Source: Saprospiraceae bacterium
GTDB taxonomy: Bacteria > Bacteroidota > Bacteroidia > Chitinophagales > Saprospiraceae
DNA: 64,000 nucleotides
Direction: 5' to 3'
NCBI GenBank assembly: GCA_020437105.1
Contig: JAGQWR010000052.1
Span: forward strand, 1 to 64,000
Below the pieces are notes generated by a model, which worked only from the letters and a program-made list of their open reading frames with translations, had not been told where the DNA came from and ran no database searches. Shown here piece after piece: positions 1-64,000 of the stretch (position 1 is the stretch's first letter; each line of letters opens with the position of its first letter). The translations under genes and the position numbers were made by a program.

Positions 1-27
1 TCTGCGAGGAAAATCACACTCAAACCA

Positions 28-81
28 CCCTGATAGCTTTCGGGGCAAACTCAAACTCAAACTCAAACTCAAACTCAAACT
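28..81. repeat. Palindrome followed by AAACTC tandem repeat
   Basis: The first 88 bases hold no gene. An imperfect palindrome, CCCTGATAGCTTTCGGGG (28-45), is followed by about six copies of the hexamer AAACTC up to base 81. The same arrangement of palindrome and hexamer recurs at 35441-35486. Bases 1-25 match, with one mismatch, the reverse complement of 26569-26593, so the window opens inside a dispersed intergenic repeat family. The repeat stops a few bases before the 3' end of rimM. Confidence 0.8.
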
Positions 82-88
82 ACCTCCT

Positions 89-601
89 CTACAACTCTAA
101 CAATCCTTCGGGGAGTTGGCAGTGTAATTCTTTTTTTACCTCATCAATACGCACAATCAAATCCGGATGTAGCGGAATCAGCAGGGTCTTCTTTTCCAGT
201 TCAACTATCGCCATTTCCTGCTGGGGATATTCTTCCACCCGGTCTATTCGGCCAATTTCTCCAGCGATGGCGTCAAAGACCTTATATCCCTGTAAAAACT
301 CGGAGGTACCCTCCTGGAATTGTGGTTTAGAAGCAGAAACATCTTCTTTCCGGAGGAAGATGGCCTTCCCCGAAAGGGGTAATGCCTTTTCCTTGGAATC
401 AATATCTTCAAAGGAGGCCAGGAGACTTCCGGCATCCCGAATAGTATCCAGAAAATAAGGCACTTTACCGCCGGGTAAATCCAGAAAAACGGCTTTGGCG
501 TTTAGAAAATCATCCAAAAAATGGTCTTCTACAACGACCTTTAATTCGCCCCTGATGCCGTGTGTTTTTTTACTGTATCCAACCTCGATATATTCTGCCA
601 T
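89..601 (-). CDS. rimM: Ribosome maturation factor RimM
   Basis: The 170-residue protein has the usual RimM length and order: an N-terminal beta-barrel beginning AEYIEVGYSKKTHGIRGELKV, with the family's G-x-HGIRGE signature, then a C-terminal PRC-barrel ending in a stretch like IPLHPDLIVRIDEVKKEL. RimM binds ribosomal protein S19 and assists late maturation of the 30S head in the cytoplasm. The start is ATG at 601, three bases after the stop of the upstream lipoprotein gene, so both are probably co-transcribed from the mnmA side. The usual partners rpsP and trmD are not adjacent on the visible side. Confidence 0.95.
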   Translation of the reverse strand: MAEYIEVGYSKKTHGIRGELKVVVEDHFLDDFLNAKAVFLDLPGGKVPYFLDTIRDAGSLLASFEDIDSKEKALPLSGKAIFLRKEDVSASKPQFQEGTSEFLQGYKVFDAIAGEIGRIDRVEEYPQQEMAIVELEKKTLLIPLHPDLIVRIDEVKKELHCQLPEGLLEL

Positions 602-604
602 AGT

Positions 605-1339
605 TTATTCAATCGCGATAAGAGACTGTCTGAGAATAAAGCCCTTCTCCCCTTTTATTTCCCAGGGAATAGTTCCATCAATTATTTGGGTATCCAGAAT
701 GTACAATTCTCGATAAATGAGTCCGGTATCTTTGGCATAAACCTCCCGTACCCGCCGAAGTTCGATTAGGTTTTCAAACTCTGCATGAAATACCTCGCAG
801 GTACTCGGATAGGTTTGGGTACCAAGCGTATAAGGCGCATCAATAGACCTAAAGCCTGACTCCCAATATTTAAACATCTCCAGTGGCTCGCCTGCTACCA
901 CTACTTCCTGCAAAGGATCGATAAATACGGTACTTTCCCATTTAGCGAAAATATCCTGCGGAAAGACAAAGCTGATAAACTGGAGGTTATTTTCTTTTCG
1001 AAAGGCCCGGGTTTCATCGCGTGATGCAGCACTAATAGAGTGGAATTGCCAGGGGTCCTGGTCTGTTTCCCGTTCAAAGCGTTCAATCCGAAACCAATTT
1101 AAGCCGGTATCATCCTGGTAGGAATCAGCAATTGATTCTTTTAATTGAAAACTGACCGTATCAATTCGAATCTGACCGTTTGGGTCATAGATCACAGAAT
1201 CAACCTGATAAATACGGCTGCTGCCAATTTCCAACGGAAAATAATCATAGCCCAGGTCTGGCGCTACAGCTGGTTTTGTACAGGCCTGAAAAGCCGACAA
1301 AGCCAACAATAAGAGCGATATAGACAGGAATTTACCCAT
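605..1339 (-). CDS. Putative lipoprotein of unknown function
   Basis: The frame is open to 1384, but the ATG at 1339 is the better start because it gives a clean lipoprotein signal (MGKFLSIS, hydrophobic core, lipobox ending at Cys20). The mature protein of about 225 residues begins with a segment like YDYFPLEIGSSRIYQVDSV, typical of small Bacteroidota lipoproteins that measure how an object is attached or read at the surface. No enzyme motif is visible. It overlaps the end of mnmA by 8 bases and precedes rimM by 3 bases, which suggests translational coupling in an mnmA-lipoprotein-rimM operon. Function is unknown; membrane localisation is inferred from the lipobox only. Confidence 0.75.
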   Translation of the reverse strand: MGKFLSISLLLLALSAFQACTKPAVAPDLGYDYFPLEIGSSRIYQVDSVIYDPNGQIRIDTVSFQLKESIADSYQDDTGLNWFRIERFERETDQDPWQFHSISAASRDETRAFRKENNLQFISFVFPQDIFAKWESTVFIDPLQEVVVAGEPLEMFKYWESGFRSIDAPYTLGTQTYPSTCEVFHAEFENLIELRRVREVYAKDTGLIYRELYILDTQIIDGTIPWEIKGEKGFILRQSLIAIE

Positions 1340-2441
1340 TGTTTCTGGAACTTCCCATAATGATACCACCGCCAACCACGTCATCCCCTTCGTAAAATAC
1401 GGCCGATTGCCCGGGTGCTACACCGTGAACATTTGCATAAAACTCTACTTCTACCTGATTATCAGCAGTTTGAACCACATTACTTAAAGCACCACTATCC
1501 TTATAACGAATCTTGGTTGTGGCCTCCATGCCTTTATAAAGGTCTGTGTATTTCATCAGGTTCAATTGCCCCACGGCCATGCCATTGCGCACCAGCTCCT
1601 GCACCGGCCCCAATACCACTCTGTTTGATTCTGGTTGGATCTCGGTAACATACATCGGCTCACCGAATGCCAATCCAAGGCCTTTGCGTTGGCCCACTGT
1701 ATAAAAAGGATATCCCTTGTGCTCGCCTAATATTTCGCCTTTGGAACTGATAAACTGGCCACCCGCAACGCGTTCCTCCAGTCCATCCACACGTCTTTTA
1801 AGAAAGCCCCGATAATCATTATCCGGGACAAAACAGATTTCATAACTCTCGCCTTTTTTCGACAATTCCAGGTAGCCAAAATCCTTGGCCATTTGCCGTA
1901 CTTCCGGCTTGGTATAGTTGCCTAATGGAAAGTTACTTCGCTCCAGACATTCCTGGCTGAGTCCCCAGAGCACATAAGACTGATCTTTATTCAGGTCTTT
2001 GGCTTTTTGGATAAATTTTCGTCCGCCAGCTTCCTGTATTTTGGCATAATGCCCGGTGGCGATAAATTCACAATCCATGGCATCCGCCCGTTTTAGCAGG
2101 GAATTCCATTTTATATGGGTGTTACAAAGTACGCAGGGGTTGGGTGTACGGCCAGCCAGGTACTCATCTACAAAATTATCAATCACATAATCGCCAAATT
2201 CTTCCCGGATATCCACGATATAGTGTGGGAAGCTCATGTCAACAGCAACCTGCCGTGCATCGTTGATGGAATCAAGCGAACAACAGCCTGTTTCCTTACT
2301 CGAACCACCTGAAGAGGCATAGTCCCAGGTTTTCATGGTAATTCCAATCACCTCATATCCTTCGGCATGAAGCATCATGGCCGTAACCGTGCTATCAATA
2401 CCGCCGCTCATGGCTACCAAAACGCGTCCGTGTTTACTCAT
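1332..2441 (-). CDS. mnmA: tRNA-specific 2-thiouridylase MnmA
   Basis: This 369-residue enzyme makes 2-thiouridine at the wobble base of tRNAs for Lys, Glu and Gln. It has the PP-loop SGGIDS near the N-terminus for ATP binding, the first catalytic cysteine in the motif TPNPCVLCN, and the second in YEICFVPDNDY, followed by the C-terminal beta-barrel. The start is ATG at 2441 (MSKHGRVLVAMSGG); the frame extends further upstream but without family similarity. A TACTTTTG box at 2466-2473 on the same strand gives a short leader. It heads the operon with the lipoprotein gene and rimM. Confidence 0.96.
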   Translation of the reverse strand: MSKHGRVLVAMSGGIDSTVTAMMLHAEGYEVIGITMKTWDYASSGGSSKETGCCSLDSINDARQVAVDMSFPHYIVDIREEFGDYVIDNFVDEYLAGRTPNPCVLCNTHIKWNSLLKRADAMDCEFIATGHYAKIQEAGGRKFIQKAKDLNKDQSYVLWGLSQECLERSNFPLGNYTKPEVRQMAKDFGYLELSKKGESYEICFVPDNDYRGFLKRRVDGLEERVAGGQFISSKGEILGEHKGYPFYTVGQRKGLGLAFGEPMYVTEIQPESNRVVLGPVQELVRNGMAVGQLNLMKYTDLYKGMEATTKIRYKDSGALSNVVQTADNQVEVEFYANVHGVAPGQSAVFYEGDDVVGGGIIMGSSRNNG

Positions 2442-2465
2442 AATTCTGGATTCTAAAATAGACCA

Positions 2466-2473
2466 CAAAAGTA
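2466..2473 (-). promoter_or_regulatory. TAnnTTTG promoter box for mnmA
   Basis: On the minus strand this reads TACTTTTG, an exact match to the Bacteroidota -7 consensus TAnnTTTG. It lies 25 bases upstream of the mnmA start codon, which implies a leader of under 20 bases. A clear -33 TTG element at normal spacing was not identified. Confidence 0.4.
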
Positions 2474-2637
2474 CAAAAAACAAGGGGTTAAAGTTTAGGT
2501 GAAAAGCAAAGAGAATGCGTTATTATATCAAATATCTGTGCAGATTTGCCCAAGTTCTCTTATTTTAAGCCCGAAAACCGAAGTGAAACACTTAATTTGT
2601 TTTCTTACTAACATCCCTTAATCACAAAAAGATCCTT

Positions 2638-3552
2638 ATGAAATTCATTGCAAAAGCTATGCTTACGCTTTTCTTGTCTCTAACAGCATATACGCTGAGT
2701 GCACAGGAATATGGTGTTGCGTCCTACTATTCTGATAAATTTCAGGGTAAATCAACTGCCAGCGGCGAATTATATGATAAAGATAAATATACTGCAGCTC
2801 ACAAAACATATCCCTTTGGTACTGTGATCAAGGTAACCCGGCTCGATAATAAAAAATCGGTAAAAGTTCGGGTAACAGACCGAGGTCCATACGTAAATGG
2901 CAGGATCGTTGACATTTCGCGGAAAGCGGCTGAAGCACTTGACCTTGTGGCAGATGGCACTGCCCGCGTAAAAGTAGAAGTCGTTGATCAGGCACCAGAT
3001 GCGGAAAACACTCCGGATCCAATAGTGGTAACGCCTACTCCACCGACACCTGCTCCGACACAGCCGGAAGTGGTCGTACCTCCTGCTCAAACAGAGGCAC
3101 AAACTCCGGCAAAAGCAGAACCAGAGGTGGCTAAAGTTCCGGCACCTAAAAAGGCGGAACCTGTTACGCCAGCGCCTACGCAAGCACCTATTCAATCTCC
3201 ACCTAATCCTCCGGCTACTCTGGTTAAATCAGAATTAGCAACAGACCAGAATTATAGTCAATTTGGGCTCTACAAGGTCGTTTTGGAGAAACCCGCTCAG
3301 GCTGGCTATGCGGTACAGGTTGCGTCGATGACCAATTACAACAATGTAATGAAGCAAATTGCTGACTTGCAAGGACATTGGTTTCAAAACATCCTGTTGA
3401 GCATAGAGCCAAATCCATCTGGAGAACCTGTGTATAAATTGCTGCTTGGGCCTTTTGACACACCTGAAAGCGCCAATGCGTATAAAGCAAGTGTAAAGAA
3501 AAAGACAGGTATCAACGGTTTTGTTGTTAATTTGACCGATATCAAGTACTAA
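2638..3552 (+). CDS. rlpA: RlpA-family septal ring lytic transglycosylase with SPOR domain
   Basis: The 304-residue protein starts with a signal peptide (about residues 1-22, ending TLSAQ). A double-psi beta-barrel follows, with the RlpA signatures GVASYYSDKFQGKSTASGE, AAHKTYPFGT and VRVTDRGPYV; the acidic and His residues of the active site are present. A Pro/Ala/Thr-rich linker spans roughly residues 120-210. The C-terminal 75 residues look like a SPOR domain (YAVQVASMTNYNN...GPFDTPESANAY), which binds denuded glycan at the division site. RlpA proteins cleave or bind septal peptidoglycan in the periplasm. The gene is monocistronic, with a strong terminator after it. Confidence 0.92.
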   Translation: MKFIAKAMLTLFLSLTAYTLSAQEYGVASYYSDKFQGKSTASGELYDKDKYTAAHKTYPFGTVIKVTRLDNKKSVKVRVTDRGPYVNGRIVDISRKAAEALDLVADGTARVKVEVVDQAPDAENTPDPIVVTPTPPTPAPTQPEVVVPPAQTEAQTPAKAEPEVAKVPAPKKAEPVTPAPTQAPIQSPPNPPATLVKSELATDQNYSQFGLYKVVLEKPAQAGYAVQVASMTNYNNVMKQIADLQGHWFQNILLSIEPNPSGEPVYKLLLGPFDTPESANAYKASVKKKTGINGFVVNLTDIKY

Positions 3553-3568
3553 ATAGCTCTTTCAGCTG

Positions 3569-3612
3569 AAAAAAGGAGTCCTTTTGCCTGGTGTAGAGGA
3601 CTCCTTTTTTTT
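3569..3612 (+). terminator. Intrinsic terminator after rlpA
   Basis: A perfect 7-bp stem (GGAGTCC at 3575-3581, GGACTCC at 3598-3604) is extended by A/T pairs on both sides and followed by a run of eight T. It lies 17 bases past the rlpA stop. Confidence 0.85.
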
Positions 3613-3655
3613 CTAAGCCGTTCACAAACTCGTTCTAAATCCAAAAAATAAGACT

Positions 3656-4372
3656 ATGAAACCTGTTATTCCAATGTTCGTTTTGGTATGGAGTTTACTC
3701 GTTTCCTGTGAAATCAATATAAATACCGGACCAGGAATTGAGGGGACGGGGCCAACAAGCTCCCAGAAATGGGACTTGAGTGATTTTGACCAAATCAAAT
3801 TTGAAGTAGCTGGTTCGGTAGAGCTTAAGAAAGGCCCTTTTGCTGTAGAAGGAAAGGGCCAGCAAAATATCTTAGAAAACCTGGACATTACCGTTCGAAA
3901 AGGTGTCCTGATTATTGACCAAAAAAAGCGTGTAAAACAGGCGGAAGACTTAGTATTTCAAGTAAGTTTGCCTTCCTTAAAGGGGTTAACAGTTGCGGGA
4001 TCCGGGAGTATCACCGGCATGGATGATTTTAGCGGCATTGAGCAGCTAGATTTGACAATTGGCGGATCAGGAGAGATTCAATTGGAATGCAGTGCAGAGG
4101 CAATTGACGCCAATATTGGCGGATCAGGAAGTATGAGTCTAAGCGGTTATACCAACAACCTGGACATCAACATCGGAGGATCTGGCGAAGTAGATGCGAA
4201 TAAATTAGAGGCCAATCAATGTTCAATCACAATTGGCGGAAGCGGCGATGTACGTGTTCATGCCGTACAAACCCTGGATATTTCAATGGCCGGAAGTGGG
4301 GATGTTTATTACAAAGGGAATCCGAAAGTAAGTACTTCAAAAGTGGGTTCCGGAGAGGTTCACAAACAGTAA
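3656..4372 (+). CDS. DUF2807 (head GIN domain) lipoprotein
   Basis: The 238-residue protein has a lipoprotein signal with the lipidated Cys at residue 18 (SLLVSCEIN). The rest is a right-handed beta-helix type DUF2807 domain. It carries at least four evenly spaced repeats of the core IGGSG (for example TIGGSGEI, NIGGSGSM, NIGGSGEV, TIGGSGDV), plus degenerate VAGSGSI and MAGSGDV copies. Such proteins are common surface or periplasmic proteins in Bacteroidota, and no reaction is established. The next lipoprotein gene begins 3 bases after the stop, so the two are probably one operon. Confidence 0.85.
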   Translation: MKPVIPMFVLVWSLLVSCEININTGPGIEGTGPTSSQKWDLSDFDQIKFEVAGSVELKKGPFAVEGKGQQNILENLDITVRKGVLIIDQKKRVKQAEDLVFQVSLPSLKGLTVAGSGSITGMDDFSGIEQLDLTIGGSGEIQLECSAEAIDANIGGSGSMSLSGYTNNLDINIGGSGEVDANKLEANQCSITIGGSGDVRVHAVQTLDISMAGSGDVYYKGNPKVSTSKVGSGEVHKQ

Positions 4373-4375
4373 TTT

Positions 4376-4864
4376 ATGAAGATAATCACGTTTTTGGTTG
4401 CCGGTCTTTTGATGGGCACCTTGTTTTCTTGCGCCAGTGAATCATCGGCAGAAGAAACTCCAAAGGTTCAGGTAAACCTGGATAGTATTTTGATTGGCAC
4501 CTGGGAAAATATATCGTTGGAGGTCATTGTTAATTCATTTAACAACACCGATTCCTCTTTCTCGATTCTGGTCCCCAGAGGTAGCTGGGAAGAAAAACTG
4601 GGGATTAAGCCGATCAAAACGACCTATGACGGCAATAATACCTATCAATCGGAATACAGAAACCCATCTGATAGTTTGATTCGGACTACGCGTGGCATTT
4701 GGAATATATTCGGAGACACACTCATGCTTATCGAACCCGAAGCTACCTATGAATACAAGGTACGTATCCGGGAGTCGATGGCAGAATTTCAAAGCATCCT
4801 GGATTGGGATGGCGACGGCAAATTTGACGATTCTTACAAGGGTACCCAGATTAAAATAGATTAG
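4376..4864 (+). CDS. Small lipoprotein, lipocalin-like fold possible
   Basis: The 162-residue protein has a short lipoprotein signal with Cys19 in the lipobox (GTLFSCASE). The body begins with IGTWEN, a pattern seen at the first strand of lipocalin-like domains in Bacteroidota, and includes a regular series of hydrophobic strands (GIWNIFGDTLMLIEPEATYEYKVRI). The segment DWDGDGKFDD near the C-terminus resembles a calcium-binding loop. It follows the DUF2807 lipoprotein by 3 bases. The specific function is unknown, and the lipocalin assignment is an inference from the strand pattern. Confidence 0.7.
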   Translation: MKIITFLVAGLLMGTLFSCASESSAEETPKVQVNLDSILIGTWENISLEVIVNSFNNTDSSFSILVPRGSWEEKLGIKPIKTTYDGNNTYQSEYRNPSDSLIRTTRGIWNIFGDTLMLIEPEATYEYKVRIRESMAEFQSILDWDGDGKFDDSYKGTQIKID

Positions 4865-5446
4865 TTATTTCTCGACTTCAACTATCCGTTGATACCGCTG
4901 ACCTAAATTAAGCAAGACATCAGCTGCATCCTGTTTATCACCCAGTTCAGAAACACCAAAGGATTCTGCCATTATTATATTGCCTTCGTAAATCGTGAAT
5001 TCGCCGGCATGGGCAACTTCTGTTTGTGCATAATTGAATTGATTGGTATCGGCATCATACAGGTAATGCTCTTCCTTTTCTCTAACCAGCACCAGCATAT
5101 CATCCCGATAATAGTACATTCGGGTAATACGGCCATTGCTGAGGTAGATTAATGTTTCGATTTTGTGTACTTCGCCATCATACAGATAGGCTGTTAACTG
5201 TCCGCCCCCATCGGTCATTTGCTGCATAAACTCTTCGTTTAACAGGCTGACAATCTGGTAATCAAATCGGCGATCCAGCATGCGACAATGGTTTTGGATT
5301 TCGACAAGCGTCTCAATCAGCGCTTCCTCTTCTGCCAAATCAATAGAATCTGCTTGCGCTTCCTCTCCCTTTGCTGTTTCCGGTTGCGACCAGGCCATCA
5401 GGGGAATATACAGGCTGAAGCATACAAATAGGGCAATCTTTTTCAT
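4865..5446 (-). CDS. Secreted protein of unknown function
   Basis: The 193-residue protein has a Sec-type signal peptide (MKKIALFVCFSLYIPLMAWSQ). The mature part is rich in Glu and Asp and contains an antiparallel strand pattern (YLYDGEVHKIETLIYLSNGRITRMYYYRDDMLVLVREKEEHYLYDADTNQF) like the MORN/YD-style repeats in which one reads how a text field is printed; no catalytic motif is visible. It is convergent with the plus-strand lipoprotein gene, whose stop lies immediately adjacent with no spacer. Location is probably periplasmic. The function is not recognised. Confidence 0.65.
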   Translation of the reverse strand: MKKIALFVCFSLYIPLMAWSQPETAKGEEAQADSIDLAEEEALIETLVEIQNHCRMLDRRFDYQIVSLLNEEFMQQMTDGGGQLTAYLYDGEVHKIETLIYLSNGRITRMYYYRDDMLVLVREKEEHYLYDADTNQFNYAQTEVAHAGEFTIYEGNIIMAESFGVSELGDKQDAADVLLNLGQRYQRIVEVEK

Positions 5447-5654
5447 GCAGGTAAATTTATATCCAAACGAACAGGTCTGGGGAGTTTATCACTAAATGAG
5501 TTTAAAGATACGAATATGCAAACTACCGGAAAAGGGTGTCTATATGAATGCTGATTGACAATTTTAGGTATAAAGGCCGGTCGAATGTTGGGGGGCATAC
5601 AATTACGGCTATAAACCAGACCAACAAGCCGATGGATTCAATTATATTTGAGCT

Positions 5655-6452
5655 ATGATTCGATTGGTGTTAACAAGTCTGCTATTTCTTTCCTTTTCCG
5701 GACTCCGTGCCCAAACCCAGCTGGACACTGCCGTGAATTTTACTGTCGTGGATGTACACCAGAATCAACATGAACTTTTTGAATATCTGGATCAGGGCAA
5801 ATTTGTGGTACTCGATTTCTTCTATACCACCTGTGCACCCTGTATCGGTACTATTCCTGAAATGAACTGGGCCATGCAGCATTACGGCTGTAATCAGGAA
5901 GACCTGGTTATGTTATCTATAGATTATGGAAATACCGATTTGGAGGTTCTGCAGTATCAGGCAACTTATGGCGCTTTAATTCCGGCAGTCAGCGGCCTGG
6001 ATGGTGGCGGAAATGAGGTGGTAGCCACCTATGGGATTTATGCTTTCCCCACAGTTATTTTAATTGCCCCTGACCGAATTATTATCAATCAGGATATCTT
6101 TCCAATAAGCAATGCCAATATCGTGGGTGCTATTGAAGGGCAGGCAGGAATTTCTGCTTCTTTGCCCTGTGAAGTGAATGTAACTGCATTAAGTGAACAG
6201 GAAGCCCAACAGTCCTCCTTTGAACTATTTCCAAACCCGGCAACCAGCTTTTGTACCATCCGCTTTCCAGATCCTTATTCCGGTCCATTGGATTATATTC
6301 TTTTGGATGGCACCGGAAGACAGGTCAGAAGTGGGCGTTTATCCGAAACCGAACCCCGGATTTCGCTCCAGAATCTGGGCAGTGGAATCTATTTCTTTAG
6401 TCTTTTCTCTGAGGGAAATCGCATTAGTAGCCGAACACTGGTCGTGGAGTAG
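5655..6452 (+). CDS. Thioredoxin-fold protein with T9SS C-terminal sorting domain
   Basis: After a signal peptide (residues 1-20) comes a TlpA/AhpC-like thioredoxin fold. It has the active site C60-A-P-C63 in FFYTTCAPCIGTIPEM and the cis-Pro region YAFPTVILIAPD. From about residue 190 a type A T9SS sorting domain follows: FPNPATSFCTIRF, then LDGTGRQVRSG and LGSGIYFFSL. The protein should therefore be exported to the cell surface or medium rather than kept in the periplasm, which is unusual for a TlpA-like thiol oxidoreductase. No partner gene is adjacent. Confidence 0.85.
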   Translation: MIRLVLTSLLFLSFSGLRAQTQLDTAVNFTVVDVHQNQHELFEYLDQGKFVVLDFFYTTCAPCIGTIPEMNWAMQHYGCNQEDLVMLSIDYGNTDLEVLQYQATYGALIPAVSGLDGGGNEVVATYGIYAFPTVILIAPDRIIINQDIFPISNANIVGAIEGQAGISASLPCEVNVTALSEQEAQQSSFELFPNPATSFCTIRFPDPYSGPLDYILLDGTGRQVRSGRLSETEPRISLQNLGSGIYFFSLFSEGNRISSRTLVVE

Positions 6453-6532
6453 CCCTTGTCATTTTAGTATCATATCTTTTTAGAAAGCTTTAAAAGCCTG
6501 TGCCTCTTCTTATTTTTGGCAAAAAATAAGAA

Positions 6533-7633
6533 ATGCGATTAACCACTTTCCTTTTCATTTTCGGATTCCTGTACACTTCCTGTCAGCAGGAGGCAACTAC
6601 TTCAGATACAGAAATGGTAGAAACACCAGCAGTTGCAGAAGCGGCGCTCTCCTACCCCGAAGAAAGTAATTTCACCAATCTCCGACAACTAACCTTTAGA
6701 GGAGATAACGCAGAGGCTTACTTCAGTTTCAACGACAAGTATCTAGTCTTTCAGGCCAATAACGCCGATTGGGGTACCTCTTGTGATCAGATCTTTTATA
6801 TGCCGACCACCGGTACAAAAGATGCGCAGCCTCCCCTGTTAAGTACGGGCAAAGGACGTACGACCTGTTCGTATTTTATGCCGGGTGATTCGACCATACT
6901 CTACGCATCTACACATATGGGGGCAGATACCTGTCCGGAAGCGCCCCGGTCCCTTAACGGAAAATATGTTTGGGGCATTTTCCCGGACTTCGACATCTTT
7001 GTATCAGATATGAAGGGAAATATCCTGAAACAATTGACAGATGAGCCGGGGTACGATGCGGAAGCGACTATCAGTCCGGATGGTACAAAAATCGTATTTA
7101 CATCTACTCGCTCGGGTGATTTAGAGCTCTGGACTATGGATATTGACGGCGGCAATGTAAAGCAGGTCACGAGCGGATTGGGTTACGATGGAGGAGCTTT
7201 TTTCTCTCCGGATGGAAGCAAGCTTGTATTCCGCGCCAGCCGGCCTAAAACAGCCGAAGAAGTAAGTACTTATAAGGAATTGCTGGCACAGGGCCTTGTT
7301 CAACCTACTGCTATGGAAATCTATGTGTGCGATGTTGACGGCAGCAATTTGAAACAAATTACAGATTTGGGTGGAGCCAATTGGGCACCTTATTTTCACC
7401 CTTCCGGGAATAAAATTGTCTTTTCCACAAATCACCACACAGAAAGCGGACGACAGTTTAATATTTTCTCTATCAATCTGGATGGCAGTGACCTAAAGCA
7501 GATCACCTTCGATCCTGTTTTTGATGCCTTCCCCATGTTTTCCTATGATGGCAAAAAGTTGGTTTTCTCTTCAAATAGAAACAATGGAGGAACCCGCGAC
7601 ACAAATGTTTTTCTGGCTGATTGGCAGGATTAG
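6533..7633 (+). CDS. TolB-like PD40 beta-propeller lipoprotein
   Basis: The 366-residue protein has a lipoprotein signal with Cys17 (LYTSCQQE). It then carries a series of PD40/TolB-type blades, each with the pattern ISPDGTKIVFTSTRSGDLELW or FSPDGSKLVFRASR, and a final blade FSYDGKKLVFSSNRNNGG. Propellers of this family sit in the periplasm or on the outer membrane and bind proteins or small molecules. Pal and the Tol genes are not adjacent, so it is a TolB-like protein rather than TolB itself. Its last 4 bases overlap the end of the convergent FMN reductase gene. Confidence 0.82.
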   Translation: MRLTTFLFIFGFLYTSCQQEATTSDTEMVETPAVAEAALSYPEESNFTNLRQLTFRGDNAEAYFSFNDKYLVFQANNADWGTSCDQIFYMPTTGTKDAQPPLLSTGKGRTTCSYFMPGDSTILYASTHMGADTCPEAPRSLNGKYVWGIFPDFDIFVSDMKGNILKQLTDEPGYDAEATISPDGTKIVFTSTRSGDLELWTMDIDGGNVKQVTSGLGYDGGAFFSPDGSKLVFRASRPKTAEEVSTYKELLAQGLVQPTAMEIYVCDVDGSNLKQITDLGGANWAPYFHPSGNKIVFSTNHHTESGRQFNIFSINLDGSDLKQITFDPVFDAFPMFSYDGKKLVFSSNRNNGGTRDTNVFLADWQD

Positions 7634-8172
7634 AATTCAATAAATTCCTGGACATGATCACGGATTCGTTTCAGCGTAAGCGGATCCGTGATTTCTTTAT
7701 TGTCATTTAGCAAAAGTTCAATTTCCGAGTAGGGATTCTTGGTAGGCATTACGACCGTGCCCAGGTAGTTTAAAACACCTGTAAGGTGATCCATTCCTCT
7801 AAGATTTCCGGCCTTTCCGGATGCCACCCCGGCCAGCAAGGCCTTTTTACGGTTAAAATTTCCTTTGTATTGCCGAATTGAACAGCCATCAATAAAAGCC
7901 TTCAGGGCCCCTGGATTACCTCCATTATACTCAGGCACTACAAAAACAAATTTATTTGCCGGTAAAATGTATTGATCCTGAATAGCACGAAGGCTGGCGC
8001 TTTGTTTTTCGAGAATATACATATCGGGATGAAACCAATCATGTGGTATGGCAGCCAGATCCAGCAGTTGCACTTCTTCGCTTTGCTGAGTCTGAAGTTC
8101 CTTAACATACTGAATAGCAAAGTATTGGGCTATGTTATCCGCTCGGTTGGTACCAATTATCACTGTAATCAT
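7630..8172 (-). CDS. NADPH-dependent FMN reductase family protein
   Basis: The 180-residue flavodoxin-fold protein begins MITVIIGTNRADNIAQ, the phosphate-binding loop of the NADPH-dependent FMN reductase family (PF03358), and contains the FMN-contacting segment FVVPEYNGGNPGALKAFIDG. It would reduce FMN, quinones or azo compounds with NAD(P)H in the cytosol. It stands alone and is convergent with the TolB-like gene, overlapping it by 4 bases. The exact substrate cannot be told from sequence. Confidence 0.88.
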   Translation of the reverse strand: MITVIIGTNRADNIAQYFAIQYVKELQTQQSEEVQLLDLAAIPHDWFHPDMYILEKQSASLRAIQDQYILPANKFVFVVPEYNGGNPGALKAFIDGCSIRQYKGNFNRKKALLAGVASGKAGNLRGMDHLTGVLNYLGTVVMPTKNPYSEIELLLNDNKEITDPLTLKRIRDHVQEFIEF

Positions 8173-8474
8173 TCAAAACGCTTTTAAACCAAACCAACAA
8201 AATGACTGATAGTTATGGAAAGCTAAGGTCTCATTTTTTCCTGATTGAAGGAAAAGCTGTTATCTTTAAACTTCCGGAACAGGTCGTGATTTTTATCTTG
8301 TCAACAGTAGGTGCGACGCTCATGCGGTCCTTCCGCGATCCGGCTAACTACAATTAACCGAAGACTCCTTCGAGGAATGTTTTCAAATCCAGGTCTAAAA
8401 AACTAATTTTGCCGGCGTTGGGTCGGTTTATAATATTTTGTTCGCTTTATTACCAATCAGTATAGGTTACTATT
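8173..8474. other. Gene-free interval upstream of parA
   Basis: These 302 bases separate the divergent FMN reductase and parA genes. I see no convincing gene, RNA or parS-type palindrome. A 51-codon open frame at 8202-8357 exists but has no recognisable features. The stretch presumably contains both promoters. Confidence 0.4.
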
Positions 8475-9287
8475 ATGGGAAAAGTTATCGCCATAGCAAA
8501 TCAAAAAGGAGGCGTTGGAAAAACGACCACAGCTATTAATTTAGCTGCATGTTTGGCTGTGCTGGAACGCAAGGTCCTCCTCATCGATTCAGATCCGCAG
8601 GCAAATGCCAGTTCGGGAGTTGGCGTACAAATTGACGACGACGATGTAAGCTTATATGATTGTCTGATCAACGACCACGATCCAAATGATGCGATCTATG
8701 AAACGGAAACCCCCAATCTGCATTTGATTCCGTCTCAAATTGATTTAGTGGGTGCAGAATTAGAGTTGGTGAATCGGGCCAATAGAGAATTTGTCATGCA
8801 AAAGCTGGTCAATAAGATCCGGGACGATTATGATTATATCTTCATTGATTGTCTGCCGAGTCTGGGTCTGGTTACGGTGAATGCACTTTCGGCAGCTGAT
8901 TCTGTAATCGTACCGGTACAATGTGAGGTCTTTTCCCTGGAAGGGCTGGGCAAGCTGCAAAACACCATCAATTTGGTCAAAAAGCAACTGAATCCAAAAT
9001 TAGAGATTGAAGGCATCCTGCTTTCGATGTACGATAAGCGATTGCGATTGGGAAATGTCGTGGTACAGGAAGTACGCGATTTTTACGGGGAGAAAGTATA
9101 TGACACCATTATCCACCGAAACTCAAAGATCGGTGAGGCACCCAACTTACACCAGCCAGTTATTCTCTATGATGCCGGCAGTAAGGGAGCAATCAACTTC
9201 TTAAACCTCGCCCAGGAATTTCTCACGCGGAATGAATCCAGCGCAAATCCGGAAAACGACGCAGTGGCAACTAACAGAGTGAACTGA
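8475..9287 (+). CDS. parA: Chromosome partitioning ATPase ParA (Soj)
   Basis: The 270-residue protein has the deviant Walker A motif KGGVGKTT at residues 11-18, Walker A' [10 protein letters not shown], and the switch region [12 protein letters not shown]. It is a ParA/Soj ATPase that forms ATP-dependent dimers on the nucleoid and moves ParB-parS complexes. It is followed by parB after 4 bases, the normal arrangement. The length and lack of an N-terminal HTH domain indicate the chromosomal Soj type rather than a plasmid type Ia ParA. Confidence 0.95.
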
Positions 9288-9291
9288 TAAT

Positions 9292-10191
9292 ATGGCCAAG
9301 AAAGTAAAGAAAAAAGAACTCGGCTTGGGGATTCGAGCCCTCTTGTCTAATATGGAGACAGAGGAAAACCCGGAAATTCAACAGGAATTTGTTCGGGAAT
9401 TGACCCATACTGTTGCGAATATTCCTGTTTCTCAAATCGAGGTAAACCCCTTTCAGCCCAGAAAAGAATTTGCGCCGGAAGCTCTGGAAGAACTGGCCGA
9501 GTCTCTCAAAGTGCATGGGCTAATCCAGCCGATTACTGTCCGGAGGTTAAATGACGAAGCATTTCAGCTAATATCAGGTGAAAGAAGGCTACGTGCCAGC
9601 AAACTGGCCGGATTGGAAGAAGTTCCGGCTTATATCCGCCTGGCAAATGACCAGGAAATGCTGGAGATGGCGCTGGTGGAAAACATCCAACGCCAAAACC
9701 TGAATCCAATTGAAGTAGCCCAAACATACCAACGCCTGCTCGACGAGTGTAATTTAACGCATGAAAACCTGGCAGACCGTATTGGTAAAAAGCGGATTAC
9801 CGTCACACACTTTCTGGGCTTATTGAAATTGCCTCCACAAGTTCAGACTGCGCTAAAAGAAGGACGCATTACAGCCGGCCACGGGAAAGCGCTCTCGGGC
9901 ATTGATGACCTTGCCCTACAACTTAGTATATTCCAGGAAGTCATTCAACAAGGCCTTTCGGTACGAGCAACAGAAGCGCTCAAGAAACGCTATAACGAAC
10001 CTACACCGCCAAAATCCGGTCCGAAAGCCGGATTGCCAGATGAGTACAAACGGGTACAGGATCAACTACGTGACCATTTCGGCGCAAAGGTGGCCTTAAA
10101 AACAGATGGAAAAGGCAAAGGGCAAATAGTTATTGGATTTCATTCGGATGATGAATTGAATCGTCTTCTCGATATCATTGAAGGCAACTAG
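9292..10191 (+). CDS. parB: Chromosome partitioning protein ParB (Spo0J)
   Basis: The 299-residue protein has the ParB/Srx CTPase domain with the conserved GERRLRASKLAGL motif (box II) and the preceding VNPFQPRKEF (box I). A helix-turn-helix region (LADRIGKKRITVTHFLGLLKLP) follows, then a C-terminal dimerisation segment. It binds parS and loads SMC. It lies 4 bases after parA. A match to the usual parS palindrome was looked for by eye across intergenic DNA and not found, so parS probably lies outside the window. Confidence 0.95.
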   Translation: MAKKVKKKELGLGIRALLSNMETEENPEIQQEFVRELTHTVANIPVSQIEVNPFQPRKEFAPEALEELAESLKVHGLIQPITVRRLNDEAFQLISGERRLRASKLAGLEEVPAYIRLANDQEMLEMALVENIQRQNLNPIEVAQTYQRLLDECNLTHENLADRIGKKRITVTHFLGLLKLPPQVQTALKEGRITAGHGKALSGIDDLALQLSIFQEVIQQGLSVRATEALKKRYNEPTPPKSGPKAGLPDEYKRVQDQLRDHFGAKVALKTDGKGKGQIVIGFHSDDELNRLLDIIEGN

Positions 10192-10225
10192 CACACATTT
10201 TGGAACCGATTAGCGTTCCTATCTT

Positions 10226-10879
10226 ATGAAATTTATCTTTTTTCCGATTTTTTTGTGCCTCCTCGCCCACCTGCATCTCTTTGGTCAGGAATCGGATAGT
10301 TTGCAAATTGACAGCCTGCAACCAAAGATTGTTTTGGATTCTACCCTGGTGGACTCCCTCTTGGTAATTGAGGCAGCAAGCGATAGCCTTTCGGCGAAAA
10401 GACACTATATCCTAAACTATAAGGCCGATCCGGATTATCCAAAACCCAAAACAGCGCTACTCCTATCACTCGCTGTACCTGGTGCAGGGCAATTTTACAA
10501 TGGCAAATGGTGGAAAATTCCGATTGTTTATGGTGCCTTGGGTGGACTAGGCTACCTGGTTGACCGAAACTCAACTGATTATCTCCAACTGAAACGTGCA
10601 CACCGGCGTATTCTACGTGGCGTTCCACATGATTTTACAGGGACCTATCTCGATAATAAAGACAATTTAAAATCACTTCGGGATCAGGTTGATAAAAACA
10701 GGCAACTCAGCTATGTTGGGTTTGTGGTGGTATATGTATTAAATGGTGCAGAAGCATTTGTTAATGCACATCTCGCCCATTTTGATATAGACGATGATCT
10801 AAGTTTAAAGTTGGAGCCCACGATGCTGGATACACCTTTTGGTCCAACTCCTAGTATTGGATTAATGGTGGATTTTTAA
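10226..10879 (+). CDS. DUF5683 membrane protein
   Basis: The 217-residue protein has an N-terminal signal (MKFIFFPIFLCLLAHLHLFGQ). Its DUF5683 core is recognisable from AVPGAGQFYNGKWWKIPIVYGALGGLGY and a later hydrophobic segment YVGFVVVYVLNGAEAFVNAHL, with conserved LSLKLEP near the end. Proteins of this family usually follow parAB in Bacteroidota, often ahead of dapB and lepB. Here the next gene is on the opposite strand and belongs to the accessory block, so the usual order is broken. Function is unknown; inner-membrane location is inferred. Confidence 0.85.
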   Translation: MKFIFFPIFLCLLAHLHLFGQESDSLQIDSLQPKIVLDSTLVDSLLVIEAASDSLSAKRHYILNYKADPDYPKPKTALLLSLAVPGAGQFYNGKWWKIPIVYGALGGLGYLVDRNSTDYLQLKRAHRRILRGVPHDFTGTYLDNKDNLKSLRDQVDKNRQLSYVGFVVVYVLNGAEAFVNAHLAHFDIDDDLSLKLEPTMLDTPFGPTPSIGLMVDF

Positions 10880-10898
10880 TTCATAGGCCTTATTTTTT

Positions 10899-10978
10899 AA
10901 TTCTTAATGAAGAAGCAATTCTCAAACACATTCTTAATGTTGAATGTTGAATTTTGAATGAGATCACAGAATCACAGC
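10899..10978. repeat. Intergenic word-repeat stretch
   Basis: The interval contains short words repeated with slight change: ATTCTTAATG twice, TGTTGAATGTTGAATTTTGAATG, and ATCACAGAATCACAG. The same words occur at 17973-18015 and, in a longer form, at 23286-23461. The stretch marks the left edge of the accessory block. Confidence 0.6.
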
Positions 10979-10984
10979 TTCCCA

Positions 10985-12433
10985 TTATGATTTCAATAAT
11001 TTAGCGTTGTAAATTTTATTATCCTTTTTGACATAAACAAAATAGGTACCCACAAGCAGGTTGCTGGTTTGGATTTCGATGGAATCGCGCATTGTTATTT
11101 TTTGGTAATTAACCTGCTCTCCTAAAATATTAAAGATACTTATCTCTATTTCCTGGTAATTTGACGCACCTAACTCAATTGTAAATTGATCATTAAATGG
11201 GTTTGGAGAAATTTTAATTTGTTTAATTTCCTGTGCCCGGGTTGAGGTTAAAAAGTTTTCAAAAACCTGAACTCTTCCTAAATATTTCTGATTGGATAAA
11301 TCTGCATTAACGGAGGAAACAGCAACCCTTAATCCATCGCCAGAAATTGCAACAGCATGGCCGACTAGATCGTTTTCAACAGTCCCTTCAATAATATTTC
11401 CTTTTAGTACCCATTCACTACCTGTCCACTGATGCATCTCCGCTTTGCCTTCATTATAATCTATATCATAATAAGGGTGTCCCAAATAGATTTGATCTCC
11501 ATTGTTTGACATACCGATAGAGATTCCATTATTGCTCCCTGCAGAAAGGATCTTATTTCCTCTTAGCAACCATTCTGTCCCATTCCAATCATAAACATAA
11601 ACTAACCCACCTACAAAAGATTCTGATGAATTAATAGCTATAGTATTGCTATTATTGGACAAAGAGATATTAATGGCAAAACTTAATTTATCGTCAGTAG
11701 AATCAGGAAATATTTCGGTTCCCCGTTGAACCCACTCTACGCCGTCCCATTGAAAAGTAGAAACATATCTTGGTATGGCAACCTGTGAAACACCTTTAAT
11801 AGGGTACGAAGCGATTGACATTACCATTTGATCAGAAGCTAAGGATATTAGAATTCCAAAATCATGATTAATAGGCCCCTCTAGTGGCTCCCCAAGTGGC
11901 TCCCAGTCTGCTCCATTCCAAGAATACATGTGTAGGTAATCCCTAATTGAATTATATTCTCTAAATGCAAACCAGTCGCCAGATGGTGATAATGCAATTG
12001 CGCCTACGGTTGTAATGTCAATTGCAGTTCCCAGTTGATCCCAATTATTGCCATCCCAATTCATTACCTTAATCATCCCGTCTGTCTTTACGATAATTCG
12101 AGTTCCATCATTTGATAATTTTGAAGGATTATCACCAATAATTTCTTCTCCCATTTGAGTCCAAGTACTGCCGTCCCATTCATATATGCTTGTAACGCCA
12201 GTTTCCAGAGGAACGGAGTAAGAATGAATTGCAACCCGATTTCCATCCTCAGAAAGAGATATCGGATTTTGAGAAAACAACACTGGATTAAATATATCAG
12301 CGCCCTGACCTCCGACATGCCAATACGTATTTAAAGATCCTTCAAAGTTATTCCCTACTTGGACCTGGCAATAGATATAATTGTTGAGGAGGATACTGAT
12401 CAGAACAAACAACGAATATTTTAATTTCTTCAT
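10985..12433 (-). CDS. T9SS-exported protein with six WDGxxW propeller repeats
   Basis: The 482-residue protein has a signal peptide (residues 1-22). It then shows six similar units of about 55-65 residues, each containing a core such as WDGSTWTQMGEEI, WDGNNWDQLG, WNGADWEPLGEPL, WDGVEWVQRGTEI, WNGTEWLLRG and WTGSEWVLKG, usually followed by LSxxGxxxA/I. This suggests a six-bladed propeller. The last 75 residues form a type A T9SS sorting domain (ISPNPFNDQFTIEL, then FNILGEQV and LLVGTYFVYV). It is likely surface-exposed or secreted; ligand and function are unknown. Base composition looks AT-rich compared with parAB. Confidence 0.85.
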   Translation of the reverse strand: MKKLKYSLFVLISILLNNYIYCQVQVGNNFEGSLNTYWHVGGQGADIFNPVLFSQNPISLSEDGNRVAIHSYSVPLETGVTSIYEWDGSTWTQMGEEIIGDNPSKLSNDGTRIIVKTDGMIKVMNWDGNNWDQLGTAIDITTVGAIALSPSGDWFAFREYNSIRDYLHMYSWNGADWEPLGEPLEGPINHDFGILISLASDQMVMSIASYPIKGVSQVAIPRYVSTFQWDGVEWVQRGTEIFPDSTDDKLSFAINISLSNNSNTIAINSSESFVGGLVYVYDWNGTEWLLRGNKILSAGSNNGISIGMSNNGDQIYLGHPYYDIDYNEGKAEMHQWTGSEWVLKGNIIEGTVENDLVGHAVAISGDGLRVAVSSVNADLSNQKYLGRVQVFENFLTSTRAQEIKQIKISPNPFNDQFTIELGASNYQEIEISIFNILGEQVNYQKITMRDSIEIQTSNLLVGTYFVYVKKDNKIYNAKLLKS

Positions 12434-12507
12434 TTAATACTATTTAAGTTGAGGATTAAAATTATAAACTTACTCCACTTTCATTCGAGTAATAGGAGTT
12501 GCACTGT

Positions 12508-12598
12508 TTTATACCCAAGCGCAAGTGGTTTGGGTATATATGCTATTCCGAAACGAAGTGGCATGTGAAAACGGCTCAAATCATTTCGCTTCAGGTAT
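12508..12598. repeat. 91-bp element with inverted ends, left flank of VOC cluster
   Basis: The element begins with a hairpin, ATACCCAA-loop-TTGGGTAT (about 12511-12537), and ends with CTCAAATCATTTCGCTTCAGGTAT (12575-12598). The reverse complement of that end resembles the start of the element, so its two ends are inverted repeats. The terminal 24-mer is also repeated in inverted orientation at 16095-16118. The last bases overlap the stop codon of the AraC-type gene. It could act as a transcription stop for that gene or be a small non-autonomous mobile element. Confidence 0.65.
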
Positions 12599-13571
12599 TG
12601 ACCGCCATTTTATTATATTTATTGCGGTACTCTATAGGTGAAAGACCTGTAATTTTTTTAAAAACAGATCGGAATGCTTTTGTATCCGAATAGCCAACAT
12701 CAAGCATAACTTCGTTCATGTTTTTTCTGCTGCACTCAAAACTTCTTTTGGCTGCTTCCACCTTGATTCTTTGAATATATTCCAGGACGGTGTTGTTTGT
12801 TGCGGACTTAAATCTTCGTTCAAAGCTTCGTCTGCCGACTGATACCAAATCGATTAGATCTTCAATGCTTATTTTTTCCTGAAAGTTCTTTTCAATATAT
12901 TCTTGTGCCTTTCTAACAGCTTCGTCTGTATGGTTTTTTTGTCCTTTGAATAGTGCAAAAGTAGTTTGGCTTTCTCTGTCAATGTCGATGGCAAAATATT
13001 TTGATGCAAGTATGGCTGTTTCTCTATCCGTATATTTTTCCACCAGATGCAACAAAAGGTTCCAATAAGAATTTGCTCCGCCGCTTGAATAAATACGATG
13101 CTCTTCGGTAATAATACTTCCTTCCACTACTTCTACTTCCGGAAACATTTCTCTAAACTCGTTTTGAAATCCCCAATGTGTCGAACATTTTTTGCCATTG
13201 AGCAAACCGGTTGACGCCAAAAGGAAGGCTCCAACACATAAAGAAGCCACTTCTGCTCCATTTTTGTATTGCTCAACTATCCAGGGTACTGCTTTTTTGT
13301 TGGAAGTAATGGCTGTTTTCATATCACCAAACAAAGCAGGAATTATGACCAAATCAGTTTCCTTAACATCCTTCAAAAGGTGTGACGTGTTTATGGTAAA
13401 CAAGCCATCATTAATTTTCACATGTTTTTTCAAGCCAACCAACTGCACATGAAACAATGGCTTTTTACCAGCTACTGCCAGAAATTGATTTACAGCAGAA
13501 AGCAAATATTGTGGGTCAGCAATGGCTTGCATGACGGCGTTCTCCGGAACAAGAATACTTACATTCATCAT
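12591..13571 (-). CDS. GlxA/FtrA-like regulator: DJ-1/PfpI domain plus AraC HTH
   Basis: The 326-residue protein has an N-terminal DJ-1/PfpI (GATase1-like) domain of about 190 residues, with the nucleophile-elbow segment ASLCVGAFLLASTGLLNG. The C-terminus is an AraC-type double helix-turn-helix (IEDLIDLVSVGRRSFERRFKSAT ... MLDVGYSDTKAFRSVFKKITGLSPIEYRNKY). Such regulators sense small molecules and usually activate adjacent genes. It is divergent from the SRPBCC-VOC gene cluster, across 135 bases, and is the likely regulator of that cluster. A second in-frame ATG lies one codon downstream. Confidence 0.88.
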   Translation of the reverse strand: MMNVSILVPENAVMQAIADPQYLLSAVNQFLAVAGKKPLFHVQLVGLKKHVKINDGLFTINTSHLLKDVKETDLVIIPALFGDMKTAITSNKKAVPWIVEQYKNGAEVASLCVGAFLLASTGLLNGKKCSTHWGFQNEFREMFPEVEVVEGSIITEEHRIYSSGGANSYWNLLLHLVEKYTDRETAILASKYFAIDIDRESQTTFALFKGQKNHTDEAVRKAQEYIEKNFQEKISIEDLIDLVSVGRRSFERRFKSATNNTVLEYIQRIKVEAAKRSFECSRKNMNEVMLDVGYSDTKAFRSVFKKITGLSPIEYRNKYNKMAVNT

Positions 13572-13668
13572 GACACTGGAATAATTTTACATAAAAGTAA
13601 GAGCTATTTTGTCGCAATACACCCTTTTGTTGTCATTTTTACACATTCGCCAAAGTAAAAAGTTCCTG

Positions 13669-13676
13669 CATCTTTG
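13669..13676 (+). promoter_or_regulatory. Probable promoter box for the SRPBCC-VOC cluster
   Basis: CATCTTTG differs at one base from the Bacteroidota -7 consensus TATCTTTG and lies 30 bases ahead of the SRPBCC start codon at 13707. Spacing fits a short leader. No clear -33 element was identified. Confidence 0.3.
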
Positions 13677-13706
13677 TACTGTCAAGGAACAATAAAAAAC
13701 AGAAAA

Positions 13707-14120
13707 ATGAGCAATTCAAAAATTACGGTTCAAGCAATCATCCAGGCTGATGCCAAAAAAGTTTGGGATTATTACAACAATCCAGCGCATATTATCAACT
13801 GGAACTTTGCAGATCCAAGTTGGCATTGTCCGAGTGCTGAAAATGACCTGCGCATCGGCGGCACCTATAAGGCACGAATGGAAGCCAGGGATGGCAGCTT
13901 CGGTTTTTACTTTGAAGCGGTTTATTCAGATCTCGTGGAAGGCAAAACCTTTACCTATGGATTTGGAGGAAGGACTGCCACTGTTCAATTTAATGATTTG
14001 GGTGACCAGACTGAGGTAGTGGTAAGCTTTGACCCGGAAGATGAAAACCCCATTGAAATGCAAAGAGGCGGTTGGCAAGCCATCTTAAATAGTTTCAAAA
14101 ATTACACAGAAACCAATTAA
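13707..14120 (+). CDS. SRPBCC (AHSA1-like) family protein
   Basis: The frame is open from 13674, but ATG at 13707 (MSNSKITVQAIIQADAKKVWDYYNNPAHI) starts at the normal first strand of the START-like fold. The 137-residue protein contains the family features WNFADPSWHCPSAENDLRIGG and FEAVYSDLVEGKTFTY, and ends with GGWQAILNSFKNYTE. SRPBCC proteins bind hydrophobic ligands in a cavity; AHSA1-like members in stress clusters have no settled reaction. It is the first gene of a plus-strand cluster with four VOC-fold proteins. Confidence 0.85.
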   Translation: MSNSKITVQAIIQADAKKVWDYYNNPAHIINWNFADPSWHCPSAENDLRIGGTYKARMEARDGSFGFYFEAVYSDLVEGKTFTYGFGGRTATVQFNDLGDQTEVVVSFDPEDENPIEMQRGGWQAILNSFKNYTETN

Positions 14121-14138
14121 TCCACTAAACTAAATGAT

Positions 14139-14582
14139 ATGAGTAAGGTTGCAATTTATCTAAACTTTCAAGGTGATGCGGAAAAGGCTTTCCACTTTTA
14201 TAAGTCTGTATTTAAGACAGCATTTTCAGCACCAATGATGTACATCAAAGATTTACCGCCAAATCCAAACGGCCCTAAGTTTTCTGAAGCAGATTTGGAT
14301 TGCGTGATGCATGTGGCCTTACCAATCATTGGCGGCACTGAATTAATGGGAACAGACATGTTAGAATCAATGGGACAAAAGCTTGTCGTTGGAAATAATA
14401 CCACCATTAGTTTACAGTTAGATTCAAAAGACGAGGCTGATATATTGTATAAGGCTTTATCTGAAGGTGGAAGCGATAAAGCCCCTATGCGAGATGAGTT
14501 TTGGGGCTACTGGGGCTGTTGTTTGGATCAATTCGGTATCCGTTGGATGTTTAATGTAATGAATACCCAAAGCAACAATTAA
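14139..14582 (+). CDS. VOC/PhnB-like protein, copy 1 of 4
   Basis: The 147-residue protein has the vicinal-oxygen-chelate fold of the PhnB-like type: first strand AIYLNFQGDAEKAFHFYKSVF, middle segment LDCVMHVALPIIGGTELMGTD, and terminal LDQFGIRWMF. PhnB-like proteins resemble glyoxalase/bleomycin-resistance proteins but usually lack a full set of metal ligands; no enzymatic activity can be assigned. It lies 18 bases after the SRPBCC gene. It is most like copy 4, sharing FxGDAEKAFxFYKSVF, an ALPI/G segment and MGxDxxESMG, which suggests duplication. Confidence 0.88.
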   Translation: MSKVAIYLNFQGDAEKAFHFYKSVFKTAFSAPMMYIKDLPPNPNGPKFSEADLDCVMHVALPIIGGTELMGTDMLESMGQKLVVGNNTTISLQLDSKDEADILYKALSEGGSDKAPMRDEFWGYWGCCLDQFGIRWMFNVMNTQSNN

Positions 14583-14585
14583 GTT

Positions 14586-15008
14586 ATGCAAAACCAGATA
14601 TATCCCTGCTTATGGTTTGATGGACAAGCCAAAGAAGCCGCCGAATTTTACTGCTCCATTTTTCAAAATTCAAAAATCACAAGTGAAAATCCACTGGTGG
14701 TAAGATGGGAATTAAACGGACAGCAATTTATGGGTTTAAATGGCGGGCCCTTGTATAAATTTTCACCGGCAAATTCGTATGTAATTGAATGTGAAACCCA
14801 GGAGGAGATTGACCATTATTGGGACAAATTGGGGGAAGGTGGAAATTATAGCCAATGCGGTTGGCTTGATGACAAGTTTGGTGTTTCCTGGCAAGTTGTT
14901 CCTAAAATATTAAATAGATTAATGGCTGATCCGGACAAAGGGCAAAGGGTAATTGAAGCATTTCTGCAAATGCAAAAATTTGATATCCAAAAGCTCATAA
15001 ACGCCTAA
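14586..15008 (+). CDS. VOC/PhnB-like protein, copy 2 of 4 (3-demethylubiquinone-9 3-methyltransferase domain)
   Basis: The 140-residue protein begins IYPCLWFDGQAKEAAEFYCSIFQNSKI and contains FMGLNGGPLYKFSPANSYVIECE and WLDDKFGVSWQVVP. These are hallmarks of the PF06983 branch of the VOC superfamily, named historically for 3-demethylubiquinone methyltransferase although no methyltransferase activity is expected. It starts 3 bases after copy 1. The C-terminal tail (LMADPDKGQRVIEAFLQMQKFDIQKL) is the normal extension for this branch. This copy is the most divergent of the four. Confidence 0.88.
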   Translation: MQNQIYPCLWFDGQAKEAAEFYCSIFQNSKITSENPLVVRWELNGQQFMGLNGGPLYKFSPANSYVIECETQEEIDHYWDKLGEGGNYSQCGWLDDKFGVSWQVVPKILNRLMADPDKGQRVIEAFLQMQKFDIQKLINA

Positions 15009-15014
15009 ATTAAA

Positions 15015-15425
15015 ATGGCACAAATTCATTCATACCTTACCTTTAATGGTAATTGCCGAGAAGCAATGACTTTTTACCAGGAATGTTTGGGTGGCAACCT
15101 CTTCTTACAAACTGTTGGTGATTCGCCTCTTGCCGATGGAATGCCAGAACGAATGAAAGAGTGCATATTACACGCTTCTCTTTCGAAAGAAGGGATGGTT
15201 TTACAAGGCTCTGACATGGTTCCTCCAACCGGACTTGTAAAAGGAAATACAGTTTCTCTTTCCCTGGAGTGTAGCAGTGAGGAAGAAATAAAAAAAGTAT
15301 TCAAAAAACTTTCAAAGGAAGGTAGATCTGACCATCCACTACAAGATACTTTTTGGGGAGCACTATTTGGTGATCTTACAGACAAATATGGAAATCATTG
15401 GCTTTTAAACTACAACAAAAAATAA
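15015..15425 (+). CDS. VOC/PhnB-like protein, copy 3 of 4
   Basis: The 136-residue protein begins IHSYLTFNGNCREAMTFYQECLGG, the classic PhnB opening. It continues with the segment MPERMKECILHASLSKEGMVLQGSDM and ends with LTDKYGNHWLLNY. Its best family match by eye is PhnB/YjdN, a cytosolic protein of unknown reaction. It starts 6 bases after copy 2 and is followed by copy 4 after 4 bases, so all four genes should share a transcript. Confidence 0.88.
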   Translation: MAQIHSYLTFNGNCREAMTFYQECLGGNLFLQTVGDSPLADGMPERMKECILHASLSKEGMVLQGSDMVPPTGLVKGNTVSLSLECSSEEEIKKVFKKLSKEGRSDHPLQDTFWGALFGDLTDKYGNHWLLNYNKK

Positions 15426-15429
15426 AATT

Positions 15430-15852
15430 ATGGCACACATTAATCCTTCGATTAACTTCAACGGCAATGCAGAAGAAGCATTCAACTTTTACAAATCCGT
15501 ATTTGGCGGAGAGTTTGAAAGACTGGTGCGCCTCAAAGATTTAGCAGGTCCGGAATTTTCCGTAGAAGAAATTGACGCAAATAAAATCATGTACATTGCT
15601 TTGCCCATTGGCAAAAACACCTTAATGGGCAATGACGTTCCGGAAAGCATGGGGCCGGTAAATGAAAATGAAAACAGATCTAAAATATCTATTAGTACAG
15701 AAAGTCGTGAAGAAGCCGACAAGATATTTAGCGGACTTTCAGCCGGCGGAAATATTGAAGTGCCTATCGACAACAGTCCCTGGAACACCTATTTTGGGAT
15801 GCTAAGAGATAAATTCGGTATTGAGTGGATGGTGGAATTTGCCGGAAAATAA
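15430..15852 (+). CDS. VOC/PhnB-like protein, copy 4 of 4
   Basis: The 140-residue protein begins INPSINFNGNAEEAFNFYKSVFGG, with later segments MYIALPIGKNTLMGNDVPESMG and MLRDKFGIEWMVEF. It is closest to copy 1. All four copies end in D-(K/Q)-(F/Y)-G-x-x-W. It closes the cluster, and a long near-palindrome starts 15 bases past its stop. VOC proteins dimerise, so mixed dimers among the four are possible, but this is speculation. Confidence 0.88.
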   Translation: MAHINPSINFNGNAEEAFNFYKSVFGGEFERLVRLKDLAGPEFSVEEIDANKIMYIALPIGKNTLMGNDVPESMGPVNENENRSKISISTESREEADKIFSGLSAGGNIEVPIDNSPWNTYFGMLRDKFGIEWMVEFAGK

Positions 15853-15867
15853 TACGATCTGCTTACA

Positions 15868-15925
15868 AACGTTCAGCCCCATTAAATTTAAGCTCATGAG
15901 ACTTAACTTAATGGGGCTGAACGTT
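15868..15925. repeat. 58-nt near-perfect palindrome after the VOC cluster
   Basis: Two 18-bp arms match exactly in inverted orientation: AACGTTCAGCCCCATTAA (15868-15885) and its complement (15908-15925). The bases between continue the pairing imperfectly, so nearly all 58 bases fold into one hairpin. There is no T run, so it is not a typical intrinsic terminator, though it could stop or protect the VOC transcript. It could also be the end of a mobile element. Confidence 0.75.
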
Positions 15926-16094
15926 AAGCATAATGCATCCCTCCATCAAGTCTTACTTGAGAAGGCACGCTCTTTTACCCATAAATACTCGCGAAAACCT
16001 CACCGGAAAAAACATCCTTCAAGTCTATTCGCCGCAAGGCTGAACTACTTATGGTTTCTTGCTGCCCACCTGTAATGTGTGACTTGCCCCGTTT

Positions 16095-16118
16095 ATACCC
16101 GAAGCGAAATGATTTGAG
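16095..16118. repeat. Right copy of the 24-bp inverted repeat flanking the VOC cluster
   Basis: ATACCCGAAGCGAAATGATT and the next four bases match the reverse complement of 12575-12598 at 23 of 24 positions. Together the two copies bracket the AraC, SRPBCC and VOC genes and the palindrome. Only half of the 91-bp left element is present here. Confidence 0.7.
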
Positions 16119-16192
16119 TTGTATTCACTTGCTAATGTGTCTGTCCACTTTGTTGCACCCCTGATAGCTGATGGCATTGTTCATAATAGCGT

Positions 16193-16462
16193 TCAGAAGG
16201 ACATAAGGCGGTCAAAAAAGGTAAATTTACTTAACCAAGGCAATGGAGTAGACCAACTACCACGACTCAATACTCGGTGATATTTGTCAAAACCAGTATA
16301 ATGGCTTAGACCAAGTATCCGTAATACAGTACAAACTGTCTGCCTACCGCTACAGCAAATCACACCTACTAGCAAAACCTGTACTTTTTTCCATACTGGC
16401 TTACTAAAACCACTGGAAAAAATCGATATTACTTCCTGAAACGCTGACGGTAACTTTAGCAT
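16193..16462 (-). pseudogene. 5' fragment of a DDE transposase gene
   Basis: The 89-codon frame encodes LPSAFQEVISIFSSGFSKPVW, then VQVLLVGVICCSGRQTVCTVLRILGLSHYTGFDKYHRVLSRGSW. I recognise this as the N-terminus of transposases of the DDE superfamily (PF13546 type), in which the phrase FSKxVWxxAQVLLVGAILxxGxRTV and YHRVLNRAxWS are standard. A full enzyme has about 400 residues. Here similarity ends near residue 78, and the last residues before the stop are unrelated, so the gene is truncated. It is an insertion-sequence relic, located in the 705-base gap between the VOC cluster and the DUF4932 gene. The rest of that gap shows no gene. Confidence 0.75.
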
Positions 16463-16557
16463 CTTTGAAGGGTTGAGATACTTCAGGATACTATTAGCTG
16501 GAGTTTCTTTTTATTTTTCTATTTGGCTAAAATTGAGCTTAATTAAACAGACTAAAA

Positions 16558-17970
16558 ATGAAATATGCAATAGCTGTTTTTTTAATTTTATTAAGTTACA
16601 ACATTTTCGGACAAGCATCGGAAATACTTCCTGAACCTTCAGTGGATGAGAGGGTCGAGTTATTAAGTATTGTGTTTAGGCTGGCAGATTGCCAGGAATA
16701 TAGTTCGAGGAGGTTTCCCAAATATGTTGAAAACATAGAGGAACATTTCATCCCGTATAAAGATCATGAGCTAATTAAATACATTACTAAGAAATTAAGA
16801 AAAAGAGGTATTGGATATGACGCTGTCATGAAAATGGCGATTAGTATCACGGAAACTTATCCATTTGAACCTATTGTTCCATTTTCGAACGAGATTCCAG
16901 AGCAACGATGGGGTGAAAAGCAGGCTACTAAATTTCTTAAGCTCCTGAACAGATTTTATATAGATGCTGATTGCCGGAATTTTTTTGATGCCAATAAACC
17001 CTTGTATAAAACTGCTTCTCAAAACTTCAACAAGGTATTTGAAGAATTAGATGTGAGTTGGTATCAACGATTTTATGGAGAAAACCCAAAAGGTGCGTTT
17101 AAAATTGTGATTGGTTTGGGCAATGGGGGCGGCAATTACGGTCCGAAAATTTCTATTGATGGAACAGAAGTAGTGTATGCCATCATGGGTACCTGGAGTG
17201 TAGATAGTTTGGGTATGCCTGTCTACGAGATCGACGACTATTTTTCAACTTTACTACACGAGTTTAATCACTCTTTTGTGAACCACGTGGTTGAAAAATA
17301 CCATTCCGGATTGGCTGCCAGCGGAAAAGAAATATATAGGGTGCTTCAAACCAGAATGGAGGCACAAGCTTATGGTATCTGGCAAACAATGTACGCAGAA
17401 GCTGTTGTGCGAGCCGCGGTTATCAAATATTTAAAAGATCATAATTATCCGGAAGAATTCGTGAAAGCTGAGCTTGATGACCAAATAAACAGAGGTTTCC
17501 TGTGGACAGACAAACTGGTCGTAGAACTGGAGAGATATGACCAAAATAGAGACAAATATCCATCCCTGGAAAGTTTTATGCCGGAGATAGTTACCTTTTT
17601 TGATGGAATCTCTGGTAAGATATACGAAATTCAAAAAGAGGTAGAAAGTCGAAGACCAAAAGTTATAGGAGTCCTACCCTTTGAAAACGGTAGTGCGTTT
17701 GTTGACCCAAACACTAACCAAATAGAAATCAATTTTGACAGACCGCTGGAGGGAAATGGCTATTCCATAAATGAAGGCCATAAAGGAGCTGTCGCTTTTC
17801 CGGAAATTGGAGCCATTTATTATTCAGAAGACAGGACATCCGTTTTCATTGAACTTAAGTTGGAACCAAATAGGGAATATCAATTTGTGTTAACAGGTTG
17901 GCGTTTCAAGTCCGAGGATGGATATGGGATAAATAATTATGAAATTAATTTTTCCACGAAAAAAGAATAA
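16558..17970 (+). CDS. DUF4932 protein with HExxH motif, secreted
   Basis: The 470-residue protein has a signal peptide (MKYAIAVFLILLSYNIFGQ). The central domain matches DUF4932 by its spacing of FYGENPKGAFKIVIGLGNGGGNYGP, the HExxH motif H234-E-F-N-H238 within TLLHEFNHSFVNH, and the later region RMEAQAYGIWQTMYAEAVVRAA. The HExxH plus a downstream acidic segment suggests a zinc metallopeptidase, but activity has not been shown for the family as far as I know. The last 100 residues form an Ig-like domain (FDRPLEGNGYSIN ... FVLTGWRFKSEDGYGINNY). It would act in the periplasm or outside the cell. Confidence 0.82.
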   Translation: MKYAIAVFLILLSYNIFGQASEILPEPSVDERVELLSIVFRLADCQEYSSRRFPKYVENIEEHFIPYKDHELIKYITKKLRKRGIGYDAVMKMAISITETYPFEPIVPFSNEIPEQRWGEKQATKFLKLLNRFYIDADCRNFFDANKPLYKTASQNFNKVFEELDVSWYQRFYGENPKGAFKIVIGLGNGGGNYGPKISIDGTEVVYAIMGTWSVDSLGMPVYEIDDYFSTLLHEFNHSFVNHVVEKYHSGLAASGKEIYRVLQTRMEAQAYGIWQTMYAEAVVRAAVIKYLKDHNYPEEFVKAELDDQINRGFLWTDKLVVELERYDQNRDKYPSLESFMPEIVTFFDGISGKIYEIQKEVESRRPKVIGVLPFENGSAFVDPNTNQIEINFDRPLEGNGYSINEGHKGAVAFPEIGAIYYSEDRTSVFIELKLEPNREYQFVLTGWRFKSEDGYGINNYEINFSTKKE

Positions 17971-17972
17971 AC

Positions 17973-18015
17973 TTGAATTTTTAAGGGTTAATTCTTAATG
18001 AAGTCACAGTTCAAT
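17973..18015. repeat. Intergenic word repeat shared with 10899-10978
   Basis: The words TTGAATTTTTAA, AATTCTTAATGAAG and TCACAG occur here in the same order as at 10899-10978. The 13-base word ATTCTTAATGAAG is identical in both. The repeat sits in the short gap between the DUF4932 gene and arr. Confidence 0.5.
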
Positions 18016-18033
18016 TACACATAAATTCTGACA

Positions 18034-18480
18034 ATGGAAAAAAACACAGCAGAGAACAACTTGACAACTCAAGGTCCTACTCCATTTTCTCAGACTTTCT
18101 TCCACGGCACAAAGGCTGACCTTAAAATTGGAGACCTTATTGAAGTTGGCTACAACTCGAATTTCGGACAAAGAAAAAATGCGAAGTACATTTTCCTGAC
18201 TGCCACATTGGATGCCGCTATTTGGGGAGCCGAACTTGCTATTGGCGAAGGGCCTCAACGAATTTACTTAGTAGAAGCAACCGGCCCTATTGAAGATGAC
18301 CCTGATTTAACGGATCGAAAATTTCCGGGGAACCCGACTAAATCTTATCGGTCACAACATCCATTTAAGGTAGTTGGTGAAGTAAAACTTTGGAAGGGGC
18401 ATCCGGAAGAACAAGTACAAGCAATGAAAGATGCCTTGACTAACCTTAAGGAGCAAGGCATTAATTCTTTAAATGACTAA
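18034..18480 (+). CDS. arr: NAD(+)--rifampin ADP-ribosyltransferase (Arr)
   Basis: The 148-residue protein matches Arr in length and motifs: PFSQTFFHGTKADLKIGDLI, the segment KYIFLTATLDAAIWGAELA, and IYLVEATGPIEDDPDLTD. The residues in the positions of the catalytic His, Tyr and Asp of the Mycobacterium enzyme are H24, Y52 and D89. The C-terminal part GNPTKSYRSQHPFKVVGEV is also standard. Arr transfers ADP-ribose from NAD to a hydroxyl of rifamycins and inactivates them in the cytosol. It stands between two peptidase-like genes in the accessory block, with no integron or intact IS beside it. Confidence 0.93.
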   Translation: MEKNTAENNLTTQGPTPFSQTFFHGTKADLKIGDLIEVGYNSNFGQRKNAKYIFLTATLDAAIWGAELAIGEGPQRIYLVEATGPIEDDPDLTDRKFPGNPTKSYRSQHPFKVVGEVKLWKGHPEEQVQAMKDALTNLKEQGINSLND

Positions 18481-18526
18481 TTCTTACCACTCAAAACCAC
18501 TTTCGGTTTGATGTAAACTACATAAT

Positions 18527-20341
18527 ATGAACATATTTATCCGACTTTTTATAGTATGTGTTGTCTTAGCTTCTTGCCAGAATGATAAGAAGAGTATAAA
18601 CGACGAATTACTGAATATAAAAATTCAGGAAATAAACAGCGTTTTTGAGAATGGAAGCATTGAGGAATTCAAAAAAGTTGTTCCAGTTGAACCTGTTCAA
18701 GAACTGGTACAACTTATCATTGAGGAAAACATTCCCAGAAAATCCGGGCAACATAAAATATTAACCCTGGCAGGAGATACTGCGTATGTATTATTGACCG
18801 GAAAATTTGTTTTCGGCAACTCCGGGGATGAAACAAGTTATTCCTCCGATTATTCCGGTGTTTATCTATTTACAAAAACAAACGAAGATTGGGGACTAAC
18901 TGAAAGAATCCAAACAGATGAATTCAATCAAATCCTGCATCATGAGATGGATATAGATGTCCATCCTGGTGAAACTCTTAAAGTAAACGATATTCTTACA
19001 TTAAATGTAAAAAGCCATTTTGGTTTTGTTGCCATATTAAATCATAGTGCTCAGTTTGCCAGTTTATCCCTTAATGATCAGGAAGTGGATTATATTTTAG
19101 ATGGTGGATTGTTGTGGGTAGATGCCAAGGATTCTGATAATCAAAAATTAGCGCTGGAATATACAATCAAAGTTGAACAGGACGATGAGGACCGGAATTC
19201 AAGTTATTTTGGACAAACCTTAGGTCATATCCGCAATCAATATTTCTGGCATCCCTTTTTTGGATTTTCCAGTCCAAACGACAGAGCCAATTTTAATGTT
19301 ACCTGCAAAATCCCGGCTACTTATCAATTGGCAAGCAGTTTGCCTCAAACAGATACCGTGGAGGGTGATTATAGAATAATCAAAGCCATATCACCAAATC
19401 CCACTTTTGGTTTGTCTTTGTACTATGATAAAGAGTGGAACGTACGAGAAATCAAAAAGGGAGACATGCATTTGGTTTTATATACGACTACTGACTTCAG
19501 CCCTTCTGACGATACATTATACCAAGAATTCTCAAATACATTTGACATACTGACAGCAGCATTCGGCAAACCTCAGATCAATTACCTGGGAGTAGTACAG
19601 GATAGATCAAGCGGAGGGAATGGATGGAGAAACAGGAGCAACAATATTATTATCGCGGGCGAAAACGGAAGTTATTTAAAAAGCCTTGACACAAATCCGA
19701 GAGCCGTGTTTGGGCACGAAGTAGCCCATTCCTGGACAAATCCAATAGGCCCTGCAACTAATTTTTTATCGGAGGGTTGGGCAACTTATGCAGAATCCAT
19801 TCTACTCGCCAATGAACCGGACAAAGAAATTGTACCCAATTTCTATGAATCACAGAAAGTGCGTTATCTGGACGGTGGATACAACGGAAGTAGTTCACTT
19901 TGGAATGATTATTCAAATGACGGGGTTTCCTACAGTAAAGGCGTTTGGATATTCTATATGCTCGAACAGTTATTAGGTGAAAAAGATTTTCGGCAAGCCT
20001 TGCGTAATTTTATCCAATCAAAAAATCACACCATTGATTCATTTATAGAACAACTCAACGAGTTTTCTGAAGAAAATATGAAACCCCTACTGGATACCTG
20101 GTTGAAAAGTAATGAAATCCCGGAGTTATCAATAACAGCTCAAGGGAATACTCTTACCGTTGAACAAACAGGAGATGTCTTTATCTTCCCATTAGAAATT
20201 CAGGTAACGGACACGGGTGGGAAAACCTTCCTGAAGAAAGTAAATATCCACGAAAGTAGGCAGGTCATTGATTTAGGAGATTCGGAAATAACTTCATATG
20301 TCATTGATCCTGATAATAAAATATTGGTGATGAAAAAGTAA
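18527..20341 (+). CDS. M1-like gluzincin metallopeptidase, lipoprotein
   Basis: The 604-residue protein has a lipoprotein signal with Cys17 (VVLASCQND). The middle holds the zinc motif H397-E-V-A-H401 followed by SWTNPIGPATNFLSE416GWATYAE, as in M1 peptidases. In classical M1 enzymes 18 residues separate the second His from the zinc-binding Glu; here there are 14, so a loop is shortened. The GAMEN-type exopeptidase motif of aminopeptidases was not seen, though GGNGWRNRSNNIII occupies the expected area. It would be anchored on the outer membrane or in the periplasm. It follows arr by 46 bases. Confidence 0.82.
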   Translation: MNIFIRLFIVCVVLASCQNDKKSINDELLNIKIQEINSVFENGSIEEFKKVVPVEPVQELVQLIIEENIPRKSGQHKILTLAGDTAYVLLTGKFVFGNSGDETSYSSDYSGVYLFTKTNEDWGLTERIQTDEFNQILHHEMDIDVHPGETLKVNDILTLNVKSHFGFVAILNHSAQFASLSLNDQEVDYILDGGLLWVDAKDSDNQKLALEYTIKVEQDDEDRNSSYFGQTLGHIRNQYFWHPFFGFSSPNDRANFNVTCKIPATYQLASSLPQTDTVEGDYRIIKAISPNPTFGLSLYYDKEWNVREIKKGDMHLVLYTTTDFSPSDDTLYQEFSNTFDILTAAFGKPQINYLGVVQDRSSGGNGWRNRSNNIIIAGENGSYLKSLDTNPRAVFGHEVAHSWTNPIGPATNFLSEGWATYAESILLANEPDKEIVPNFYESQKVRYLDGGYNGSSSLWNDYSNDGVSYSKGVWIFYMLEQLLGEKDFRQALRNFIQSKNHTIDSFIEQLNEFSEENMKPLLDTWLKSNEIPELSITAQGNTLTVEQTGDVFIFPLEIQVTDTGGKTFLKKVNIHESRQVIDLGDSEITSYVIDPDNKILVMKK

Positions 20342-20380
20342 AGGAATCCCATTTGATTAACGTTTCTACTGAATGGTGAT

Positions 20381-21151
20381 ATGAAAATAATATTATTGGT
20401 AATATCCTTATTAGTTTCTCCAGCTGCATATTCTCAAGTATTAAATGGAAGTTTTGAGAATGGTTCTGCCTCTGACCTATCCTTCTGGGAATGGACATGC
20501 GGAGCAGATTCATTAAATATCGCACCACCAGGAGGTGGAAACTGGTGCATAAGAGTTTCCGGTGGTAATTTTAAAAGTTGCTTCCCGAGTTATACTTATC
20601 AAAAAATTCCTTTAATCACCAGTGGACAAACGTATCTTCTCTCTGGATGGGCTTACGCCGAATCATCTCCGACGGCAGGAATATATTTTGGAGTAATAAA
20701 TAATGGTATAATAAGCCTTCAAGCCGGCGATACAACATCTTCAGCAGAATGGTCGCAATTAAGTGTAGAATCAGATTTTGCGCTTGCTGCAGGAGATACA
20801 GCAGTGGTTGTTTTATTTAGTGGAACTACCGGTGGCCCGTTGCAGGGATATGGCTATTTTGATTTAATTGACCTTCAACTGGTCACCAGCATAAATTCAA
20901 AGGAGCGAAAACAATCTTTAACTATTTCCCCAAACCCGTTTTCTACGCAAACAACATTTTATTCTAACAATATTTTAAAAGAGGCAACCTTGACCATTTG
21001 TAATTCATATGGACAAACAATAAAACAAGTAAAAAATATTTCAGGACAGATAATCTCTTTCAATCGTGACAATTTACCAAGCGGACTATACCTTATACAG
21101 TTAGCGGAAGATGGCATAATAACAACTGGTAAAATAATAATCGTGGACTGA
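20381..21151 (+). CDS. T9SS-exported protein with carbohydrate-binding-like domain
   Basis: The 256-residue protein has a signal peptide (residues 1-18). The N-terminal part begins LNGSFENGSASDLSFWEWTCG and includes YTYQKIPLITSGQTYLLSGWAYAES, a pattern typical of jelly-roll, carbohydrate-binding-like modules (NGSFENG..). A type A sorting domain begins about residue 180 with ISPNPFSTQTTFYSN, then ICNSYGQTIKQ and LPSGLYLIQLAEDG. It should be exported by T9SS. The ligand is not known. It lies 39 bases after the M1-like gene. Confidence 0.8.
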   Translation: MKIILLVISLLVSPAAYSQVLNGSFENGSASDLSFWEWTCGADSLNIAPPGGGNWCIRVSGGNFKSCFPSYTYQKIPLITSGQTYLLSGWAYAESSPTAGIYFGVINNGIISLQAGDTTSSAEWSQLSVESDFALAAGDTAVVVLFSGTTGGPLQGYGYFDLIDLQLVTSINSKERKQSLTISPNPFSTQTTFYSNNILKEATLTICNSYGQTIKQVKNISGQIISFNRDNLPSGLYLIQLAEDGIITTGKIIIVD

Positions 21152-21283
21152 AAAGCAGTACAGGCACCAACAATAGCTCGAACCTGGGATTTGAATATCC
21201 CCTGCCCCTACCCTATGCAAATTGTTCGTCTGTATCCTGGCCGTAAGGCAGAAAGACGCCGCTTTACCAAGATCTAAATCATT

Positions 21284-22486
21284 ATGTTTGAAAAATTTAT
21301 AGCAGCTAAAAAGATTGGTGGAATCAATTGTCTAATATGGAAAAATGGGCAAATAGAATTTCAAAAAAGTTACGGTTATAAAAACTTGGAAACGCGGGAA
21401 CTAATGACTATTGATAGTCTTTTTAGGATTTCTTCCATGACAAAACCAATTACTTCGGTACTTGCCATGATGCTGTATGAAGAAAAGAAATTTAGTTTGA
21501 ATGACCCAATAACTAACTGGTTCCCGCAATTTGATAGTATGAAGGTCCTGAAAAACCAGCCTGCTGAATATGAAGACGCCAAACAGCATATTACTTTACT
21601 CGATTTGTTAACCCACAGAGCAGGTTTTACTTATAGTGAATTTCAAAAAGGAAAACTAAGAACCGATTATTTAGCTCTTGGGGGAGACATTGATTCTGAA
21701 CTTACGAACGAACAATGGATAAATGAGTTGGCTAATTTGCCATTAATAAGTCAGCCTGGTGCATTATTCAATTATGGCAGGTCAACTGATTTACTGGGAA
21801 TTTTAATTTCAACCATCGAAGGAAAACCTCTTGGAGCGGTAATGGAAGAAAAAATTTTTACTCCTCTGGGAATGACAAATACTTTTTTTGAGGTCCCAAA
21901 TAACAAAAAAGACAAGTGCGTTTCAAATTTTGGTTATGATAGTCTGGGTGAATTAATGACTCTTGAAACAGTTCCGCTAAACATGGCTTTCAAAGAGCGA
22001 CCCCATCATTTAGAATATCAATCGGGTGGACAGGGACTTTGGTCTAGCATAGAAGACTATCTGAAGTTTGCTAAAATTTTTGTAGAAAATGGTAGCTCAA
22101 ACGGTATGCAGGTTTTAAAAAAAGATACGATTGACTTAATGTGTTCAAATAAATTGACAGCTTCACAGAGAACACAATCACAATTAATGGGTTCTCCGAT
22201 CTTTAAAGATGATTATGGTTTCGGATTAGGACTGGCTATGGTCTGTAAAGAAAATAAATTTGGATCAATTCCGTGTGCCGGGTCCGTTGGTTCCGTAGGT
22301 TGGCCTGGTGCCTATGGAGGTTGGTGGTCAGCAGACCCTGCAAAAAATTCCATTTCCATTTTTTTGACACATAGTATGACAGCACCAAGTCAACTTGAGC
22401 AAGGTATTGGATTTGAGTTATATGAGGCTATTGATATTTTTTCAAATTATAGCAATGAAATAAATAGTGCACGATACCCGTTGTGA
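21284..22486 (+). CDS. Class C beta-lactamase-like serine hydrolase
   Basis: The 400-residue protein has the S51-x-x-K54 motif in FRISSMTKPITSVLAMMLYE. The second motif region is FNYGRSTDLLGILISTIEGKPLG, and the third may be the Gly-rich stretch with HxG-like context near the C-terminus (GGWWSADPAKNSISIFLTH). This pattern fits serine hydrolases of the beta-lactamase/EstB/DD-peptidase superfamily (PF00144). There is no signal peptide with the annotated ATG, so the enzyme appears cytosolic and an esterase role is more likely than antibiotic resistance. The substrate cannot be told. Confidence 0.86.
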   Translation: MFEKFIAAKKIGGINCLIWKNGQIEFQKSYGYKNLETRELMTIDSLFRISSMTKPITSVLAMMLYEEKKFSLNDPITNWFPQFDSMKVLKNQPAEYEDAKQHITLLDLLTHRAGFTYSEFQKGKLRTDYLALGGDIDSELTNEQWINELANLPLISQPGALFNYGRSTDLLGILISTIEGKPLGAVMEEKIFTPLGMTNTFFEVPNNKKDKCVSNFGYDSLGELMTLETVPLNMAFKERPHHLEYQSGGQGLWSSIEDYLKFAKIFVENGSSNGMQVLKKDTIDLMCSNKLTASQRTQSQLMGSPIFKDDYGFGLGLAMVCKENKFGSIPCAGSVGSVGWPGAYGGWWSADPAKNSISIFLTHSMTAPSQLEQGIGFELYEAIDIFSNYSNEINSARYPL

Positions 22487-22499
22487 TGAAATTTCCGCT

Positions 22500-23132
22500 T
22501 TAATTAACTAAAACAGGTATATAAAACCCTTTTATCTTACTATCGTAGGCAACCACTCCAGGTTGAAATTGAAGCGTTCCGGTTGAATTAAACCTACGGG
22601 AAATATGTGTTGGAATCGTAATAGCCCGAGGTATTTCCAGGGTTTGGATCATCTCCATTGCCGAACCTTCATAGGACATTCGCATAAATAATTTTCCATT
22701 TTCGTCTTCAACTAACCTTTGTTTAAAGGTAAATGTCGAAACAGATCGGCCTGAATTATCTTTCATGAAATTACTGAAATCTCTCCCGCCTTTTTTCGGC
22801 CGCTTTTGATCTTCCAGATACTTTTCAGGAGACATCCTTTTTTCAAAATTACTTGCAGTATTAATTTGATTGACGACTAAACCCGGGCGTCCGGTCTCCC
22901 AGGCGTTGTTCATTTTAAATTCAATAAACATGCCTTTTCCATCCACTTTATCCTTCAGGGAAAATTCAAGACCTGAGTAATCCATCGTATTAATAGAAAA
23001 ATCGAAACGTACTTCGTCACTTATCTCAGCACATATAGAAGGGATAGCAGGAAGTGGATCTCGCACAAATCCCATCCAGGCTAAATTGAGTAGAATGAAA
23101 GCGGCAATAAAAATTAGAATTCTCTTCATCAA
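22500..23132 (-). CDS. Membrane-anchored or secreted protein of unknown function
   Basis: The 210-residue protein starts MMKRILIFIAAFILLNLAWMGFV, a signal peptide or anchor. The rest is a mixed strand region with no motif I recognise (EVRFDFSINTMDYSGLEFSLKDK, MEMIQTLEIPRAITIPTHISRR). It is convergent with the serine hydrolase gene, with 13 bases between stops. A second Met follows the first directly. Its AT-rich base composition fits the accessory block. Function unknown. Confidence 0.65.
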   Translation of the reverse strand: MMKRILIFIAAFILLNLAWMGFVRDPLPAIPSICAEISDEVRFDFSINTMDYSGLEFSLKDKVDGKGMFIEFKMNNAWETGRPGLVVNQINTASNFEKRMSPEKYLEDQKRPKKGGRDFSNFMKDNSGRSVSTFTFKQRLVEDENGKLFMRMSYEGSAMEMIQTLEIPRAITIPTHISRRFNSTGTLQFQPGVVAYDSKIKGFYIPVLVN

Positions 23133-23250
23133 ATTTTATTTTGAAATGCTATCCAAACGATAATTACGATTCCCAGGGTTAAGATACGTAATGTTTGCAA
23201 TCTCTTCCAGACTATCCTGTAACCAGATCAATATCCTTTCCAGGGGCAGG

Positions 23251-23550
23251 ATGTAAAAAAACTAACTCACTAACTCACTAACGTTCGAATTCTTAATGCT
23301 TAATTTTGAATTTTGAATTAGGTTCTAACTCACAAACTCACTGAAAAACTAACCCACTGGATCACAGGACCACAGGACCACTAACTACCGAATTCTTAAT
23401 GCTTAATTTTGAATTTTGAATTAGGTTCTAACCCACTAACCCACTGAAAAACTAACCCACTAACCCACTAACCCACTGGACCACTGGACCACTGGACTAC
23501 TGGATCACAGGACCACAGGATCACCCCCGATAGCTATCGGGGCACAGGAT
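23251..23550. repeat. Intergenic word-repeat island with palindrome
   Basis: The 485-base gap before pruA is almost wholly made of repeated words. CACTAAC/CTCACTAAC runs occur at both ends of two copies of a 73-base module (23286-23358 and 23389-23461; module text starts CGAATTCTTAATGCTTAATT). Runs of CACTGGACCACTGG and CACAGGACCACAGG follow. A perfect 18-bp palindrome, CCCCGATAGCTATCGGGG (23525-23542), interrupts the CACAGGATCA words. No coding potential is apparent. Confidence 0.8.
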
Positions 23551-23552
23551 CA

Positions 23553-23596
23553 CTAAAAAAAAGGATACCCGAATCAATATCCGAATATCCTTTTCC
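23553..23596 (-). terminator. Intrinsic terminator after pruA
   Basis: On the minus strand the stem AAAAGGATATTCGG / CGGGTATCCTTTT is followed by a run of eight T. It lies about 20 bases past the pruA stop. Confidence 0.8.
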
Positions 23597-23617
23597 AATC
23601 AAGTAGCTTTTCTAAAT

Positions 23618-25249
23618 CTATGACTCCAAAAATGGATAACGGTAATCCGTTGGAGAAACGAATGTTTCTTTAATTGTCCGCGGACTGATCCATCTGTATA
23701 AATTCAGTACAGAGCCGGCTTTGTCATTTGTGCCAGAGGCCCGAGCTCCGCCGAAAGGCTGCTGCCCTACTACTGCACCTGTAGGTTTGTCGTTAATGTA
23801 GAAGTTGCCCGCTGCATGACGCAGACGATTGGTAGCCAAATCAACTGCTGCCCGGTCTTTGCTGAAGATCGAACCAGTAAGCGCATAAGGCGAGGTCTGA
23901 TCTACCAGGGTAAGCGTTTCTTCAAACTCCGCATCCGGGTAAACGTAGATGGTTAATACCGGGCCGAATATTTCCTCTACCATGGTTCGGTAATCTGGTT
24001 TAGATGCCAGGATTACAGTTGGTTCGATAAAGTACCCGATTGATTTATCATATCCGCCTCCGGCAATGATTTCTGCGTCGGCATCTTTACGGACCTGAGC
24101 AATGTAGCCACTGATCTTATCGAAAGCACGCTCATCGATGACCGCATTGATGAAATTACCAAAATCTTCCGGCGATCCCATTTTAAAGGATTCCAGATCT
24201 GCAAGCATGTATTCTTTTACGGCTGGCCAAAGGCTTTCCGGAATATAAGCCCGGGAGGCCGCAGAACATTTTTGTCCCTGAAACTCAAAAGCACCACGCA
24301 CGAGTGCGGTAGCCACTTCTTTTGCACCCGATGAGGGGTGTACCATGACAAAATCCTTACCACCTGTTTCACCAACGATCCGCGGATAAGTTTTGTACTT
24401 GGAGATATTTAATCCGATGGTTTTCCAGAGCGACTGAAATACACCGGTGCTACCTGTAAAGTGTAGTCCGGCAAAATCCGGATGATTAAAAATGATGTCA
24501 CCAGCCATTGGTCCGTCCACATAAACCAGATTGATTACCCCGTCTGGTAAGCCGGCAGCTTCCAACACATCCATAATGACAGCAGCAGAGTAAATCTGCG
24601 TTTCTGCTGGTTTCCACACAACAGTATTGCCCAACATGGCAGGTGCTCCAGGCAGGTTGCCGGCGATGGAAGTAAAGTTGAATGGGGTAATCGCAAAAAT
24701 AAAGCCTTCTAATGGACGATGCTCCGTGCGGTTCCAGGTATTCTCGGGGCTGATGAGTGGTTGTTCCGCATAAATTTGCGCCATGAAGTAGGCGTTAAAC
24801 CGGAAAAAATCACACAACTCAGCTACTGCATCAATCTCGGCCTGAAAAACATTCTTAGACTGCGCCAGCATGGTAGCGGCGTTCATTTTGGCCCGGTACG
24901 GACCAGCCAACAGATCTGCAGCTTTCAGGAAGATAGAAGCACGTTCCTGCCAGGGCATGTTTTCCCATGCGGGTTTGGCAGCGAGTGCTGCTTCGATCGC
25001 CTGATTAACATGTTCCGCTCCGCCTTTGCTAAATGATCCCAGCGAATGGGCAATTTCATGTGGTGGAAACATCTCGACCCGGTCTTTGGTATAGACCTTT
25101 TCCCCATTGATATACATAGGGATATCCATCTTGCTATTTTTCAGTTCCTGCAACATGGCTACTGTAGCAGTACGTTCGGGAGAACCTGGACGGTACCCCA
25201 AAACGGGCTCATTTTTAGGTACAGGGACCTGGAAAAAGGCATTTGACAT
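23618..25249 (-). CDS. pruA: L-glutamate gamma-semialdehyde (1-pyrroline-5-carboxylate) dehydrogenase
   Basis: The 543-residue enzyme oxidises glutamate semialdehyde from proline to glutamate with NAD. The start is ATG at 25249 (MSNAFFQVPVPKNEPVLGYRPGSPER), where family similarity begins. A TTG start 26 codons upstream is possible but lies beyond the promoter box at 25305-25312. Seen motifs are the NAD-binding PFNFTSIAGNLPGAPAMLGN, the catalytic Glu in VGETGGKDFVMVHPS, and the catalytic Cys in FQGQKCSAASRAY. The C-terminal ARASGTNDKAGS is standard. No PutA proline dehydrogenase is nearby; in Bacteroidota the two are usually separate. Confidence 0.96.
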   Translation of the reverse strand: MSNAFFQVPVPKNEPVLGYRPGSPERTATVAMLQELKNSKMDIPMYINGEKVYTKDRVEMFPPHEIAHSLGSFSKGGAEHVNQAIEAALAAKPAWENMPWQERASIFLKAADLLAGPYRAKMNAATMLAQSKNVFQAEIDAVAELCDFFRFNAYFMAQIYAEQPLISPENTWNRTEHRPLEGFIFAITPFNFTSIAGNLPGAPAMLGNTVVWKPAETQIYSAAVIMDVLEAAGLPDGVINLVYVDGPMAGDIIFNHPDFAGLHFTGSTGVFQSLWKTIGLNISKYKTYPRIVGETGGKDFVMVHPSSGAKEVATALVRGAFEFQGQKCSAASRAYIPESLWPAVKEYMLADLESFKMGSPEDFGNFINAVIDERAFDKISGYIAQVRKDADAEIIAGGGYDKSIGYFIEPTVILASKPDYRTMVEEIFGPVLTIYVYPDAEFEETLTLVDQTSPYALTGSIFSKDRAAVDLATNRLRHAAGNFYINDKPTGAVVGQQPFGGARASGTNDKAGSVLNLYRWISPRTIKETFVSPTDYRYPFLES

Positions 25250-25304
25250 AAGCTTAATTTGGTTTTGAAAGTTCCTGGAAATTTGTATTCCTGCTTTACT
25301 GCCG

Positions 25305-25312
25305 CAAAGATA
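25305..25312 (-). promoter_or_regulatory. TATCTTTG promoter box for pruA
   Basis: The minus strand reads TATCTTTG, a perfect match to the preferred Bacteroidota -7 box. It is 56 bases upstream of the pruA ATG. It supports the ATG at 25249 rather than the earlier TTG as start. Confidence 0.5.
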
Positions 25313-25337
25313 GAAATTGCTGCTCAAAACAGTAGTA

Positions 25338-26021
25338 TCAGATTAGCTTACTTAGTCCATCCAGATGGCGTATTTCGTATGTTGGCCCCGGATCAAAGGG
25401 GAATTCCCGTTTTTTAGGATTATACCAACAGGTGTCTAATCCGAATTGCTGCCCGCCCAAAATGTCTGAGCCGGGTGTATCGCCAATAAGCAGCATTTCC
25501 TTCTTATCGGGTTGATCCAATGCTTCAAAAGTGATATCAAAAAAGGCTCGCATGGGTTTGGCATAACCAATCTCCTCCGAGATGATTATGGTGCTAAAGA
25601 AATGATCCAGGCCGCTGTGGCGAAAGCGTGGTCGCTGCACACTGCTCAAGCCATTAGTGACAAGTGCTAATCGAAGATTTTGTTTCTGCAGATTTTTCAG
25701 CAGGTCCAGTGCTCCTGCCTCCCAATAAGCTTTTGTGGACAGGGCTTGCAGGTATTTTAGGCCTGCTTTTTCCGGATCTGCCGGTTTATTGATCAGCTGA
25801 AAAAAACGCTCAAAGCGAATGGTTTTCACTTCCTCCGGACTGATTTCCCCTTTTTCAAGTTGCTCCCAGCATTCTTTGTTTATTGTCAGGTAGCGTGGAA
25901 AATGCCAGAATTGCTCTTTCACACCCATATCTTCCAGCATTTCGCTGAAAGCTTCTCGCTCGGAGCGATTAAAGTCCAGCAGCGTATTATCAGCATCAAA
26001 TAAGAAAACAGAATATTTCAT
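25338..26021 (-). CDS. yjjG: YjjG-family HAD noncanonical pyrimidine nucleotidase
   Basis: The 227-residue protein has HAD motif I as FLFDADNTLLDF, motif II as ALVTNGLSSVQ, motif III in the Lys of YAKPMRAFFDITFEAL, and motif IV as LLIGDTPGSDILGG. These and the length fit the YjjG group, which dephosphorylates noncanonical pyrimidine nucleotides such as 5-fluoro-dUMP and dTMP. It begins 9 bases after coaD and is probably co-transcribed with it. Substrate preference is a family inference. Confidence 0.88.
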   Translation of the reverse strand: MKYSVFLFDADNTLLDFNRSEREAFSEMLEDMGVKEQFWHFPRYLTINKECWEQLEKGEISPEEVKTIRFERFFQLINKPADPEKAGLKYLQALSTKAYWEAGALDLLKNLQKQNLRLALVTNGLSSVQRPRFRHSGLDHFFSTIIISEEIGYAKPMRAFFDITFEALDQPDKKEMLLIGDTPGSDILGGQQFGLDTCWYNPKKREFPFDPGPTYEIRHLDGLSKLI

Positions 26022-26030
26022 TATAAATTA

Positions 26031-26489
26031 TTAGCGTACAGATAATCCTTCGGGCAAAAATGGGCTGGCATCTCCCCCACCCTTAATAATTTCCCGAACG
26101 ATGGTTGAGCTGATATGCGAGTAGGCTGGCTGGCTAATCAGAAATAGGGTTTCGATGCCATCTCCTACGATCTGATTGAGTTGGGAGATCGTTTTTTCAT
26201 AATCAAAATCAGAAGCATTTCGCAAGCCACGCAGCAGGTAGCGGGCGCCAATCCTGGTACAAAAATGGGCGGTAAGTCCTTCAAACTGATCAACTACCAC
26301 GCGAGGCTCCCCTTCAAAAACCTTGCGCAACCAATCCAGGCGTTGTTCCAGCGGAAACAACGTTTGTTTTTGGGAATTCACTCCTATTGCAATCACAATT
26401 TGATCAAATAAGGGCAAGGCACGAAGCACAAGGTCCACATGCCCGATGGTTATTGGATCAAACGAGCCCGGGAATACAGCGATCTTCAT
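26031..26489 (-). CDS. coaD: Phosphopantetheine adenylyltransferase
   Basis: The 152-residue enzyme adenylates 4'-phosphopantetheine, the fourth step of coenzyme A synthesis. The ATG at 26489 gives the family N-terminus MKIAVFPGSFDPITIGHVD, with the T/HxGH nucleotidyl-transfer motif, and later ARYLLRGLRNASDFDYE. The frame continues upstream to 26660 through the high-GC repeat region, but those 57 codons translate the repeat and are not part of the gene. It is followed by yjjG after 9 bases. Confidence 0.95.
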   Translation of the reverse strand: MKIAVFPGSFDPITIGHVDLVLRALPLFDQIVIAIGVNSQKQTLFPLEQRLDWLRKVFEGEPRVVVDQFEGLTAHFCTRIGARYLLRGLRNASDFDYEKTISQLNQIVGDGIETLFLISQPAYSHISSTIVREIIKGGGDASPFLPEGLSVR

Positions 26490-26545
26490 AAAATAGCATT
26501 TAGGATAAAACCAAGGTCGTAAAATTCTATGGCAAAACAAACTGG

Positions 26546-26704
26546 AGTTAGTTTGAGTTTGAGTGGGAGTTTGAGTGTGAGTTTCCTCGCAGAGCCGCAG
26601 AGAATCTCCACGAGCAGCGCAGCTGATCATTCCACGCGAAGCCGAAGGCGAGCACTCCACCCGACGCGCAGCGGAGGATCAACGAGGTAGTTTGAGTTTG
26701 CCCC
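26546..26704. repeat. Composite repeat: TGAGTT words plus three 25-bp GC-rich units
   Basis: The interval upstream of coaD starts and ends with GTTTGAGTTTGAG words, the complement of the AAACTC hexamer seen at 46-81 and 35441-35486. Between them lie GC-rich bases with three degenerate units of 24-25 bp, each starting TCCAC (26607, 26631, 26656). Bases 26569-26593 are the reverse complement of window bases 1-25 with one mismatch. No gene is supported, although a long frame crosses it. Confidence 0.75.
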
Positions 26705-26782
26705 TGCTGTTAAGTAACTTTCCGGGATTACACTTATATTTTTTCTTGCTGGGAAAATTTTGGATGAGTAAAATAATATGTC

Positions 26783-26817
26783 AAAAAAAATGGCCAACTC
26801 ATTTCTGAGTCGGCCAT
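26783..26817 (-). terminator. Intrinsic terminator after glnII
   Basis: A 12-bp stem with one mismatch (26790-26801 with 26806-26817, core TGGCC..GGCCA, loop TTTC) is followed on the minus strand by a run of eight T. It lies 23 bases past the stop of the glutamine synthetase gene. Confidence 0.85.
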
Positions 26818-26839
26818 TGTCAAGCTTGATAAAAGCGTT

Positions 26840-27889
26840 CTAGCTCTTTTTAGACTTACTTTTCTTTGTTACGCCGTTTTCTTTGCCAACGATCTCGCTG
26901 CGGAGTGTTTTCAAGATACGGGAAACTACTTTATACGGGTCAGCGTTAGAAGCCGGGCGACGGTCTTCCAGGTATCCCTTCCATTTGCGAGCGGTCGCAA
27001 CAGGAATACGGATAGAAGCCCCCCGATCACTTACACCAACTGAGAAGTGGTCAATGGATTGCGTTTCATGCATGCCAGTCAGACGCTGGTCATTCTCAGA
27101 ACCATAAACTTCAATATGTTTTGGATGAGCCAGAGCCATTTTTTCAAAGATCTCATCAAAGAGCGCCTTGCCACCTACATTGCGCATTTCTTTATTGGAG
27201 AAGTTACAGTGCATACCGGAACCATTCCAATCCCCTTTAATAGGTTTTGGGTGAAACTCAACCTCTACACCATACTTTTCAGTAACCCGGTGTAAGAGGT
27301 AGCGGGTTAGCCAAAGATCATCAGCAGCCCGTTTTGCACCTTTACCGAAACACTGATATTCCCACTGCCCGAGGAGAACCTCTGCATTGATCCCGGTTAA
27401 CTCGATTCCGGCATCCAAACAAACATCAAAGTGTTCTTCTACAATTTCCCGACCAGCACAGTTTTTCACTCCTACAGAACAGTAGTATGGCCCTTGTGGA
27501 CGCGGATATCCCTGTTCCGGGAAACCGAGTGGCAAACCATTGTTGGTCAAAACATACTCTTGCTCAAACCCGAACCAGAAATCCGAATCATCTTCAAAAG
27601 TCGCACGTGCATTCGTAACGTGTGGGGTGCCATCTGCATTCAGAACCTCACACATGACCAAATAACCATTTTTACGTTGCGGATCAGGTATGACCCGTAC
27701 AGGCTGAAGCAAACAGTCGGATTTACTTCCCTCTGCTTGTTGTGTAGAACTGCCATCATAAGACCAGATAGGCAGTGATTTCAGATCTCCATGGAAAAAA
27801 TCCATTTCCAGCACTTTGGTTTTGCTCCGAAGGTTTGGCTCGGGCTTATAACCATCCAACCAGATGTACTCGAATTTGAACTTGGCCAT
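26840..27889 (-). CDS. glnII: Glutamine synthetase type II (eukaryote-like GSII)
   Basis: The 349-residue enzyme makes glutamine from glutamate, ammonia and ATP. It has the GSII opening FKFEYIWLDGY, the beta-grasp segment LPIWSYDGSSTQQAEGSKSDCLL, the metal site FGFEQEYVL, the ammonium/glutamate region NGSGMHCNFSNKEMR, and NDQRLTGMHETQSIDHFSVGVSDRGASIRIP. Length and motifs separate it from the larger GSI and GSIII types. The C-terminus is a short Lys/Ser-rich tail. A promoter box 180 bases upstream and a hairpin in the leader suggest regulation at the RNA level. No GlnB-type gene is adjacent. Confidence 0.95.
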   Translation of the reverse strand: MAKFKFEYIWLDGYKPEPNLRSKTKVLEMDFFHGDLKSLPIWSYDGSSTQQAEGSKSDCLLQPVRVIPDPQRKNGYLVMCEVLNADGTPHVTNARATFEDDSDFWFGFEQEYVLTNNGLPLGFPEQGYPRPQGPYYCSVGVKNCAGREIVEEHFDVCLDAGIELTGINAEVLLGQWEYQCFGKGAKRAADDLWLTRYLLHRVTEKYGVEVEFHPKPIKGDWNGSGMHCNFSNKEMRNVGGKALFDEIFEKMALAHPKHIEVYGSENDQRLTGMHETQSIDHFSVGVSDRGASIRIPVATARKWKGYLEDRRPASNADPYKVVSRILKTLRSEIVGKENGVTKKSKSKKS

Positions 27890-27951
27890 TTTTTCAAATG
27901 CTTTTTAATGATTAATGTGTTGATGCCTAGCAGGGCTATAAAGATCAAAAT

Positions 27952-27993
27952 GAAAAGCGGTCGAGTGTCTAATAACCGTCTCGACCGCTTTTC
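27952..27993 (-). promoter_or_regulatory. Terminator-like hairpin in the glnII leader
   Basis: A perfect 14-bp stem (GAAAAGCGGTCGAG at 27952-27965 and its complement at 27980-27993) with a 14-base loop lies between the TATCTTTG box at 28068-28075 and the glnII ATG. On the minus strand the stem ends in CTTTTC followed by ATTTTGAT, resembling an intrinsic terminator. It may attenuate glnII or end a separate small RNA of about 100 bases. Confidence 0.6.
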
Positions 27994-28067
27994 AGGAATA
28001 TCTCTTAACGGATATCCAAAAAGGATAAAATATCTTCCGTTTAAATGCCATTGTTGCTATTCAGGTA

Positions 28068-28075
28068 CAAAGATA
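28068..28075 (-). promoter_or_regulatory. TATCTTTG promoter box upstream of glnII
   Basis: The minus strand reads TATCTTTG exactly. It lies 179 bases from the glnII start codon, giving a leader of about 170 bases that contains the perfect hairpin at 27952-27993. Confidence 0.5.
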
Positions 28076-28345
28076 AGGCAAAATAATTGCGCATAAAAGG
28101 TTATTGTAAATATTACATTAAGTAAAATATGAGAACCACTACCCTATTCCGAATATTATTAAGTTTGTGGCCCTTGCTTACGTTAACATTTGGAATATTC
28201 TTTGGCAGACATCCTTTTATTTGGAAAGTAGTTTTCCACATCTGTTGAAAACTTTTTTTATTGACGCGCCCATTATATTTAAAAAAAGGCATTTGGGCAG
28301 CTCAACAGGAAAGAGTAGTTTAGCATCATTCAAACAACAGCGCGG
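28076..28345. other. Gene-free interval between glnII promoter and HhH protein gene
   Basis: The remaining part of the 456-base gap shows no RNA gene or repeat. A 39-codon frame at 28129-28248 would encode a hydrophobic peptide (MRTTTLFRILLSLWPLLTLT...), but nothing else supports translation. The interval should contain the promoter of the downstream plus-strand gene. Confidence 0.35.
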
Positions 28346-30403
28346 ATGTACCGAGTAGTTACGATTATACTGATCTCCCTTGTTCCAGTCCACTATCTGT
28401 TTGCCCAAATAGACTCCATCCCCACGTCGGACATACTGGTAGAAGACCTCATCCAAATCGGTGTTGAAAGTTCGCAACTCGATCATAATACACTGTTTGA
28501 ACAATTAGAAAACTACCGCAAAAATCCACTGGATCTCAATCAGGCAAACAGAGAAGAACTTGAAGATCTCAAACTTTTAAGTGATATCCAGATAGATCGA
28601 CTTCTACAATACAGGGAAGACAATGGCAACCTGATCTCTATTTATGAATTGCAGGCAGTACCCGGATTTGAACTCGAAACCATTCGGGCAATTTTGCCTT
28701 ATGTAAGGGCCGGCGGTGCCCTCGACGATTTTCACCAGCCTCTTGGCAAAATGCTTATTCAGGGCGACAACAAACTTTTTCTGCGATGGACCACCAATCT
28801 TGAGGCACTGGATGGCCAGACAAACCCAGATCCGGCCAAACAATTCCTGGGAGATGCAAATCGCTATTATGTGCGCTACCGCCATTCTTTCGAAAATCGA
28901 CTTTACTATGGAATCACCGCTGAAAAAGACCCGGGAGAAGCTTTTTTTGGTCCCTCCAACCCCGGTGGTTTTGATTATTATTCTGCCCACTTTTACTTAA
29001 GAAATTACCGCAATTGGTTGCCTGATCTGGCAATAGGGGATTACCGGGTATCCATGGGCCAGGGATTGATCGCCTATTCCGGTTTTGGCTATGGCAAAAG
29101 TGCTGACGCGGTGCGTATTCTACGTCCTTCCAGGCCACTGGGCCCCTATTCCTCTGTGAATGAATTTGATTTTTTCAGAGGGGCTGCATTGCGTTTACGT
29201 CCAATATCAAATTTGGAAATAACCCTTTTTGCTTCGCTAAACAACCAGGACGCCCGAGTGGATGACACCACTTTTCAAAATGATATTGTTTCCTCACTTT
29301 TAATTACCGGTTTTCACCGAACAGAGGCAGAGGCCTCCCTTAAGGGGAATGTCATAGAATTTGCCAAGGGGGGGTCGGTAAAATGGAAAGGAAAGCGGTT
29401 TCATGTGGCTTATAATTTGATCCACTCAAGTCTGAGTGCGCCGCTACAACGTTCCACCCAGTTATACAATCAATTTTACTTTCAGGGGTCCAGTCTCCTG
29501 AATACCAGTGTTGATTACGACTGGCGTTGGAAGGGAATCCACGTTTTCGGAGAAACCGCGCTTGACGGCAATGGTGGACTGGCCACAAGCAATGGACTCC
29601 TGGTTGCCGTAAGCAGAGAATTGGATCTCGCCCTACTCTATCGAAACTTTTCGGCCGAGTTTCAGACCCTTCACGGGAATGCCTTTGCGGAATCCCGGGA
29701 AACACGGAATGAAAATGGCATTTACACGGGCATGACCTGGCGGCCAGCCAAGGGTTGGATTCTAAATGGGTATTATGATCTGTATCGACATCCCTGGCTA
29801 CGTTATCTGATTGATGCTCCCTCCCGGGGCAGCGACTGGCTCATTCGACTGGAACGATTTAAGAAGCGAACCTGGCGGATTTATCTGCAGTTTAGAGGAG
29901 AGAAAAAAGAATTTAACGTATCCAATAATGAAGGAAAAACAGATGTCATCAGCGAAGGCATCACCTTTTCAAGCAGGCTTCATTTTGAATACAAAGTATC
30001 CCCTTCGCTGGAGTTCCGTTCCAGAATTGGATGGAATACCTATACTCCGGCTCAGGGCGATCAAACACAGGGTTGGATGATGTACCAGGATGTGATATTT
30101 AAGCCTAAATCCTTTCCCTTATCTTTCACCGCAAGGTATGCCTTGTTTGAAACAGATGACTACAACACCCGTTTCTACAATTTTGAAAATGATTTGCTGT
30201 ATGTCTTTTCGATTCCGGCGTACTATGATCGGGGAAGTCGGATGTACCTCAATATGCGCTACCATGCCACATCCGATTTAACGCTGGAGTTCCGAATCGC
30301 CAGACTCTTTCTTCCTACACGCACAGAATTAGGCAGTGGGCCTTATCTGGTAGAAGGACCCAAAAGAACAGAGATAAAAGCCCAGGCTTCCTTTAGTTTT
30401 TAA
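28346..30403 (+). CDS. Helix-hairpin-helix domain protein with outer-membrane barrel-like C-terminus
   Basis: The 685-residue protein has a signal peptide (ending LFAQ). Residues about 45-125 contain ComEA-like helix-hairpin-helix repeats (NPLDLNQANREELEDLKLLSDIQIDRLLQYREDNG, then ISIYELQAVPGFELETIRAILPYV). The remaining 550 residues are dominated by alternating aromatic strands typical of an outer-membrane beta-barrel (for example FHVAYNLIHSSLSAPLQRS, LTLEFRIARLFLPTRTELG), ending in an aromatic residue, SFSF. This architecture is common in Bacteroidota and its role is unknown; DNA binding at the surface or uptake is a guess from the HhH unit. It overlaps the next gene's end by 4 bases. Confidence 0.85.
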   Translation: MYRVVTIILISLVPVHYLFAQIDSIPTSDILVEDLIQIGVESSQLDHNTLFEQLENYRKNPLDLNQANREELEDLKLLSDIQIDRLLQYREDNGNLISIYELQAVPGFELETIRAILPYVRAGGALDDFHQPLGKMLIQGDNKLFLRWTTNLEALDGQTNPDPAKQFLGDANRYYVRYRHSFENRLYYGITAEKDPGEAFFGPSNPGGFDYYSAHFYLRNYRNWLPDLAIGDYRVSMGQGLIAYSGFGYGKSADAVRILRPSRPLGPYSSVNEFDFFRGAALRLRPISNLEITLFASLNNQDARVDDTTFQNDIVSSLLITGFHRTEAEASLKGNVIEFAKGGSVKWKGKRFHVAYNLIHSSLSAPLQRSTQLYNQFYFQGSSLLNTSVDYDWRWKGIHVFGETALDGNGGLATSNGLLVAVSRELDLALLYRNFSAEFQTLHGNAFAESRETRNENGIYTGMTWRPAKGWILNGYYDLYRHPWLRYLIDAPSRGSDWLIRLERFKKRTWRIYLQFRGEKKEFNVSNNEGKTDVISEGITFSSRLHFEYKVSPSLEFRSRIGWNTYTPAQGDQTQGWMMYQDVIFKPKSFPLSFTARYALFETDDYNTRFYNFENDLLYVFSIPAYYDRGSRMYLNMRYHATSDLTLEFRIARLFLPTRTELGSGPYLVEGPKRTEIKAQASFSF

Positions 30404-31680
30404 TACAGCAAATAGCGCTTTCGAATAGCTTTAAAATTGTCCAGATCTGCTTGCCAGCTGCTTCGGATTTCGGCTTCACCTGCTCCGCGCCGGATTTGGA
30501 GTCGCAACTGATCCGTTCCTGCCAGCAGGTCAAAAAACCCGGTGGACAAAAAGAACGCATCCGCGGAAGCGTAAAAGGTATAAGCGTTTAACAAATAAGA
30601 GAGATTGAGTTGCTGCTGTGCAAACAAATCGGGCAGTGCCAGGTCAGACAAATCTGTTCCGACACATTCTTTGCCCTGATGTTTTGGGTAACGAGCACCT
30701 GGATTCGGCAAAGGTATATAGTGAAAAGTGCCTTGTAACAAAGCCGGTGCACCATAACACTGAAAGGGAATGCCTGTACCACGGCCTGCATTGATCTCCG
30801 TGCCTTCAAAAAAACAAAGGGAAGGATATAGATAAATAGCCCGCTGATTTGGCAGATTCGGAGAGGGTCTGACGGGAAGCTCGTATGGTCGGTCATGGTT
30901 GTACCAGGCCAACGGAATGACTTCCAATTTACATTGAATCCCCCTTTTTAACCAGCCTTCTCCATTAATCATTTGAGCATACTCTCCGATCGTCATGCCA
31001 TACACCACTGGTACAGGATGCATGCCAACGAAGGAGGAGAAACCAGGCTTCAGAACCGGACCATCAATATAGTGTGCATTTGGATTTGGTCGGTCCAGCA
31101 ACAGTAAGGGGATATTATTTTCGGCGCAAGCCTCCATAACATAATGCAAAGTACTCAGGTAAGTAAAAAACCGGGCGCCCACATCCTGTATATCAAAAAT
31201 AACCATGTCCAGATTTTGGAGATCAGCCGGACTTGGCTTTTTGGTTTTACCATAAAGGGAAATAACAGGTAGTCCCGTTTGGGAATCGACCCCATCTGCA
31301 ACAGTGGCACCGGCGTCTTCATCGCCCCTAAACCCATGTTCCGGTGCAAACAGCACCCGAATATCCATACCCAGTCGCAGCAGACTATCAACCAGATGCG
31401 TCTGGTCAATCAGGGAGGATTGATTGACCACCAGCCCTAATCTTTTCCCATGAATTTGAGCTTGATAGTGCTCAAGTTGCGCTGCTCCTACCCGGATTGG
31501 GGGCAAAGCAGGCATTTCCCAACTTGTGTCTATCATTTTGGTGTGAAACGGGAAGATTACCAACTCAGGTATTTGTGCCGGATCTGGGGGTGTAATTCCC
31601 TTTGTTGGCACCTTGCACAGTCCAAAAAGAAACAACAAAGACAGTAAAAAACCAACAAAAAAGTGTATTTTCACAACCAA
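30400..31680 (-). CDS. namZ: DUF1343 protein, NamZ-like exo-beta-N-acetylmuramidase (GH171)
   Basis: The 426-residue protein has an N-terminal signal or anchor (HFFVGFLLSLLFLFGLC). The DUF1343 core is clear: RLGLVVNQSSLIDQTHLVDSLL, LFAPEHGFRGDEDAGATV, SLYGKTKKPS, IFDIQDVGARFFTYLSTLHYVMEA and LLLDRPNPN. Members of the family include NamZ, an exo-muramidase that removes non-reducing terminal MurNAc from peptidoglycan fragments (GH171). Its likely task is recycling of cell-wall fragments in the periplasm. It is convergent with the HhH protein gene. The symbol is given by family similarity only. Confidence 0.85.
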   Translation of the reverse strand: MVVKIHFFVGFLLSLLFLFGLCKVPTKGITPPDPAQIPELVIFPFHTKMIDTSWEMPALPPIRVGAAQLEHYQAQIHGKRLGLVVNQSSLIDQTHLVDSLLRLGMDIRVLFAPEHGFRGDEDAGATVADGVDSQTGLPVISLYGKTKKPSPADLQNLDMVIFDIQDVGARFFTYLSTLHYVMEACAENNIPLLLLDRPNPNAHYIDGPVLKPGFSSFVGMHPVPVVYGMTIGEYAQMINGEGWLKRGIQCKLEVIPLAWYNHDRPYELPVRPSPNLPNQRAIYLYPSLCFFEGTEINAGRGTGIPFQCYGAPALLQGTFHYIPLPNPGARYPKHQGKECVGTDLSDLALPDLFAQQQLNLSYLLNAYTFYASADAFFLSTGFFDLLAGTDQLRLQIRRGAGEAEIRSSWQADLDNFKAIRKRYLLY

Positions 31681-31763
31681 AATGTTTTAAGTTTTATCTT
31701 GCGGTTGTTTAAAACTACAAGCTCGTATGCAACTGTACAAGTCAATTAATCAATTTAGAAATC

Positions 31764-33155
31764 TTGGATAAAATATATTCCATAATTGATTTAGAAACTA
31801 CCGGAGGAAGAGCCGATCGGGACCGTGTCACCGAAATTGCGATCATTATTCACGATGGTCATAAGATCCTGGATCGATTTGAAAGTCTCATAAACCCGGA
31901 GCGGCCTATCCCCTACGGCATCACTGAATTAACCGGAATTACGCAGGAAATGGTTCAGGATGCTCCAAAATTCTTTGAAGTGGCCAAAAAGGTGGTCGAA
32001 TTAACCGAAAATACCATTTTCGTAGCACACAATGTACGCTTTGATTACAGTTTTCTTCGGGAAGAATTTAGTCGCTTAGGGTTCACCTATAGCAGAAAAA
32101 CGCTTTGTACTGTTCGCTTGAGTCGGCAGGTTTTTCCGGGACTCCCCTCTTATAGCCTGGGGAATTTGATTCGCCACTTTAATATTGAAGTTAAGGACAG
32201 GCACAGAGCCATGGCAGATACGCAGGCCACAGCCGAGCTCTTTGAGAAAATACTTGCCCAACAGGATTCCGATATTGGCATTTCGGATATGATCAACCTC
32301 GGAGTGCGCGAATCACTTTTACCAAAAAACATCAGCCTGGAACGCATACATGCGCTGCCAGAAGCATGTGGCGTTTATTATTTTCACAATATTTCCGGGG
32401 ATGTGGTATATGTCGGCAAAAGCCGGAATATCAAAAAACGGGTGGCTTCCCATTTCTCGAAAAAGACGCCTAAAGGGCGGCTGCTTCAGCAACATGTAGA
32501 AGATATCAGCTATGAAATTACCGGCAGTGAACTGGTGGCACTATTATATGAATCCGACGAAATTAAACGTTTAGCGCCTTCGATAAACCGAGCCCAGCGG
32601 GTTCGCCGCTTTCCCTTTGTTATTTACAGCTTTGAGGACGAAGAAGGCAGGATACACCTGGATTACAGCCGAAATAATAAACTGATCCGAGAGAAATACA
32701 ATATCCTTTCCGAGTACCCCAAACAAGCTCGCGCTGCCGGACATATTAAATCTGTCTTACTGAAATATGGTCTTTGCCCCAAAATGTGTGGGATTGAAAA
32801 AGGAAGCGGTCCTTGTTTTTCTTATCACTTAAAACAATGCCAGGGAGTTTGTGTAGGACATGAATCGGTAGCTGATTACAATGTCCGCGTGCTGGAAGCC
32901 ATGGAGCGGATTTCCACACAAATGAATGAGAACTTTTTTGTCATGGATCAGGGACGGCAGGCAGAAGAAGCTGCGATCGTTCTCATTGAAAAAGGCGCCT
33001 ATCAGGGATTCGGGTATATCGACTCCCAGGAGCAGATTTCAGAGCCGGACCAGTTGCGGGAGTTTATAAAACCTTTCCAAAACAATCCGGAAACGCATCG
33101 AATTATCAGACGCTTCCTGATGGACAACCCCACCGTTAAGTTAATTCATTTTTGA
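31764..33155 (+). CDS. DEDDh exonuclease fused to GIY-YIG (UvrC/Cho-like) nuclease
   Basis: The 463-residue protein starts with TTG at 31764 ([15 protein letters not shown]); no ATG lies closer to the domain. Residues 4-170 form a DnaQ-like exonuclease with D9 and E11 (exo I), [10 protein letters not shown] (exo II) and [10 protein letters not shown] (exo III). A GIY-YIG nuclease follows from about residue 198 ([29 protein letters not shown]). Further on is a Cys cluster, [15 protein letters not shown] and QCQGVC, resembling the UvrC/Cho Fe-S site. A DNA repair role is likely. The end overlaps the convergent pyrF by 15 bases. Confidence 0.9.
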
Positions 33156-33956
33156 AAGCAGCGCAGCCATTTGTTGCTGCAGCCCAAGTGCACTTTCTCT
33201 TGCCTTTTCGGCGAAATCAGGTCCGTTGCCAGCATAAATAATTCCCCGGGAAGAGTTGACCAGCAATCCAACATCTGCATTCATCCCTTGTTTTGCAACA
33301 GCCTCCAAGTCACCACCCTGTGCGCCCACACCAGGTACCAGAAAAAAATGGTTTGGCGCCAGACTTCTAACTTTTCCGATCAGGTCCGGATGGGTGGCGC
33401 CAATTACATACATCAGGCGCTCGGCTCCCTGATAGGTCTGGGAAATTCGTAATACCTGCTCATAGAGCGCTTCTTCCTGTTGATCGGGAGTCATTTGAAA
33501 ATCCAGGCTTCCCTTATTAGAAGTTAGTGCCAGCAGGATCACCCATTTATTCGGAAATTCCAGAAAGGGTTCTACACTGTCCCGGCCCATATAAGGTGCT
33601 ACGGTAATAGCATCCGCCGAAAGGCTCTCAAAAAAAGCTTTGGCATACTGTCTGGAAGTATTTCCGATATCGCCTCGTTTGGCATCTGCAATTTTAAAAT
33701 GGGTATCCGGAATGTAGTCGAGTGTTTTTTGTAAGCTTATCCATCCTTTTGGGCCCAGGGCCTCAAAAAAAGCGGTATTGGGTTTATAAGCTACACACAA
33801 ATCTTTGGTAGCATCAATAATTCTCCGGTTAAACTCAAAAACCGGATCTTCGAATTCCAGAAGGAAGGAAGGGATCAAAGAAAGGTCAGGGTCCAGACCG
33901 ACGCAGAGAAAAGATTGTTTTTCCCGGATCTGGGCAACTAGGGTATCTTTAGTCAT
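33141..33956 (-). CDS. pyrF: Orotidine 5'-phosphate decarboxylase (type 2)
   Basis: The 271-residue enzyme decarboxylates OMP to UMP, the last step of de novo pyrimidine synthesis. The active-site motif is [19 protein letters not shown], with catalytic Asp and Lys. The opening [14 protein letters not shown] and the region [16 protein letters not shown] identify the longer, type 2 (PyrF subfamily 2) form. It is the third gene of a probable mrp/nifU-like/pyrF operon, 5 bases after the nifU-like gene. Its end overlaps the exonuclease/GIY-YIG gene on the other strand. Confidence 0.95.
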
Positions 33957-33961
33957 AAAAA

Positions 33962-34222
33962 TCAGGCAATTACTCCATTAATGGCCTCTACACCAGTGAT
34001 TTGTGGAATTTTACCCCGGATAGTTTGCTCAATACCCGCCTTCATTGTCATGGCAGACATGGAGCAATTAATACAGGTTCCAAGCCACTTTATCATCACT
34101 TTTTTTCCATCAATCACGTCCACTACCTCCACATCTCCTCCATCAACTGCAAGGTGCGGCCGGATGTCGTCTAGTGCCCGGTCAACTTTGCGGATCAATT
34201 CACTTTTGTCCAGATTTATCAT
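33962..34222 (-). CDS. NifU-like C-terminal domain (Fe-S scaffold) protein
   Basis: The 86-residue protein consists only of the NifU C-terminal domain. It has the CxxC motif in [23 protein letters not shown] and the opening [24 protein letters not shown]. Such Nfu-type proteins carry Fe-S clusters to target enzymes in the cytosol. It sits 5 bases after mrp, the usual Fe-S partner, and 5 bases before pyrF. Confidence 0.93.
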
Positions 34223-34227
34223 GATAA

Positions 34228-35316
34228 TTAATTAACATCAACGATTTGTGTGGGTGCTTGCATTTCATTTCGAATGGCTGTTTGCCGCATCACATTCCTT
34301 GCTACTTCCAAAAACGATTCCCGGCTTGGGTGGCCTTCGGTTAAAACGATCGGCTTTCCGGCATCTCCGGATTCGCGTATTCCCTGTACAATCGGAATTT
34401 GCCCCAACAACATACTGTTGCTTTCTTTTACCAGCTTTTTACCTCCGTCTTTTCCAAACAGATAGTATTTGTTGTCGGGTAATTCTGCCGGGGTAAACCA
34501 GGACATATTCTCAACAACCCCCAGAATGGGCACATTTACAGAAGGCAGCAAAAACATATTCATCGCCTTGAGCGCATCAGCCAGGGCTACATCCTGCGGA
34601 GTGGTCACCATGACGGCACCGGTCACAGGTACAGTTTGCACAAGGCTTAACTGCACATCCCCTGTCCCGGGCGGAAGGTCAACGATTAAAAAATCAAGGG
34701 GCTCCCACAGGACTTCTTTAAAAAACTGTGTAATTACTCCTCCTAAACGTGGACCACGCAACACGACAGCTTGTTCGGGATCAACTATAAAGCCCATGGA
34801 CATAACCGCCAACCCATAAGCCATCAGCGGTTGGATTTTAGCTTTTCCATAAACTTCCCGGATGACGGGACGTTGACCTTGCAAACCCAGCATAGTAGGG
34901 ATCGAGGGGCCGTAAACATCTGCATCGATCAGACCGACACGGGCGCCTAATTCCTTCAGGCCCAGCGCCAGGTTAACAGCGACCGTTGATTTTCCTACTC
35001 CACCTTTTCCAGAGGCAACACAGATGATGTTTTTCACCTGAGACAAGGCTGATTCCTTCTCTGAAGTTGCTTGTGGATTCTGGCTTAACATGTGTACATG
35101 CACCGCTGCATTTGGATAAACCTGCTGAACGGCCTCCATGCAGGCAAAATTCATCGCTTGTTTGTGCTCGGAGTTCAGATTGGGCAAGACCAAATTAAAT
35201 GAGATTGAATCGCCTTCTATTTGGAGCGCCTCCACCATATGCATAGAAAGGATGTCTTTCCCGGTATTGGGATCCATCACTTTTGCGAGCGCGTCTAGTA
35301 TCAGTTTCTTTTCCAT
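34228..35316 (-). CDS. mrp: Mrp/NBP35-family iron-sulfur cluster carrier ATPase
   Basis: The 362-residue protein has an N-terminal MIP18/DUF59 domain (LILDALAKVMDPNTGKDILSMHMV) followed by the P-loop ATPase with deviant Walker A ASGKGGVGKSTVAVNLALGL, VGLIDADVYGPSIPTMLG, and FLIVDLPPGTGDVQLS. Mrp proteins carry 4Fe-4S clusters. The ATG at 35316 is preferred to one 4 codons upstream, since it fits MEKKLILDALAKV. A TAATTTTG box stands 10 bases upstream. It leads a unit with the NifU-like and pyrF genes. Confidence 0.95.
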   Translation of the reverse strand: MEKKLILDALAKVMDPNTGKDILSMHMVEALQIEGDSISFNLVLPNLNSEHKQAMNFACMEAVQQVYPNAAVHVHMLSQNPQATSEKESALSQVKNIICVASGKGGVGKSTVAVNLALGLKELGARVGLIDADVYGPSIPTMLGLQGQRPVIREVYGKAKIQPLMAYGLAVMSMGFIVDPEQAVVLRGPRLGGVITQFFKEVLWEPLDFLIVDLPPGTGDVQLSLVQTVPVTGAVMVTTPQDVALADALKAMNMFLLPSVNVPILGVVENMSWFTPAELPDNKYYLFGKDGGKKLVKESNSMLLGQIPIVQGIRESGDAGKPIVLTEGHPSRESFLEVARNVMRQTAIRNEMQAPTQIVDVN

Positions 35317-35325
35317 CGTTAAGTA

Positions 35326-35333
35326 CAAAATTA
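35326..35333 (-). promoter_or_regulatory. TAnnTTTG promoter box for mrp operon
   Basis: The minus strand reads TAATTTTG, an exact consensus match. It is only 10 bases from the mrp start codon, so the leader would be very short or the true box lies further upstream. Confidence 0.3.
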
Positions 35334-35440
35334 CAACAAAATTAGCCGGTCTTCAGTTTAGTGCCCCGAAAAGAAACAGACAAAATCCGGTTAAGCTGTA
35401 ATTACTGAAAAAATACGTTTATTTAGTGGGTTAGTTGTTC

Positions 35441-35486
35441 ACTCAAACTCAAACTCCCCCGATAACTATCGGGGCAAACTCAAACT
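35441..35486. repeat. AAACTC words interrupted by an 18-bp palindrome
   Basis: ACTCAAACTCAAACTC is interrupted by the palindrome CCCCGATAACTATCGGGG (35457-35474), after which CAAACTCAAACT resumes. The arrangement is the same as at bases 21-81, and the palindrome is nearly identical to that at 23525-23542. It lies just ahead of the SDR gene. Confidence 0.8.
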
Positions 35487-35497
35487 ATATCATATTC

Positions 35498-36292
35498 ATG
35501 TCTGACATCAAAAATAAAAAAGTTTGGATCACCGGCGCTTCTTCCGGCATCGGAGAGGCACTTGCTTATGCATTTGCCAACCAAGGCGCTGAATTGATTT
35601 TGTCCAGCCGAAAGCGAAGTGATTTAGAACGGGTACAATCAAAGTGCCAGGGAGCAAAGGCGGTACACCTGGAACCATTGGATGTAGCCCGACATGCGGA
35701 CGTCCTGGAAACAGCTAAACGGGTGCAGGAAAAAATTGGCCCCATAGATATCCTGATCAACAATGCCGGCATTTCGCAAAGGAGTCTGGTAGAAGAAACC
35801 CCTTTGGATATTGACAAGCGTATTATGGATGTCAATTATTTTGGGGCGATTGCTTTAACCAAGGCAGTCCTGCCGGCTATGTTACAACAGCAAAGCGGAC
35901 AAATCATCGTAATGAGTAGCCTGGTCGGCAAATTTGGCACGCCGCTGCGGTCCACCTACTCAGCGTCCAAGCATGCTTTGCACGGTTTTTTTGAGGCGCT
36001 GCGGGCAGAGTGCTACGATCGTGGTCTTAAAGTCCTGATTGTTTGTCCGGGATTTATTCGCACCAGCGTTTCCATTAATGCTATTACAGCAGATGGCAGC
36101 AAACAAAATAAGATGGATGATGCGCAGGAACATGGTATGGCACCTGAAGTACTGGCAGAGAAAATAATCCAAGCCCTGCTAGCCGGAAAAGAAGAGGTAA
36201 ATATTGGAGGCAAAGAAGTACTGGGCATACTTCTAAAGCGTTTTTTTCCGCGCTGGTTTAGCCGTTACATTCGAAAAGCGAAAGTCACTTAG
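35498..36292 (+). CDS. Short-chain dehydrogenase/reductase
   Basis: The frame opens at 35435 inside the repeat, but ATG at 35498 starts the protein properly (MSDIKNKKVWITGASSGIGEAL). The 264-residue enzyme has the cofactor motif TGASSGIG, the structural NNAG, and the catalytic S-x12-Y-x3-K as MSSLVGKFGTPLRSTYSASK. This is the classical SDR family; several members of this subtype (DHRS7-like) act on lipids or retinoids. The final Lys/Arg-rich segment (KRFFPRWFSRYIRKAK) could attach to a membrane. Substrate unknown. Confidence 0.9.
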   Translation: MSDIKNKKVWITGASSGIGEALAYAFANQGAELILSSRKRSDLERVQSKCQGAKAVHLEPLDVARHADVLETAKRVQEKIGPIDILINNAGISQRSLVEETPLDIDKRIMDVNYFGAIALTKAVLPAMLQQQSGQIIVMSSLVGKFGTPLRSTYSASKHALHGFFEALRAECYDRGLKVLIVCPGFIRTSVSINAITADGSKQNKMDDAQEHGMAPEVLAEKIIQALLAGKEEVNIGGKEVLGILLKRFFPRWFSRYIRKAKVT

Positions 36293-36301
36293 ACCCCAAA
36301 T

Positions 36302-37726
36302 CTAGTGTGATCCTTCCGGTAAAGATTCCTTTTCGAGCAGCAACTGATCCAGAATATCCGGAATTTGTTCTACACTCAATCGTTTGTATAAAATGGTTTT
36401 GTCTTTATCCAGAATATAAATCTGGGGAGTGGACTTAATATCATAAATGGTTTTATACTTTGACCGGTGGTAAGGATCAACCGTATTTAGCCAGATGCCA
36501 ATTTCCTTTTCTTCCACAAAATCCCAGCAGGATTCCATTTCATTATAGAACTTCGTACAAACGGCAAAGATTTCTACTCCCTTGTCTTTGTATTCATTAT
36601 ACAGATTGATCATATCCGGCATGGACTTTTTACAATGCCCACAACCCGGATCCCAAAAAAACAGGATCGTATAATCCGCTTCAAAGGTGTGCAGCGTATA
36701 TTGATTTCCGTCTTTGTCCTGAGAGGAAAAATCAGGTGCCACTTTACCAATTAAGAGGGGTCGGAGTCTGTTGGCATTATCGACCATTTTATCCAGTTGC
36801 TCCTGTTCTGTCCAGGGTGTTAATCCCTTGGCATAATAGGTATCCACGAGGAATACATACACTGCATCAAAGCCGATAATTTTGCTGGCAGCATATTCAT
36901 TTACATAATGTACGACAAAGTGCTTGAAGGTTTCTTCTGCAGGCAGCATTGCCTGTAATACCCGATAGAGCGATTCACTAATTGAGTCCGGATGTTGGAC
37001 GGTCATTTTCTGAATGTAATTATCCACCCGCTGGAATAAAAACGGCATACGTAACATCCGCGGATCGGCGAGGTCCAGATTATCGAAATAATGTTTTTTA
37101 GACCATTGCCACTGCCGGGTTGCGGCATCCTCGCCTTCAAACTCCGGCATTTCGGCTATTGGTAAATTGGACTTAATGAGCGCCGCCGTAAGGGTATTCG
37201 GATATTTTTCAACGATATCCATCTGGTAACTCAAAACAGAATCGTTTAGCTTTTCCATTTGCGCTTCCAGTTTCTCCTTTTTAGAACCGGAGGCAGCATC
37301 GATTTCTTCTCTGAGTTTATTGGCTTTTGGCCTTTGCTCGGCCAGCAGTTTCAGGTAGTCGTAAAACAGTTGGTTATCTGCTGAGCCTTCAATTTGAAGA
37401 TCCAGCCCGGGATCTGTAGGGTTGTTAGCATGTACCTTAAAAATCTGGTCATCCTGATCGATGAGCAATTGAAAATATCGGTTATCCGGTGGCAGGACAA
37501 CCAAATACATACCACTTTTTAGCAGTTCCTTTCCGGAGAATACCCCAACGCCATTTGTAACCGGAACAGTATCCAGAATATATTGATTGTTGATCAAATA
37601 ATACGCCAGATACAGTTCACTTCCTTCAAAATTATCGATCTGTACTTCAATCTGATATGAATCAGTTGATTGCGCACTTGCCATCAATGGGAGAACGAAA
37701 GCGAGCCCCAGAATAAAACCTTTCAT
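36302..37726 (-). CDS. TlpA-type thiol-disulfide oxidoreductase with DUF4369/DUF5106 regions
   Basis: The 474-residue protein has a signal peptide (ending MASAQ). The N-terminal 130 residues look like DUF4369 (IEVQIDNFEGSELYLAYYLINNQYILDTV). A helical middle of DUF5106 type follows (WSKKHYFDNLDLADPRMLRMPFLFQRV). The thioredoxin domain begins about residue 330 with ILFFWDPGCGHCKKSMPDM, active site CGHC, and the cis-Pro loop KSTPQIYILDKD. Such proteins act in the periplasm or on the surface in disulfide exchange. The stop lies 10 bases from the convergent SDR stop. Confidence 0.88.
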   Translation of the reverse strand: MKGFILGLAFVLPLMASAQSTDSYQIEVQIDNFEGSELYLAYYLINNQYILDTVPVTNGVGVFSGKELLKSGMYLVVLPPDNRYFQLLIDQDDQIFKVHANNPTDPGLDLQIEGSADNQLFYDYLKLLAEQRPKANKLREEIDAASGSKKEKLEAQMEKLNDSVLSYQMDIVEKYPNTLTAALIKSNLPIAEMPEFEGEDAATRQWQWSKKHYFDNLDLADPRMLRMPFLFQRVDNYIQKMTVQHPDSISESLYRVLQAMLPAEETFKHFVVHYVNEYAASKIIGFDAVYVFLVDTYYAKGLTPWTEQEQLDKMVDNANRLRPLLIGKVAPDFSSQDKDGNQYTLHTFEADYTILFFWDPGCGHCKKSMPDMINLYNEYKDKGVEIFAVCTKFYNEMESCWDFVEEKEIGIWLNTVDPYHRSKYKTIYDIKSTPQIYILDKDKTILYKRLSVEQIPDILDQLLLEKESLPEGSH

Positions 37727-37817
37727 AATTTCGATATATCAATTTCAGCTACAAATATGCAGCATTTGAAATGACCATGGTGAAATAAGACAGGTATTAA
37801 ATTTTTATTAACACGAT

Positions 37818-40800
37818 CTATCCACCAGCCTTATCTTTTTCTTCCTGAAGCGCCTTCAATTGTTTCTCCAGTGCTTCAATTTCCTTTTGCACATCCAGTA
37901 CTTCCTGTTGTTTTGCAGCCAGGTCCCGTTCGGCTTTAGCTTGCTGTTCGCGACTTAGGCGAATCTGTTCAGCGGTCTCCTCTTTCACCTGGGTAATCTG
38001 GATAGTCGCTTGCTGTCGGGCTTCATAAACAGATTCTGATGCTTTGCTTTTGGCAGCATTTATTTCCTCCTGCGCGGCTTTACGTGCGGATTCAACATCA
38101 GCAGCGAGGGCTGCTTTTTTATCTGTGTTTTCCTTTTGGATACGGCCAAGTTCTTCTGTAGTGCGTTGCTGGGCTGCTAAGATTTCTTCCCGGCTTTTTG
38201 TTTGGGCTTCAGCAACATCTTTGGCATAGGCTGCCTGTTGCGCACTTGCGTCTTCCCGGGCTGCTGCAATGACTGCAGCTACCTCCTGGCGTGTAGCAGA
38301 CAACTCAGCGGAAATGCGGGCTTTTTCAGCATTTGCATTTTCCCGGGCCTGGGCCACAGCCTCGGCTGCTTCGCGTTGCACTGCTGCAACTTCCGCTGCT
38401 GCACCTTGTTGCACCTGACTTATTTCAGAAGCTGCTTTTTTGCGCGCTTCAATTACCGACACGGATGCAGCTTCTTTTTCGCGGGCGGCATCTTGCCGTA
38501 TTTGTTGCATTTCTGCTGCAGTTGCCTGCTGAATGGCTGCTATTTCAGAAGCTGCTTTTTCACGAGATTCTGCTACTGAACCAGCCAGTTTTTGGCGTTC
38601 CAGTGCGCTGGATTCCTGGGCTTGCTGAACGGCAAGGGCTTGTTCCTGGCGCACGGCAGAAATCTCCAGAGCGGCTGCTTGTTTGGCTTCGGCAACAGAT
38701 TTGGCAGAGGCTTGCTGTGCCAATGCTGCTTCCTCTTTGGATTTAGCAATTTCGGCAGCTGCCAGTTGGCGGGATGCCGAGATTTCCTGAGCAGCCCGTT
38801 CGCGAGCAGCGGCAACTTCTTCGGCCGTTGCTTCTTTCATTTCACTTTCCCTGGCCTTTGCTGCTTCTACAGCTGCTGCGGCTTCTGCCTGGATGGCTTT
38901 AATACGTTCTTTGGACTTAGCCTCAGCATCAGATACTTCTGCAGCAAATTGCTGGCGGGCATTATCCGCATTTGATTTGGCGGACACAGCTTTTTCGGCG
39001 GCTTCCTGCTGTGCTTTTGTAATTTCACCTGAAGCACGCTCCCTTGCCGAAGAAACCTCCAGTGCAGCAGCTTGTTTAGCCTGTTCTTCCTGCAAACGCG
39101 CTGCTTCGATAGCCGCCTGGACTTCAGCCTGGACACGGGCTATTTCAGTTTCCGCCCGCTTGCGAGCCTCTACTACTTCCTGCTGCAGTTTTACCTGTTC
39201 CTCCTCTGATCGCTTCCGGGCATCAGCTACTTTGGCTGCCTCATCCACTTCAATTTGTTTAATTGTTTCAGCTGCACGCTGGCGGGCACTTTGAACCTCC
39301 TGGGCTGCCTCAGACTTTTCTGAATCAGCTGATTCCCGTGCGGCGGCGACCTCGGCAGCTAGTGCTGCCTGCGTTTTATCCAATTCGATTTGTGCCTGCG
39401 ATTTTTCGGATGCCACCGTTTGGCGTACTCGTCCAATTTCTTCGCTGGCCTGCTTTTTAGTTTCGGCTATTTCCAGGGCGGCGGCTTCTTTTTGCCGGGC
39501 GATGCTCTCCCGAATCTCTGCCATTTCAGAAGCATTTGCTTGCTGCATCAGGGCTCGTTCCTCTGCAAATCTGCGTCGATCTTCGGCCAATTGAAGTGCC
39601 ATATTTTCTTTTTCTAAAACGGCATTTTCCCGGATACGGGAAATTTCTTCGGCCATTTCTTCCTGGGTACGGAGAATTTCTTCGGCGGCAGTTTCTTTGG
39701 TTGAAACGACTTCACCAGTTGTACGTTCCCGTTCCACCTTCGCATCCTCCCGGGCTTTGGCAATCATATCTGACGTTTCCTGGCGGATACGCAGGATTTC
39801 CTGGGCACTATTTTCACGGGCATTGGCAATTTCATCCGAGTATTCGAGTTTTGCCAGTTCCAGTTTGTCTTTTACAACTTTTATCTCTGCGGCGGCGCGT
39901 TCGCGAGCTGCTGCTACTTCTTCCGCTGCCTTTAGTTTTGCTTCCTGCACTTCGGCAGCTGCACGCTGTTGAGCTTCCACCACACTTAGATTAATGCGTT
40001 CCACTTCTGTAGAAGCCTTTTCTCTGGCGGCAGCCACGGCCTCAGCAACTTCCTGTTGGGCCGCATCAATTTCGGTTTGGGAGCGTTGGCGGGCAGTTAA
40101 GACCTCGTTGGCATATTCCTGTTTTTTGGCGTTTGCCTGTTCTCTGGCCTGGGCAACTTCCTCTTGAATTTGTTTTTTAACGGCCTCAGCATTCGCTTTT
40201 TCAGCCTGAATTTCAGCCCGTACCTTTGCTTTGGTTTGCTCGAGTTGTTTGTTCAGATCCTGCAGTTCCGCATCGGGACCAGCAGAACCGGTTGCTGTAG
40301 GACGGGTGGAGCTAATAGGATCTTCGCCACCGCTTGCTGTGCCGGAAGGTAAATCTACCCCAACCAATACCACATCAGCCACCTGTGAGGGGTCAAGGTT
40401 TAGACTAAAACAGTAAGCCATCTGCATAAAAGCAGTTTGGCGGCTGGAATTCACCGTAAACTTCCGCATTTGATTGCTGATGTTGTTTACGATATAAATA
40501 GTGGAGATATTAGACGTTTTGAACCAGTTGATAGCAGCCATGTCTAACTGCAGCTTATTCCGATGTTCCGGAGTACCAGACTCATTCCGCATTTCCCCAA
40601 TTTCAAAAAAGCGATATCGTTTACGAACCAGGTTATTGTCCATAAATATCATCTCATCGCCTTGATTCAACTCAACTCCTCCTTTCGAATAGACCTTTGC
40701 CTGAATTCCTTTATTATCGCTCAGAAACTCAATACTATAGGTATAGGTACCACGCACCACAATCGTTTGAGATTCTGTACGGACCACATGGGTGCCTTCA

Positions 40801-40901
40801 ATCACCCGGTCTTCTGCTATCTGACCAGCACAATCTTGTGCACGAGACAGGCTTGAAATAAATAAGAAGGGAAGTAGAAATGCGTAAAAAGTCACTTTCA
40901 T
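37818..40901 (-). CDS. Exported 1027-residue protein with very long Ala/Glu-rich coiled coil
   Basis: A signal peptide (MKVTFYAFLLPFLFISSLSRAQ) precedes a globular N-terminal domain of about 180 residues (for example TIVVRGTYTYSIEFLSDNKGIQAKVYSKGG, FTVNSSRQTAFMQMAYCFSLNLDPSQVADVVLVGVDLPSG). From about residue 225 to the end the sequence is an uninterrupted helix of heptad type, with roughly 11-residue and 22-residue words such as AAAEIAxAREKAxAE, VAAARERAAAEI and IQQATAAEMQQIRQ. Residues 400-490 have the most charged variants. The helix would be about 120 nm long if extended. The globular part resembles nothing I can name. It could be a periplasmic spacer or tether. Neighbours give no function. 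Confidence 0.85.
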   Translation of the reverse strand: MKVTFYAFLLPFLFISSLSRAQDCAGQIAEDRVIEGTHVVRTESQTIVVRGTYTYSIEFLSDNKGIQAKVYSKGGVELNQGDEMIFMDNNLVRKRYRFFEIGEMRNESGTPEHRNKLQLDMAAINWFKTSNISTIYIVNNISNQMRKFTVNSSRQTAFMQMAYCFSLNLDPSQVADVVLVGVDLPSGTASGGEDPISSTRPTATGSAGPDAELQDLNKQLEQTKAKVRAEIQAEKANAEAVKKQIQEEVAQAREQANAKKQEYANEVLTARQRSQTEIDAAQQEVAEAVAAAREKASTEVERINLSVVEAQQRAAAEVQEAKLKAAEEVAAARERAAAEIKVVKDKLELAKLEYSDEIANARENSAQEILRIRQETSDMIAKAREDAKVERERTTGEVVSTKETAAEEILRTQEEMAEEISRIRENAVLEKENMALQLAEDRRRFAEERALMQQANASEMAEIRESIARQKEAAALEIAETKKQASEEIGRVRQTVASEKSQAQIELDKTQAALAAEVAAARESADSEKSEAAQEVQSARQRAAETIKQIEVDEAAKVADARKRSEEEQVKLQQEVVEARKRAETEIARVQAEVQAAIEAARLQEEQAKQAAALEVSSARERASGEITKAQQEAAEKAVSAKSNADNARQQFAAEVSDAEAKSKERIKAIQAEAAAAVEAAKARESEMKEATAEEVAAARERAAQEISASRQLAAAEIAKSKEEAALAQQASAKSVAEAKQAAALEISAVRQEQALAVQQAQESSALERQKLAGSVAESREKAASEIAAIQQATAAEMQQIRQDAAREKEAASVSVIEARKKAASEISQVQQGAAAEVAAVQREAAEAVAQARENANAEKARISAELSATRQEVAAVIAAAREDASAQQAAYAKDVAEAQTKSREEILAAQQRTTEELGRIQKENTDKKAALAADVESARKAAQEEINAAKSKASESVYEARQQATIQITQVKEETAEQIRLSREQQAKAERDLAAKQQEVLDVQKEIEALEKQLKALQEEKDKAGG

Positions 40902-40994
40902 ATTTTAGCAATTTTTTGCAGGGACAAGCAAGATAACAATTTGCCCCAAATACTAAAACGGTGATGAGTGATCTTAAGGTATGAAAGGCAGGAT

Positions 40995-41927
40995 TTAACT
41001 TCTTCTGGCGGCTAATAGATATAATACGGCCATTCGAATGGCTACCCCATTCTCTACTTGCTGTAAAATAATCGACTGATCTGAATCAGCGACGTCACTG
41101 GTTATCTCCACTCCCCGGTTAATCGGGCCCGGGTGCATAATGACCACTTCCGAGTTCAGGCTATCCAATAGCTGCCTGTTTACACCAAAATAACGCGCAT
41201 ATTCCCGGAGGCTTGGAAAATACTTAATATCCTGCCGCTCCATTTGTATGCGCAGGATATTGGCGACATCACACCATTCCAGCGTTTCTCTGGTATTGTG
41301 CGAAACTTTTACACCTAATTTGTGAATAAACTTGGGAATCAGGGTTGGTGGACCGCAAACGGCCACTTCTGCACCTAATTTTTGGAGGCAAAAAATATTA
41401 CTCAGCGCCACCCGTGAATGGAGAATATCACCCAGGATCGCGACTTTTTTACCTGCCAGATCGCCAAATTTTTCCCGCATGGAGAACGCATCCAACAATG
41501 CCTGGGTCGGATGTTCGTGGGTGCCATCCCCTGCATTAATAATATTGGCACTAATATGTTTAGACAGGTAATGATGGGCTCCCGGAGCCGGGTGCCGCAT
41601 AACAACCATGTCCACCTTCATCGAAAGGATATTATTTACCGTATCGAGGAGTGTTTCGCCCTTTTTGACGGAGCTGGAAGATGCTGAAAAGTTGATCACA
41701 TCCGCCGAAAGGCGCTTTTCTGCCAGCTCAAAGGAAATACGGGTTCGGGTAGAATCTTCAAAAAACAGGTTAGCGACTGTCACGTCCCGAAGGGAAGGCA
41801 CTTTCTTTATGGGTCGATTTATTACTTCTTTAAAATTATCAGAAGTCTCAAAAATGAGTTGGATATCCTCTGCTGTAAGGTATTTGATCCCAAGTAGGTG
41901 ATCGGTGCTCAGCCGGTCGTTTCCCAT
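40995..41927 (-). CDS. pyrB: Aspartate carbamoyltransferase catalytic subunit
   Basis: The 310-residue enzyme condenses carbamoyl phosphate with aspartate in pyrimidine synthesis. Carbamoyl-phosphate binding motif FFEDSTRTRISFELA, the segment SSSVKKGETLLDT, then HPTQALLDAFSM and VIMHPGPINRGVEI are all present. No pyrI regulatory chain is adjacent. It lies 3 bases after pyrR, in the same operon. Length is normal for the unregulated or PyrR-linked form. Confidence 0.96.
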   Translation of the reverse strand: MGNDRLSTDHLLGIKYLTAEDIQLIFETSDNFKEVINRPIKKVPSLRDVTVANLFFEDSTRTRISFELAEKRLSADVINFSASSSSVKKGETLLDTVNNILSMKVDMVVMRHPAPGAHHYLSKHISANIINAGDGTHEHPTQALLDAFSMREKFGDLAGKKVAILGDILHSRVALSNIFCLQKLGAEVAVCGPPTLIPKFIHKLGVKVSHNTRETLEWCDVANILRIQMERQDIKYFPSLREYARYFGVNRQLLDSLNSEVVIMHPGPINRGVEITSDVADSDQSIILQQVENGVAIRMAVLYLLAARRS

Positions 41928-41930
41928 AAT

Positions 41931-42473
41931 TTAACTTTCCTTCGATTCTTCTTTTGTCGGATAAAGTAGCACAGAATCTTTCAACTTACCGTCATCCCAC
42001 TGCACTTTCACATAAGCCTCATCCAAAGCATCAATGCGCAGGCCAAAATAATCGGCTTTTATAGGCAAATGGCGATTAAAACGCCGATCAATTAATGCCA
42101 GCAATTCGACCCGTCGCGGTCGGCCATAATGCTGCAAGGCAGTCAGAGCAGCCTGGACGGTTCGTCCTGTATAAAGCACATCATCAACCAGGATGACATT
42201 CTTTTCTTCTACCAAAAACTCCATATCCATTACGCTTGCGCGAAGGGGCTTTTGGCGTGTTCGGAAATCATCCCGATAAAAGGTAATGTCTAGTTTCCCG
42301 TAAGGCAGTTCATCAAAGGCATTCAACTCAGAAAGGCGTTGATAAATCCGATCCGCCAAGAGGGTGCCTCTGGGCTGGATTCCAACCAAACAGGTATCCT
42401 GAAATCGATCGTGGCGTTCGATCAACTCATAGGTAAGACGCTCCAGTGTGAGCTGGAAACGCTCTGTGCTCAT
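41931..42473 (-). CDS. pyrR: PyrR-type pyrimidine regulator / uracil phosphoribosyltransferase
   Basis: The 180-residue protein has the phosphoribosyltransferase PRPP motif VILVDDVLYTGRTVQAAL and the PyrR-type segment VGIQPRGTLLADRI, followed by LALIDRRFNRHLPI. PyrR binds leader RNA of pyr operons and has weak uracil phosphoribosyltransferase activity. I choose ATG at 42473 (MSTERFQLT), not the ATG at 42494, because the TATCTTTG box at 42503-42510 would leave the earlier start leaderless. pyrB follows after 3 bases. With transcription starting so near the gene, there is no room for a classical PyrR-binding attenuator upstream. Confidence 0.93.
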   Translation of the reverse strand: MSTERFQLTLERLTYELIERHDRFQDTCLVGIQPRGTLLADRIYQRLSELNAFDELPYGKLDITFYRDDFRTRQKPLRASVMDMEFLVEEKNVILVDDVLYTGRTVQAALTALQHYGRPRRVELLALIDRRFNRHLPIKADYFGLRIDALDEAYVKVQWDDGKLKDSVLLYPTKEESKES

Positions 42474-42502
42474 TATGGTTCTTCCAGATCCCATTATTCG
42501 GC

Positions 42503-42510
42503 CAAAGATA
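42503..42510 (-). promoter_or_regulatory. TATCTTTG promoter box for pyrR-pyrB
   Basis: The minus strand reads TATCTTTG exactly, 30 bases from the pyrR ATG at 42473. It lies between the divergent pyrR and VWA genes. A -33 element was not recognised. Confidence 0.5.
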
Positions 42511-42628
42511 ATGATTTGTTGAGAGTTTGGGTCAGCCTGGAAACAAGAAAACCAGAGGTACAGAAAAAACCACTTTTCGAACTGATCATGCCTTTATCCA
42601 TTTGGATGAATTTTGCGATCTTAAGGCC

Positions 42629-43621
42629 ATGAAAAATGCTTTTCAGCAAGCGCGATTTGATCTGGTCCTGGAAAATCGGTTCCTCGGTTTTTTATTGAAT
42701 GCTTTTCCCTTCCGGGAATTGCAGGGCAAGAAAGGAATAAAAGTTTGGTGGACAGTTCATCAACACGATTTACAACTGGATTATTTGGCAGATAGCCCTT
42801 TGGATCTGGCAGAATGGAAGACACTTTTAGAGGAGGCGTGTATAGAGTTTCTGCAATTTGTCCAACAAATTATTACTGAAAACCCAGGTTCGAAGGTCAT
42901 CGGACAAAGTGTATCCGGATTGGCAGAAGCATGGGTATCCTTTGCCGGGACAAAACAAGCAGTACTACTCAGTAAGATTCAGGAAATGTTGCATTTCATG
43001 GGCAGTTTGCTGGACAATACGGAGCGTGAAAATTTAATCCGCCTGGGATTACCCACCGACTTGTTTTACCCGCAGAAAACAGGGGCTACGATAAACTGGC
43101 GGGTTCAGTTGCGCAATTTCGTTCGAAGCGGAATGCGAACAGCTATCCGAAACAGCAATCATCACTATTCAAAAAGGTATGGCACTACGCCCGGCCTGAA
43201 GATTCGGGCTCAACCGAAGATTGGCATTGCCCTTGATGTTTCCGGAAGTATATCCAAACAAGTACTGGAATCATTTTGGGGAGAGGTAAATCAAATTTAT
43301 CGCAGTCACAGGCAATTGATTATCTGTGAATTTGACCACCGGATAACACGCATAGGTCCCTTCCATCCTTCCAAACCCTATCCGATTGGCAAACAGGGCG
43401 GAACAAATTTTAATGCGCCTGTAAAATGGGCAAATGAAGCCGGCATTCAGGCCTTAATCATTTTCACCGACGGACAAGCTGCTCCGCCATTGCTCCGGAG
43501 CTCCATTCCCTGCTTATGGGTCTTTGCCTGTGACGAGCAGCAGGGAAAAACTGCTTTCCGAGGGAATAAGCTATTTTTAAAAACCAACACCCCTAAATCC
43601 CAAATGGCAACAAATGGATAA
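42629..43621 (+). CDS. VWA-like (DUF2201-related) protein
   Basis: The frame opens at 42527, but ATG at 42629 is the better start (MKNAFQQARFDLVLENRFLGFLLN), since the preceding codons lie under the pyrR promoter region. The C-terminal third is VWA-like with a MIDAS motif D203-V-S-G-S in IGIALDVSGSISKQVLESF, and the later LIICEFDHRITRI and FTDGQ. DUF2201-type proteins pair a putative metallopeptidase with VWA, but here no HExxH is visible in the N-terminal half, so any peptidase function looks lost. It overlaps the MoxR-like gene by 8 bases, and the two form a chaperone-like pair. Confidence 0.8.
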   Translation: MKNAFQQARFDLVLENRFLGFLLNAFPFRELQGKKGIKVWWTVHQHDLQLDYLADSPLDLAEWKTLLEEACIEFLQFVQQIITENPGSKVIGQSVSGLAEAWVSFAGTKQAVLLSKIQEMLHFMGSLLDNTERENLIRLGLPTDLFYPQKTGATINWRVQLRNFVRSGMRTAIRNSNHHYSKRYGTTPGLKIRAQPKIGIALDVSGSISKQVLESFWGEVNQIYRSHRQLIICEFDHRITRIGPFHPSKPYPIGKQGGTNFNAPVKWANEAGIQALIIFTDGQAAPPLLRSSIPCLWVFACDEQQGKTAFRGNKLFLKTNTPKSQMATNG

Positions 43622-44666
43622 AACAGCATACGGACCCAATATCCAGGCAGATGAGTTGGAGGCACTGCTAAATGACTTGATGGAAAATCGGCATTGGCCT
43701 CCTTTGTGTATATGGGGATCACATGGCATTGGCAAAACAGAGATTGTCCGGGATTTCGCGAAAAGCAAAAACATCCAATTTCAATACCTGGCGCCAGCTC
43801 AATTTGAGGAACTTGGCGACCTCATAGGGATGCCCATTATTTTAGAAGAGGAGACTATATTCAGGCCACCCGGTTGGGCACCTACACATTCTGGTCCGGG
43901 AATTTTACTGTTGGATGACCTCAATCGGGCAGATGATCGTATTCTCCGTGGACTCATGCCGCTACTTCAACGATTTGGAATGGTTAGTTGGAACCTCCCG
44001 CCCTCCTGGCGCATTGTTTGTACGGCTAATCCGGATGTTGGCGATTATAGTGTGACGCCCTTAGATCCGGCCATTCTCACCCGATTGATGCACGTACACC
44101 TGCATTTTGATTCCTCCAAATGGGCAAACTGGGCAGTAGAGAAAAATATTTCCGAACAACAAATCCGCTTTGTTTTAAGTCATCCGAATATCTTTCAGGC
44201 AGCCCGGACTACTGCCAGAACGCTCACCCAGTTTTTCCAGGCATTGAATGGCTCGAACAAACGAGCTCCTGAAGTTGATCGAATCAAGTTATTGGGCGAT
44301 GCCTTTATTGATCCGGAAAGCACAAACGCATTTTTGCGTTTTCTTAAAACGGATCAGGAGACCTGGGTCGATCCAAAAGTATTTCTGGAGAACAGAAACG
44401 CAGCGGATTTATCAAAGAAGGCCAGGCAGTTGGTCCAACAAGCCGGGTATGGCAGGCAATTGTTTTTTCAACAACTCTTAGCCTGTTTAGGAGATCCGGA
44501 TTATACCATACCCGGAAGTGCCAAATCAAACATGGCCGACTTGTTGGAATCGCTGGATACTGACCCTGCTTTCAGGTTACAACTAGGGCGGGAATTGGCA
44601 CTTCTGGAAAAAGAAAGTATCCGAAATTGGCTGGCAGATGAGGAATTTGGGAAGCTGGTTTTTTAG
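43614..44666 (+). CDS. MoxR-like AAA+ ATPase
   Basis: The 350-residue protein has Walker A GSHGIGKT at residues 35-42, Walker B ILLLDDLNRAD, sensor 1 CTANPDVGDYSVTPLDPAILTR, and the arginine-finger region. It belongs to the dynein-related/MoxR AAA_5 group, whose members remodel partner proteins together with VWA proteins, often to insert metals or cofactors. It overlaps the VWA gene by 8 bases, so translation is probably coupled. The substrate is unknown, and no metalloenzyme gene is adjacent. Confidence 0.88.
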   Translation: MDKTAYGPNIQADELEALLNDLMENRHWPPLCIWGSHGIGKTEIVRDFAKSKNIQFQYLAPAQFEELGDLIGMPIILEEETIFRPPGWAPTHSGPGILLLDDLNRADDRILRGLMPLLQRFGMVSWNLPPSWRIVCTANPDVGDYSVTPLDPAILTRLMHVHLHFDSSKWANWAVEKNISEQQIRFVLSHPNIFQAARTTARTLTQFFQALNGSNKRAPEVDRIKLLGDAFIDPESTNAFLRFLKTDQETWVDPKVFLENRNAADLSKKARQLVQQAGYGRQLFFQQLLACLGDPDYTIPGSAKSNMADLLESLDTDPAFRLQLGRELALLEKESIRNWLADEEFGKLVF

Positions 44667-44670
44667 CTTT

Positions 44671-45204
44671 TTAGCCCCTGGCAACGACCCGGCGCATCAT
44701 GATATCAATTTGTTTTTCATCGCCAAATTGAAAGTAATGCGTGCCAAATTCCGTGAATCCATTTTTTTTATAAAACTGTATGGCCTGCGGGTTTTGCTCC
44801 CAAACTCCCAGCCAGATGTATTCGGTCGAAAGTGTCTGAGCGCGACTTAGAGCCAACTCAATTAAAGCCTGGCCAATTCGTCGGCCCTGATAATCAGCCA
44901 ACACATAGATACGCTCAATCTCCAATGCTTCAAATTTTTGATTTTCTGTTTGAGCTAAACCACTATTAATCTTTAGATAAGCTACAGTTTGCTCCTGTAT
45001 TTTAGCAAAGTAAAACTCAGATTCCGGATTGTCCAACTCTTTCCTGAGTTGTTCTGTTGAAAAACTTCTGGCAAGATAATCCGCCATATTTTCGGCGGAA
45101 TTGAGATGTGCGTAAGCCTCCGAAAAGGTTTTGAGACTGATAGCCTGAAGTTCCCTTAATTCAGGATAACTGATTTTCGTGATATGAAACTCGTCAGCTT
45201 GCAT
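44671..45204 (-). CDS. GNAT family N-acetyltransferase
   Basis: The 177-residue protein has the GNAT acetyl-CoA-binding motif as IERIYVLADYQGRRIGQALIELAL, preceded by FYFAKIQEQTVAYLKINSG and followed by YIWLGVWEQNPQAIQFYKKNGF. Its ending MMRR is typical. It acetylates some amine, possibly of a small molecule or protein. It is convergent with the MoxR gene, with 4 bases between the stops. Substrate unknown. Confidence 0.9.
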   Translation of the reverse strand: MQADEFHITKISYPELRELQAISLKTFSEAYAHLNSAENMADYLARSFSTEQLRKELDNPESEFYFAKIQEQTVAYLKINSGLAQTENQKFEALEIERIYVLADYQGRRIGQALIELALSRAQTLSTEYIWLGVWEQNPQAIQFYKKNGFTEFGTHYFQFGDEKQIDIMMRRVVARG

Positions 45205-45227
45205 TCAGTAAATGCTTCAATCTGTAA

Positions 45228-45710
45228 TTAGCTGGTCGTCTGATTTTCAAATAGCGTTGATAGGCTATCAGCTACTAAGGTCGTTTTTGATCTTAAAATC
45301 TCGGCAGGGTCCGTGGCTGGTCCATGTGCTATTTGATAAACAGGCGGATTTTCACCCTGGTCCAGTCTAATAAAATACGTGTTTCCATTTTCTCTCGGGT
45401 CGTCGGCTATGGCGATATACCCAAGAGGAGCAACAAAATTTCCAGGACTTAACCGAAAATAGCTATCAGAGATTTCATCGAAATCATAAAACTGGATCGC
45501 ATTGATTTCTCCAGTCTTCGATTGGAATCGAAGAATTAAATTAGCAATAGGATAGTTTAAAAACATGTCCCGCAGCCAGGGAGGGAAAAGTAGTTTTAAT
45601 TCTTCCTCCAGCGTATTAAATGCCGCTTCAGACAACCTTTTTCCTCGAAGAGCCACATGCTCGTCTGAAGGGACTGCGAGCTTTAGGTATTGTTCTAATT
45701 CGGCATTCAT
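45228..45710 (-). CDS. Possible SMI1/KNR4 (SUKH)-like protein
   Basis: The 160-residue protein has no signal peptide. Its segments LEEELKLLFPPWLRDMFLNYPIANLIL, IQFYDFDEISDSYFRLSPG and YIAIADDPRENGNTYFIRLDQGENPPVYQIAHG follow the order of hydrophobic and acidic elements seen in SUKH domains, which include immunity proteins against polymorphic toxins. No toxin gene is adjacent. The assignment is by pattern only. It lies 23 bases upstream of the GNAT gene on the same strand. Confidence 0.5.
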   Translation of the reverse strand: MNAELEQYLKLAVPSDEHVALRGKRLSEAAFNTLEEELKLLFPPWLRDMFLNYPIANLILRFQSKTGEINAIQFYDFDEISDSYFRLSPGNFVAPLGYIAIADDPRENGNTYFIRLDQGENPPVYQIAHGPATDPAEILRSKTTLVADSLSTLFENQTTS

Positions 45711-45777
45711 TAGTAGAATTGTTGAGCGTTGAGGAGTTCAAAAAACCCACAACCTTAGACTTTATACCATCGATCTA

Positions 45778-47118
45778 TCAATCTTTAGCAAAGCTTACTT
45801 CCACCTCTTTATCATCCACCAAGAGACAAAGCAAGCCGGCGATAAACAGTGAAACACCTCCAATGATCAGCGCGTAAATAGAGGCATTTCCAAAAAAGGA
45901 TTTAAGCATAAAACCCAGGATACCGGCAGCAATAATCTGAGGGATCACAATAAAAAAATTGAAGACCCCCATATAATAGCCCATCTTATTAGCGGGCAGG
46001 ATACTGGACAACATCGCATAAGGCATGGATAGAATACTCGCCCAGGCAATTCCAACACCTACCATAGAAAGTAGCAACATGGTCGGATCCGAAATAAAAT
46101 AAACCGAAATCAGCCCGAAGCCTCCGCAAAACAAGGCGACAAGATGTGTCATTCGGCGGCTTATCCGCTTGGCAAGGACCGGAAGCATAAAGGCTACCAG
46201 CGCAGCTATACCATTATAGACGGCAAAACAAATGCCGACCCAATCTGCTCCTTCATTATAAAGAGGAGAAGTGGTATCTGTTGTGCCATATACATGACTT
46301 GTCAATGCCGAGGTAGTATAAATCCACATGGCAAATAAGGCAAACCAGGAAAAAAACTGCACCACTGAAAGCTGAACCATGGTTTTTGGCATTTTGAATA
46401 TGCCCAAAAATGATTCTTGAATGCCTGTCCAAATACCGATCGCATCGTTTTCCTGTTTTAATTTTTCCAGGTCATCCGGTGGATATTCAGTAGTCTTAAA
46501 GACGGTCCACATGACGGCACAGAAATAAGCAATACCACCCAAATAAAAGGACCATTTAACCGAATCGGGGATGCCACCTTCAGGTGCTATATTACTTACC
46601 CCAAACCAATTCGTGAAAATCCAGGGGAGCGCTGAAGCAATTACGGCTCCTGTACCGATAAAAAAGCTCTGCATGGCAAAACCACTGGTACGTTGTTTAT
46701 CAGAAAGCATATCGCCCACAAATGCCCGAAATGGTTCCATGCTGATATTTATGGAAGCATCCATTAGCCAGAGCATAATAACCGCCATCCACAGCGCTGT
46801 GGAATTAGGCATAAGGAACAGCGCAATGGTAGCGAGAATAGCTCCTACTGCAAAGAAAGGTCGTCTCCTACCCCATTTTTTATGCCAGGTCCGGTCGCTG
46901 TAATAACCGATTATGGGTTGCACCAGCAAGCCGGTCACCGGAGCGGCCAACCAGAGGATTGGTAATTCATCCTGGGAAGCACCAAGGGTTTCAAAGATCC
47001 GGCTAACATTGGCATTTTGAAGGGCAAAGCCAAATTGGATCCCCAAAAAACCAAAACTCATATTCCATATCTGCCAGAAGGATAAATGGGGTTTTTCGGA
47101 ACCGATGGAAACTTGCAT
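45778..47118 (-). CDS. MFS transporter, SLC45/sugar-symporter-like
   Basis: The 446-residue protein has about 12 hydrophobic segments. The N-terminus (LSFWQIWNMSFGFLGIQFGFALQNANVSRIFETLG) and the loop YYSDRTWHKKWGRRRPFFAVGA are typical of the SLC45/GPH-like MFS transporters found beside maltose and sucrose genes in Bacteroidota. The loop carries the RWGRRRP variant of the MFS motif A. It is likely to import a di- or oligosaccharide with protons. No glycosidase is adjacent here, so the substrate is not inferred from context. Confidence 0.88.
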   Translation of the reverse strand: MQVSIGSEKPHLSFWQIWNMSFGFLGIQFGFALQNANVSRIFETLGASQDELPILWLAAPVTGLLVQPIIGYYSDRTWHKKWGRRRPFFAVGAILATIALFLMPNSTALWMAVIMLWLMDASINISMEPFRAFVGDMLSDKQRTSGFAMQSFFIGTGAVIASALPWIFTNWFGVSNIAPEGGIPDSVKWSFYLGGIAYFCAVMWTVFKTTEYPPDDLEKLKQENDAIGIWTGIQESFLGIFKMPKTMVQLSVVQFFSWFALFAMWIYTTSALTSHVYGTTDTTSPLYNEGADWVGICFAVYNGIAALVAFMLPVLAKRISRRMTHLVALFCGGFGLISVYFISDPTMLLLSMVGVGIAWASILSMPYAMLSSILPANKMGYYMGVFNFFIVIPQIIAAGILGFMLKSFFGNASIYALIIGGVSLFIAGLLCLLVDDKEVEVSFAKD

Positions 47119-47146
47119 AACTACTACTGGTTAAAGGTTACTGAGT

Positions 47147-47307
47147 AGACTTGTCCAACTGGGCATGAATGAGCGAAAGCGAAGCAAATTTTATTTTGAA
47201 CAAGGCAAAAAACGTAGACGATGCCTTAGCATCGGCGAGGCTTTTTAACGAAGTGCAAGATAAAATTTGTCGCTTGTAGCCATTTGAGGCTCCAGTTGTA
47301 CAAGTCT
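47147..47307. repeat. 161-bp imperfect palindrome
   Basis: Terminal arms AGACTTGTCCAACTGG (47147-47162) and CCAGTTGTACAAGTCT (47292-47307) pair at 15 of 16 positions. Inner arms also pair: AAGCGAAGCAAATTTTAT near 47176 with the complement near 47262-47280. The centre contains GATGCC-TTAGCATCGGCGAGG. The whole fills the gap between the MFS gene and the DUF4956 gene. It looks like a mobile miniature element or a transcribed long hairpin. Confidence 0.75.
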
Positions 47308-47324
47308 ATTATAAATCATTGACT

Positions 47325-48014
47325 TTAAATCGTGCTCGGAGGTGAATTTTCGTCCTCATCAAAAAACAAATTAACCATTCGAACGCCCTCTAAACTACGG
47401 AGTTTTCGGATGAGTTCTGCCGGATTGGTTCTTCTTTTAAGCTTGATGTGAAAAAATACATCCAACATCCCGTCGCCCCTGTTTCGGATGTTTATCATTT
47501 TTCGCCACCGGCTGTGAGCGGATATAACTTTATCAATTTCGCCATCAGCCTGAAATTCGCCGGCATATTCTATTTGCAACAAATGCCGTTGGGCAAGTCG
47601 TTGGCCGAAGCCAGAGCTAAGCAGTAACCAAATAACCAGGCTAACTAACAAGGTACTTACAATGGCTACCCCCGTTAAGCCTGTGCCGGCAGCCAGGCCA
47701 ATGGACAAGGCAAAAAAGATAAAGACAATATCCAGGGTATCCCGTACAGCGGTACGAAATCGAATAATAGACATAGCTCCAACCAAGCCAAATGCACGTG
47801 CCAGATTATTACCAATAACCAACATAACCACCGAAGTAATCATAGTTAGGAGTACCAGAGCATTCACGAAAGTGTAAGAATAACTTGGTCCTTTATAGGT
47901 AACACGGTAAACCAGGGAAATAAATAAGCCACACGCCATGGACACCAGGAGATGGACAATTAAATCCATTACACCTGGTCTGAAAACATCTAATTGTTGA
48001 AAATCTTCGAACAT
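47325..48014 (-). CDS. DUF4956 membrane protein
   Basis: The 229-residue protein has about four hydrophobic segments (VHLLVSMACGLFISLVYRV, FVNALVLLTMITSVVMLVIG, GTGLTGVAIVSTLLVSLVIWLLL) and the DUF4956 signature ARAFGLVGAMSIIRFRTAVRDTLDIVFIFFALSIGLAAG. The C-terminal 90 residues form a small soluble domain (FFHIKLKRRTNPAELIRKLRSLEGVRMVNLFFDED). It lies 8 bases from the VTC-domain gene, its usual neighbour. The activity is not established; pairing with VTC suggests a membrane partner for polyphosphate or another polymer. Confidence 0.9.
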   Translation of the reverse strand: MFEDFQQLDVFRPGVMDLIVHLLVSMACGLFISLVYRVTYKGPSYSYTFVNALVLLTMITSVVMLVIGNNLARAFGLVGAMSIIRFRTAVRDTLDIVFIFFALSIGLAAGTGLTGVAIVSTLLVSLVIWLLLSSGFGQRLAQRHLLQIEYAGEFQADGEIDKVISAHSRWRKMINIRNRGDGMLDVFFHIKLKRRTNPAELIRKLRSLEGVRMVNLFFDEDENSPPSTI

Positions 48015-48022
48015 AAACGGGC

Positions 48023-48778
48023 TTAGTTACTCCGCTCGGGAGAGAATCGACTAAAAATCAGGGAATCAAAACGTGAATAGGGCTTTACCTCTTCCAGGGC
48101 ATCAATAGACATACAGTATTTTGAAGCGGAAGTCCTTTTAATATTCATTGAATGCACTAATTCGGCCAGCCAACCGGGCATGTAGTGATTAAATTTTATT
48201 TCTAAGATAAAATGGCCGTGCAACGCAGTAACCGCCCCTTCTTCGCGATACAATTCATCGAGTGAAGGGTACGGTAAGGCCCGTAAATTTTTATCAAAGG
48301 TAATACGAAGCTTATTCTTCATATCAGCAGATGGCGCCTCGAATGCTTCCCGCTCATAAATCACGGTTACAACGGGTTTCATCTGGCGACCATAAACATG
48401 GTATAAAAAACGATTTAGATCATCGCTTTTCCCAGCCAACTGGCCATTTTCAAACACCGAGTCCATTTCCTTGAAGGCAATCATGGTTCGATGTTTGTAT
48501 ATTGGATGTTCAAACTTCTTTTTTATTTCAAAGAATATATCTGAATCGGGGCTTTCCAAATTATACCCACGAATCCGAACCTTATTGCGGTTTTTTACCC
48601 CTGCAATTTTAGTGGTATAACATTCAAACCTGGGAGTGTCAAAATAGATACTACGAACGGTATATTCCCCGCCATTCCTTTTGGCAAAGGAGTCATACTT
48701 GATAAAGGGAAGCAGGATACTTCTGACCTCATCCAGGCGACTTACAGGAATAATATATTTTAGTTCATATCGTAACAT
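48023..48778 (-). CDS. VTC domain (polyphosphate polymerase-like) protein
   Basis: The 251-residue protein belongs to the VTC domain family (PF09359). It starts LRYELKYIIPVSRLDEVRSILLPFI and has the basic tunnel residues in YTVRSIYFDTP, NKVRIRGYNL and KKKFEHPIYKHRTMIAFKE, and EIKFNHYMPGWL. In yeast, VTC4 makes polyphosphate from ATP; the bacterial proteins are less studied. It is flanked by the HlyD-like gene (9 bases) and DUF4956 (8 bases), so the three are surely one operon. Confidence 0.92.
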   Translation of the reverse strand: MLRYELKYIIPVSRLDEVRSILLPFIKYDSFAKRNGGEYTVRSIYFDTPRFECYTTKIAGVKNRNKVRIRGYNLESPDSDIFFEIKKKFEHPIYKHRTMIAFKEMDSVFENGQLAGKSDDLNRFLYHVYGRQMKPVVTVIYEREAFEAPSADMKNKLRITFDKNLRALPYPSLDELYREEGAVTALHGHFILEIKFNHYMPGWLAELVHSMNIKRTSASKYCMSIDALEEVKPYSRFDSLIFSRFSPERSN

Positions 48779-48787
48779 CCGGTCAGT

Positions 48788-49855
48788 TTACCACCTTAGC
48801 CGAAAGGCCTTGGTTAAATAATCCCAAATTCTGAGTTTACCTACCTCAATACGACAGGGAATTGGTTTACCATCGATCCACTTATTGCGTAGTCCGGGCA
48901 CTTGAAGGCGAACCCACTGAACCTGCTCATTATTTAGAATGGAAATGGGACCATATTGGGTCCATTCTTTAACAGTATAAGCCTGTTTTAGTATTCCCTC
49001 CAAAAGCACCAATTGAAAACTATCCTGCAGCATATCCAAATCCCGGGATCGCACCGGAAAATGAACAATTGAGGCGGTAGTATCCTCTACCCACAAATGA
49101 TCTACACCTTCCGGTGAAAGTTCTCTGCGCCAAACACCTTCAATCGGACATTGGATAGAATACAGAGACTCTTTGCCTTCCAGGAAACTGGAGGTTGTTT
49201 CAAGGGCAGCGATTCGGGTATTGATCAGGTCAATCTGCTGCGATTTCTCGCCGGTACGTTCTTCCACCAAAAGTCTTTTAGCTACCTCAACCCGTAAAAC
49301 AGCTTCTGCTTTGGCATTTTCGGTTTGTTCAAATTCAGAAAGAGAAATCAATCCTTCTTCCAGCAAGGCTTGCTGCCGAATCAATTGCTTCTCCAACAGT
49401 GTTAAGGTTTGCTCTGCCAAACGCACCTCTTCTTCCATGCGCTGAATGGTCTCCGGTTTTTCTCCGATTAGATCTACATTGAGCAATGCTTTTTGCTCCT
49501 TTAGTTCAACCCCTACATCAATCAGCTGTTCTGACAAGCGATTACTCTCAATCTTCAAAACCTGAAAATTAGCCGGAATCCAATTCTCCGGAAGGGAGTC
49601 AAGCTGATATTCCATCCGGACAACATCTCCCTGATCAAACTGATATAGTTGCTGATCTTTGATGCCGTCCAGCTTATAATCGTACCATTTACTATGCAGC
49701 GAACCATTCGGATATTGCACCAACTCCCAGGCCTGAACGGGCATCACCTGCACAGCCGTTTGGAAGCCATAGGGCACTTCCCACGGACCAAGTAATAAGA
49801 CAGCCACTACTATACTAACAACACTAAGAGGTATATACTTCACAATTTTTCCCAA
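48788..49855 (-). CDS. HlyD-like periplasmic adaptor protein
   Basis: The 355-residue protein has an N-terminal membrane anchor (YIPLSVVSIVVAVLLLGPW). It then has a long helical hairpin with heptads (ANFQVLKIESNRLSEQLIDVGVELKEQKALLN ... LAEQTLTLLEKQLIRQQALLEEGLISLSEFEQTENAKAEAVLRVEVAKRLLVEE) between beta segments (LYSIQCPIEGVWRRELSPEG). This is the build of HlyD/RND-type adaptors, although the usual lipoyl GxxVxxxxV is poorly kept. It is the first gene of the operon with VTC and DUF4956. No transporter ATPase or outer-membrane channel is adjacent. Confidence 0.8.
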   Translation of the reverse strand: MGKIVKYIPLSVVSIVVAVLLLGPWEVPYGFQTAVQVMPVQAWELVQYPNGSLHSKWYDYKLDGIKDQQLYQFDQGDVVRMEYQLDSLPENWIPANFQVLKIESNRLSEQLIDVGVELKEQKALLNVDLIGEKPETIQRMEEEVRLAEQTLTLLEKQLIRQQALLEEGLISLSEFEQTENAKAEAVLRVEVAKRLLVEERTGEKSQQIDLINTRIAALETTSSFLEGKESLYSIQCPIEGVWRRELSPEGVDHLWVEDTTASIVHFPVRSRDLDMLQDSFQLVLLEGILKQAYTVKEWTQYGPISILNNEQVQWVRLQVPGLRNKWIDGKPIPCRIEVGKLRIWDYLTKAFRLRW

Positions 49856-49971
49856 CGGTTTAACCGAATCACGTCGCTAAAATTGGCAGATATTTGCCAA
49901 GGTATTATAGGATGGGCGGCAAAATAAAAAAATTGAACTACATTCATCGGATTTAATTATTCAAGGCCTTT

Positions 49972-51204
49972 ATGCGACAAACAAATATTTCAACCAAAAT
50001 ACTCATTCGGCTATGTATTGGCCTTCTTATATGTTTCCAAACAGGAAGCATATCTGCTCAGGCAGGATGTACGGATCAACAAGCTACGAATTTCGACCCG
50101 TTAGCGACTCTAAATGATGGAAGCTGTACCTATCCGCCAACGACTTATACACTCGACCTGGTAGCAGACCTCTCTGAAACACTGGTAGAAACTTCCGGTT
50201 TAGCGTTTTTAGATGGCTCCCTGTGGACACATAATGATGGTGGAAATCCGGATGTAATTTATCGGATTGATACCCTTAACGGGGATATCCTCCAATCAGT
50301 AATCATAGCCACTGCTTTTAACCAGGACTGGGAGGATATGGCTCAGGATGATCAATATTTATACGTAGGAGATTTTGGAAACAATTCTGGCGACCGGCAG
50401 GATCTGGTCATATATCGAATCCTGCGTTCGGATTTGGGATCAAATGTGGTGAACGCTGATGTCATTCAATTCAGCTATGAAGACCAGACAACTTTCAATT
50501 CACTTCCCTATCAGACCAATTTTGATTGTGAGGCCTTTTTTGTAAAGGATGACAGCCTGCACCTGTTTACAAAACACTGGGTTGACTATAAAACAAAACA
50601 TTATGTCCTGCCGGCAGAACCGGGCACCCAAGTGGCTGCTTTACGAGATTCACTCGATGTGCAACTGTTAATCACCGGTGCCGACATGGGCGAAAACGGG
50701 GAAGTCATCTTGCTGGGATGGAATCCGGTAACCGGAAACTCTGCCTTTTGGCTTTTATTCGATTATCCGAATCAAAACATATTCAAAGGCAATAAAAGGC
50801 GGATCAACCTGGGCTACGCCAGCCTAAACAGTCAACCGGAAGGCATTAGCTTTTCCAGTGCCTATGAAGGCTTTATTAGTAGTGAAAACTTCCTGAGCTA
50901 TCCGCAAAGACTTCTGAGGTTTTCGATAGAATCATGGGTCAGCAATATTGTATCGACCCATTCTACTCCGCCATCTTTACACCTCCAAATTGCTCCGAAT
51001 CCATCAGAAAACACCCTTTGCCTGCAAGGTTTAGAACAGCACTCGGACATTCAAATCAGTGTACTTGACACACAGGGAAAACTGGTTTATGGTCCCACAA
51101 AAATAAAGGGCGCCTGTGTTAATACCGGTCTTCAATCGGGTTTATATTTTGTCCGTTTCCGGGAAGGAAATGCAAATCAAACCTTGAAATGGATCTGTAA
51201 ATAA
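49972..51204 (+). CDS. T9SS-exported propeller-like protein with GCTDxxAxN module
   Basis: The 410-residue protein has a signal peptide (to about residue 31). A short module GCTDQQATNFDPLATLNDGSCTYP, common at the N-termini of Bacteroidota surface proteins, follows. The main domain has SMP-30/PQQ-like phrases (LAFLDGSLWTHNDGGNPDVIYRIDTLNGDIL, WEDMAQDDQYLYVGDFGNNSGDRQDLVIYRI, AEGISFS-type strand PEGISFSSAYEG). A type A sorting domain ends it (IAPNPSENTLCLQGL ... LDTQGKLVYG ... LQSGLYFVRFREG). It is exported by T9SS. Function unknown. Confidence 0.83.
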   Translation: MRQTNISTKILIRLCIGLLICFQTGSISAQAGCTDQQATNFDPLATLNDGSCTYPPTTYTLDLVADLSETLVETSGLAFLDGSLWTHNDGGNPDVIYRIDTLNGDILQSVIIATAFNQDWEDMAQDDQYLYVGDFGNNSGDRQDLVIYRILRSDLGSNVVNADVIQFSYEDQTTFNSLPYQTNFDCEAFFVKDDSLHLFTKHWVDYKTKHYVLPAEPGTQVAALRDSLDVQLLITGADMGENGEVILLGWNPVTGNSAFWLLFDYPNQNIFKGNKRRINLGYASLNSQPEGISFSSAYEGFISSENFLSYPQRLLRFSIESWVSNIVSTHSTPPSLHLQIAPNPSENTLCLQGLEQHSDIQISVLDTQGKLVYGPTKIKGACVNTGLQSGLYFVRFREGNANQTLKWICK

Positions 51205-51210
51205 GCGGCC

Positions 51211-52548
51211 TTATAAAAATCGACCTACATAATTAGCGGGAGAAAATTGATGCAACTCTGCTTTCAGAGTTTCCGAAATATCAAGTCCTTCAATAAAGGC
51301 ATAAATGGCTTGTTTATCAATCCCGGACTTACCCCGGGTTAGATTCAACAAAGCCTCGTATGGATTGGGATATCCTTCTCGGCGGAGAACATTCTGAATT
51401 GCTTCTGCCACCACAGCCCAATTATCGTCCAGATCTGCATCTAATTTTGCCTTATTTAGAAGCAATTTAGAGAGCCCTTTTCGAATCGCCTGAAAGGCGA
51501 TGAGGCTATGGCCAACAGGTACACCAATATTCCGGAGAACGGTACTATCTGTCAGGTCTCGCTGCAATCGGGAAATGGGCAGTTTAGCAGCCAGGTGCTC
51601 ATAAAGGGCATTTGCTATCCCCAGATTACCCTCTGCATTTTCAAAATCAATTGGATTAACTTTATGCGGCATGGCACTGGATCCGATCTCCCCCTGAACT
51701 GTCCGCTGTTTGAAATAATCCATCGAGATATAGGTCCAGATATCGCGCGAAAGATCCAGCAGGATGGTATTTATCCGGGCCAGGGCATGGAAAGCCGCAG
51801 CCAAATTATCGTAGTGCTCAATTTGGGTGGTTGGATAAGAGCGCTTCATACCCAGGTAATCTTCGACAAAGTTGTTGGCAAAACCGTGCCAGTCTTCCTG
51901 CGGGTATGCCGCATAATGAGCATTCATATTGCCGGTTGCACCTCCAAATTTTGCCTGGTAGGGTATTTGGCTAAGCTGGCGCAGTTGCTCCTGAATCCGC
52001 ACGACAAAAACCTGTAACTCTTTCCCCAACAAGGTTGGGGATGCCGGCTGGCCGTGTGTACGGGCCAACATGGGCTGGTCTTTCCAGGACTCCACCAAAG
52101 AAGAGAGATCGCTTAGCAGCTTCTTTAATTCTGGTATCAGGACCATTTCGAGCCCTTGCTTGAGCATTAAAGGTGTGGCTGTATTATTTATGTCCTGGGA
52201 GGTCAATCCAAAATGGACGAATTCTTTAAAAGCATCCAGGCCAAGTAAATCGAAGTGTTTTTTGAGAAAATACTCGACAGCCTTTACATCGTGGTTGGTC
52301 GTTTTCTCAATGTCTTTGATTTCCTGTGCATCTGCTTCGGAGAATTGGTTAATCACCCGTTCCAATTGCCGCAGTTTTTCCTCCGGAACCTCTTTTAATT
52401 GGGGCAAGGGTAATTTACAGAGTGCCGTAAAATATTGTATCTCGATAAAAACGCGATATCGGATAAGGGCATATTCAGAATAAAAAGCAGTCAGATCGGC
52501 TGTTTTACCAGCGTAGCGACCGTCAATTGGGGATATTGCTTTTAACAT
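51211..52548 (-). CDS. purB: Adenylosuccinate lyase
   Basis: The 445-residue enzyme cleaves SAICAR and adenylosuccinate in purine synthesis. It begins LKAISPIDGRYAGKTADL and has HFGLTSQDINNTATPL, LARTHGQPASPTLLGKEL and the signature loop SSAMPHKVNPIDFENAEGNLG. Length and motifs fit the PurB class of E. coli (long form). The gene lies 10 bases after purM, so both purine genes probably form one unit. Confidence 0.96.
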   Translation of the reverse strand: MLKAISPIDGRYAGKTADLTAFYSEYALIRYRVFIEIQYFTALCKLPLPQLKEVPEEKLRQLERVINQFSEADAQEIKDIEKTTNHDVKAVEYFLKKHFDLLGLDAFKEFVHFGLTSQDINNTATPLMLKQGLEMVLIPELKKLLSDLSSLVESWKDQPMLARTHGQPASPTLLGKELQVFVVRIQEQLRQLSQIPYQAKFGGATGNMNAHYAAYPQEDWHGFANNFVEDYLGMKRSYPTTQIEHYDNLAAAFHALARINTILLDLSRDIWTYISMDYFKQRTVQGEIGSSAMPHKVNPIDFENAEGNLGIANALYEHLAAKLPISRLQRDLTDSTVLRNIGVPVGHSLIAFQAIRKGLSKLLLNKAKLDADLDDNWAVVAEAIQNVLRREGYPNPYEALLNLTRGKSGIDKQAIYAFIEGLDISETLKAELHQFSPANYVGRFL

Positions 52549-52558
52549 GTGTCGTTTA

Positions 52559-53737
52559 TCAGGAATAAATAAAGGTGCCTTGTGGCGTTTCGAGGCGAAC
52601 TTCTGATTTTTCAGCCGATTCTACATAACCGATTACCTGGGCCTCAATATCAAACGCTTTCGCTGCCTCGATTGTACGACTTACTTCAGATTGAGGTATA
52701 TAAACTTCCAGGCGGTGGCCCATATTGAATACCTGATACATTTCCTGCCAGGGCGTTCCGGATTCTTCCTGTATCAATTTAAACAAAGGTGGCACCTCAA
52801 AGAGCGAATTTTTGACGACCCGCACTCCTTCTTCCATAAAATGAAGGACTTTCGCCTGTCCACCACCAGTACAGTGAATCATCCCGTGAATGGAGGATCT
52901 TCCGCCTTCCAATAATTTCCGGATAGAGGGAATAAATGTACGCGTTGGCGATAAAATCAATTTTCCAACCGGTATAGCTTCACCATTGACCTCAATGGTA
53001 TCTGTCAGGAGTTTCGAGCCGGTAAACAGCACGTCCGGATTGGTATTTGAATCGTACGCATCCGGGTATTTTTCCAGGTAAATTTTAGATAGTACATCGT
53101 GCCGGGCAGATGTCAGTCCATTACTTCCCATGCCGCCATTATAGGCAGATTCATAAGTTGCCTGTCCGGAAGAAGACCAGCCAACAATAACATCCCCCGG
53201 CTGGATTTTATTCACAATCAGGTCAGCTCTTTTCATTCGCCCAAAGGCGGTATAACCAACATCAATGGTGCGGACAATGTCCCCAACATCAGCGGTCTCC
53301 CCCCCTGCCAAATGCAAATCCATTCCCAGTTCGTGCATGGTTTCGGCAAAACGGGTAGTAGTCTGGATAAGGCGGGCAATCACCTCGCCCGTGATCAGGT
53401 TTTTATTTCGGCCGATGGTGGAAGAAAGCAAAATATCATCGACACATCCCACGCAGGCCATATCATCCAGGTTCATTACAATCGCATCCTGCGCAATGCC
53501 TTCCCATACAGACAGATCCCCCGTTTCCTTCCAATACATATAGGCCAGACTCGTCTTGGTACCGGCAGTATCAGCGTGCATCAGGTTGCAATAGTCGGGA
53601 TCGCCACCTGCTACATCCGGCAGGATTTTGCAAAATGCTAATGGAAACAAGCCCTTATCTAGTCCTTTTATCGCTTCGTGTACTTCACTTTTGGTCGCTG
53701 AAACACCACGCTGATCATATTTATACTGGTCGGCCAT
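52559..53737 (-). CDS. purM: Phosphoribosylformylglycinamidine cyclo-ligase (AIR synthase)
   Basis: The 392-residue protein has the AIR synthase/PurM domain with DQYKYDQRGVSATKSEVH, HADTAGTKTSLAYMYWKETGDLSV, and LAGGETADVGDIVRTIDVGYTAFG. A C-terminal part contains IHGMIHCTGGGQAKVLHFMEEGVRV. It is longer than E. coli PurM (345), as is usual for Bacteroidota. It converts FGAM to AIR with ATP. The start is ATG at 53737, with a TACCTTTG box 19 bases upstream. purB follows. Confidence 0.94.
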   Translation of the reverse strand: MADQYKYDQRGVSATKSEVHEAIKGLDKGLFPLAFCKILPDVAGGDPDYCNLMHADTAGTKTSLAYMYWKETGDLSVWEGIAQDAIVMNLDDMACVGCVDDILLSSTIGRNKNLITGEVIARLIQTTTRFAETMHELGMDLHLAGGETADVGDIVRTIDVGYTAFGRMKRADLIVNKIQPGDVIVGWSSSGQATYESAYNGGMGSNGLTSARHDVLSKIYLEKYPDAYDSNTNPDVLFTGSKLLTDTIEVNGEAIPVGKLILSPTRTFIPSIRKLLEGGRSSIHGMIHCTGGGQAKVLHFMEEGVRVVKNSLFEVPPLFKLIQEESGTPWQEMYQVFNMGHRLEVYIPQSEVSRTIEAAKAFDIEAQVIGYVESAEKSEVRLETPQGTFIYS

Positions 53738-53756
53738 CTGTTTTTCGGATTTCCCG

Positions 53757-53764
53757 CAAAGGTA
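53757..53764 (-). promoter_or_regulatory. TAnnTTTG promoter box for purM-purB
   Basis: The minus strand reads TACCTTTG, an exact consensus match, 19 bases from the purM ATG. An upstream TTTTA about 19 bases further could be the -33 element. Confidence 0.45.
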
Positions 53765-53918
53765 GGGAAGTAAGCGGATAAAATTAATGATCTGACTGGT
53801 CTCAAAAGATTTTTTGCGAATCCGGGGAGGCTCGATGAATAAAATTTTTATTCTTTGTGGAGATTGGGGAAAAGATTGAGTCAGAAGTAATTCTCCCGAT
53901 AAGAACTAAAAATTGGAA

Positions 53919-53926
53919 TACTTTTG
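53919..53926 (+). promoter_or_regulatory. TAnnTTTG promoter box for TPMT-like gene
   Basis: TACTTTTG matches the consensus exactly and lies 73 bases before the methyltransferase ATG. The 261-base gap between purM and this gene holds nothing else I could identify. Confidence 0.35.
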
Positions 53927-53998
53927 GCAGAGTCTCTTTTCCTGAAATACCAGGTTTAGCAGGCTGAGTAAAATTAGTTGGATTTAACGTAATTTAAA

Positions 53999-54589
53999 AT
54001 GGACTCCAAACTGAATCCCGAATACTGGAATGCACGCTACCAAAAGCAGGATATTCCCTGGGACATGGGTAGCCCCTCTCCTTCTTTGGTTTATCTGGCA
54101 GATACCTACATCCCAAAAGATGCCCGGATTTTAATTCCGGGAGCCGGACTGGCTCATGAAGCGAATTACCTGCATCAAAATGGATACACGCAAATATTCG
54201 TCTGTGACTGGGCAGCAGCAGCTATCCAGGCGGTGCGAGAATTTATTCCCGGCATTCCGGATTCCAATTTGCTCCATTCTGATTTTTTTGAGTTGGAAAT
54301 GGAGTTTGATTTTATGCTCGAGCAGACTTTTTTTTGTGCCATTGACAGGGGATTACGGGAAGCTTATGTAAAAAAAGTACACAGTCTGTTGGCACCGGGT
54401 GGTCAAATTGGCGGACTCCTTTTTGGTGTGGAGATGCCTGGCGAGGGGCCGCCTTTCGGCGGAAGTAAATCAGAGTATGAAAAACTATTTACGCCCTATT
54501 TTGATATTCGCCTGATGGAAGTTAGTGCATATTCCATAAAACCCCGCGCAGGATCAGAATTACTGTTCCTAATGACTAAAAATACCTGA
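53999..54589 (+). CDS. TPMT-family methyltransferase
   Basis: The 196-residue protein matches the thiopurine S-methyltransferase family (PF05724). Seen are WNARYQKQDIPWDMGSPSPSLVYLAD, the SAM loop ARILIPGAGLAHEANYLHQNGY, DFFELEMEFDFMLEQTFFCAIDRGLREAYV, and the ending FDIRLMEVSAYSIKPRAGSE. Bacterial members methylate thiols, selenium or tellurium compounds and halides. The exact substrate cannot be told, and no tellurite or selenium gene is adjacent. Confidence 0.9.
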   Translation: MDSKLNPEYWNARYQKQDIPWDMGSPSPSLVYLADTYIPKDARILIPGAGLAHEANYLHQNGYTQIFVCDWAAAAIQAVREFIPGIPDSNLLHSDFFELEMEFDFMLEQTFFCAIDRGLREAYVKKVHSLLAPGGQIGGLLFGVEMPGEGPPFGGSKSEYEKLFTPYFDIRLMEVSAYSIKPRAGSELLFLMTKNT

Positions 54590-54629
54590 CTTTTAACACA
54601 TTATGTTAGGTAAGGGTCAATTAGGATTT

Positions 54630-54637
54630 TATATTTG
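54630..54637 (+). promoter_or_regulatory. TAnnTTTG promoter box for M23 peptidase
   Basis: TATATTTG matches the consensus exactly, 135 bases before the GTG start of the M23 gene, giving a leader of about 125 bases. The leader shows no marked hairpin. Confidence 0.35.
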
Positions 54638-54771
54638 CAGGGTTCATCCCAAAAAGGCGGGGCAATTAGTCGGTCTATTTGTCCCAGTCAAATAAAGATT
54701 TAAGTATTCGGAGGTAATCCCGGTGTTTTTAAATACTGTGGAGCGTTAACAAATCGACTAAACAAACTACT

Positions 54772-56124
54772 GTGAGTTATACAAAACCCGCACCTAAACC
54801 CGCACCCATTCTGAAAACCAGTATATGGGTGTTGGCTGCCATTGTTTTCGGCGTAGGATTCAGCTATTTCTTCAAACAGATTAATGCACAATCTTCCCTT
54901 ACCGGTGCCATACCGGAAATAGAGCTGGGCGAATTTCCAATTGTGGAACCAACAGTTAAATATGGATTCGCCTTGGATACATTTGTAACCATTGAAAAAA
55001 TTATTCAACCAAACGAGTTTCTTGGAGATATTTTAGGCCAATTTCATATTGATTATGCCAGTGTTGATCAATTGGCCCAAAATTCTAAAGAGGTTTTTGA
55101 TATTCGGCAATTGCGTTCCGGCAAGCCTTATACCATTCTTACAAAAGATACCTCCGCCCGGGCAGATTATTTTATTTACGAGCCAAGTGTTTACGAATAT
55201 TATGTCTTTGACCTTAAGGATAAATTGAATGTGCGGCATGTAGAGCGTACGATTGATACGCAAATTCATACAGCTGGCGGCAGGATCCAGTCATCACTGT
55301 GGCAAACAATGGTAGATAATGGATTGAGCATCGAGCTTACTGCCAAAATGGAAGATGCCCTGCAGTGGTCGATTGACTTTCATCACCTCCAAAAAGGAGA
55401 TGAATTCAAAGTCGTTTATGAGCAACATTTCATTGAAGGACAAGAAGTAGGCGCCGGAAAAGTACATGCTGCCTTTTACAAAAACTTTGACAATGAATAT
55501 TATGCTATCTGGTACGATGGCTCGGAAGAATTTGAAGGCTACTATGACCAGGATGGTCGTCCGATGAACAAAGGATTTCTCAAAGCACCTGTTAAGTATT
55601 CCCGAATTTCTTCGGGTTATAACTTAAACCGCTACCATCCGATATTAAAAAGAACGCGTCCGCACTTGGGTACAGATTACGCAGCACCTTATGGTACCCC
55701 TATTTTGGCTGTTGGAGATGGTGTAGTGACTGCTGCGTCTTATACAAATGGCAATGGCAACTTCGTGAAAATCCGCCATGATAAAACATATGAAACCCAA
55801 TACCTCCACATGCAAAAATTTGCTACCGGTATTTCTTCCGGCGTTCATGTGAAGCAAGGACAGGTTATTGGGTATGTTGGTTCCACCGGACTGGCTACCG
55901 GTCCGCATGTGTGTTTCCGTTTTTGGAAAAATGGCAAACAGGTAAATCACCTTAAATTGGATTTCCCACCTCCGGCTCCTCTACCAGAAGAATTACTACC
56001 TGAGTTCTATAAGATTCGGGATTCCTATTTGGCTACTTTATCCGGCTATGTTATTCCGGAGCCAATCGCGGCTACGCCATTGACAGAGCCATCTGAGGAA
56101 GGAGAAGAAAGAAGAAGCCTATAG
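54772..56124 (+). CDS. M23 family metallopeptidase with Cys in place of a zinc His
   Basis: The 450-residue protein starts with GTG at 54772 and has a single membrane anchor (SIWVLAAIVFGVGFSYFF). The middle (about 60-280) includes a segment like the OapA/LysM-linked region of MepM-type enzymes. The M23 domain holds H298-L-G-T-D302 in RPHLGTDYAAPYGTPI and YLHMQKFATG. The last motif is TGPH379VC381FRFWKNG, where the usual HxH is HVC. Cys could still bind zinc. Such proteins cleave peptidoglycan cross-links during growth. Confidence 0.9.
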   Translation: MSYTKPAPKPAPILKTSIWVLAAIVFGVGFSYFFKQINAQSSLTGAIPEIELGEFPIVEPTVKYGFALDTFVTIEKIIQPNEFLGDILGQFHIDYASVDQLAQNSKEVFDIRQLRSGKPYTILTKDTSARADYFIYEPSVYEYYVFDLKDKLNVRHVERTIDTQIHTAGGRIQSSLWQTMVDNGLSIELTAKMEDALQWSIDFHHLQKGDEFKVVYEQHFIEGQEVGAGKVHAAFYKNFDNEYYAIWYDGSEEFEGYYDQDGRPMNKGFLKAPVKYSRISSGYNLNRYHPILKRTRPHLGTDYAAPYGTPILAVGDGVVTAASYTNGNGNFVKIRHDKTYETQYLHMQKFATGISSGVHVKQGQVIGYVGSTGLATGPHVCFRFWKNGKQVNHLKLDFPPPAPLPEELLPEFYKIRDSYLATLSGYVIPEPIAATPLTEPSEEGEERRSL

Positions 56125-56131
56125 ACCAGGC

Positions 56132-56680
56132 TTAATTAAAGCTAATGCTATCCGGCATTTGGGCGATAACTGCAAAGTTGTCGCCCTTGTTTTTCATAAT
56201 CTGGCTCCAAAGCTCCCTGGGCTCTGATTTGAAAATATAGTTAGAATCCATCTCGGCCAGGACCCAGGATCCATAATCCATTTCATCGGCCAATTGACCA
56301 CCTGACCAGCCCGAATAACCTACAAAAAAGCGGATGTTCCGGGGTTTTACCAGTTCATGGGAAACCAGGAATTTGAGTTTTTCAAAGTTGCCTCCCCAGT
56401 ACACACCCGAGCCTACTTCTACACTATCTTCCAGCAGTTCACCCAGATTATGTACGTAGTGTACAGAGTCAGTTTGTACTGGTCCTCCATAAAAAACCTC
56501 GGCATCAAACTCCGGAAAATCATGGATCAATTCGTTAATCCGCATATTCAGCGGTTTATTCAGAATAAATCCGAGACTACCTTCTCCCGAATGTTCGCAC
56601 AACAAAATTGCTGCCCGCTTGAAATTAGAATCAAGGGCAAATGGTTCTGACAATAAAATACTTCCTCCTTGTGGTTTCAT
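56132..56680 (-). CDS. YqgE/AlgH family protein
   Basis: The frame opens at 56812, overlapping fabD, but ATG at 56680 gives the family N-terminus (MKPQGGSILLSEPFALDSNFKRAAILLCEH). The 182-residue protein has GSLGFILNKPLNMRINELI, EVFYGGPVQTDSVHYVH and the ending IRFFVGYSGWSGGQLADEM. YqgE/AlgH (DUF179) proteins have no agreed biochemical role. It is downstream of fabD on the same strand. Confidence 0.93.
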   Translation of the reverse strand: MKPQGGSILLSEPFALDSNFKRAAILLCEHSGEGSLGFILNKPLNMRINELIHDFPEFDAEVFYGGPVQTDSVHYVHNLGELLEDSVEVGSGVYWGGNFEKLKFLVSHELVKPRNIRFFVGYSGWSGGQLADEMDYGSWVLAEMDSNYIFKSEPRELWSQIMKNKGDNFAVIAQMPDSISFN

Positions 56681-56741
56681 CTTGTCGCAAGTTACAAGGA
56701 TAAATTCTTTGACCCAAGACCTGCAGGCTAATTCCAGTCCA

Positions 56742-57623
56742 CTAGAGTGCTGAATTTGGGAATCTGCGATCGAGTCGCATGACAAAACCACGCAGTGTTT
56801 TGCCGTTTCCACCTACTTCAATAAATTCGGTGACCCCGTCTGCGATCATATTTTTCATGGATTGTGTCCAACGAACAGGACCTGTCAACTGGCTGATCAA
56901 ATTTGCCTTAATGACATCAGGAGCATTTTCTGCAGTTGCAGTAAAATTTTGGTAAATCGGACAAATAGGCGTATCAAAATGGGTTGTTTCAATGGCAGCG
57001 CGGAGTTTTTCTTCTGCCGGCTTCATTAATGGGGAGTGGAAGGCCCCACCCACAGGAATTTTAATAGCCATTTTTGCACCGGCAAGTTTTAATTCTTCTA
57101 CAGCTGCATCAACACCGGCAACACTACCGGAGATTACCAACTGACCGGGGCAGTTGTAATTAGCTGCAACGACCACCTCGTCTATCCGATTACATATTTC
57201 TTCAATCACCTCATCTTCTAATCCGACAATAGCGGCCATGGTGCCTTCAACAGCCTCACAGGCTTCCTGCATCGCTTCTGCCCGTGCTTTCACCAGCTTT
57301 AGGCCATCTTCAAATTTGAGTGCTTTTGCTGCTACCAGCGCGGAGAATTCACCTAAGGAGTGTCCGGCTACTGCACCAGGAACAAAGCTATCTCCTGCCT
57401 GTAAAACTTTGCCAATTGAATGCAGAAACACCGCTGGTTGTGTTACATTGGTTTCTTTAAGTTGGTCTGCTGTGCCTTCAAACATAATATCCGTGATCCG
57501 AAAACCGAGGATTTCATTTGCCTGCTCCCACAATTCCTGGATGGCTGTCGAAGATTCATACATGTCCTTTCCCATTCCTTCAAATTGGGAAGCCTGACCT
57601 GGAAAAATATACGCTTTCATCAA
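56742..57623 (-). CDS. fabD: Malonyl-CoA--ACP transacylase
   Basis: The 293-residue enzyme moves malonyl from CoA to acyl carrier protein, feeding fatty-acid chain extension. The nucleophile Ser88 sits in GHSLGEFSALVAAK (numbering from MKAYIFPGQASQ), and the partner His in PVGGAFHSPLMKPAE. There are two adjacent Met codons; the second one, at 57620, gives the usual MKAYIFPGQ start. The gene lies between folE (25 bases upstream) and yqgE. Confidence 0.95.
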   Translation of the reverse strand: MMKAYIFPGQASQFEGMGKDMYESSTAIQELWEQANEILGFRITDIMFEGTADQLKETNVTQPAVFLHSIGKVLQAGDSFVPGAVAGHSLGEFSALVAAKALKFEDGLKLVKARAEAMQEACEAVEGTMAAIVGLEDEVIEEICNRIDEVVVAANYNCPGQLVISGSVAGVDAAVEELKLAGAKMAIKIPVGGAFHSPLMKPAEEKLRAAIETTHFDTPICPIYQNFTATAENAPDVIKANLISQLTGPVRWTQSMKNMIADGVTEFIEVGGNGKTLRGFVMRLDRRFPNSAL

Positions 57624-57648
57624 ACTAAATTTTGTAGTGCTCTTGATA

Positions 57649-58242
57649 TTAGTGCAAATTTGAACTGATCAAATTCAGGAATTCCGAACGGGTTTCCTGC
57701 CGTTCAAATTCGCCTGTAAAGGCAGAAGTAGTGGTTACTGAATTTTGCTTCTGTACACCCCGCATCATCATACACATGTGTCTGGCTTCAATAACGACAG
57801 CCACACCCAGTGGTTTCAGAGTTGAATTTATGGATTGTAAAATTTGGTCTGTCAGGCGCTCCTGAACCTGCAAACGCCTGGAATACACATCAATTACCCG
57901 GGGGATTTTGCTTAAACCTACGATATATCCGTTTGGTATATAGGCCACGTGAGCTTTCCCGAAAAATGGCAGCAGGTGATGTTCACAAAGAGAATACACT
58001 TCAATATCCTTTACAATCACCATTTCACTGTATTCTTCCCGAAACATGGCTGATCGAAGAATTTCATCCGCATCCATTGTGTATCCCTGGGTCAGGAATT
58101 GCATCGCTTTGGAGGCGCGCTCTGGTGTTTTCAGGAGTCCTTCCCGATCAGGGTCCTCTCCTAAACCTAGCAGGATATCCTGATAGCGCACAGAGAGTTT
58201 TTCAAAATCCCATCGGTTATTATCAAATTCTTCTTTAGACAT
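57649..58242 (-). CDS. folE: GTP cyclohydrolase I
   Basis: The 197-residue enzyme makes 7,8-dihydroneopterin triphosphate from GTP. The zinc ligands appear in [27 protein letters not shown] and [17 protein letters not shown]. It lies 8 bases downstream of the QueD-like gene, so in this window it supplies substrate both for folate and for that enzyme. The start ATG at 58242 fits [16 protein letters not shown]. Confidence 0.95.
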
Positions 58243-58250
58243 ACGAATCT

Positions 58251-58661
58251 TTATTCGCCAAAATACTCGGCATAAATATTCTCTGTTTCAAATAAGCGGA
58301 TACTATGCAAGGTACAGGAGGTCAGGTGTGGCGCAAGCTGCTGCCAGAATAAAATCACCAGATTTTCTGTTGTGGGTTGCATCCCTGGCGGAATAAAAGA
58401 GACATCCAGATTCAGGTTGCTGTGATCGACCTTATCCGTAATTGTTTTCTGGATAAGTTTGCTCAGCTCCTTCACATCCACAATAAATCCAGTTTCGGGA
58501 TCAGGGATTCCTTTTACCGTAACGTATAGATCATAGTTGTGGCCATGCCAATTTTGGTTAGCGCATTTTCCAAAAACCCGCCGGTTTTTTTCGTCAGACC
58601 AGGACTCGTTCCATAGCTTGTGTGCAGCGTTGAATCGTTCTCTACGAGTCAGATAAACCAT
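58251..58661 (-). CDS. queD: 6-carboxytetrahydropterin synthase / PTPS-like protein
   Basis: The 136-residue protein is of the PTPS/QueD family. The zinc and catalytic residues are seen as FNAAHKLW and [19 protein letters not shown], with [12 protein letters not shown] and KVDHSNLN, and a final [11 protein letters not shown]. It uses the product of FolE to make 6-carboxy-tetrahydropterin (queuosine route) or a tetrahydropterin. No queC or queE is in view, so the queuosine assignment is by family. It precedes folE by 8 bases. Confidence 0.9.
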
Positions 58662-58817
58662 AAGAAATCTATCCTTTTAATTTCCAGTTCACATAGGGGG
58701 CTCGTTGGCCTGTATTACCACTGAACATCCCAAAAAAGCCATGCAAAAGTAAGAATAATAAACTAGCATTTTTCATCTCTGAAATGCAAGGATAAAAGGA
58801 TACATCCAAAATCACAG

Positions 58818-58825
58818 TATCTTTG
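58818..58825 (+). promoter_or_regulatory. TATCTTTG promoter box for lytS-lytR
   Basis: TATCTTTG matches the preferred Bacteroidota -7 box exactly, 66 bases ahead of the ATG of the histidine kinase gene at 58891. No -33 TTG at standard spacing was seen. Confidence 0.5.
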
Positions 58826-58890
58826 GTCTCAAATAAAAACCCTTTCATCTAAGAGTTTAACCCAGAAGAAGGAACAATTGTTTCCTTTAC

Positions 58891-59991
58891 ATGAGTAGTA
58901 TGAGTTCCTTCATGAGCAACCAATTTCGGGCAAAAATTTACGACCTTCTGACAAACAGGATAGTATATCACGGTCTTTTCTGGCTGGTACTGCTCATCCT
59001 TTTGACAGCTTTTGAGATGATGCTCAATCATCAGGGACTGTTTTTTACGTTGAGCAATCAATTGGTTACGGTTGCCATATATAGTGTCGTTGTCTATTTC
59101 AACCTTTTTTACCTGATTCCTAATTACCTTACCCGCAAGCGGTTCCTGACCTATGGTTGGTTGTTGATTTTGCTGGTTATCATTGTCACGCCGTTGAAAG
59201 CAATGATCCTGTACCTCAAATTTGCCAACCATCCGGTTGCACAATCGCGGGTGATCAGTGAATTAAATTTTGCGTTTATTCCGACACTCCTGATTGCCGG
59301 AGCTTCTACCCTGTTTAAAATTACGACCGACTGGGTGAGGCACCTCAGAGAGCGGCAGGAGCTGGAAACTCAAACAATGCAATCAGAACTCCGCTTTCTC
59401 AAATCGCAGATCAATCCGCATTTTCTATTCAATACACTGAACAATTTATATGCGCTTACGCTGAAAAAATCTGATAAGGCACCGGAAATCGTCATCAAGC
59501 TATCGGAGATGATGCGGTATATGCTTTATGAATGCAACGAAAAACAAGTTTACCTTAGCAAAGAGGTCAATTACCTGCGAAATTATCTCGATTTGGAGCG
59601 GCTTCGTCAGGGAAAAAATGTAGAGATTACCTTTGAGGTAAATGGAAATATTAGCGATCAAATGATAGCCCCTTTGCTTTTCATCCCCTTTTTGGAGAAC
59701 AGCTTTAAACATGGACTCAATAATAACCTGACACAAGGTTATGTACACATCCGACTTCAGGTGGATATGAAGGAGCTGCAATTGTACATTGAAAATAGTA
59801 AGTCACCGGTCGTTCCCAAACCTGATTCCAACCGCAAGAGTGGCGGAATCGGCCTGGTTAATGTCAGAAGGCGACTTAATATTCTATATCCGAATGAATA
59901 CGAATTACAAATAGACGACAGTCCGACCTCCTATGGTGTCCTGTTAAGTTTAAATTTAGATCACGAACCAGATCAAACTTCTCAATTATGA
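58891..59991 (+). CDS. lytS: LytS-type sensor histidine kinase
   Basis: The 366-residue protein has four membrane segments in the first 150 residues (VYHGLFWLVLLILLTAF, LVTVAIYSVVVYFNLFYL, YGWLLILLVIIVTP, FAFIPTLLIAGASTLF). A linker helix and the His_kinase domain (PF06580) follow, with the phospho-acceptor H177 in SQINPHFLFNTLNNLYALTLKKS and the ATP site FIPFLENSFKHGLNN and GGIGLVNVRRRL. The stop overlaps the response regulator start (ATGA). It is part of a two-component system of the LytS/YehU class. Confidence 0.92.
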   Translation: MSSMSSFMSNQFRAKIYDLLTNRIVYHGLFWLVLLILLTAFEMMLNHQGLFFTLSNQLVTVAIYSVVVYFNLFYLIPNYLTRKRFLTYGWLLILLVIIVTPLKAMILYLKFANHPVAQSRVISELNFAFIPTLLIAGASTLFKITTDWVRHLRERQELETQTMQSELRFLKSQINPHFLFNTLNNLYALTLKKSDKAPEIVIKLSEMMRYMLYECNEKQVYLSKEVNYLRNYLDLERLRQGKNVEITFEVNGNISDQMIAPLLFIPFLENSFKHGLNNNLTQGYVHIRLQVDMKELQLYIENSKSPVVPKPDSNRKSGGIGLVNVRRRLNILYPNEYELQIDDSPTSYGVLLSLNLDHEPDQTSQL

Positions 59992-60716
59992 TACGTACGA
60001 TTATTGTTGATGACGAGCCCCTTGCTCAGGATGTAGTCGAAACCTACATAAGTCGAATTCCCGAATTGGAACTGGTTGCAAAATGCAACAATGCCCTTGA
60101 AGCTAATGAGGTATTAAAGTCGGAACGAATCGACCTGATGTTTCTGGACATCCAAATGCCCCAATTGACCGGCACAGACTTTTTGAAGTCTCTTCCGCAT
60201 CCTCCTATGGTAATTTTTACCACAGCCTATCCAAACTATGCCTTAGAAGGATTTGAATTGGATGCTATTGATTATCTGCTTAAGCCGATCTCTTTTGAGC
60301 GGTTTATGAAAGCAGTCAATAAAGCGTCTGAGCAACACGAGTTACACCATCATGCCGGAAACCAGCAAGCTTCAGATTCTGAAGAAGGCGATTTCATTTT
60401 TGTCAAAGCTGATAAAAAGCTGGTAAAAGTTAATTTCCAGGAAGTCTTATATATTGAGGGCTTGAAAGACTATGTCATCATTCGGCTTGAAAAGTCGCGT
60501 GTGATCACCTTACAAACCATGAAGAGCCTGGAGGACAAATTGCCCGTTTCCTATTTCAAACGAATTCATAGATCGTATATCGTGAATATTAATCGTATAG
60601 ATGCCATTGTTGGAAACATGGTAGAAGTACAGGAAAAGGGCGTTGCAAAACACCTTCCAATAGGTAAGAATTACCGCGATGAACTATTGGAACTGGTAAA
60701 TAAAAACAGGATCTAG
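59988..60716 (+). CDS. lytR: LytR/AlgR-type response regulator
   Basis: The 242-residue protein has a receiver domain with the acidic pair DDE, the phospho-acceptor D54 in LMFLDIQMPQLTGTDFL and the Lys in DYLLKPISFERF, followed by a LytTR DNA-binding domain (FVKADKKLVKVNFQEVLYIEGLKDYVIIRL ... SLEDKLPVSYFKRIHRSYIVNI). It overlaps the kinase gene by 4 bases and shares its last base with the first base of the next gene. Its targets are not known. Confidence 0.93.
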   Translation: MIRTIIVDDEPLAQDVVETYISRIPELELVAKCNNALEANEVLKSERIDLMFLDIQMPQLTGTDFLKSLPHPPMVIFTTAYPNYALEGFELDAIDYLLKPISFERFMKAVNKASEQHELHHHAGNQQASDSEEGDFIFVKADKKLVKVNFQEVLYIEGLKDYVIIRLEKSRVITLQTMKSLEDKLPVSYFKRIHRSYIVNINRIDAIVGNMVEVQEKGVAKHLPIGKNYRDELLELVNKNRI

Positions 60717-61576
60717 TGACACCTGACCTTTTAAGGCTCTGTGAATCCATTTTAGAAGTTAACATTATTTCGTTCACCCCACTTAGAGGAGGTGATATTT
60801 CTGATGCGTACCAGGTCGCCACAATCGAAGGGCCTTTTTTTCTAAAGGTCCTAAGTGGTCCGGCTGCTGCGGAGATGTTGCAGCAAGAGGAAATCGGCCT
60901 TCGGGAAATAGCAAAAACAGGTACTGTAAAAACACCTTTGATCCGGAGCAGCGGAAGCCGGGAATCGACTGCCCTACTGCTGCTTGAATTTATTGAATCC
61001 GGAAATACCTCCCCAGATTTCTGGAAATCTTTTGGCCAGCAGCTTGCCAGGTTACACCAGACTAATGCTCCTTCATTTGGCTTTCGCGAAAATAATTTTA
61101 TAGGCAGCTTAACTCAACGAAACAGGCGTTGGGATTGCTGGCCGGACTTTTATCAGGAAGAGCGGTTGGCACCTCAGGTAAAACTTGCTTATGATCAGGG
61201 CTTGCTGGATACAGGCGACTTAGCTTTATTTGACCATATATATACATGTGTAGCAGAAAATTGTCCGGAAGAAGTGCCCAGCCTGATACACGGTGACTTA
61301 TGGAGCGGCAATTTTTTGTGCAGCACTTCTGGAGAAGCCGTTTTAATTGATCCGGCCGTTGCCTTTTCACATCGGGAAATGGATTTGGCTATGTGCAGGT
61401 TGTTTAATGGCTTCGACCGAAAATTTTATCGGGCCTACGAAGAGGCTTACCCCATTGAACGCGGCTTTGAATCCAGACTCCCTTTATACCAGCTGTACTA
61501 CCTGCTGGTTCATTTAAATATTTTTGGACGCGGGTATTATAGCAGTGTTCGACAGATTTTAACTGCCTTTGCATAG
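60716..61576 (+). CDS. Fructosamine kinase family protein
   Basis: The 286-residue protein begins with GTG at 60716, one base of which is the last base of the preceding stop TAG. It has an APH-like kinase fold: ITPLRGGDISDAYQV (nucleotide loop), FFLKVL, HQTNAPSFGFRENNFIGSLTQRN, and the catalytic loop SLIHGDLWSGNFLC with VLIDPAVAFSHREMDLAM. It matches fructosamine/ketosamine-3-kinase-like proteins (PF03881), which repair glycated amines. It is co-translated with the two-component genes, an odd partner. A hairpin follows. Confidence 0.92.
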   Translation: MTPDLLRLCESILEVNIISFTPLRGGDISDAYQVATIEGPFFLKVLSGPAAAEMLQQEEIGLREIAKTGTVKTPLIRSSGSRESTALLLLEFIESGNTSPDFWKSFGQQLARLHQTNAPSFGFRENNFIGSLTQRNRRWDCWPDFYQEERLAPQVKLAYDQGLLDTGDLALFDHIYTCVAENCPEEVPSLIHGDLWSGNFLCSTSGEAVLIDPAVAFSHREMDLAMCRLFNGFDRKFYRAYEEAYPIERGFESRLPLYQLYYLLVHLNIFGRGYYSSVRQILTAFA

Positions 61577-61588
61577 GGCAAAAAAAAA

Positions 61589-61610
61589 AAGTCGCTCCGT
61601 GGAGCGACTT
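61589..61610 (-). terminator. Hairpin with T-tract on the minus strand
   Basis: A perfect 10-bp stem (AAGTCGCTCC / GGAGCGACTT, loop GT) is preceded on the plus strand by A10, so it acts as a terminator for leftward transcription (T10 after the stem). It also stands just after the fructosamine kinase stop. Confidence 0.65.
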
Positions 61611-61739
61611 ATATTATAATCCCATGAACATATCCGAATTAGAGGGCTTTTCAAATTTTCAGGACATAATATTTGCACGCTAAAGAGAAAAGCCTATCTT
61701 GTAGCTGCTAATAACAAATTATAGTCCCATGAGTATATC

Positions 61740-61773
61740 GAGACTGACTTATTGAGTCGGTCTCTTTTTTTTT
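61740..61773 (+). terminator. Intrinsic terminator after repeat copy 2
   Basis: GAGACTGACT pairs with AGTCGGTCTC (one G-T pair, loop TATTG), followed by nine T. It begins 2 bases after the second 21-bp motif, whose short open frame ends inside the hairpin. Confidence 0.7.
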
Positions 61774-61802
61774 GCCTGGAATCGTGTGTTAAAAGAAAAG
61801 AA

Positions 61803-61826
61803 ACCGTCCACCAAAAGATGGACGGT
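61803..61826 (-). terminator. Weaker hairpin beside repeat copy 3
   Basis: ACCGTCCA pairs with TGGACGGT around an 8-base loop. On the minus strand it is followed by TTTCTTTTCTTTTAAC, so it may end leftward transcription. It lies 14 bases from the third copy of the motif. Confidence 0.45.
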
Positions 61827-62135
61827 CCCACCATTAACAAATTATAATCCCATGAACATATTCAAACTTTAGTTGCCGATTCGTTTATCGACTTTGTTTC
61901 CAACTCCTCTTTATCAACTATCACGATACAAATATGCAAACACTTTAGTCTAAGAGAAAGGACACTTTTTATACATTGTGAAAAAAACTTAACTACTATT
62001 TCCGTATAACGCTTTAAATAAGTAGAAAGTTTTAGAAGTATTGTGAATTTTTTAGTTAATTCTTAAAAGAAATTGTCCCTAATCTTTTTGGTATGGAGTA
62101 AAACGAGGGTGTGGTTTCTTTAGTATTTCCCCAAT

Positions 62136-62167
62136 AAAAAAAGCCACGCCTGGCAGCATGGCTTTCT
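62136..62167 (-). terminator. Terminator after the T9SS gene
   Basis: AAAGCCA and TGGCTTT pair around a 12-base loop containing CGCCTGGCAGC. On the minus strand the stem is followed by TTTTTTTATTG. It lies about 36 bases past the gene stop. Confidence 0.75.
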
Positions 62168-62202
62168 TTGCAATATTAAAATTCCACGAAAATATTCTTA
62201 GA

Positions 62203-64000
62203 TCAATCTATGATCTCAAATTTTTGAGTAAGTACTTCGCCTGCACTTGAAACAGCCTGAAGGATATACATTCCAGAGGTCCAGTTAGAAAGTTCCAACT
62301 GAGTCGATCGCGATTCCAAGCCACTTCTGGATACCACCTCCTGGCCGGTGATGGTAAACACTCTATAGGAATCCAGAGACGCTCCTACTCCATTCAAATG
62401 GACATTAAGGAGGTCATTTGTCGGATTTGGATAGAGGTTCAAGGACGTTTCAATCAAGTCTGCTGTAGCGTTATATGCCAGCGGGATTTGTATAGCATCA
62501 TTCGGAACATAATAAACGGATCCTCCACTATTCATATAGGCACCACCTGTAATTTTGAAATCCAGGTAGCCGTCTTTTAATCGACCTCCATCAATATCTT
62601 CAATCACTACAAAATCAAGTACTGCTATAGCGCCATATCCATTTGTTGACTTTCCGCTTGTCCGGGTAATACCCCCGTCGATTTGACCGGCGTATGGAGA
62701 CTCCACGAGGTGCAAAACAGGAGAATTATAACTCAACCAACTTTCATCCAGGAAAGTCAGATTTACAGAGTTTGGATCAACGAAATCAGATTCGTATTCC
62801 AAGCTAAACGCCAATCCATAAATATCTTCAGCAACCTGGTCATTTGGATCACCTAACCAGATTTCCAATTGAACATGCGTACCGCCGGCAACAGGTTCGG
62901 TACCTGTTTCATAAAAATAAAGTGGCACGCTAATACCCGCATTGATTGGAGCAGGTACCATAGAATGGTGTTGCAGATAAAATTGACTGATGGCCATGGT
63001 ATCCGGTCCACCAACAATTCCATTTCCATCGGTATCGATGTGCTTTAGATCATAGGAAATATCCGACATGATGTCATTCCAGTCATCACCATATTGACCA
63101 AACCAATTATTCAAATCAGGATCTGTACGTGTCAAACCAACTTCTCCCATACAAAGGCCAAGCGGTAGTAAATCATACATATCCACGACACCATCTGTAT
63201 TTGTATCACCGGCCCAAACACAATTGCCGCCCAGGCAATACTGATCGGCAGAAGGTTGAACATTCAGGATATTTACATCAAACTTAACCGTTGAGCTGGG
63301 GCAATTATCACCCGTAACACAGTATTCAATTTGGAATTCATCCATCTGACCATACACACCCGGATCAGGTGTATAGATCAGCATATTGAATCCGGCAAAG
63401 TCCTGTCCGTTAATAGACAGTTCCTGATAACCCGGATAATATTCGACAGAACCGACAAATGGATCAACCACTACAGAGAGACTAAACTCATCAATTGGTA
63501 CATTATACTCAATAACGATGGGTGTTTCCATCGCGGTGCTGATCTCAAAGTTTTCCTGAACAGGAATTCGGTCGCTTACATTGACATAGATCATTCCGAA
63601 CTCCGTAATGGAGTAATCCGGAGACATAGCACGGTAAACAAAGAAATCCTGCCCGGCGAAGCCTACATTAGGTGTATATTCGAAAATACCATTACCCAGA
63701 TGTACCGCCGTACCGTTTTGTGGGTTCGTAATTTTGGCAATACTATTCAGGTTATCTCCACCCAGATCATTTTGCAGGGCATTAATCGTTACGACCTCGC
63801 CTTCAATACCATTCGCCAGGTCATCACGTACAAAAGTATTAGGTAAAGCGATGTCTAATACGTGTACAGAAACTGTTTGCTGGTAAACGGAATTGCCGTC
63901 TGTTTTTTCATAAACGAAGGAATCAAAGGCATCAGAAAAACCTTGATTCGGAATATAGATGTGATAATCCTGTGAAGTGGAATCAATAGACCCATTGGAA
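62203..64000 (-). CDS. Large T9SS-exported protein, 5' end beyond window
   Basis: The frame is open from the stop at 62203 to the right edge, giving 598 visible residues without a start; the ATG at 63627 is internal. Tandem Ig/cadherin-like domains are visible upstream of it (ALQNDLGGDNLNSIAKITN, NGIFEYTPNVGFAGQDFFVYRAM) and after it (FEISTAMETPIVIEYNVPIDEFSL). A dockerin-like, calcium-loop segment GDTNTDGVVDMYDLLPLGLC and TDGNGIVGGPDTMAIS follow. A type A sorting domain begins near residue 390 of the ATG-based numbering (LNLYPNPTNDLLNVHL). It would be a surface adhesin or part of an extracellular complex. Confidence 0.85.
   Translation of the reverse strand, partial: SNGSIDSTSQDYHIYIPNQGFSDAFDSFVYEKTDGNSVYQQTVSVHVLDIALPNTFVRDDLANGIEGEVVTINALQNDLGGDNLNSIAKITNPQNGTAVHLGNGIFEYTPNVGFAGQDFFVYRAMSPDYSITEFGMIYVNVSDRIPVQENFEISTAMETPIVIEYNVPIDEFSLSVVVDPFVGSVEYYPGYQELSINGQDFAGFNMLIYTPDPGVYGQMDEFQIEYCVTGDNCPSSTVKFDVNILNVQPSADQYCLGGNCVWAGDTNTDGVVDMYDLLPLGLCMGEVGLTRTDPDLNNWFGQYGDDWNDIMSDISYDLKHIDTDGNGIVGGPDTMAISQFYLQHHSMVPAPINAGISVPLYFYETGTEPVAGGTHVQLEIWLGDPNDQVAEDIYGLAFSLEYESDFVDPNSVNLTFLDESWLSYNSPVLHLVESPYAGQIDGGITRTSGKSTNGYGAIAVLDFVVIEDIDGGRLKDGYLDFKITGGAYMNSGGSVYYVPNDAIQIPLAYNATADLIETSLNLYPNPTNDLLNVHLNGVGASLDSYRVFTITGQEVVSRSGLESRSTQLELSNWTSGMYILQAVSSAGEVLTQKFEIID

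Follow-up and report, generated by a model that had tools for sequence, protein, structure and literature searches.

A conserved bacterial gene unit of a HlyD-like adaptor, a VTC-domain protein and a DUF4956 membrane protein, and its possible role in the export of a phosphate polymer

Results

The gene triad and its organization

A HlyD-like adaptor, a VTC-domain protein and a DUF4956 membrane protein are encoded by a conserved gene unit, which is found in many bacteria. One copy lies in the window, i.e. the whole stretch of 64,000 nucleotides of a Saprospiraceae contig that was analysed (Table 1). We tentatively read this triad as an envelope-spanning machine that makes and exports polyphosphate or a similar phosphate polymer, a reading that we hold as possible and somewhat short of probable.

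Table 1. Features of the triad locus in the window.
Feature	Position	Strand	Description
Adaptor gene	48788..49855	-	355 aa from TTG 49855; HlyD/MacA/EmrA-like
VTC-domain gene	48023..48778	-	251 aa; predicted polyphosphate polymerase, triphosphate-tunnel; Pfam VTC
DUF4956 gene	47325..48014	-	229 aa membrane protein; Pfam DUF4956
Beta-propeller-like gene, type IX sorting tail	49972..51204	+	divergent from adaptor; probable accessory gene
Intergenic region, 116 bp	49856..49971		between the divergent adaptor and beta-propeller genes

Transcription runs from 49855 to 47325 in the order adaptor, VTC, DUF4956. The sequence-only reading had placed such a gene set at 47325-49855, and three open reading frames were found to occupy exactly this span, in agreement with the Pfam matches and the predicted fold of the adaptor; the gaps, which it gave as 8-9 bases, were measured as 9 bp (adaptor-VTC) and 8 bp (VTC-DUF4956). 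The minus strand of the operon was not stated in that reading. An alternative start of the adaptor is the in-frame GTG at 49843, giving a protein of 351 aa, and the ORF of a sister species begins at the equivalent position. The intergenic region is presumed to be a regulatory region common to the adaptor and beta-propeller genes. Matches to promoter-like (5 vs 6.3 in shuffled sequences) and terminator-like patterns (8 vs 3.3) were not used as evidence.

Recurrence of the triad in relatives

Relatives of the window's type (type A) were collected in two samples. The first (S1, loci L056-L135) was found with the type-A DUF4956 signature GNNLARAFGLVGAMSIIRFRTAV alone and holds the best 80 of 342 relatives, and the second (S2, loci L136-L175) was found with the type-A VTC profile; given how these groups were found, the adaptor frequency refers to them. 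The named records among the relatives are nearly all MAGs, with Sporocytophaga, Lentimicrobium and Melioribacteraceae among them. Four S2 loci are identical with S1 loci, and the 105 type-A rows represent 101 distinct loci. The adaptor-VTC-DUF4956 order was kept in 73 of the 80 S1 loci (best 80 of 342 relatives) and is thus not a matter of chance. This is the outcome of the neighbourhood check that the sequence-only reading had proposed, and its concern that the adaptor could belong to a different operon in relatives did not materialize, as the same gene set stands in these 73 loci. Beside ordinary VTC genes no adaptor was seen (0/41; eight of the 41 are no more than 1.3 kb from where the retrieved sequence ends and were seen on one side only, the other being partly out of view). 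Among the rows with all three genes, in which some loci are counted twice, the gap was at most 30 bp between adaptor and VTC in 92/105 and between VTC and DUF4956 in 95/105.

A second clade (type B) carries the genes in the order VTC-DUF4956-adaptor in all 13 of its loci. In the unrooted tree of VTC proteins, type B forms one side of a branch (SH-aLRT 99), and types A, B and adaptor-less each fall on one side of a branch, with three adaptor-less rows inside A. Since the adaptors of types A and B are only remote relatives (hhalign 99%, E 4e-18) and the tree has no root, we do not claim that adaptors were independently recruited twice. Exceptions that speak against an export machine are loci L092 and L105, which have a complete DUF4956 gene and in which no VTC was found, and one genome in which adaptor and VTC are about 9 kb apart. 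A 787-aa VTC frame (G192) was considered as a fusion and rejected, because the open frame runs on across the ORF of a separate adaptor.

The VTC protein

The window protein matches Pfam VTC (PF09359) with an E-value of 7.3e-44 and 150.5 bits (cut-off 23), over profile positions 2-234 of 235. In the alignment with yeast Vtc4, the window residues K7, R68, R70, K86, K95 and Y141 correspond to K200, R264, R266, K281, K294 and Y359, and R143, R158, E193, S219 and K220 to R361, R373, E426, S457 and K458, respectively; the position of R253 is occupied by K57. We take the Vtc4 tunnel residues beyond R264, R266 and E426 to belong to the active-site set, and presumably K455 is a residue of the tunnel set as well; conservation of K455 appeared to be absent in the alignment read by eye. 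R264, R266 and E426 were the residues replaced to inactivate yeast VTC, according to PMC9911596.

The mapped residues were kept throughout the 105 type-A rows, with K in place of R253 and with S457 present in 102 rows and replaced by P in three. Thus the catalytic residues, whose loss the sequence-only reading had envisaged on full alignment, are in place, and a degenerate enzyme was ruled out by this conservation. The window VTC is predicted from its sequence to be a polyphosphate polymerase, and the product of a bacterial VTC may also be something other than polyphosphate. A PPK1-type kinase is encoded in the same genome, so that VTC is not needed there for ordinary intracellular polyphosphate, which counts against the triad as an export machine.

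The DUF4956 protein

The window DUF4956 protein matches its Pfam family (PF16316; E 6.8e-15, 55.6 bits vs cut-off 30.6) and consists of five predicted helices followed by a C-terminal ACT-like domain. R85 and R87 were kept in all 56 DUF4956 proteins compared. The predicted structure is of moderate confidence (pLDDT 79.6), and the matches listed in the fold search concerned the ACT-like domain. The PDB gave no informative match for the membrane part, which the fold search barely covered, so we make no claim of a new fold. A match to MgtC was sub-threshold.

Another reading would be suited by this MgtC match and by the ACT-like domain, a type of domain common in ligand sensing. In this reading VTC is not a polymerase but a nucleotide sensor or a hydrolase of the triphosphate-tunnel type, and it drives or controls the export of something unrelated (e.g. 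lipid or peptide) via DUF4956 and the adaptor. The triphosphate-tunnel superfamily does include hydrolases. We nevertheless consider this quite improbable, as Pfam assigns the window protein to VTC and lists no match to CYTH, and as the Vtc4 residue set is kept, including S457 in 102 and K458 in all of the 105 type-A rows.

The adaptor protein

The window adaptor, which is of type A, has an N-terminal membrane helix (residues 7-22), beta domains and a two-segment helical hairpin (105-231) with its tip near residues 167-171, in a predicted structure with pLDDT 92.1. The best structural matches of this model were the TolC-linked adaptors MacA, EmrA, AcrA and MexA (Foldseek: MacA E 9.3e-12, EmrA E 9.4e-10; VIA Z 11.9 for EmrA, with rmsd 7.3 over 299 residues). 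Sequence identity was only 8-14% in the listed Foldseek matches, and profile matches were obtained to MacA and EmrA chains. On the basis of the model, we are confident that the predicted fold is that of a HlyD/MFP periplasmic adaptor with anchor, beta domains and helical hairpin.

The Pfam scan of the window adaptor returned no match, the HlyD family included, and NCBIfam gave a weak HlyD-family match (3.7e-8), far under the cut-off of that model. Pfam HlyD_3 was matched by only 10/54 type-A adaptors and by all three type-B adaptors scanned. The hairpin-tip motif of TolC-docking adaptors, RxxxLxxxxxxS, is present in the window adaptor; its strict form was found in only 19 of 54 type-A adaptors, with the R in 47/54 and L or M in 52/54.

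Neighbouring genes

HlyD-family adaptors are normally paired with ABC, RND or MFS pumps, and an MFS gene (45778-47118) does lie 206 bp downstream of the window triad, on the same strand. An ABC-ATPase-like family (assigned by eye) was moreover seen at most a few genes away from the triad in 7 of the 80 S1 loci (best 80 of 342 relatives). The adaptor could accordingly belong to a separate efflux pump and be merely co-transcribed with VTC-DUF4956, which we find highly improbable: none of the other loci examined has a homologue of the MFS gene, the ABC-like genes stand at mixed positions and on both strands, no ABC or RND family recurs at a fixed place near the triad, and the association is seen in two gene orders whose adaptors are distant relatives. 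Nor are the three most frequent neighbour families of these 80 loci (best 80 of 342 relatives) pumps; they are CotH (18/80) and, downstream, a nucleotidyltransferase-like (14/80) and a soluble protein of about 950 aa (13/80), the latter two assigned by eye and taken for a neighbouring operon. As the sequence-only reading had observed, no ABC ATPase or outer-membrane channel gene adjoins the triad within the window.

The neighbour profiles derive from these same loci and lose specificity at weak scores. As sorting tails were also caught by the CotH profile, CotH genes were counted only at E <1e-28 and >400 aa, with Pfam as a check. Two kinds of VTC locus go with two kinds of CotH neighbour. At 23 adaptor loci a CotH-domain gene lies on the same strand within 700 bp of the core genes, and these proteins carry a Pfam type IX tail in 16/23 and LTD in 22/23, whereas neither was found in the 16 CotH proteins beside adaptor-less VTC loci. 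With our own tail profile the type IX tail was found in 20/23 vs 0/16. The CotH proteins of adaptor-less loci have a beta-helix domain in 13/16 and an N-terminal hydrophobic segment (by eye). The genome of the window has a locus of the ordinary kind, DUF4956-CYTH-CotH-VTC, whose CotH also begins with a hydrophobic segment.

This distribution suggests that the triad might deliver a phosphate donor (short polyphosphate or another high-energy phosphate) across both membranes to CotH-domain kinases outside the cell, where ATP is not expected to be available to them, instead of making a surface polymer. In addition to the tailed CotH genes at adaptor loci and the different architecture, lacking LTD and tail, at adaptor-less ones, such delivery would agree with a CotH-LTD-tail protein encoded elsewhere in the genome of the window (L221), and with PMC7112168, which reports that genes for CotH, a polyphosphate polymerase and DUF4956 occur together by Gram-positive pel clusters. 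We still regard donor delivery as unlikely on the whole. CotH lies that near at only about one fifth of the adaptor loci (22, L019 not counted, among some 114 distinct loci of types A and B), and there is none beside the window triad, the secreted-type CotH proteins of that genome being unlinked to it. Moreover, the locus groups are phylogenetically clustered, and we found no documentation of CotH using polyphosphate as donor. Three adaptor-less loci also speak against it: in L186 and L202 the distance between VTC and a tailed CotH is about 2.2 and 1.5 kb, respectively, and in L184 two CotH genes whose products have neither membrane anchor nor tail lie at 1.8 and 3.6 kb.

Counting the window, 11 distinct loci have a homologue of the beta-propeller protein adjoining the triad or near it, and a related SdiA-regulated/phytase-like propeller is near it in nine others; a type IX tail was found in 5 of the 11 propeller neighbours scanned. 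A TolC-family gene follows the triad in three loci, at 34, 156 and 3 bp downstream, and these are the only ones with such linkage; in the genome of the window a TolC-family channel is encoded elsewhere. The rarity of linked TolC-type genes, the strict tip pattern in a minority of adaptors and the occurrence elsewhere of VTC-DUF4956 followed by a DUF2490 beta-barrel and no adaptor, which implies that delivery need not use TolC, would agree with a structural role of the adaptor, which would keep VTC-DUF4956 in place beneath a site of the outer membrane or cell wall, the polymer or phosphorylation product staying periplasmic with no outer-membrane channel. We judge this rather unlikely, because the fold and hairpin of the adaptor match TolC-linked adaptors and because a type IX tail, which predicts a location outside the cell, is carried by many CotH neighbours and by 5 of the 11 propeller neighbours scanned.

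Discussion

In the export machine that we propose, the cytosolic VTC would move phosphate from ATP onto a growing chain, which would directly enter a channel formed by several DUF4956 copies, as yeast Vtc4 feeds the VTC membrane channel. Polymerisation itself would push the chain through DUF4956, and this push would make an ABC ATPase unnecessary; such coupled polymerisation is a candidate energy source by analogy with the working model of yeast VTC, in which synthesis is coupled to translocation (PMC9911596). The adaptor, anchored in the inner membrane, would span the periplasm, and its hairpin tip would dock on the candidate exit route, a TolC-family channel of the outer membrane whose gene usually lies elsewhere. 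The product would then surface near type IX-secreted proteins with a CotH domain or a beta-propeller. These results fit the suggestion of the sequence-only reading that an anionic polymer is handed across the envelope, as a putative product and transport, and its interpretation as a whole is partly supported.

If the triad works in this manner, it would represent a dedicated export of polyphosphate (or a related polymer) through both Gram-negative membranes, with polymerisation in place of an ABC pump as the driving force, and the widespread, uncharacterised bacterial VTC-DUF4956 pair would gain a transport direction and a partner that can be tested. The model is also relevant to the question of how CotH-domain kinases, once secreted, could get phosphate outside the cell. 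That exported polyphosphate feeds these kinases, so that extracellular phosphorylation would run on its own exported energy and phosphate donor, we hold to be rather unlikely; if true, it would explain why an adaptor is present at loci with type IX-secreted CotH and none at loci with membrane-anchored CotH.

The literature search, which covered work other than preprints, returned no paper joining the VTC domain and HlyD, no on-topic title among the listed matches for polyphosphate and periplasmic adaptor, and no title on bacterial polyphosphate export or secretion; CotH with the lamin tail domain matched, by title, cellulosome work only.

Bacterial sets of CotH, polymerase and DUF4956 resemble the triad in having VTC and DUF4956 together, as well as in the CotH found beside some adaptor loci. 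In Clostridium perfringens a VTC-CotH locus has been described, with neighbouring proteins of 222-226 aa called tubulin/FtsZ (PMC2879425), and our guess from their size and place is that these are DUF4956 proteins. Unlike for the triad, the accessible text of PMC7112168 and PMC2879425 names no adaptor for the pel-linked or C. perfringens sets. Further genera within the same family and order likewise have VTC and DUF4956 side by side, but the next gene encodes a predicted outer-membrane DUF2490 barrel with no adaptor, and the VTC of these sets falls outside the type-A tree group.

The triad adaptor resembles MacA, EmrA and AcrA of the tripartite TolC pumps in its predicted fold, N-terminal anchor and hairpin, and partly in the tip pattern. 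Unlike them it is encoded with VTC and DUF4956 and not with an ABC, RND or MFS pump, and since no pump gene of these classes is conserved by the triad, we do not class it as tripartite efflux or type I secretion. With the yeast Vtc1/Vtc3/Vtc4 complex the triad shares, by sequence, the tunnel-enzyme family and the conserved active-site residues, as well as a membrane partner that could carry the polymer. It differs in that its VTC is a separate one-domain protein without SPX, in that the membrane partner is DUF4956 and not a Vtc1-type domain, and in that it has an extra component, the adaptor, for a second membrane.

Identity of the three genes and predicted structure of the adaptor

The sequence-only reading had placed an operon of an HlyD-like adaptor, a VTC-domain protein and a DUF4956 membrane protein in the window, which lies on contig C38 of a 5.27-Mb draft genome. 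We recovered the three genes as closely spaced minus-strand ORFs, with gaps of 9 bp (adaptor/VTC) and 8 bp (VTC/DUF4956), and Pfam upheld the VTC and DUF4956 assignments. For the adaptor, the proposed family was in agreement with the fold predicted by AlphaFold (pLDDT 92.1), whose top Foldseek matches were MacA, EmrA and AcrA.

Features of the window
Feature	Position	Strand	Remarks
Adaptor ORF	49855-48788	minus	no Pfam match; weak NCBIfam HlyD-family match
VTC ORF	48778-48023	minus	above Pfam cut-off
DUF4956 ORF	48014-47325	minus	above Pfam cut-off
Divergent neighbour of the triad	49972-51204	plus	protein with sorting tail
Repetitive element	47146-47308		directly 3' of DUF4956 stop; 17-bp terminal inverted repeats, 94% complementary
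1027-aa protein	37818-40901	minus	apparent signal peptide; very long Ala/Glu-rich coiled-coil-like body
Low-GC region	10000-24000		GC 0.37-0.40 vs ~0.45 in flanks
Octamer arrays	23286-23524		short tandem arrays CTAACCCA, CCACTGGA inside 103-bp repeat, between long ORFs

The adaptor model consists of an anchor helix (residues 7-22) and paired helices (105-130/204-231 and 134-166/172-201), and its comparison with EmrA (VIA) gave Z 11.9 and rmsd 7.3 over 299 residues. At the hairpin tip, the R160 column held R in 47/54 adaptors and the L164 column L or M in 52/54; the strict tip motif was found in 19/54. A TolC-family gene (Pfam OEP) followed the triad at three loci, 34 bp (L023), 156 bp (L115) and 3 bp (L119) downstream; elsewhere in the window's own genome there are 15 OEP matches, several proteins contributing two each.

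AlphaFold models DUF4956 (pLDDT 79.6) with five helices followed by an ACT-like domain at the C-terminus, which has many matches among ferredoxin-like folds (Z up to 10.0, rmsd 2.3-2.6, 80-85 residues). The MgtC C-terminal domain was also among the Foldseek matches, and NCBIfam gave a sub-threshold MgtC/SapB match. R85 and R87 were invariant (56/56) and were also present in both ordinary DUF4956 proteins aligned.

Conservation of the gene order

When 60 genomes, the own one and its relatives, were searched with the adaptor protein, nine gave matches, and in seven of these, own counted, VTC and DUF4956 directly followed the adaptor in the window's order (type A). On a single contig of G019, ~9 kb separate the adaptor from VTC; the G012 adaptor comes after a CotH gene, and a VTC fragment of this genome ends a different contig. 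We then examined gene neighbourhoods in the GTDB genome collection, scanned with the seven DUF4956 proteins. Among the best 80 of 342 relatives, VTC adjoined DUF4956 in 76 loci and the full order was kept in 73, so that the adaptor did not turn out to belong to another operon in relatives. VTC stood without adaptor in three loci: L073 (the G019 record), L084 and L124, the last two with VTC starting at the contig start. Four had no VTC: DUF4956 lies close to the start of the contig in L083 and L111, and the other two, L092 and L105, are, as far as seen, true exceptions. The nearest named relative among these 80 was from a 'Bacteroidetes bacterium' MAG (81% identical in DUF4956), followed by Saprospiraceae MAGs, which apparently puts the window's genome on the Saprospiraceae side of the Bacteroidota; titles of triad-bearing records name Bacteroidota, Ignavibacteria/Melioribacteraceae, Calditrichia, KSB1, Krumholzibacteriota and Chlorobiota.

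The triad VTC profile gave 42 matches in 39 of the 395 genomes drawn from the phylum (E 1e-30 or better). In 40 VTC-profile loci, picked for resemblance to the VTC proteins of the triad and with four already among the 80, a script found type A in 25 and VTC-DUF4956 followed by a different HlyD-like protein (type B) in 12. The other three were assigned by eye: L159 has its adaptor ORF split in two pieces, in L160 an over-long frame masks the adaptor, and L166 is type B with a VTC-DUF gap of 371 bp. An adaptor was thus present in 40/40 loci of this set chosen by VTC likeness. Pfam HlyD_3 matched all three type B adaptors scanned, and profile comparison linked the two adaptor types (hhalign 99%, E 4e-18).

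As control we used ordinary VTC genes of 60 genomes (40 regions, less L214, which is the G019 triad type) and two from the own genome (L025, L026), 41 in all, leaving out the G012:C144 VTC fragment and the G035:C9 VTC gene. No type A or B adaptor lay within 300 bp of the VTC gene or adjacent DUF4956 in any of the 41, by profiles that also detect unrelated adaptors and with eight VTC genes less than 1.3 kb from an end of the examined stretch.

In an unrooted tree of 162 VTC proteins, type A formed one group (SH-aLRT 91) that also took in three adaptor-less rows: L073 and L214, which are one locus, and L124, cut by its contig. Type B (SH-aLRT 99) and the adaptor-less remainder (SH-aLRT 71) each formed one side of a branch.

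Some adaptor-less relatives (L190, L199, L201 and L202 by Pfam scan, L191 by eye only) have a DUF2490 outer-membrane barrel gene directly after the VTC-DUF4956 pair, and several of these loci have a small lipoprotein-like gene upstream; this is another envelope-facing VTC arrangement without adaptor. Contig C85 of the own genome (L025) carries ordinary DUF4956-CotH and DUF4956-CYTH-CotH-VTC clusters ~3.5 kb apart, the CYTH-domain protein (L025 15027-15926, just above the Pfam cut-off) being a second tunnel-type enzyme adjoining VTC.

Active-site residues of the VTC protein

Aligned to yeast Vtc4, the window VTC protein has equivalents of the active-site residues K200, R264, R266, K281, K294, Y359, R361, R373, E426, S457 and K458. 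Far from being lost on full alignment, these residues were invariant in 105 type-A rows (101 distinct loci), save S457 (102/105). To impair yeast VTC, R264, R266 and E426 of Vtc4 were replaced in PMC9911596. The Vtc4 R253 position holds K in type A (105/105), T in type B (13/13) and N (26), H (15) or K (3) in adaptor-less rows.

Neighbours predicted outside the cell

At adaptor-bearing loci, 23 CotH-domain genes lay no more than 700 bp from the core genes on the same strand (at one, L019, the adaptor has no adjoining VTC). By Pfam, all 23 have CotH, 22 a lamin-tail domain, 16 a type IX sorting tail and four FlgD_ig. In contrast, the 16 genes so placed beside adaptor-less VTC loci had CotH in 13, beta-helix in 13 and neither sorting tail nor lamin-tail; their products show, by eye, an N-terminal hydrophobic segment. 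There are counter-cases, however: in adaptor-less L186 and L202 a tailed CotH lies at 1.5-2.2 kb from VTC, and L184 has two unanchored CotH genes 1.8-3.6 kb away. Both sets of loci, moreover, are phylogenetically clustered.

In 11 distinct loci, window counted, a homologue of the divergent neighbour adjoins the triad or sits close to it; five of the 11 have a Pfam sorting tail. In nine further distinct loci an SdiA-regulated/phytase-like beta-propeller takes this place; profile comparison relates the two families (hhalign 92.5%, E 4.8e-7), and YjiK is a protein of solved structure that the propeller family resembles (E 4.5e-20). At L120, L123, L128, L155 and others the propeller gene is immediately 3' of DUF4956, sometimes overlapping it (L120 and L106 propellers checked by Pfam scan). 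It is a candidate fourth component of the triad in Ignavibacteria and Calditrichia MAGs.

Other features of the window

The repetitive element had 35 matches listed in the own genome, counting the window copy and many partial ones; four other copies were near full length (90-99% identity). In appearance it is a MITE or a comparable mobile element without coding capacity. The gene of the 1027-aa protein adjoins, by eye, pyrB- and pyrR-like genes and coincides with strong AT skew at 38-40 kb. The low-GC region is possibly acquired.

Possible mechanism and comparison with known systems

In yeast (PMC9911596), polyphosphate is made in the cytosol by Vtc4, which is believed to pass it into a basic membrane channel, and mutations of the channel's basic residues abolished the vacuolar polyphosphate store. 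The simplest reading is that the bacterial triad may work on the same principle: DUF4956 would be the membrane channel receiving the product from VTC, and the adaptor and a TolC-family channel would be added where the destination lies past the outer membrane. This fits with the lack of a conserved pump at triad loci, with the extracellular neighbour proteins, and with the adaptor being missing where the neighbouring CotH protein has a predicted membrane anchor. With one PPK1-type kinase already encoded in the own genome, an additional putative polymerase that has envelope parts to itself suggests that the destination is a different one.

In the literature searched, no paper mentions a VTC domain together with HlyD. 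For Gram-positive bacteria, PMC7112168 describes pel clusters with CotH, polyphosphate-polymerase and DUF4956 genes beside them.
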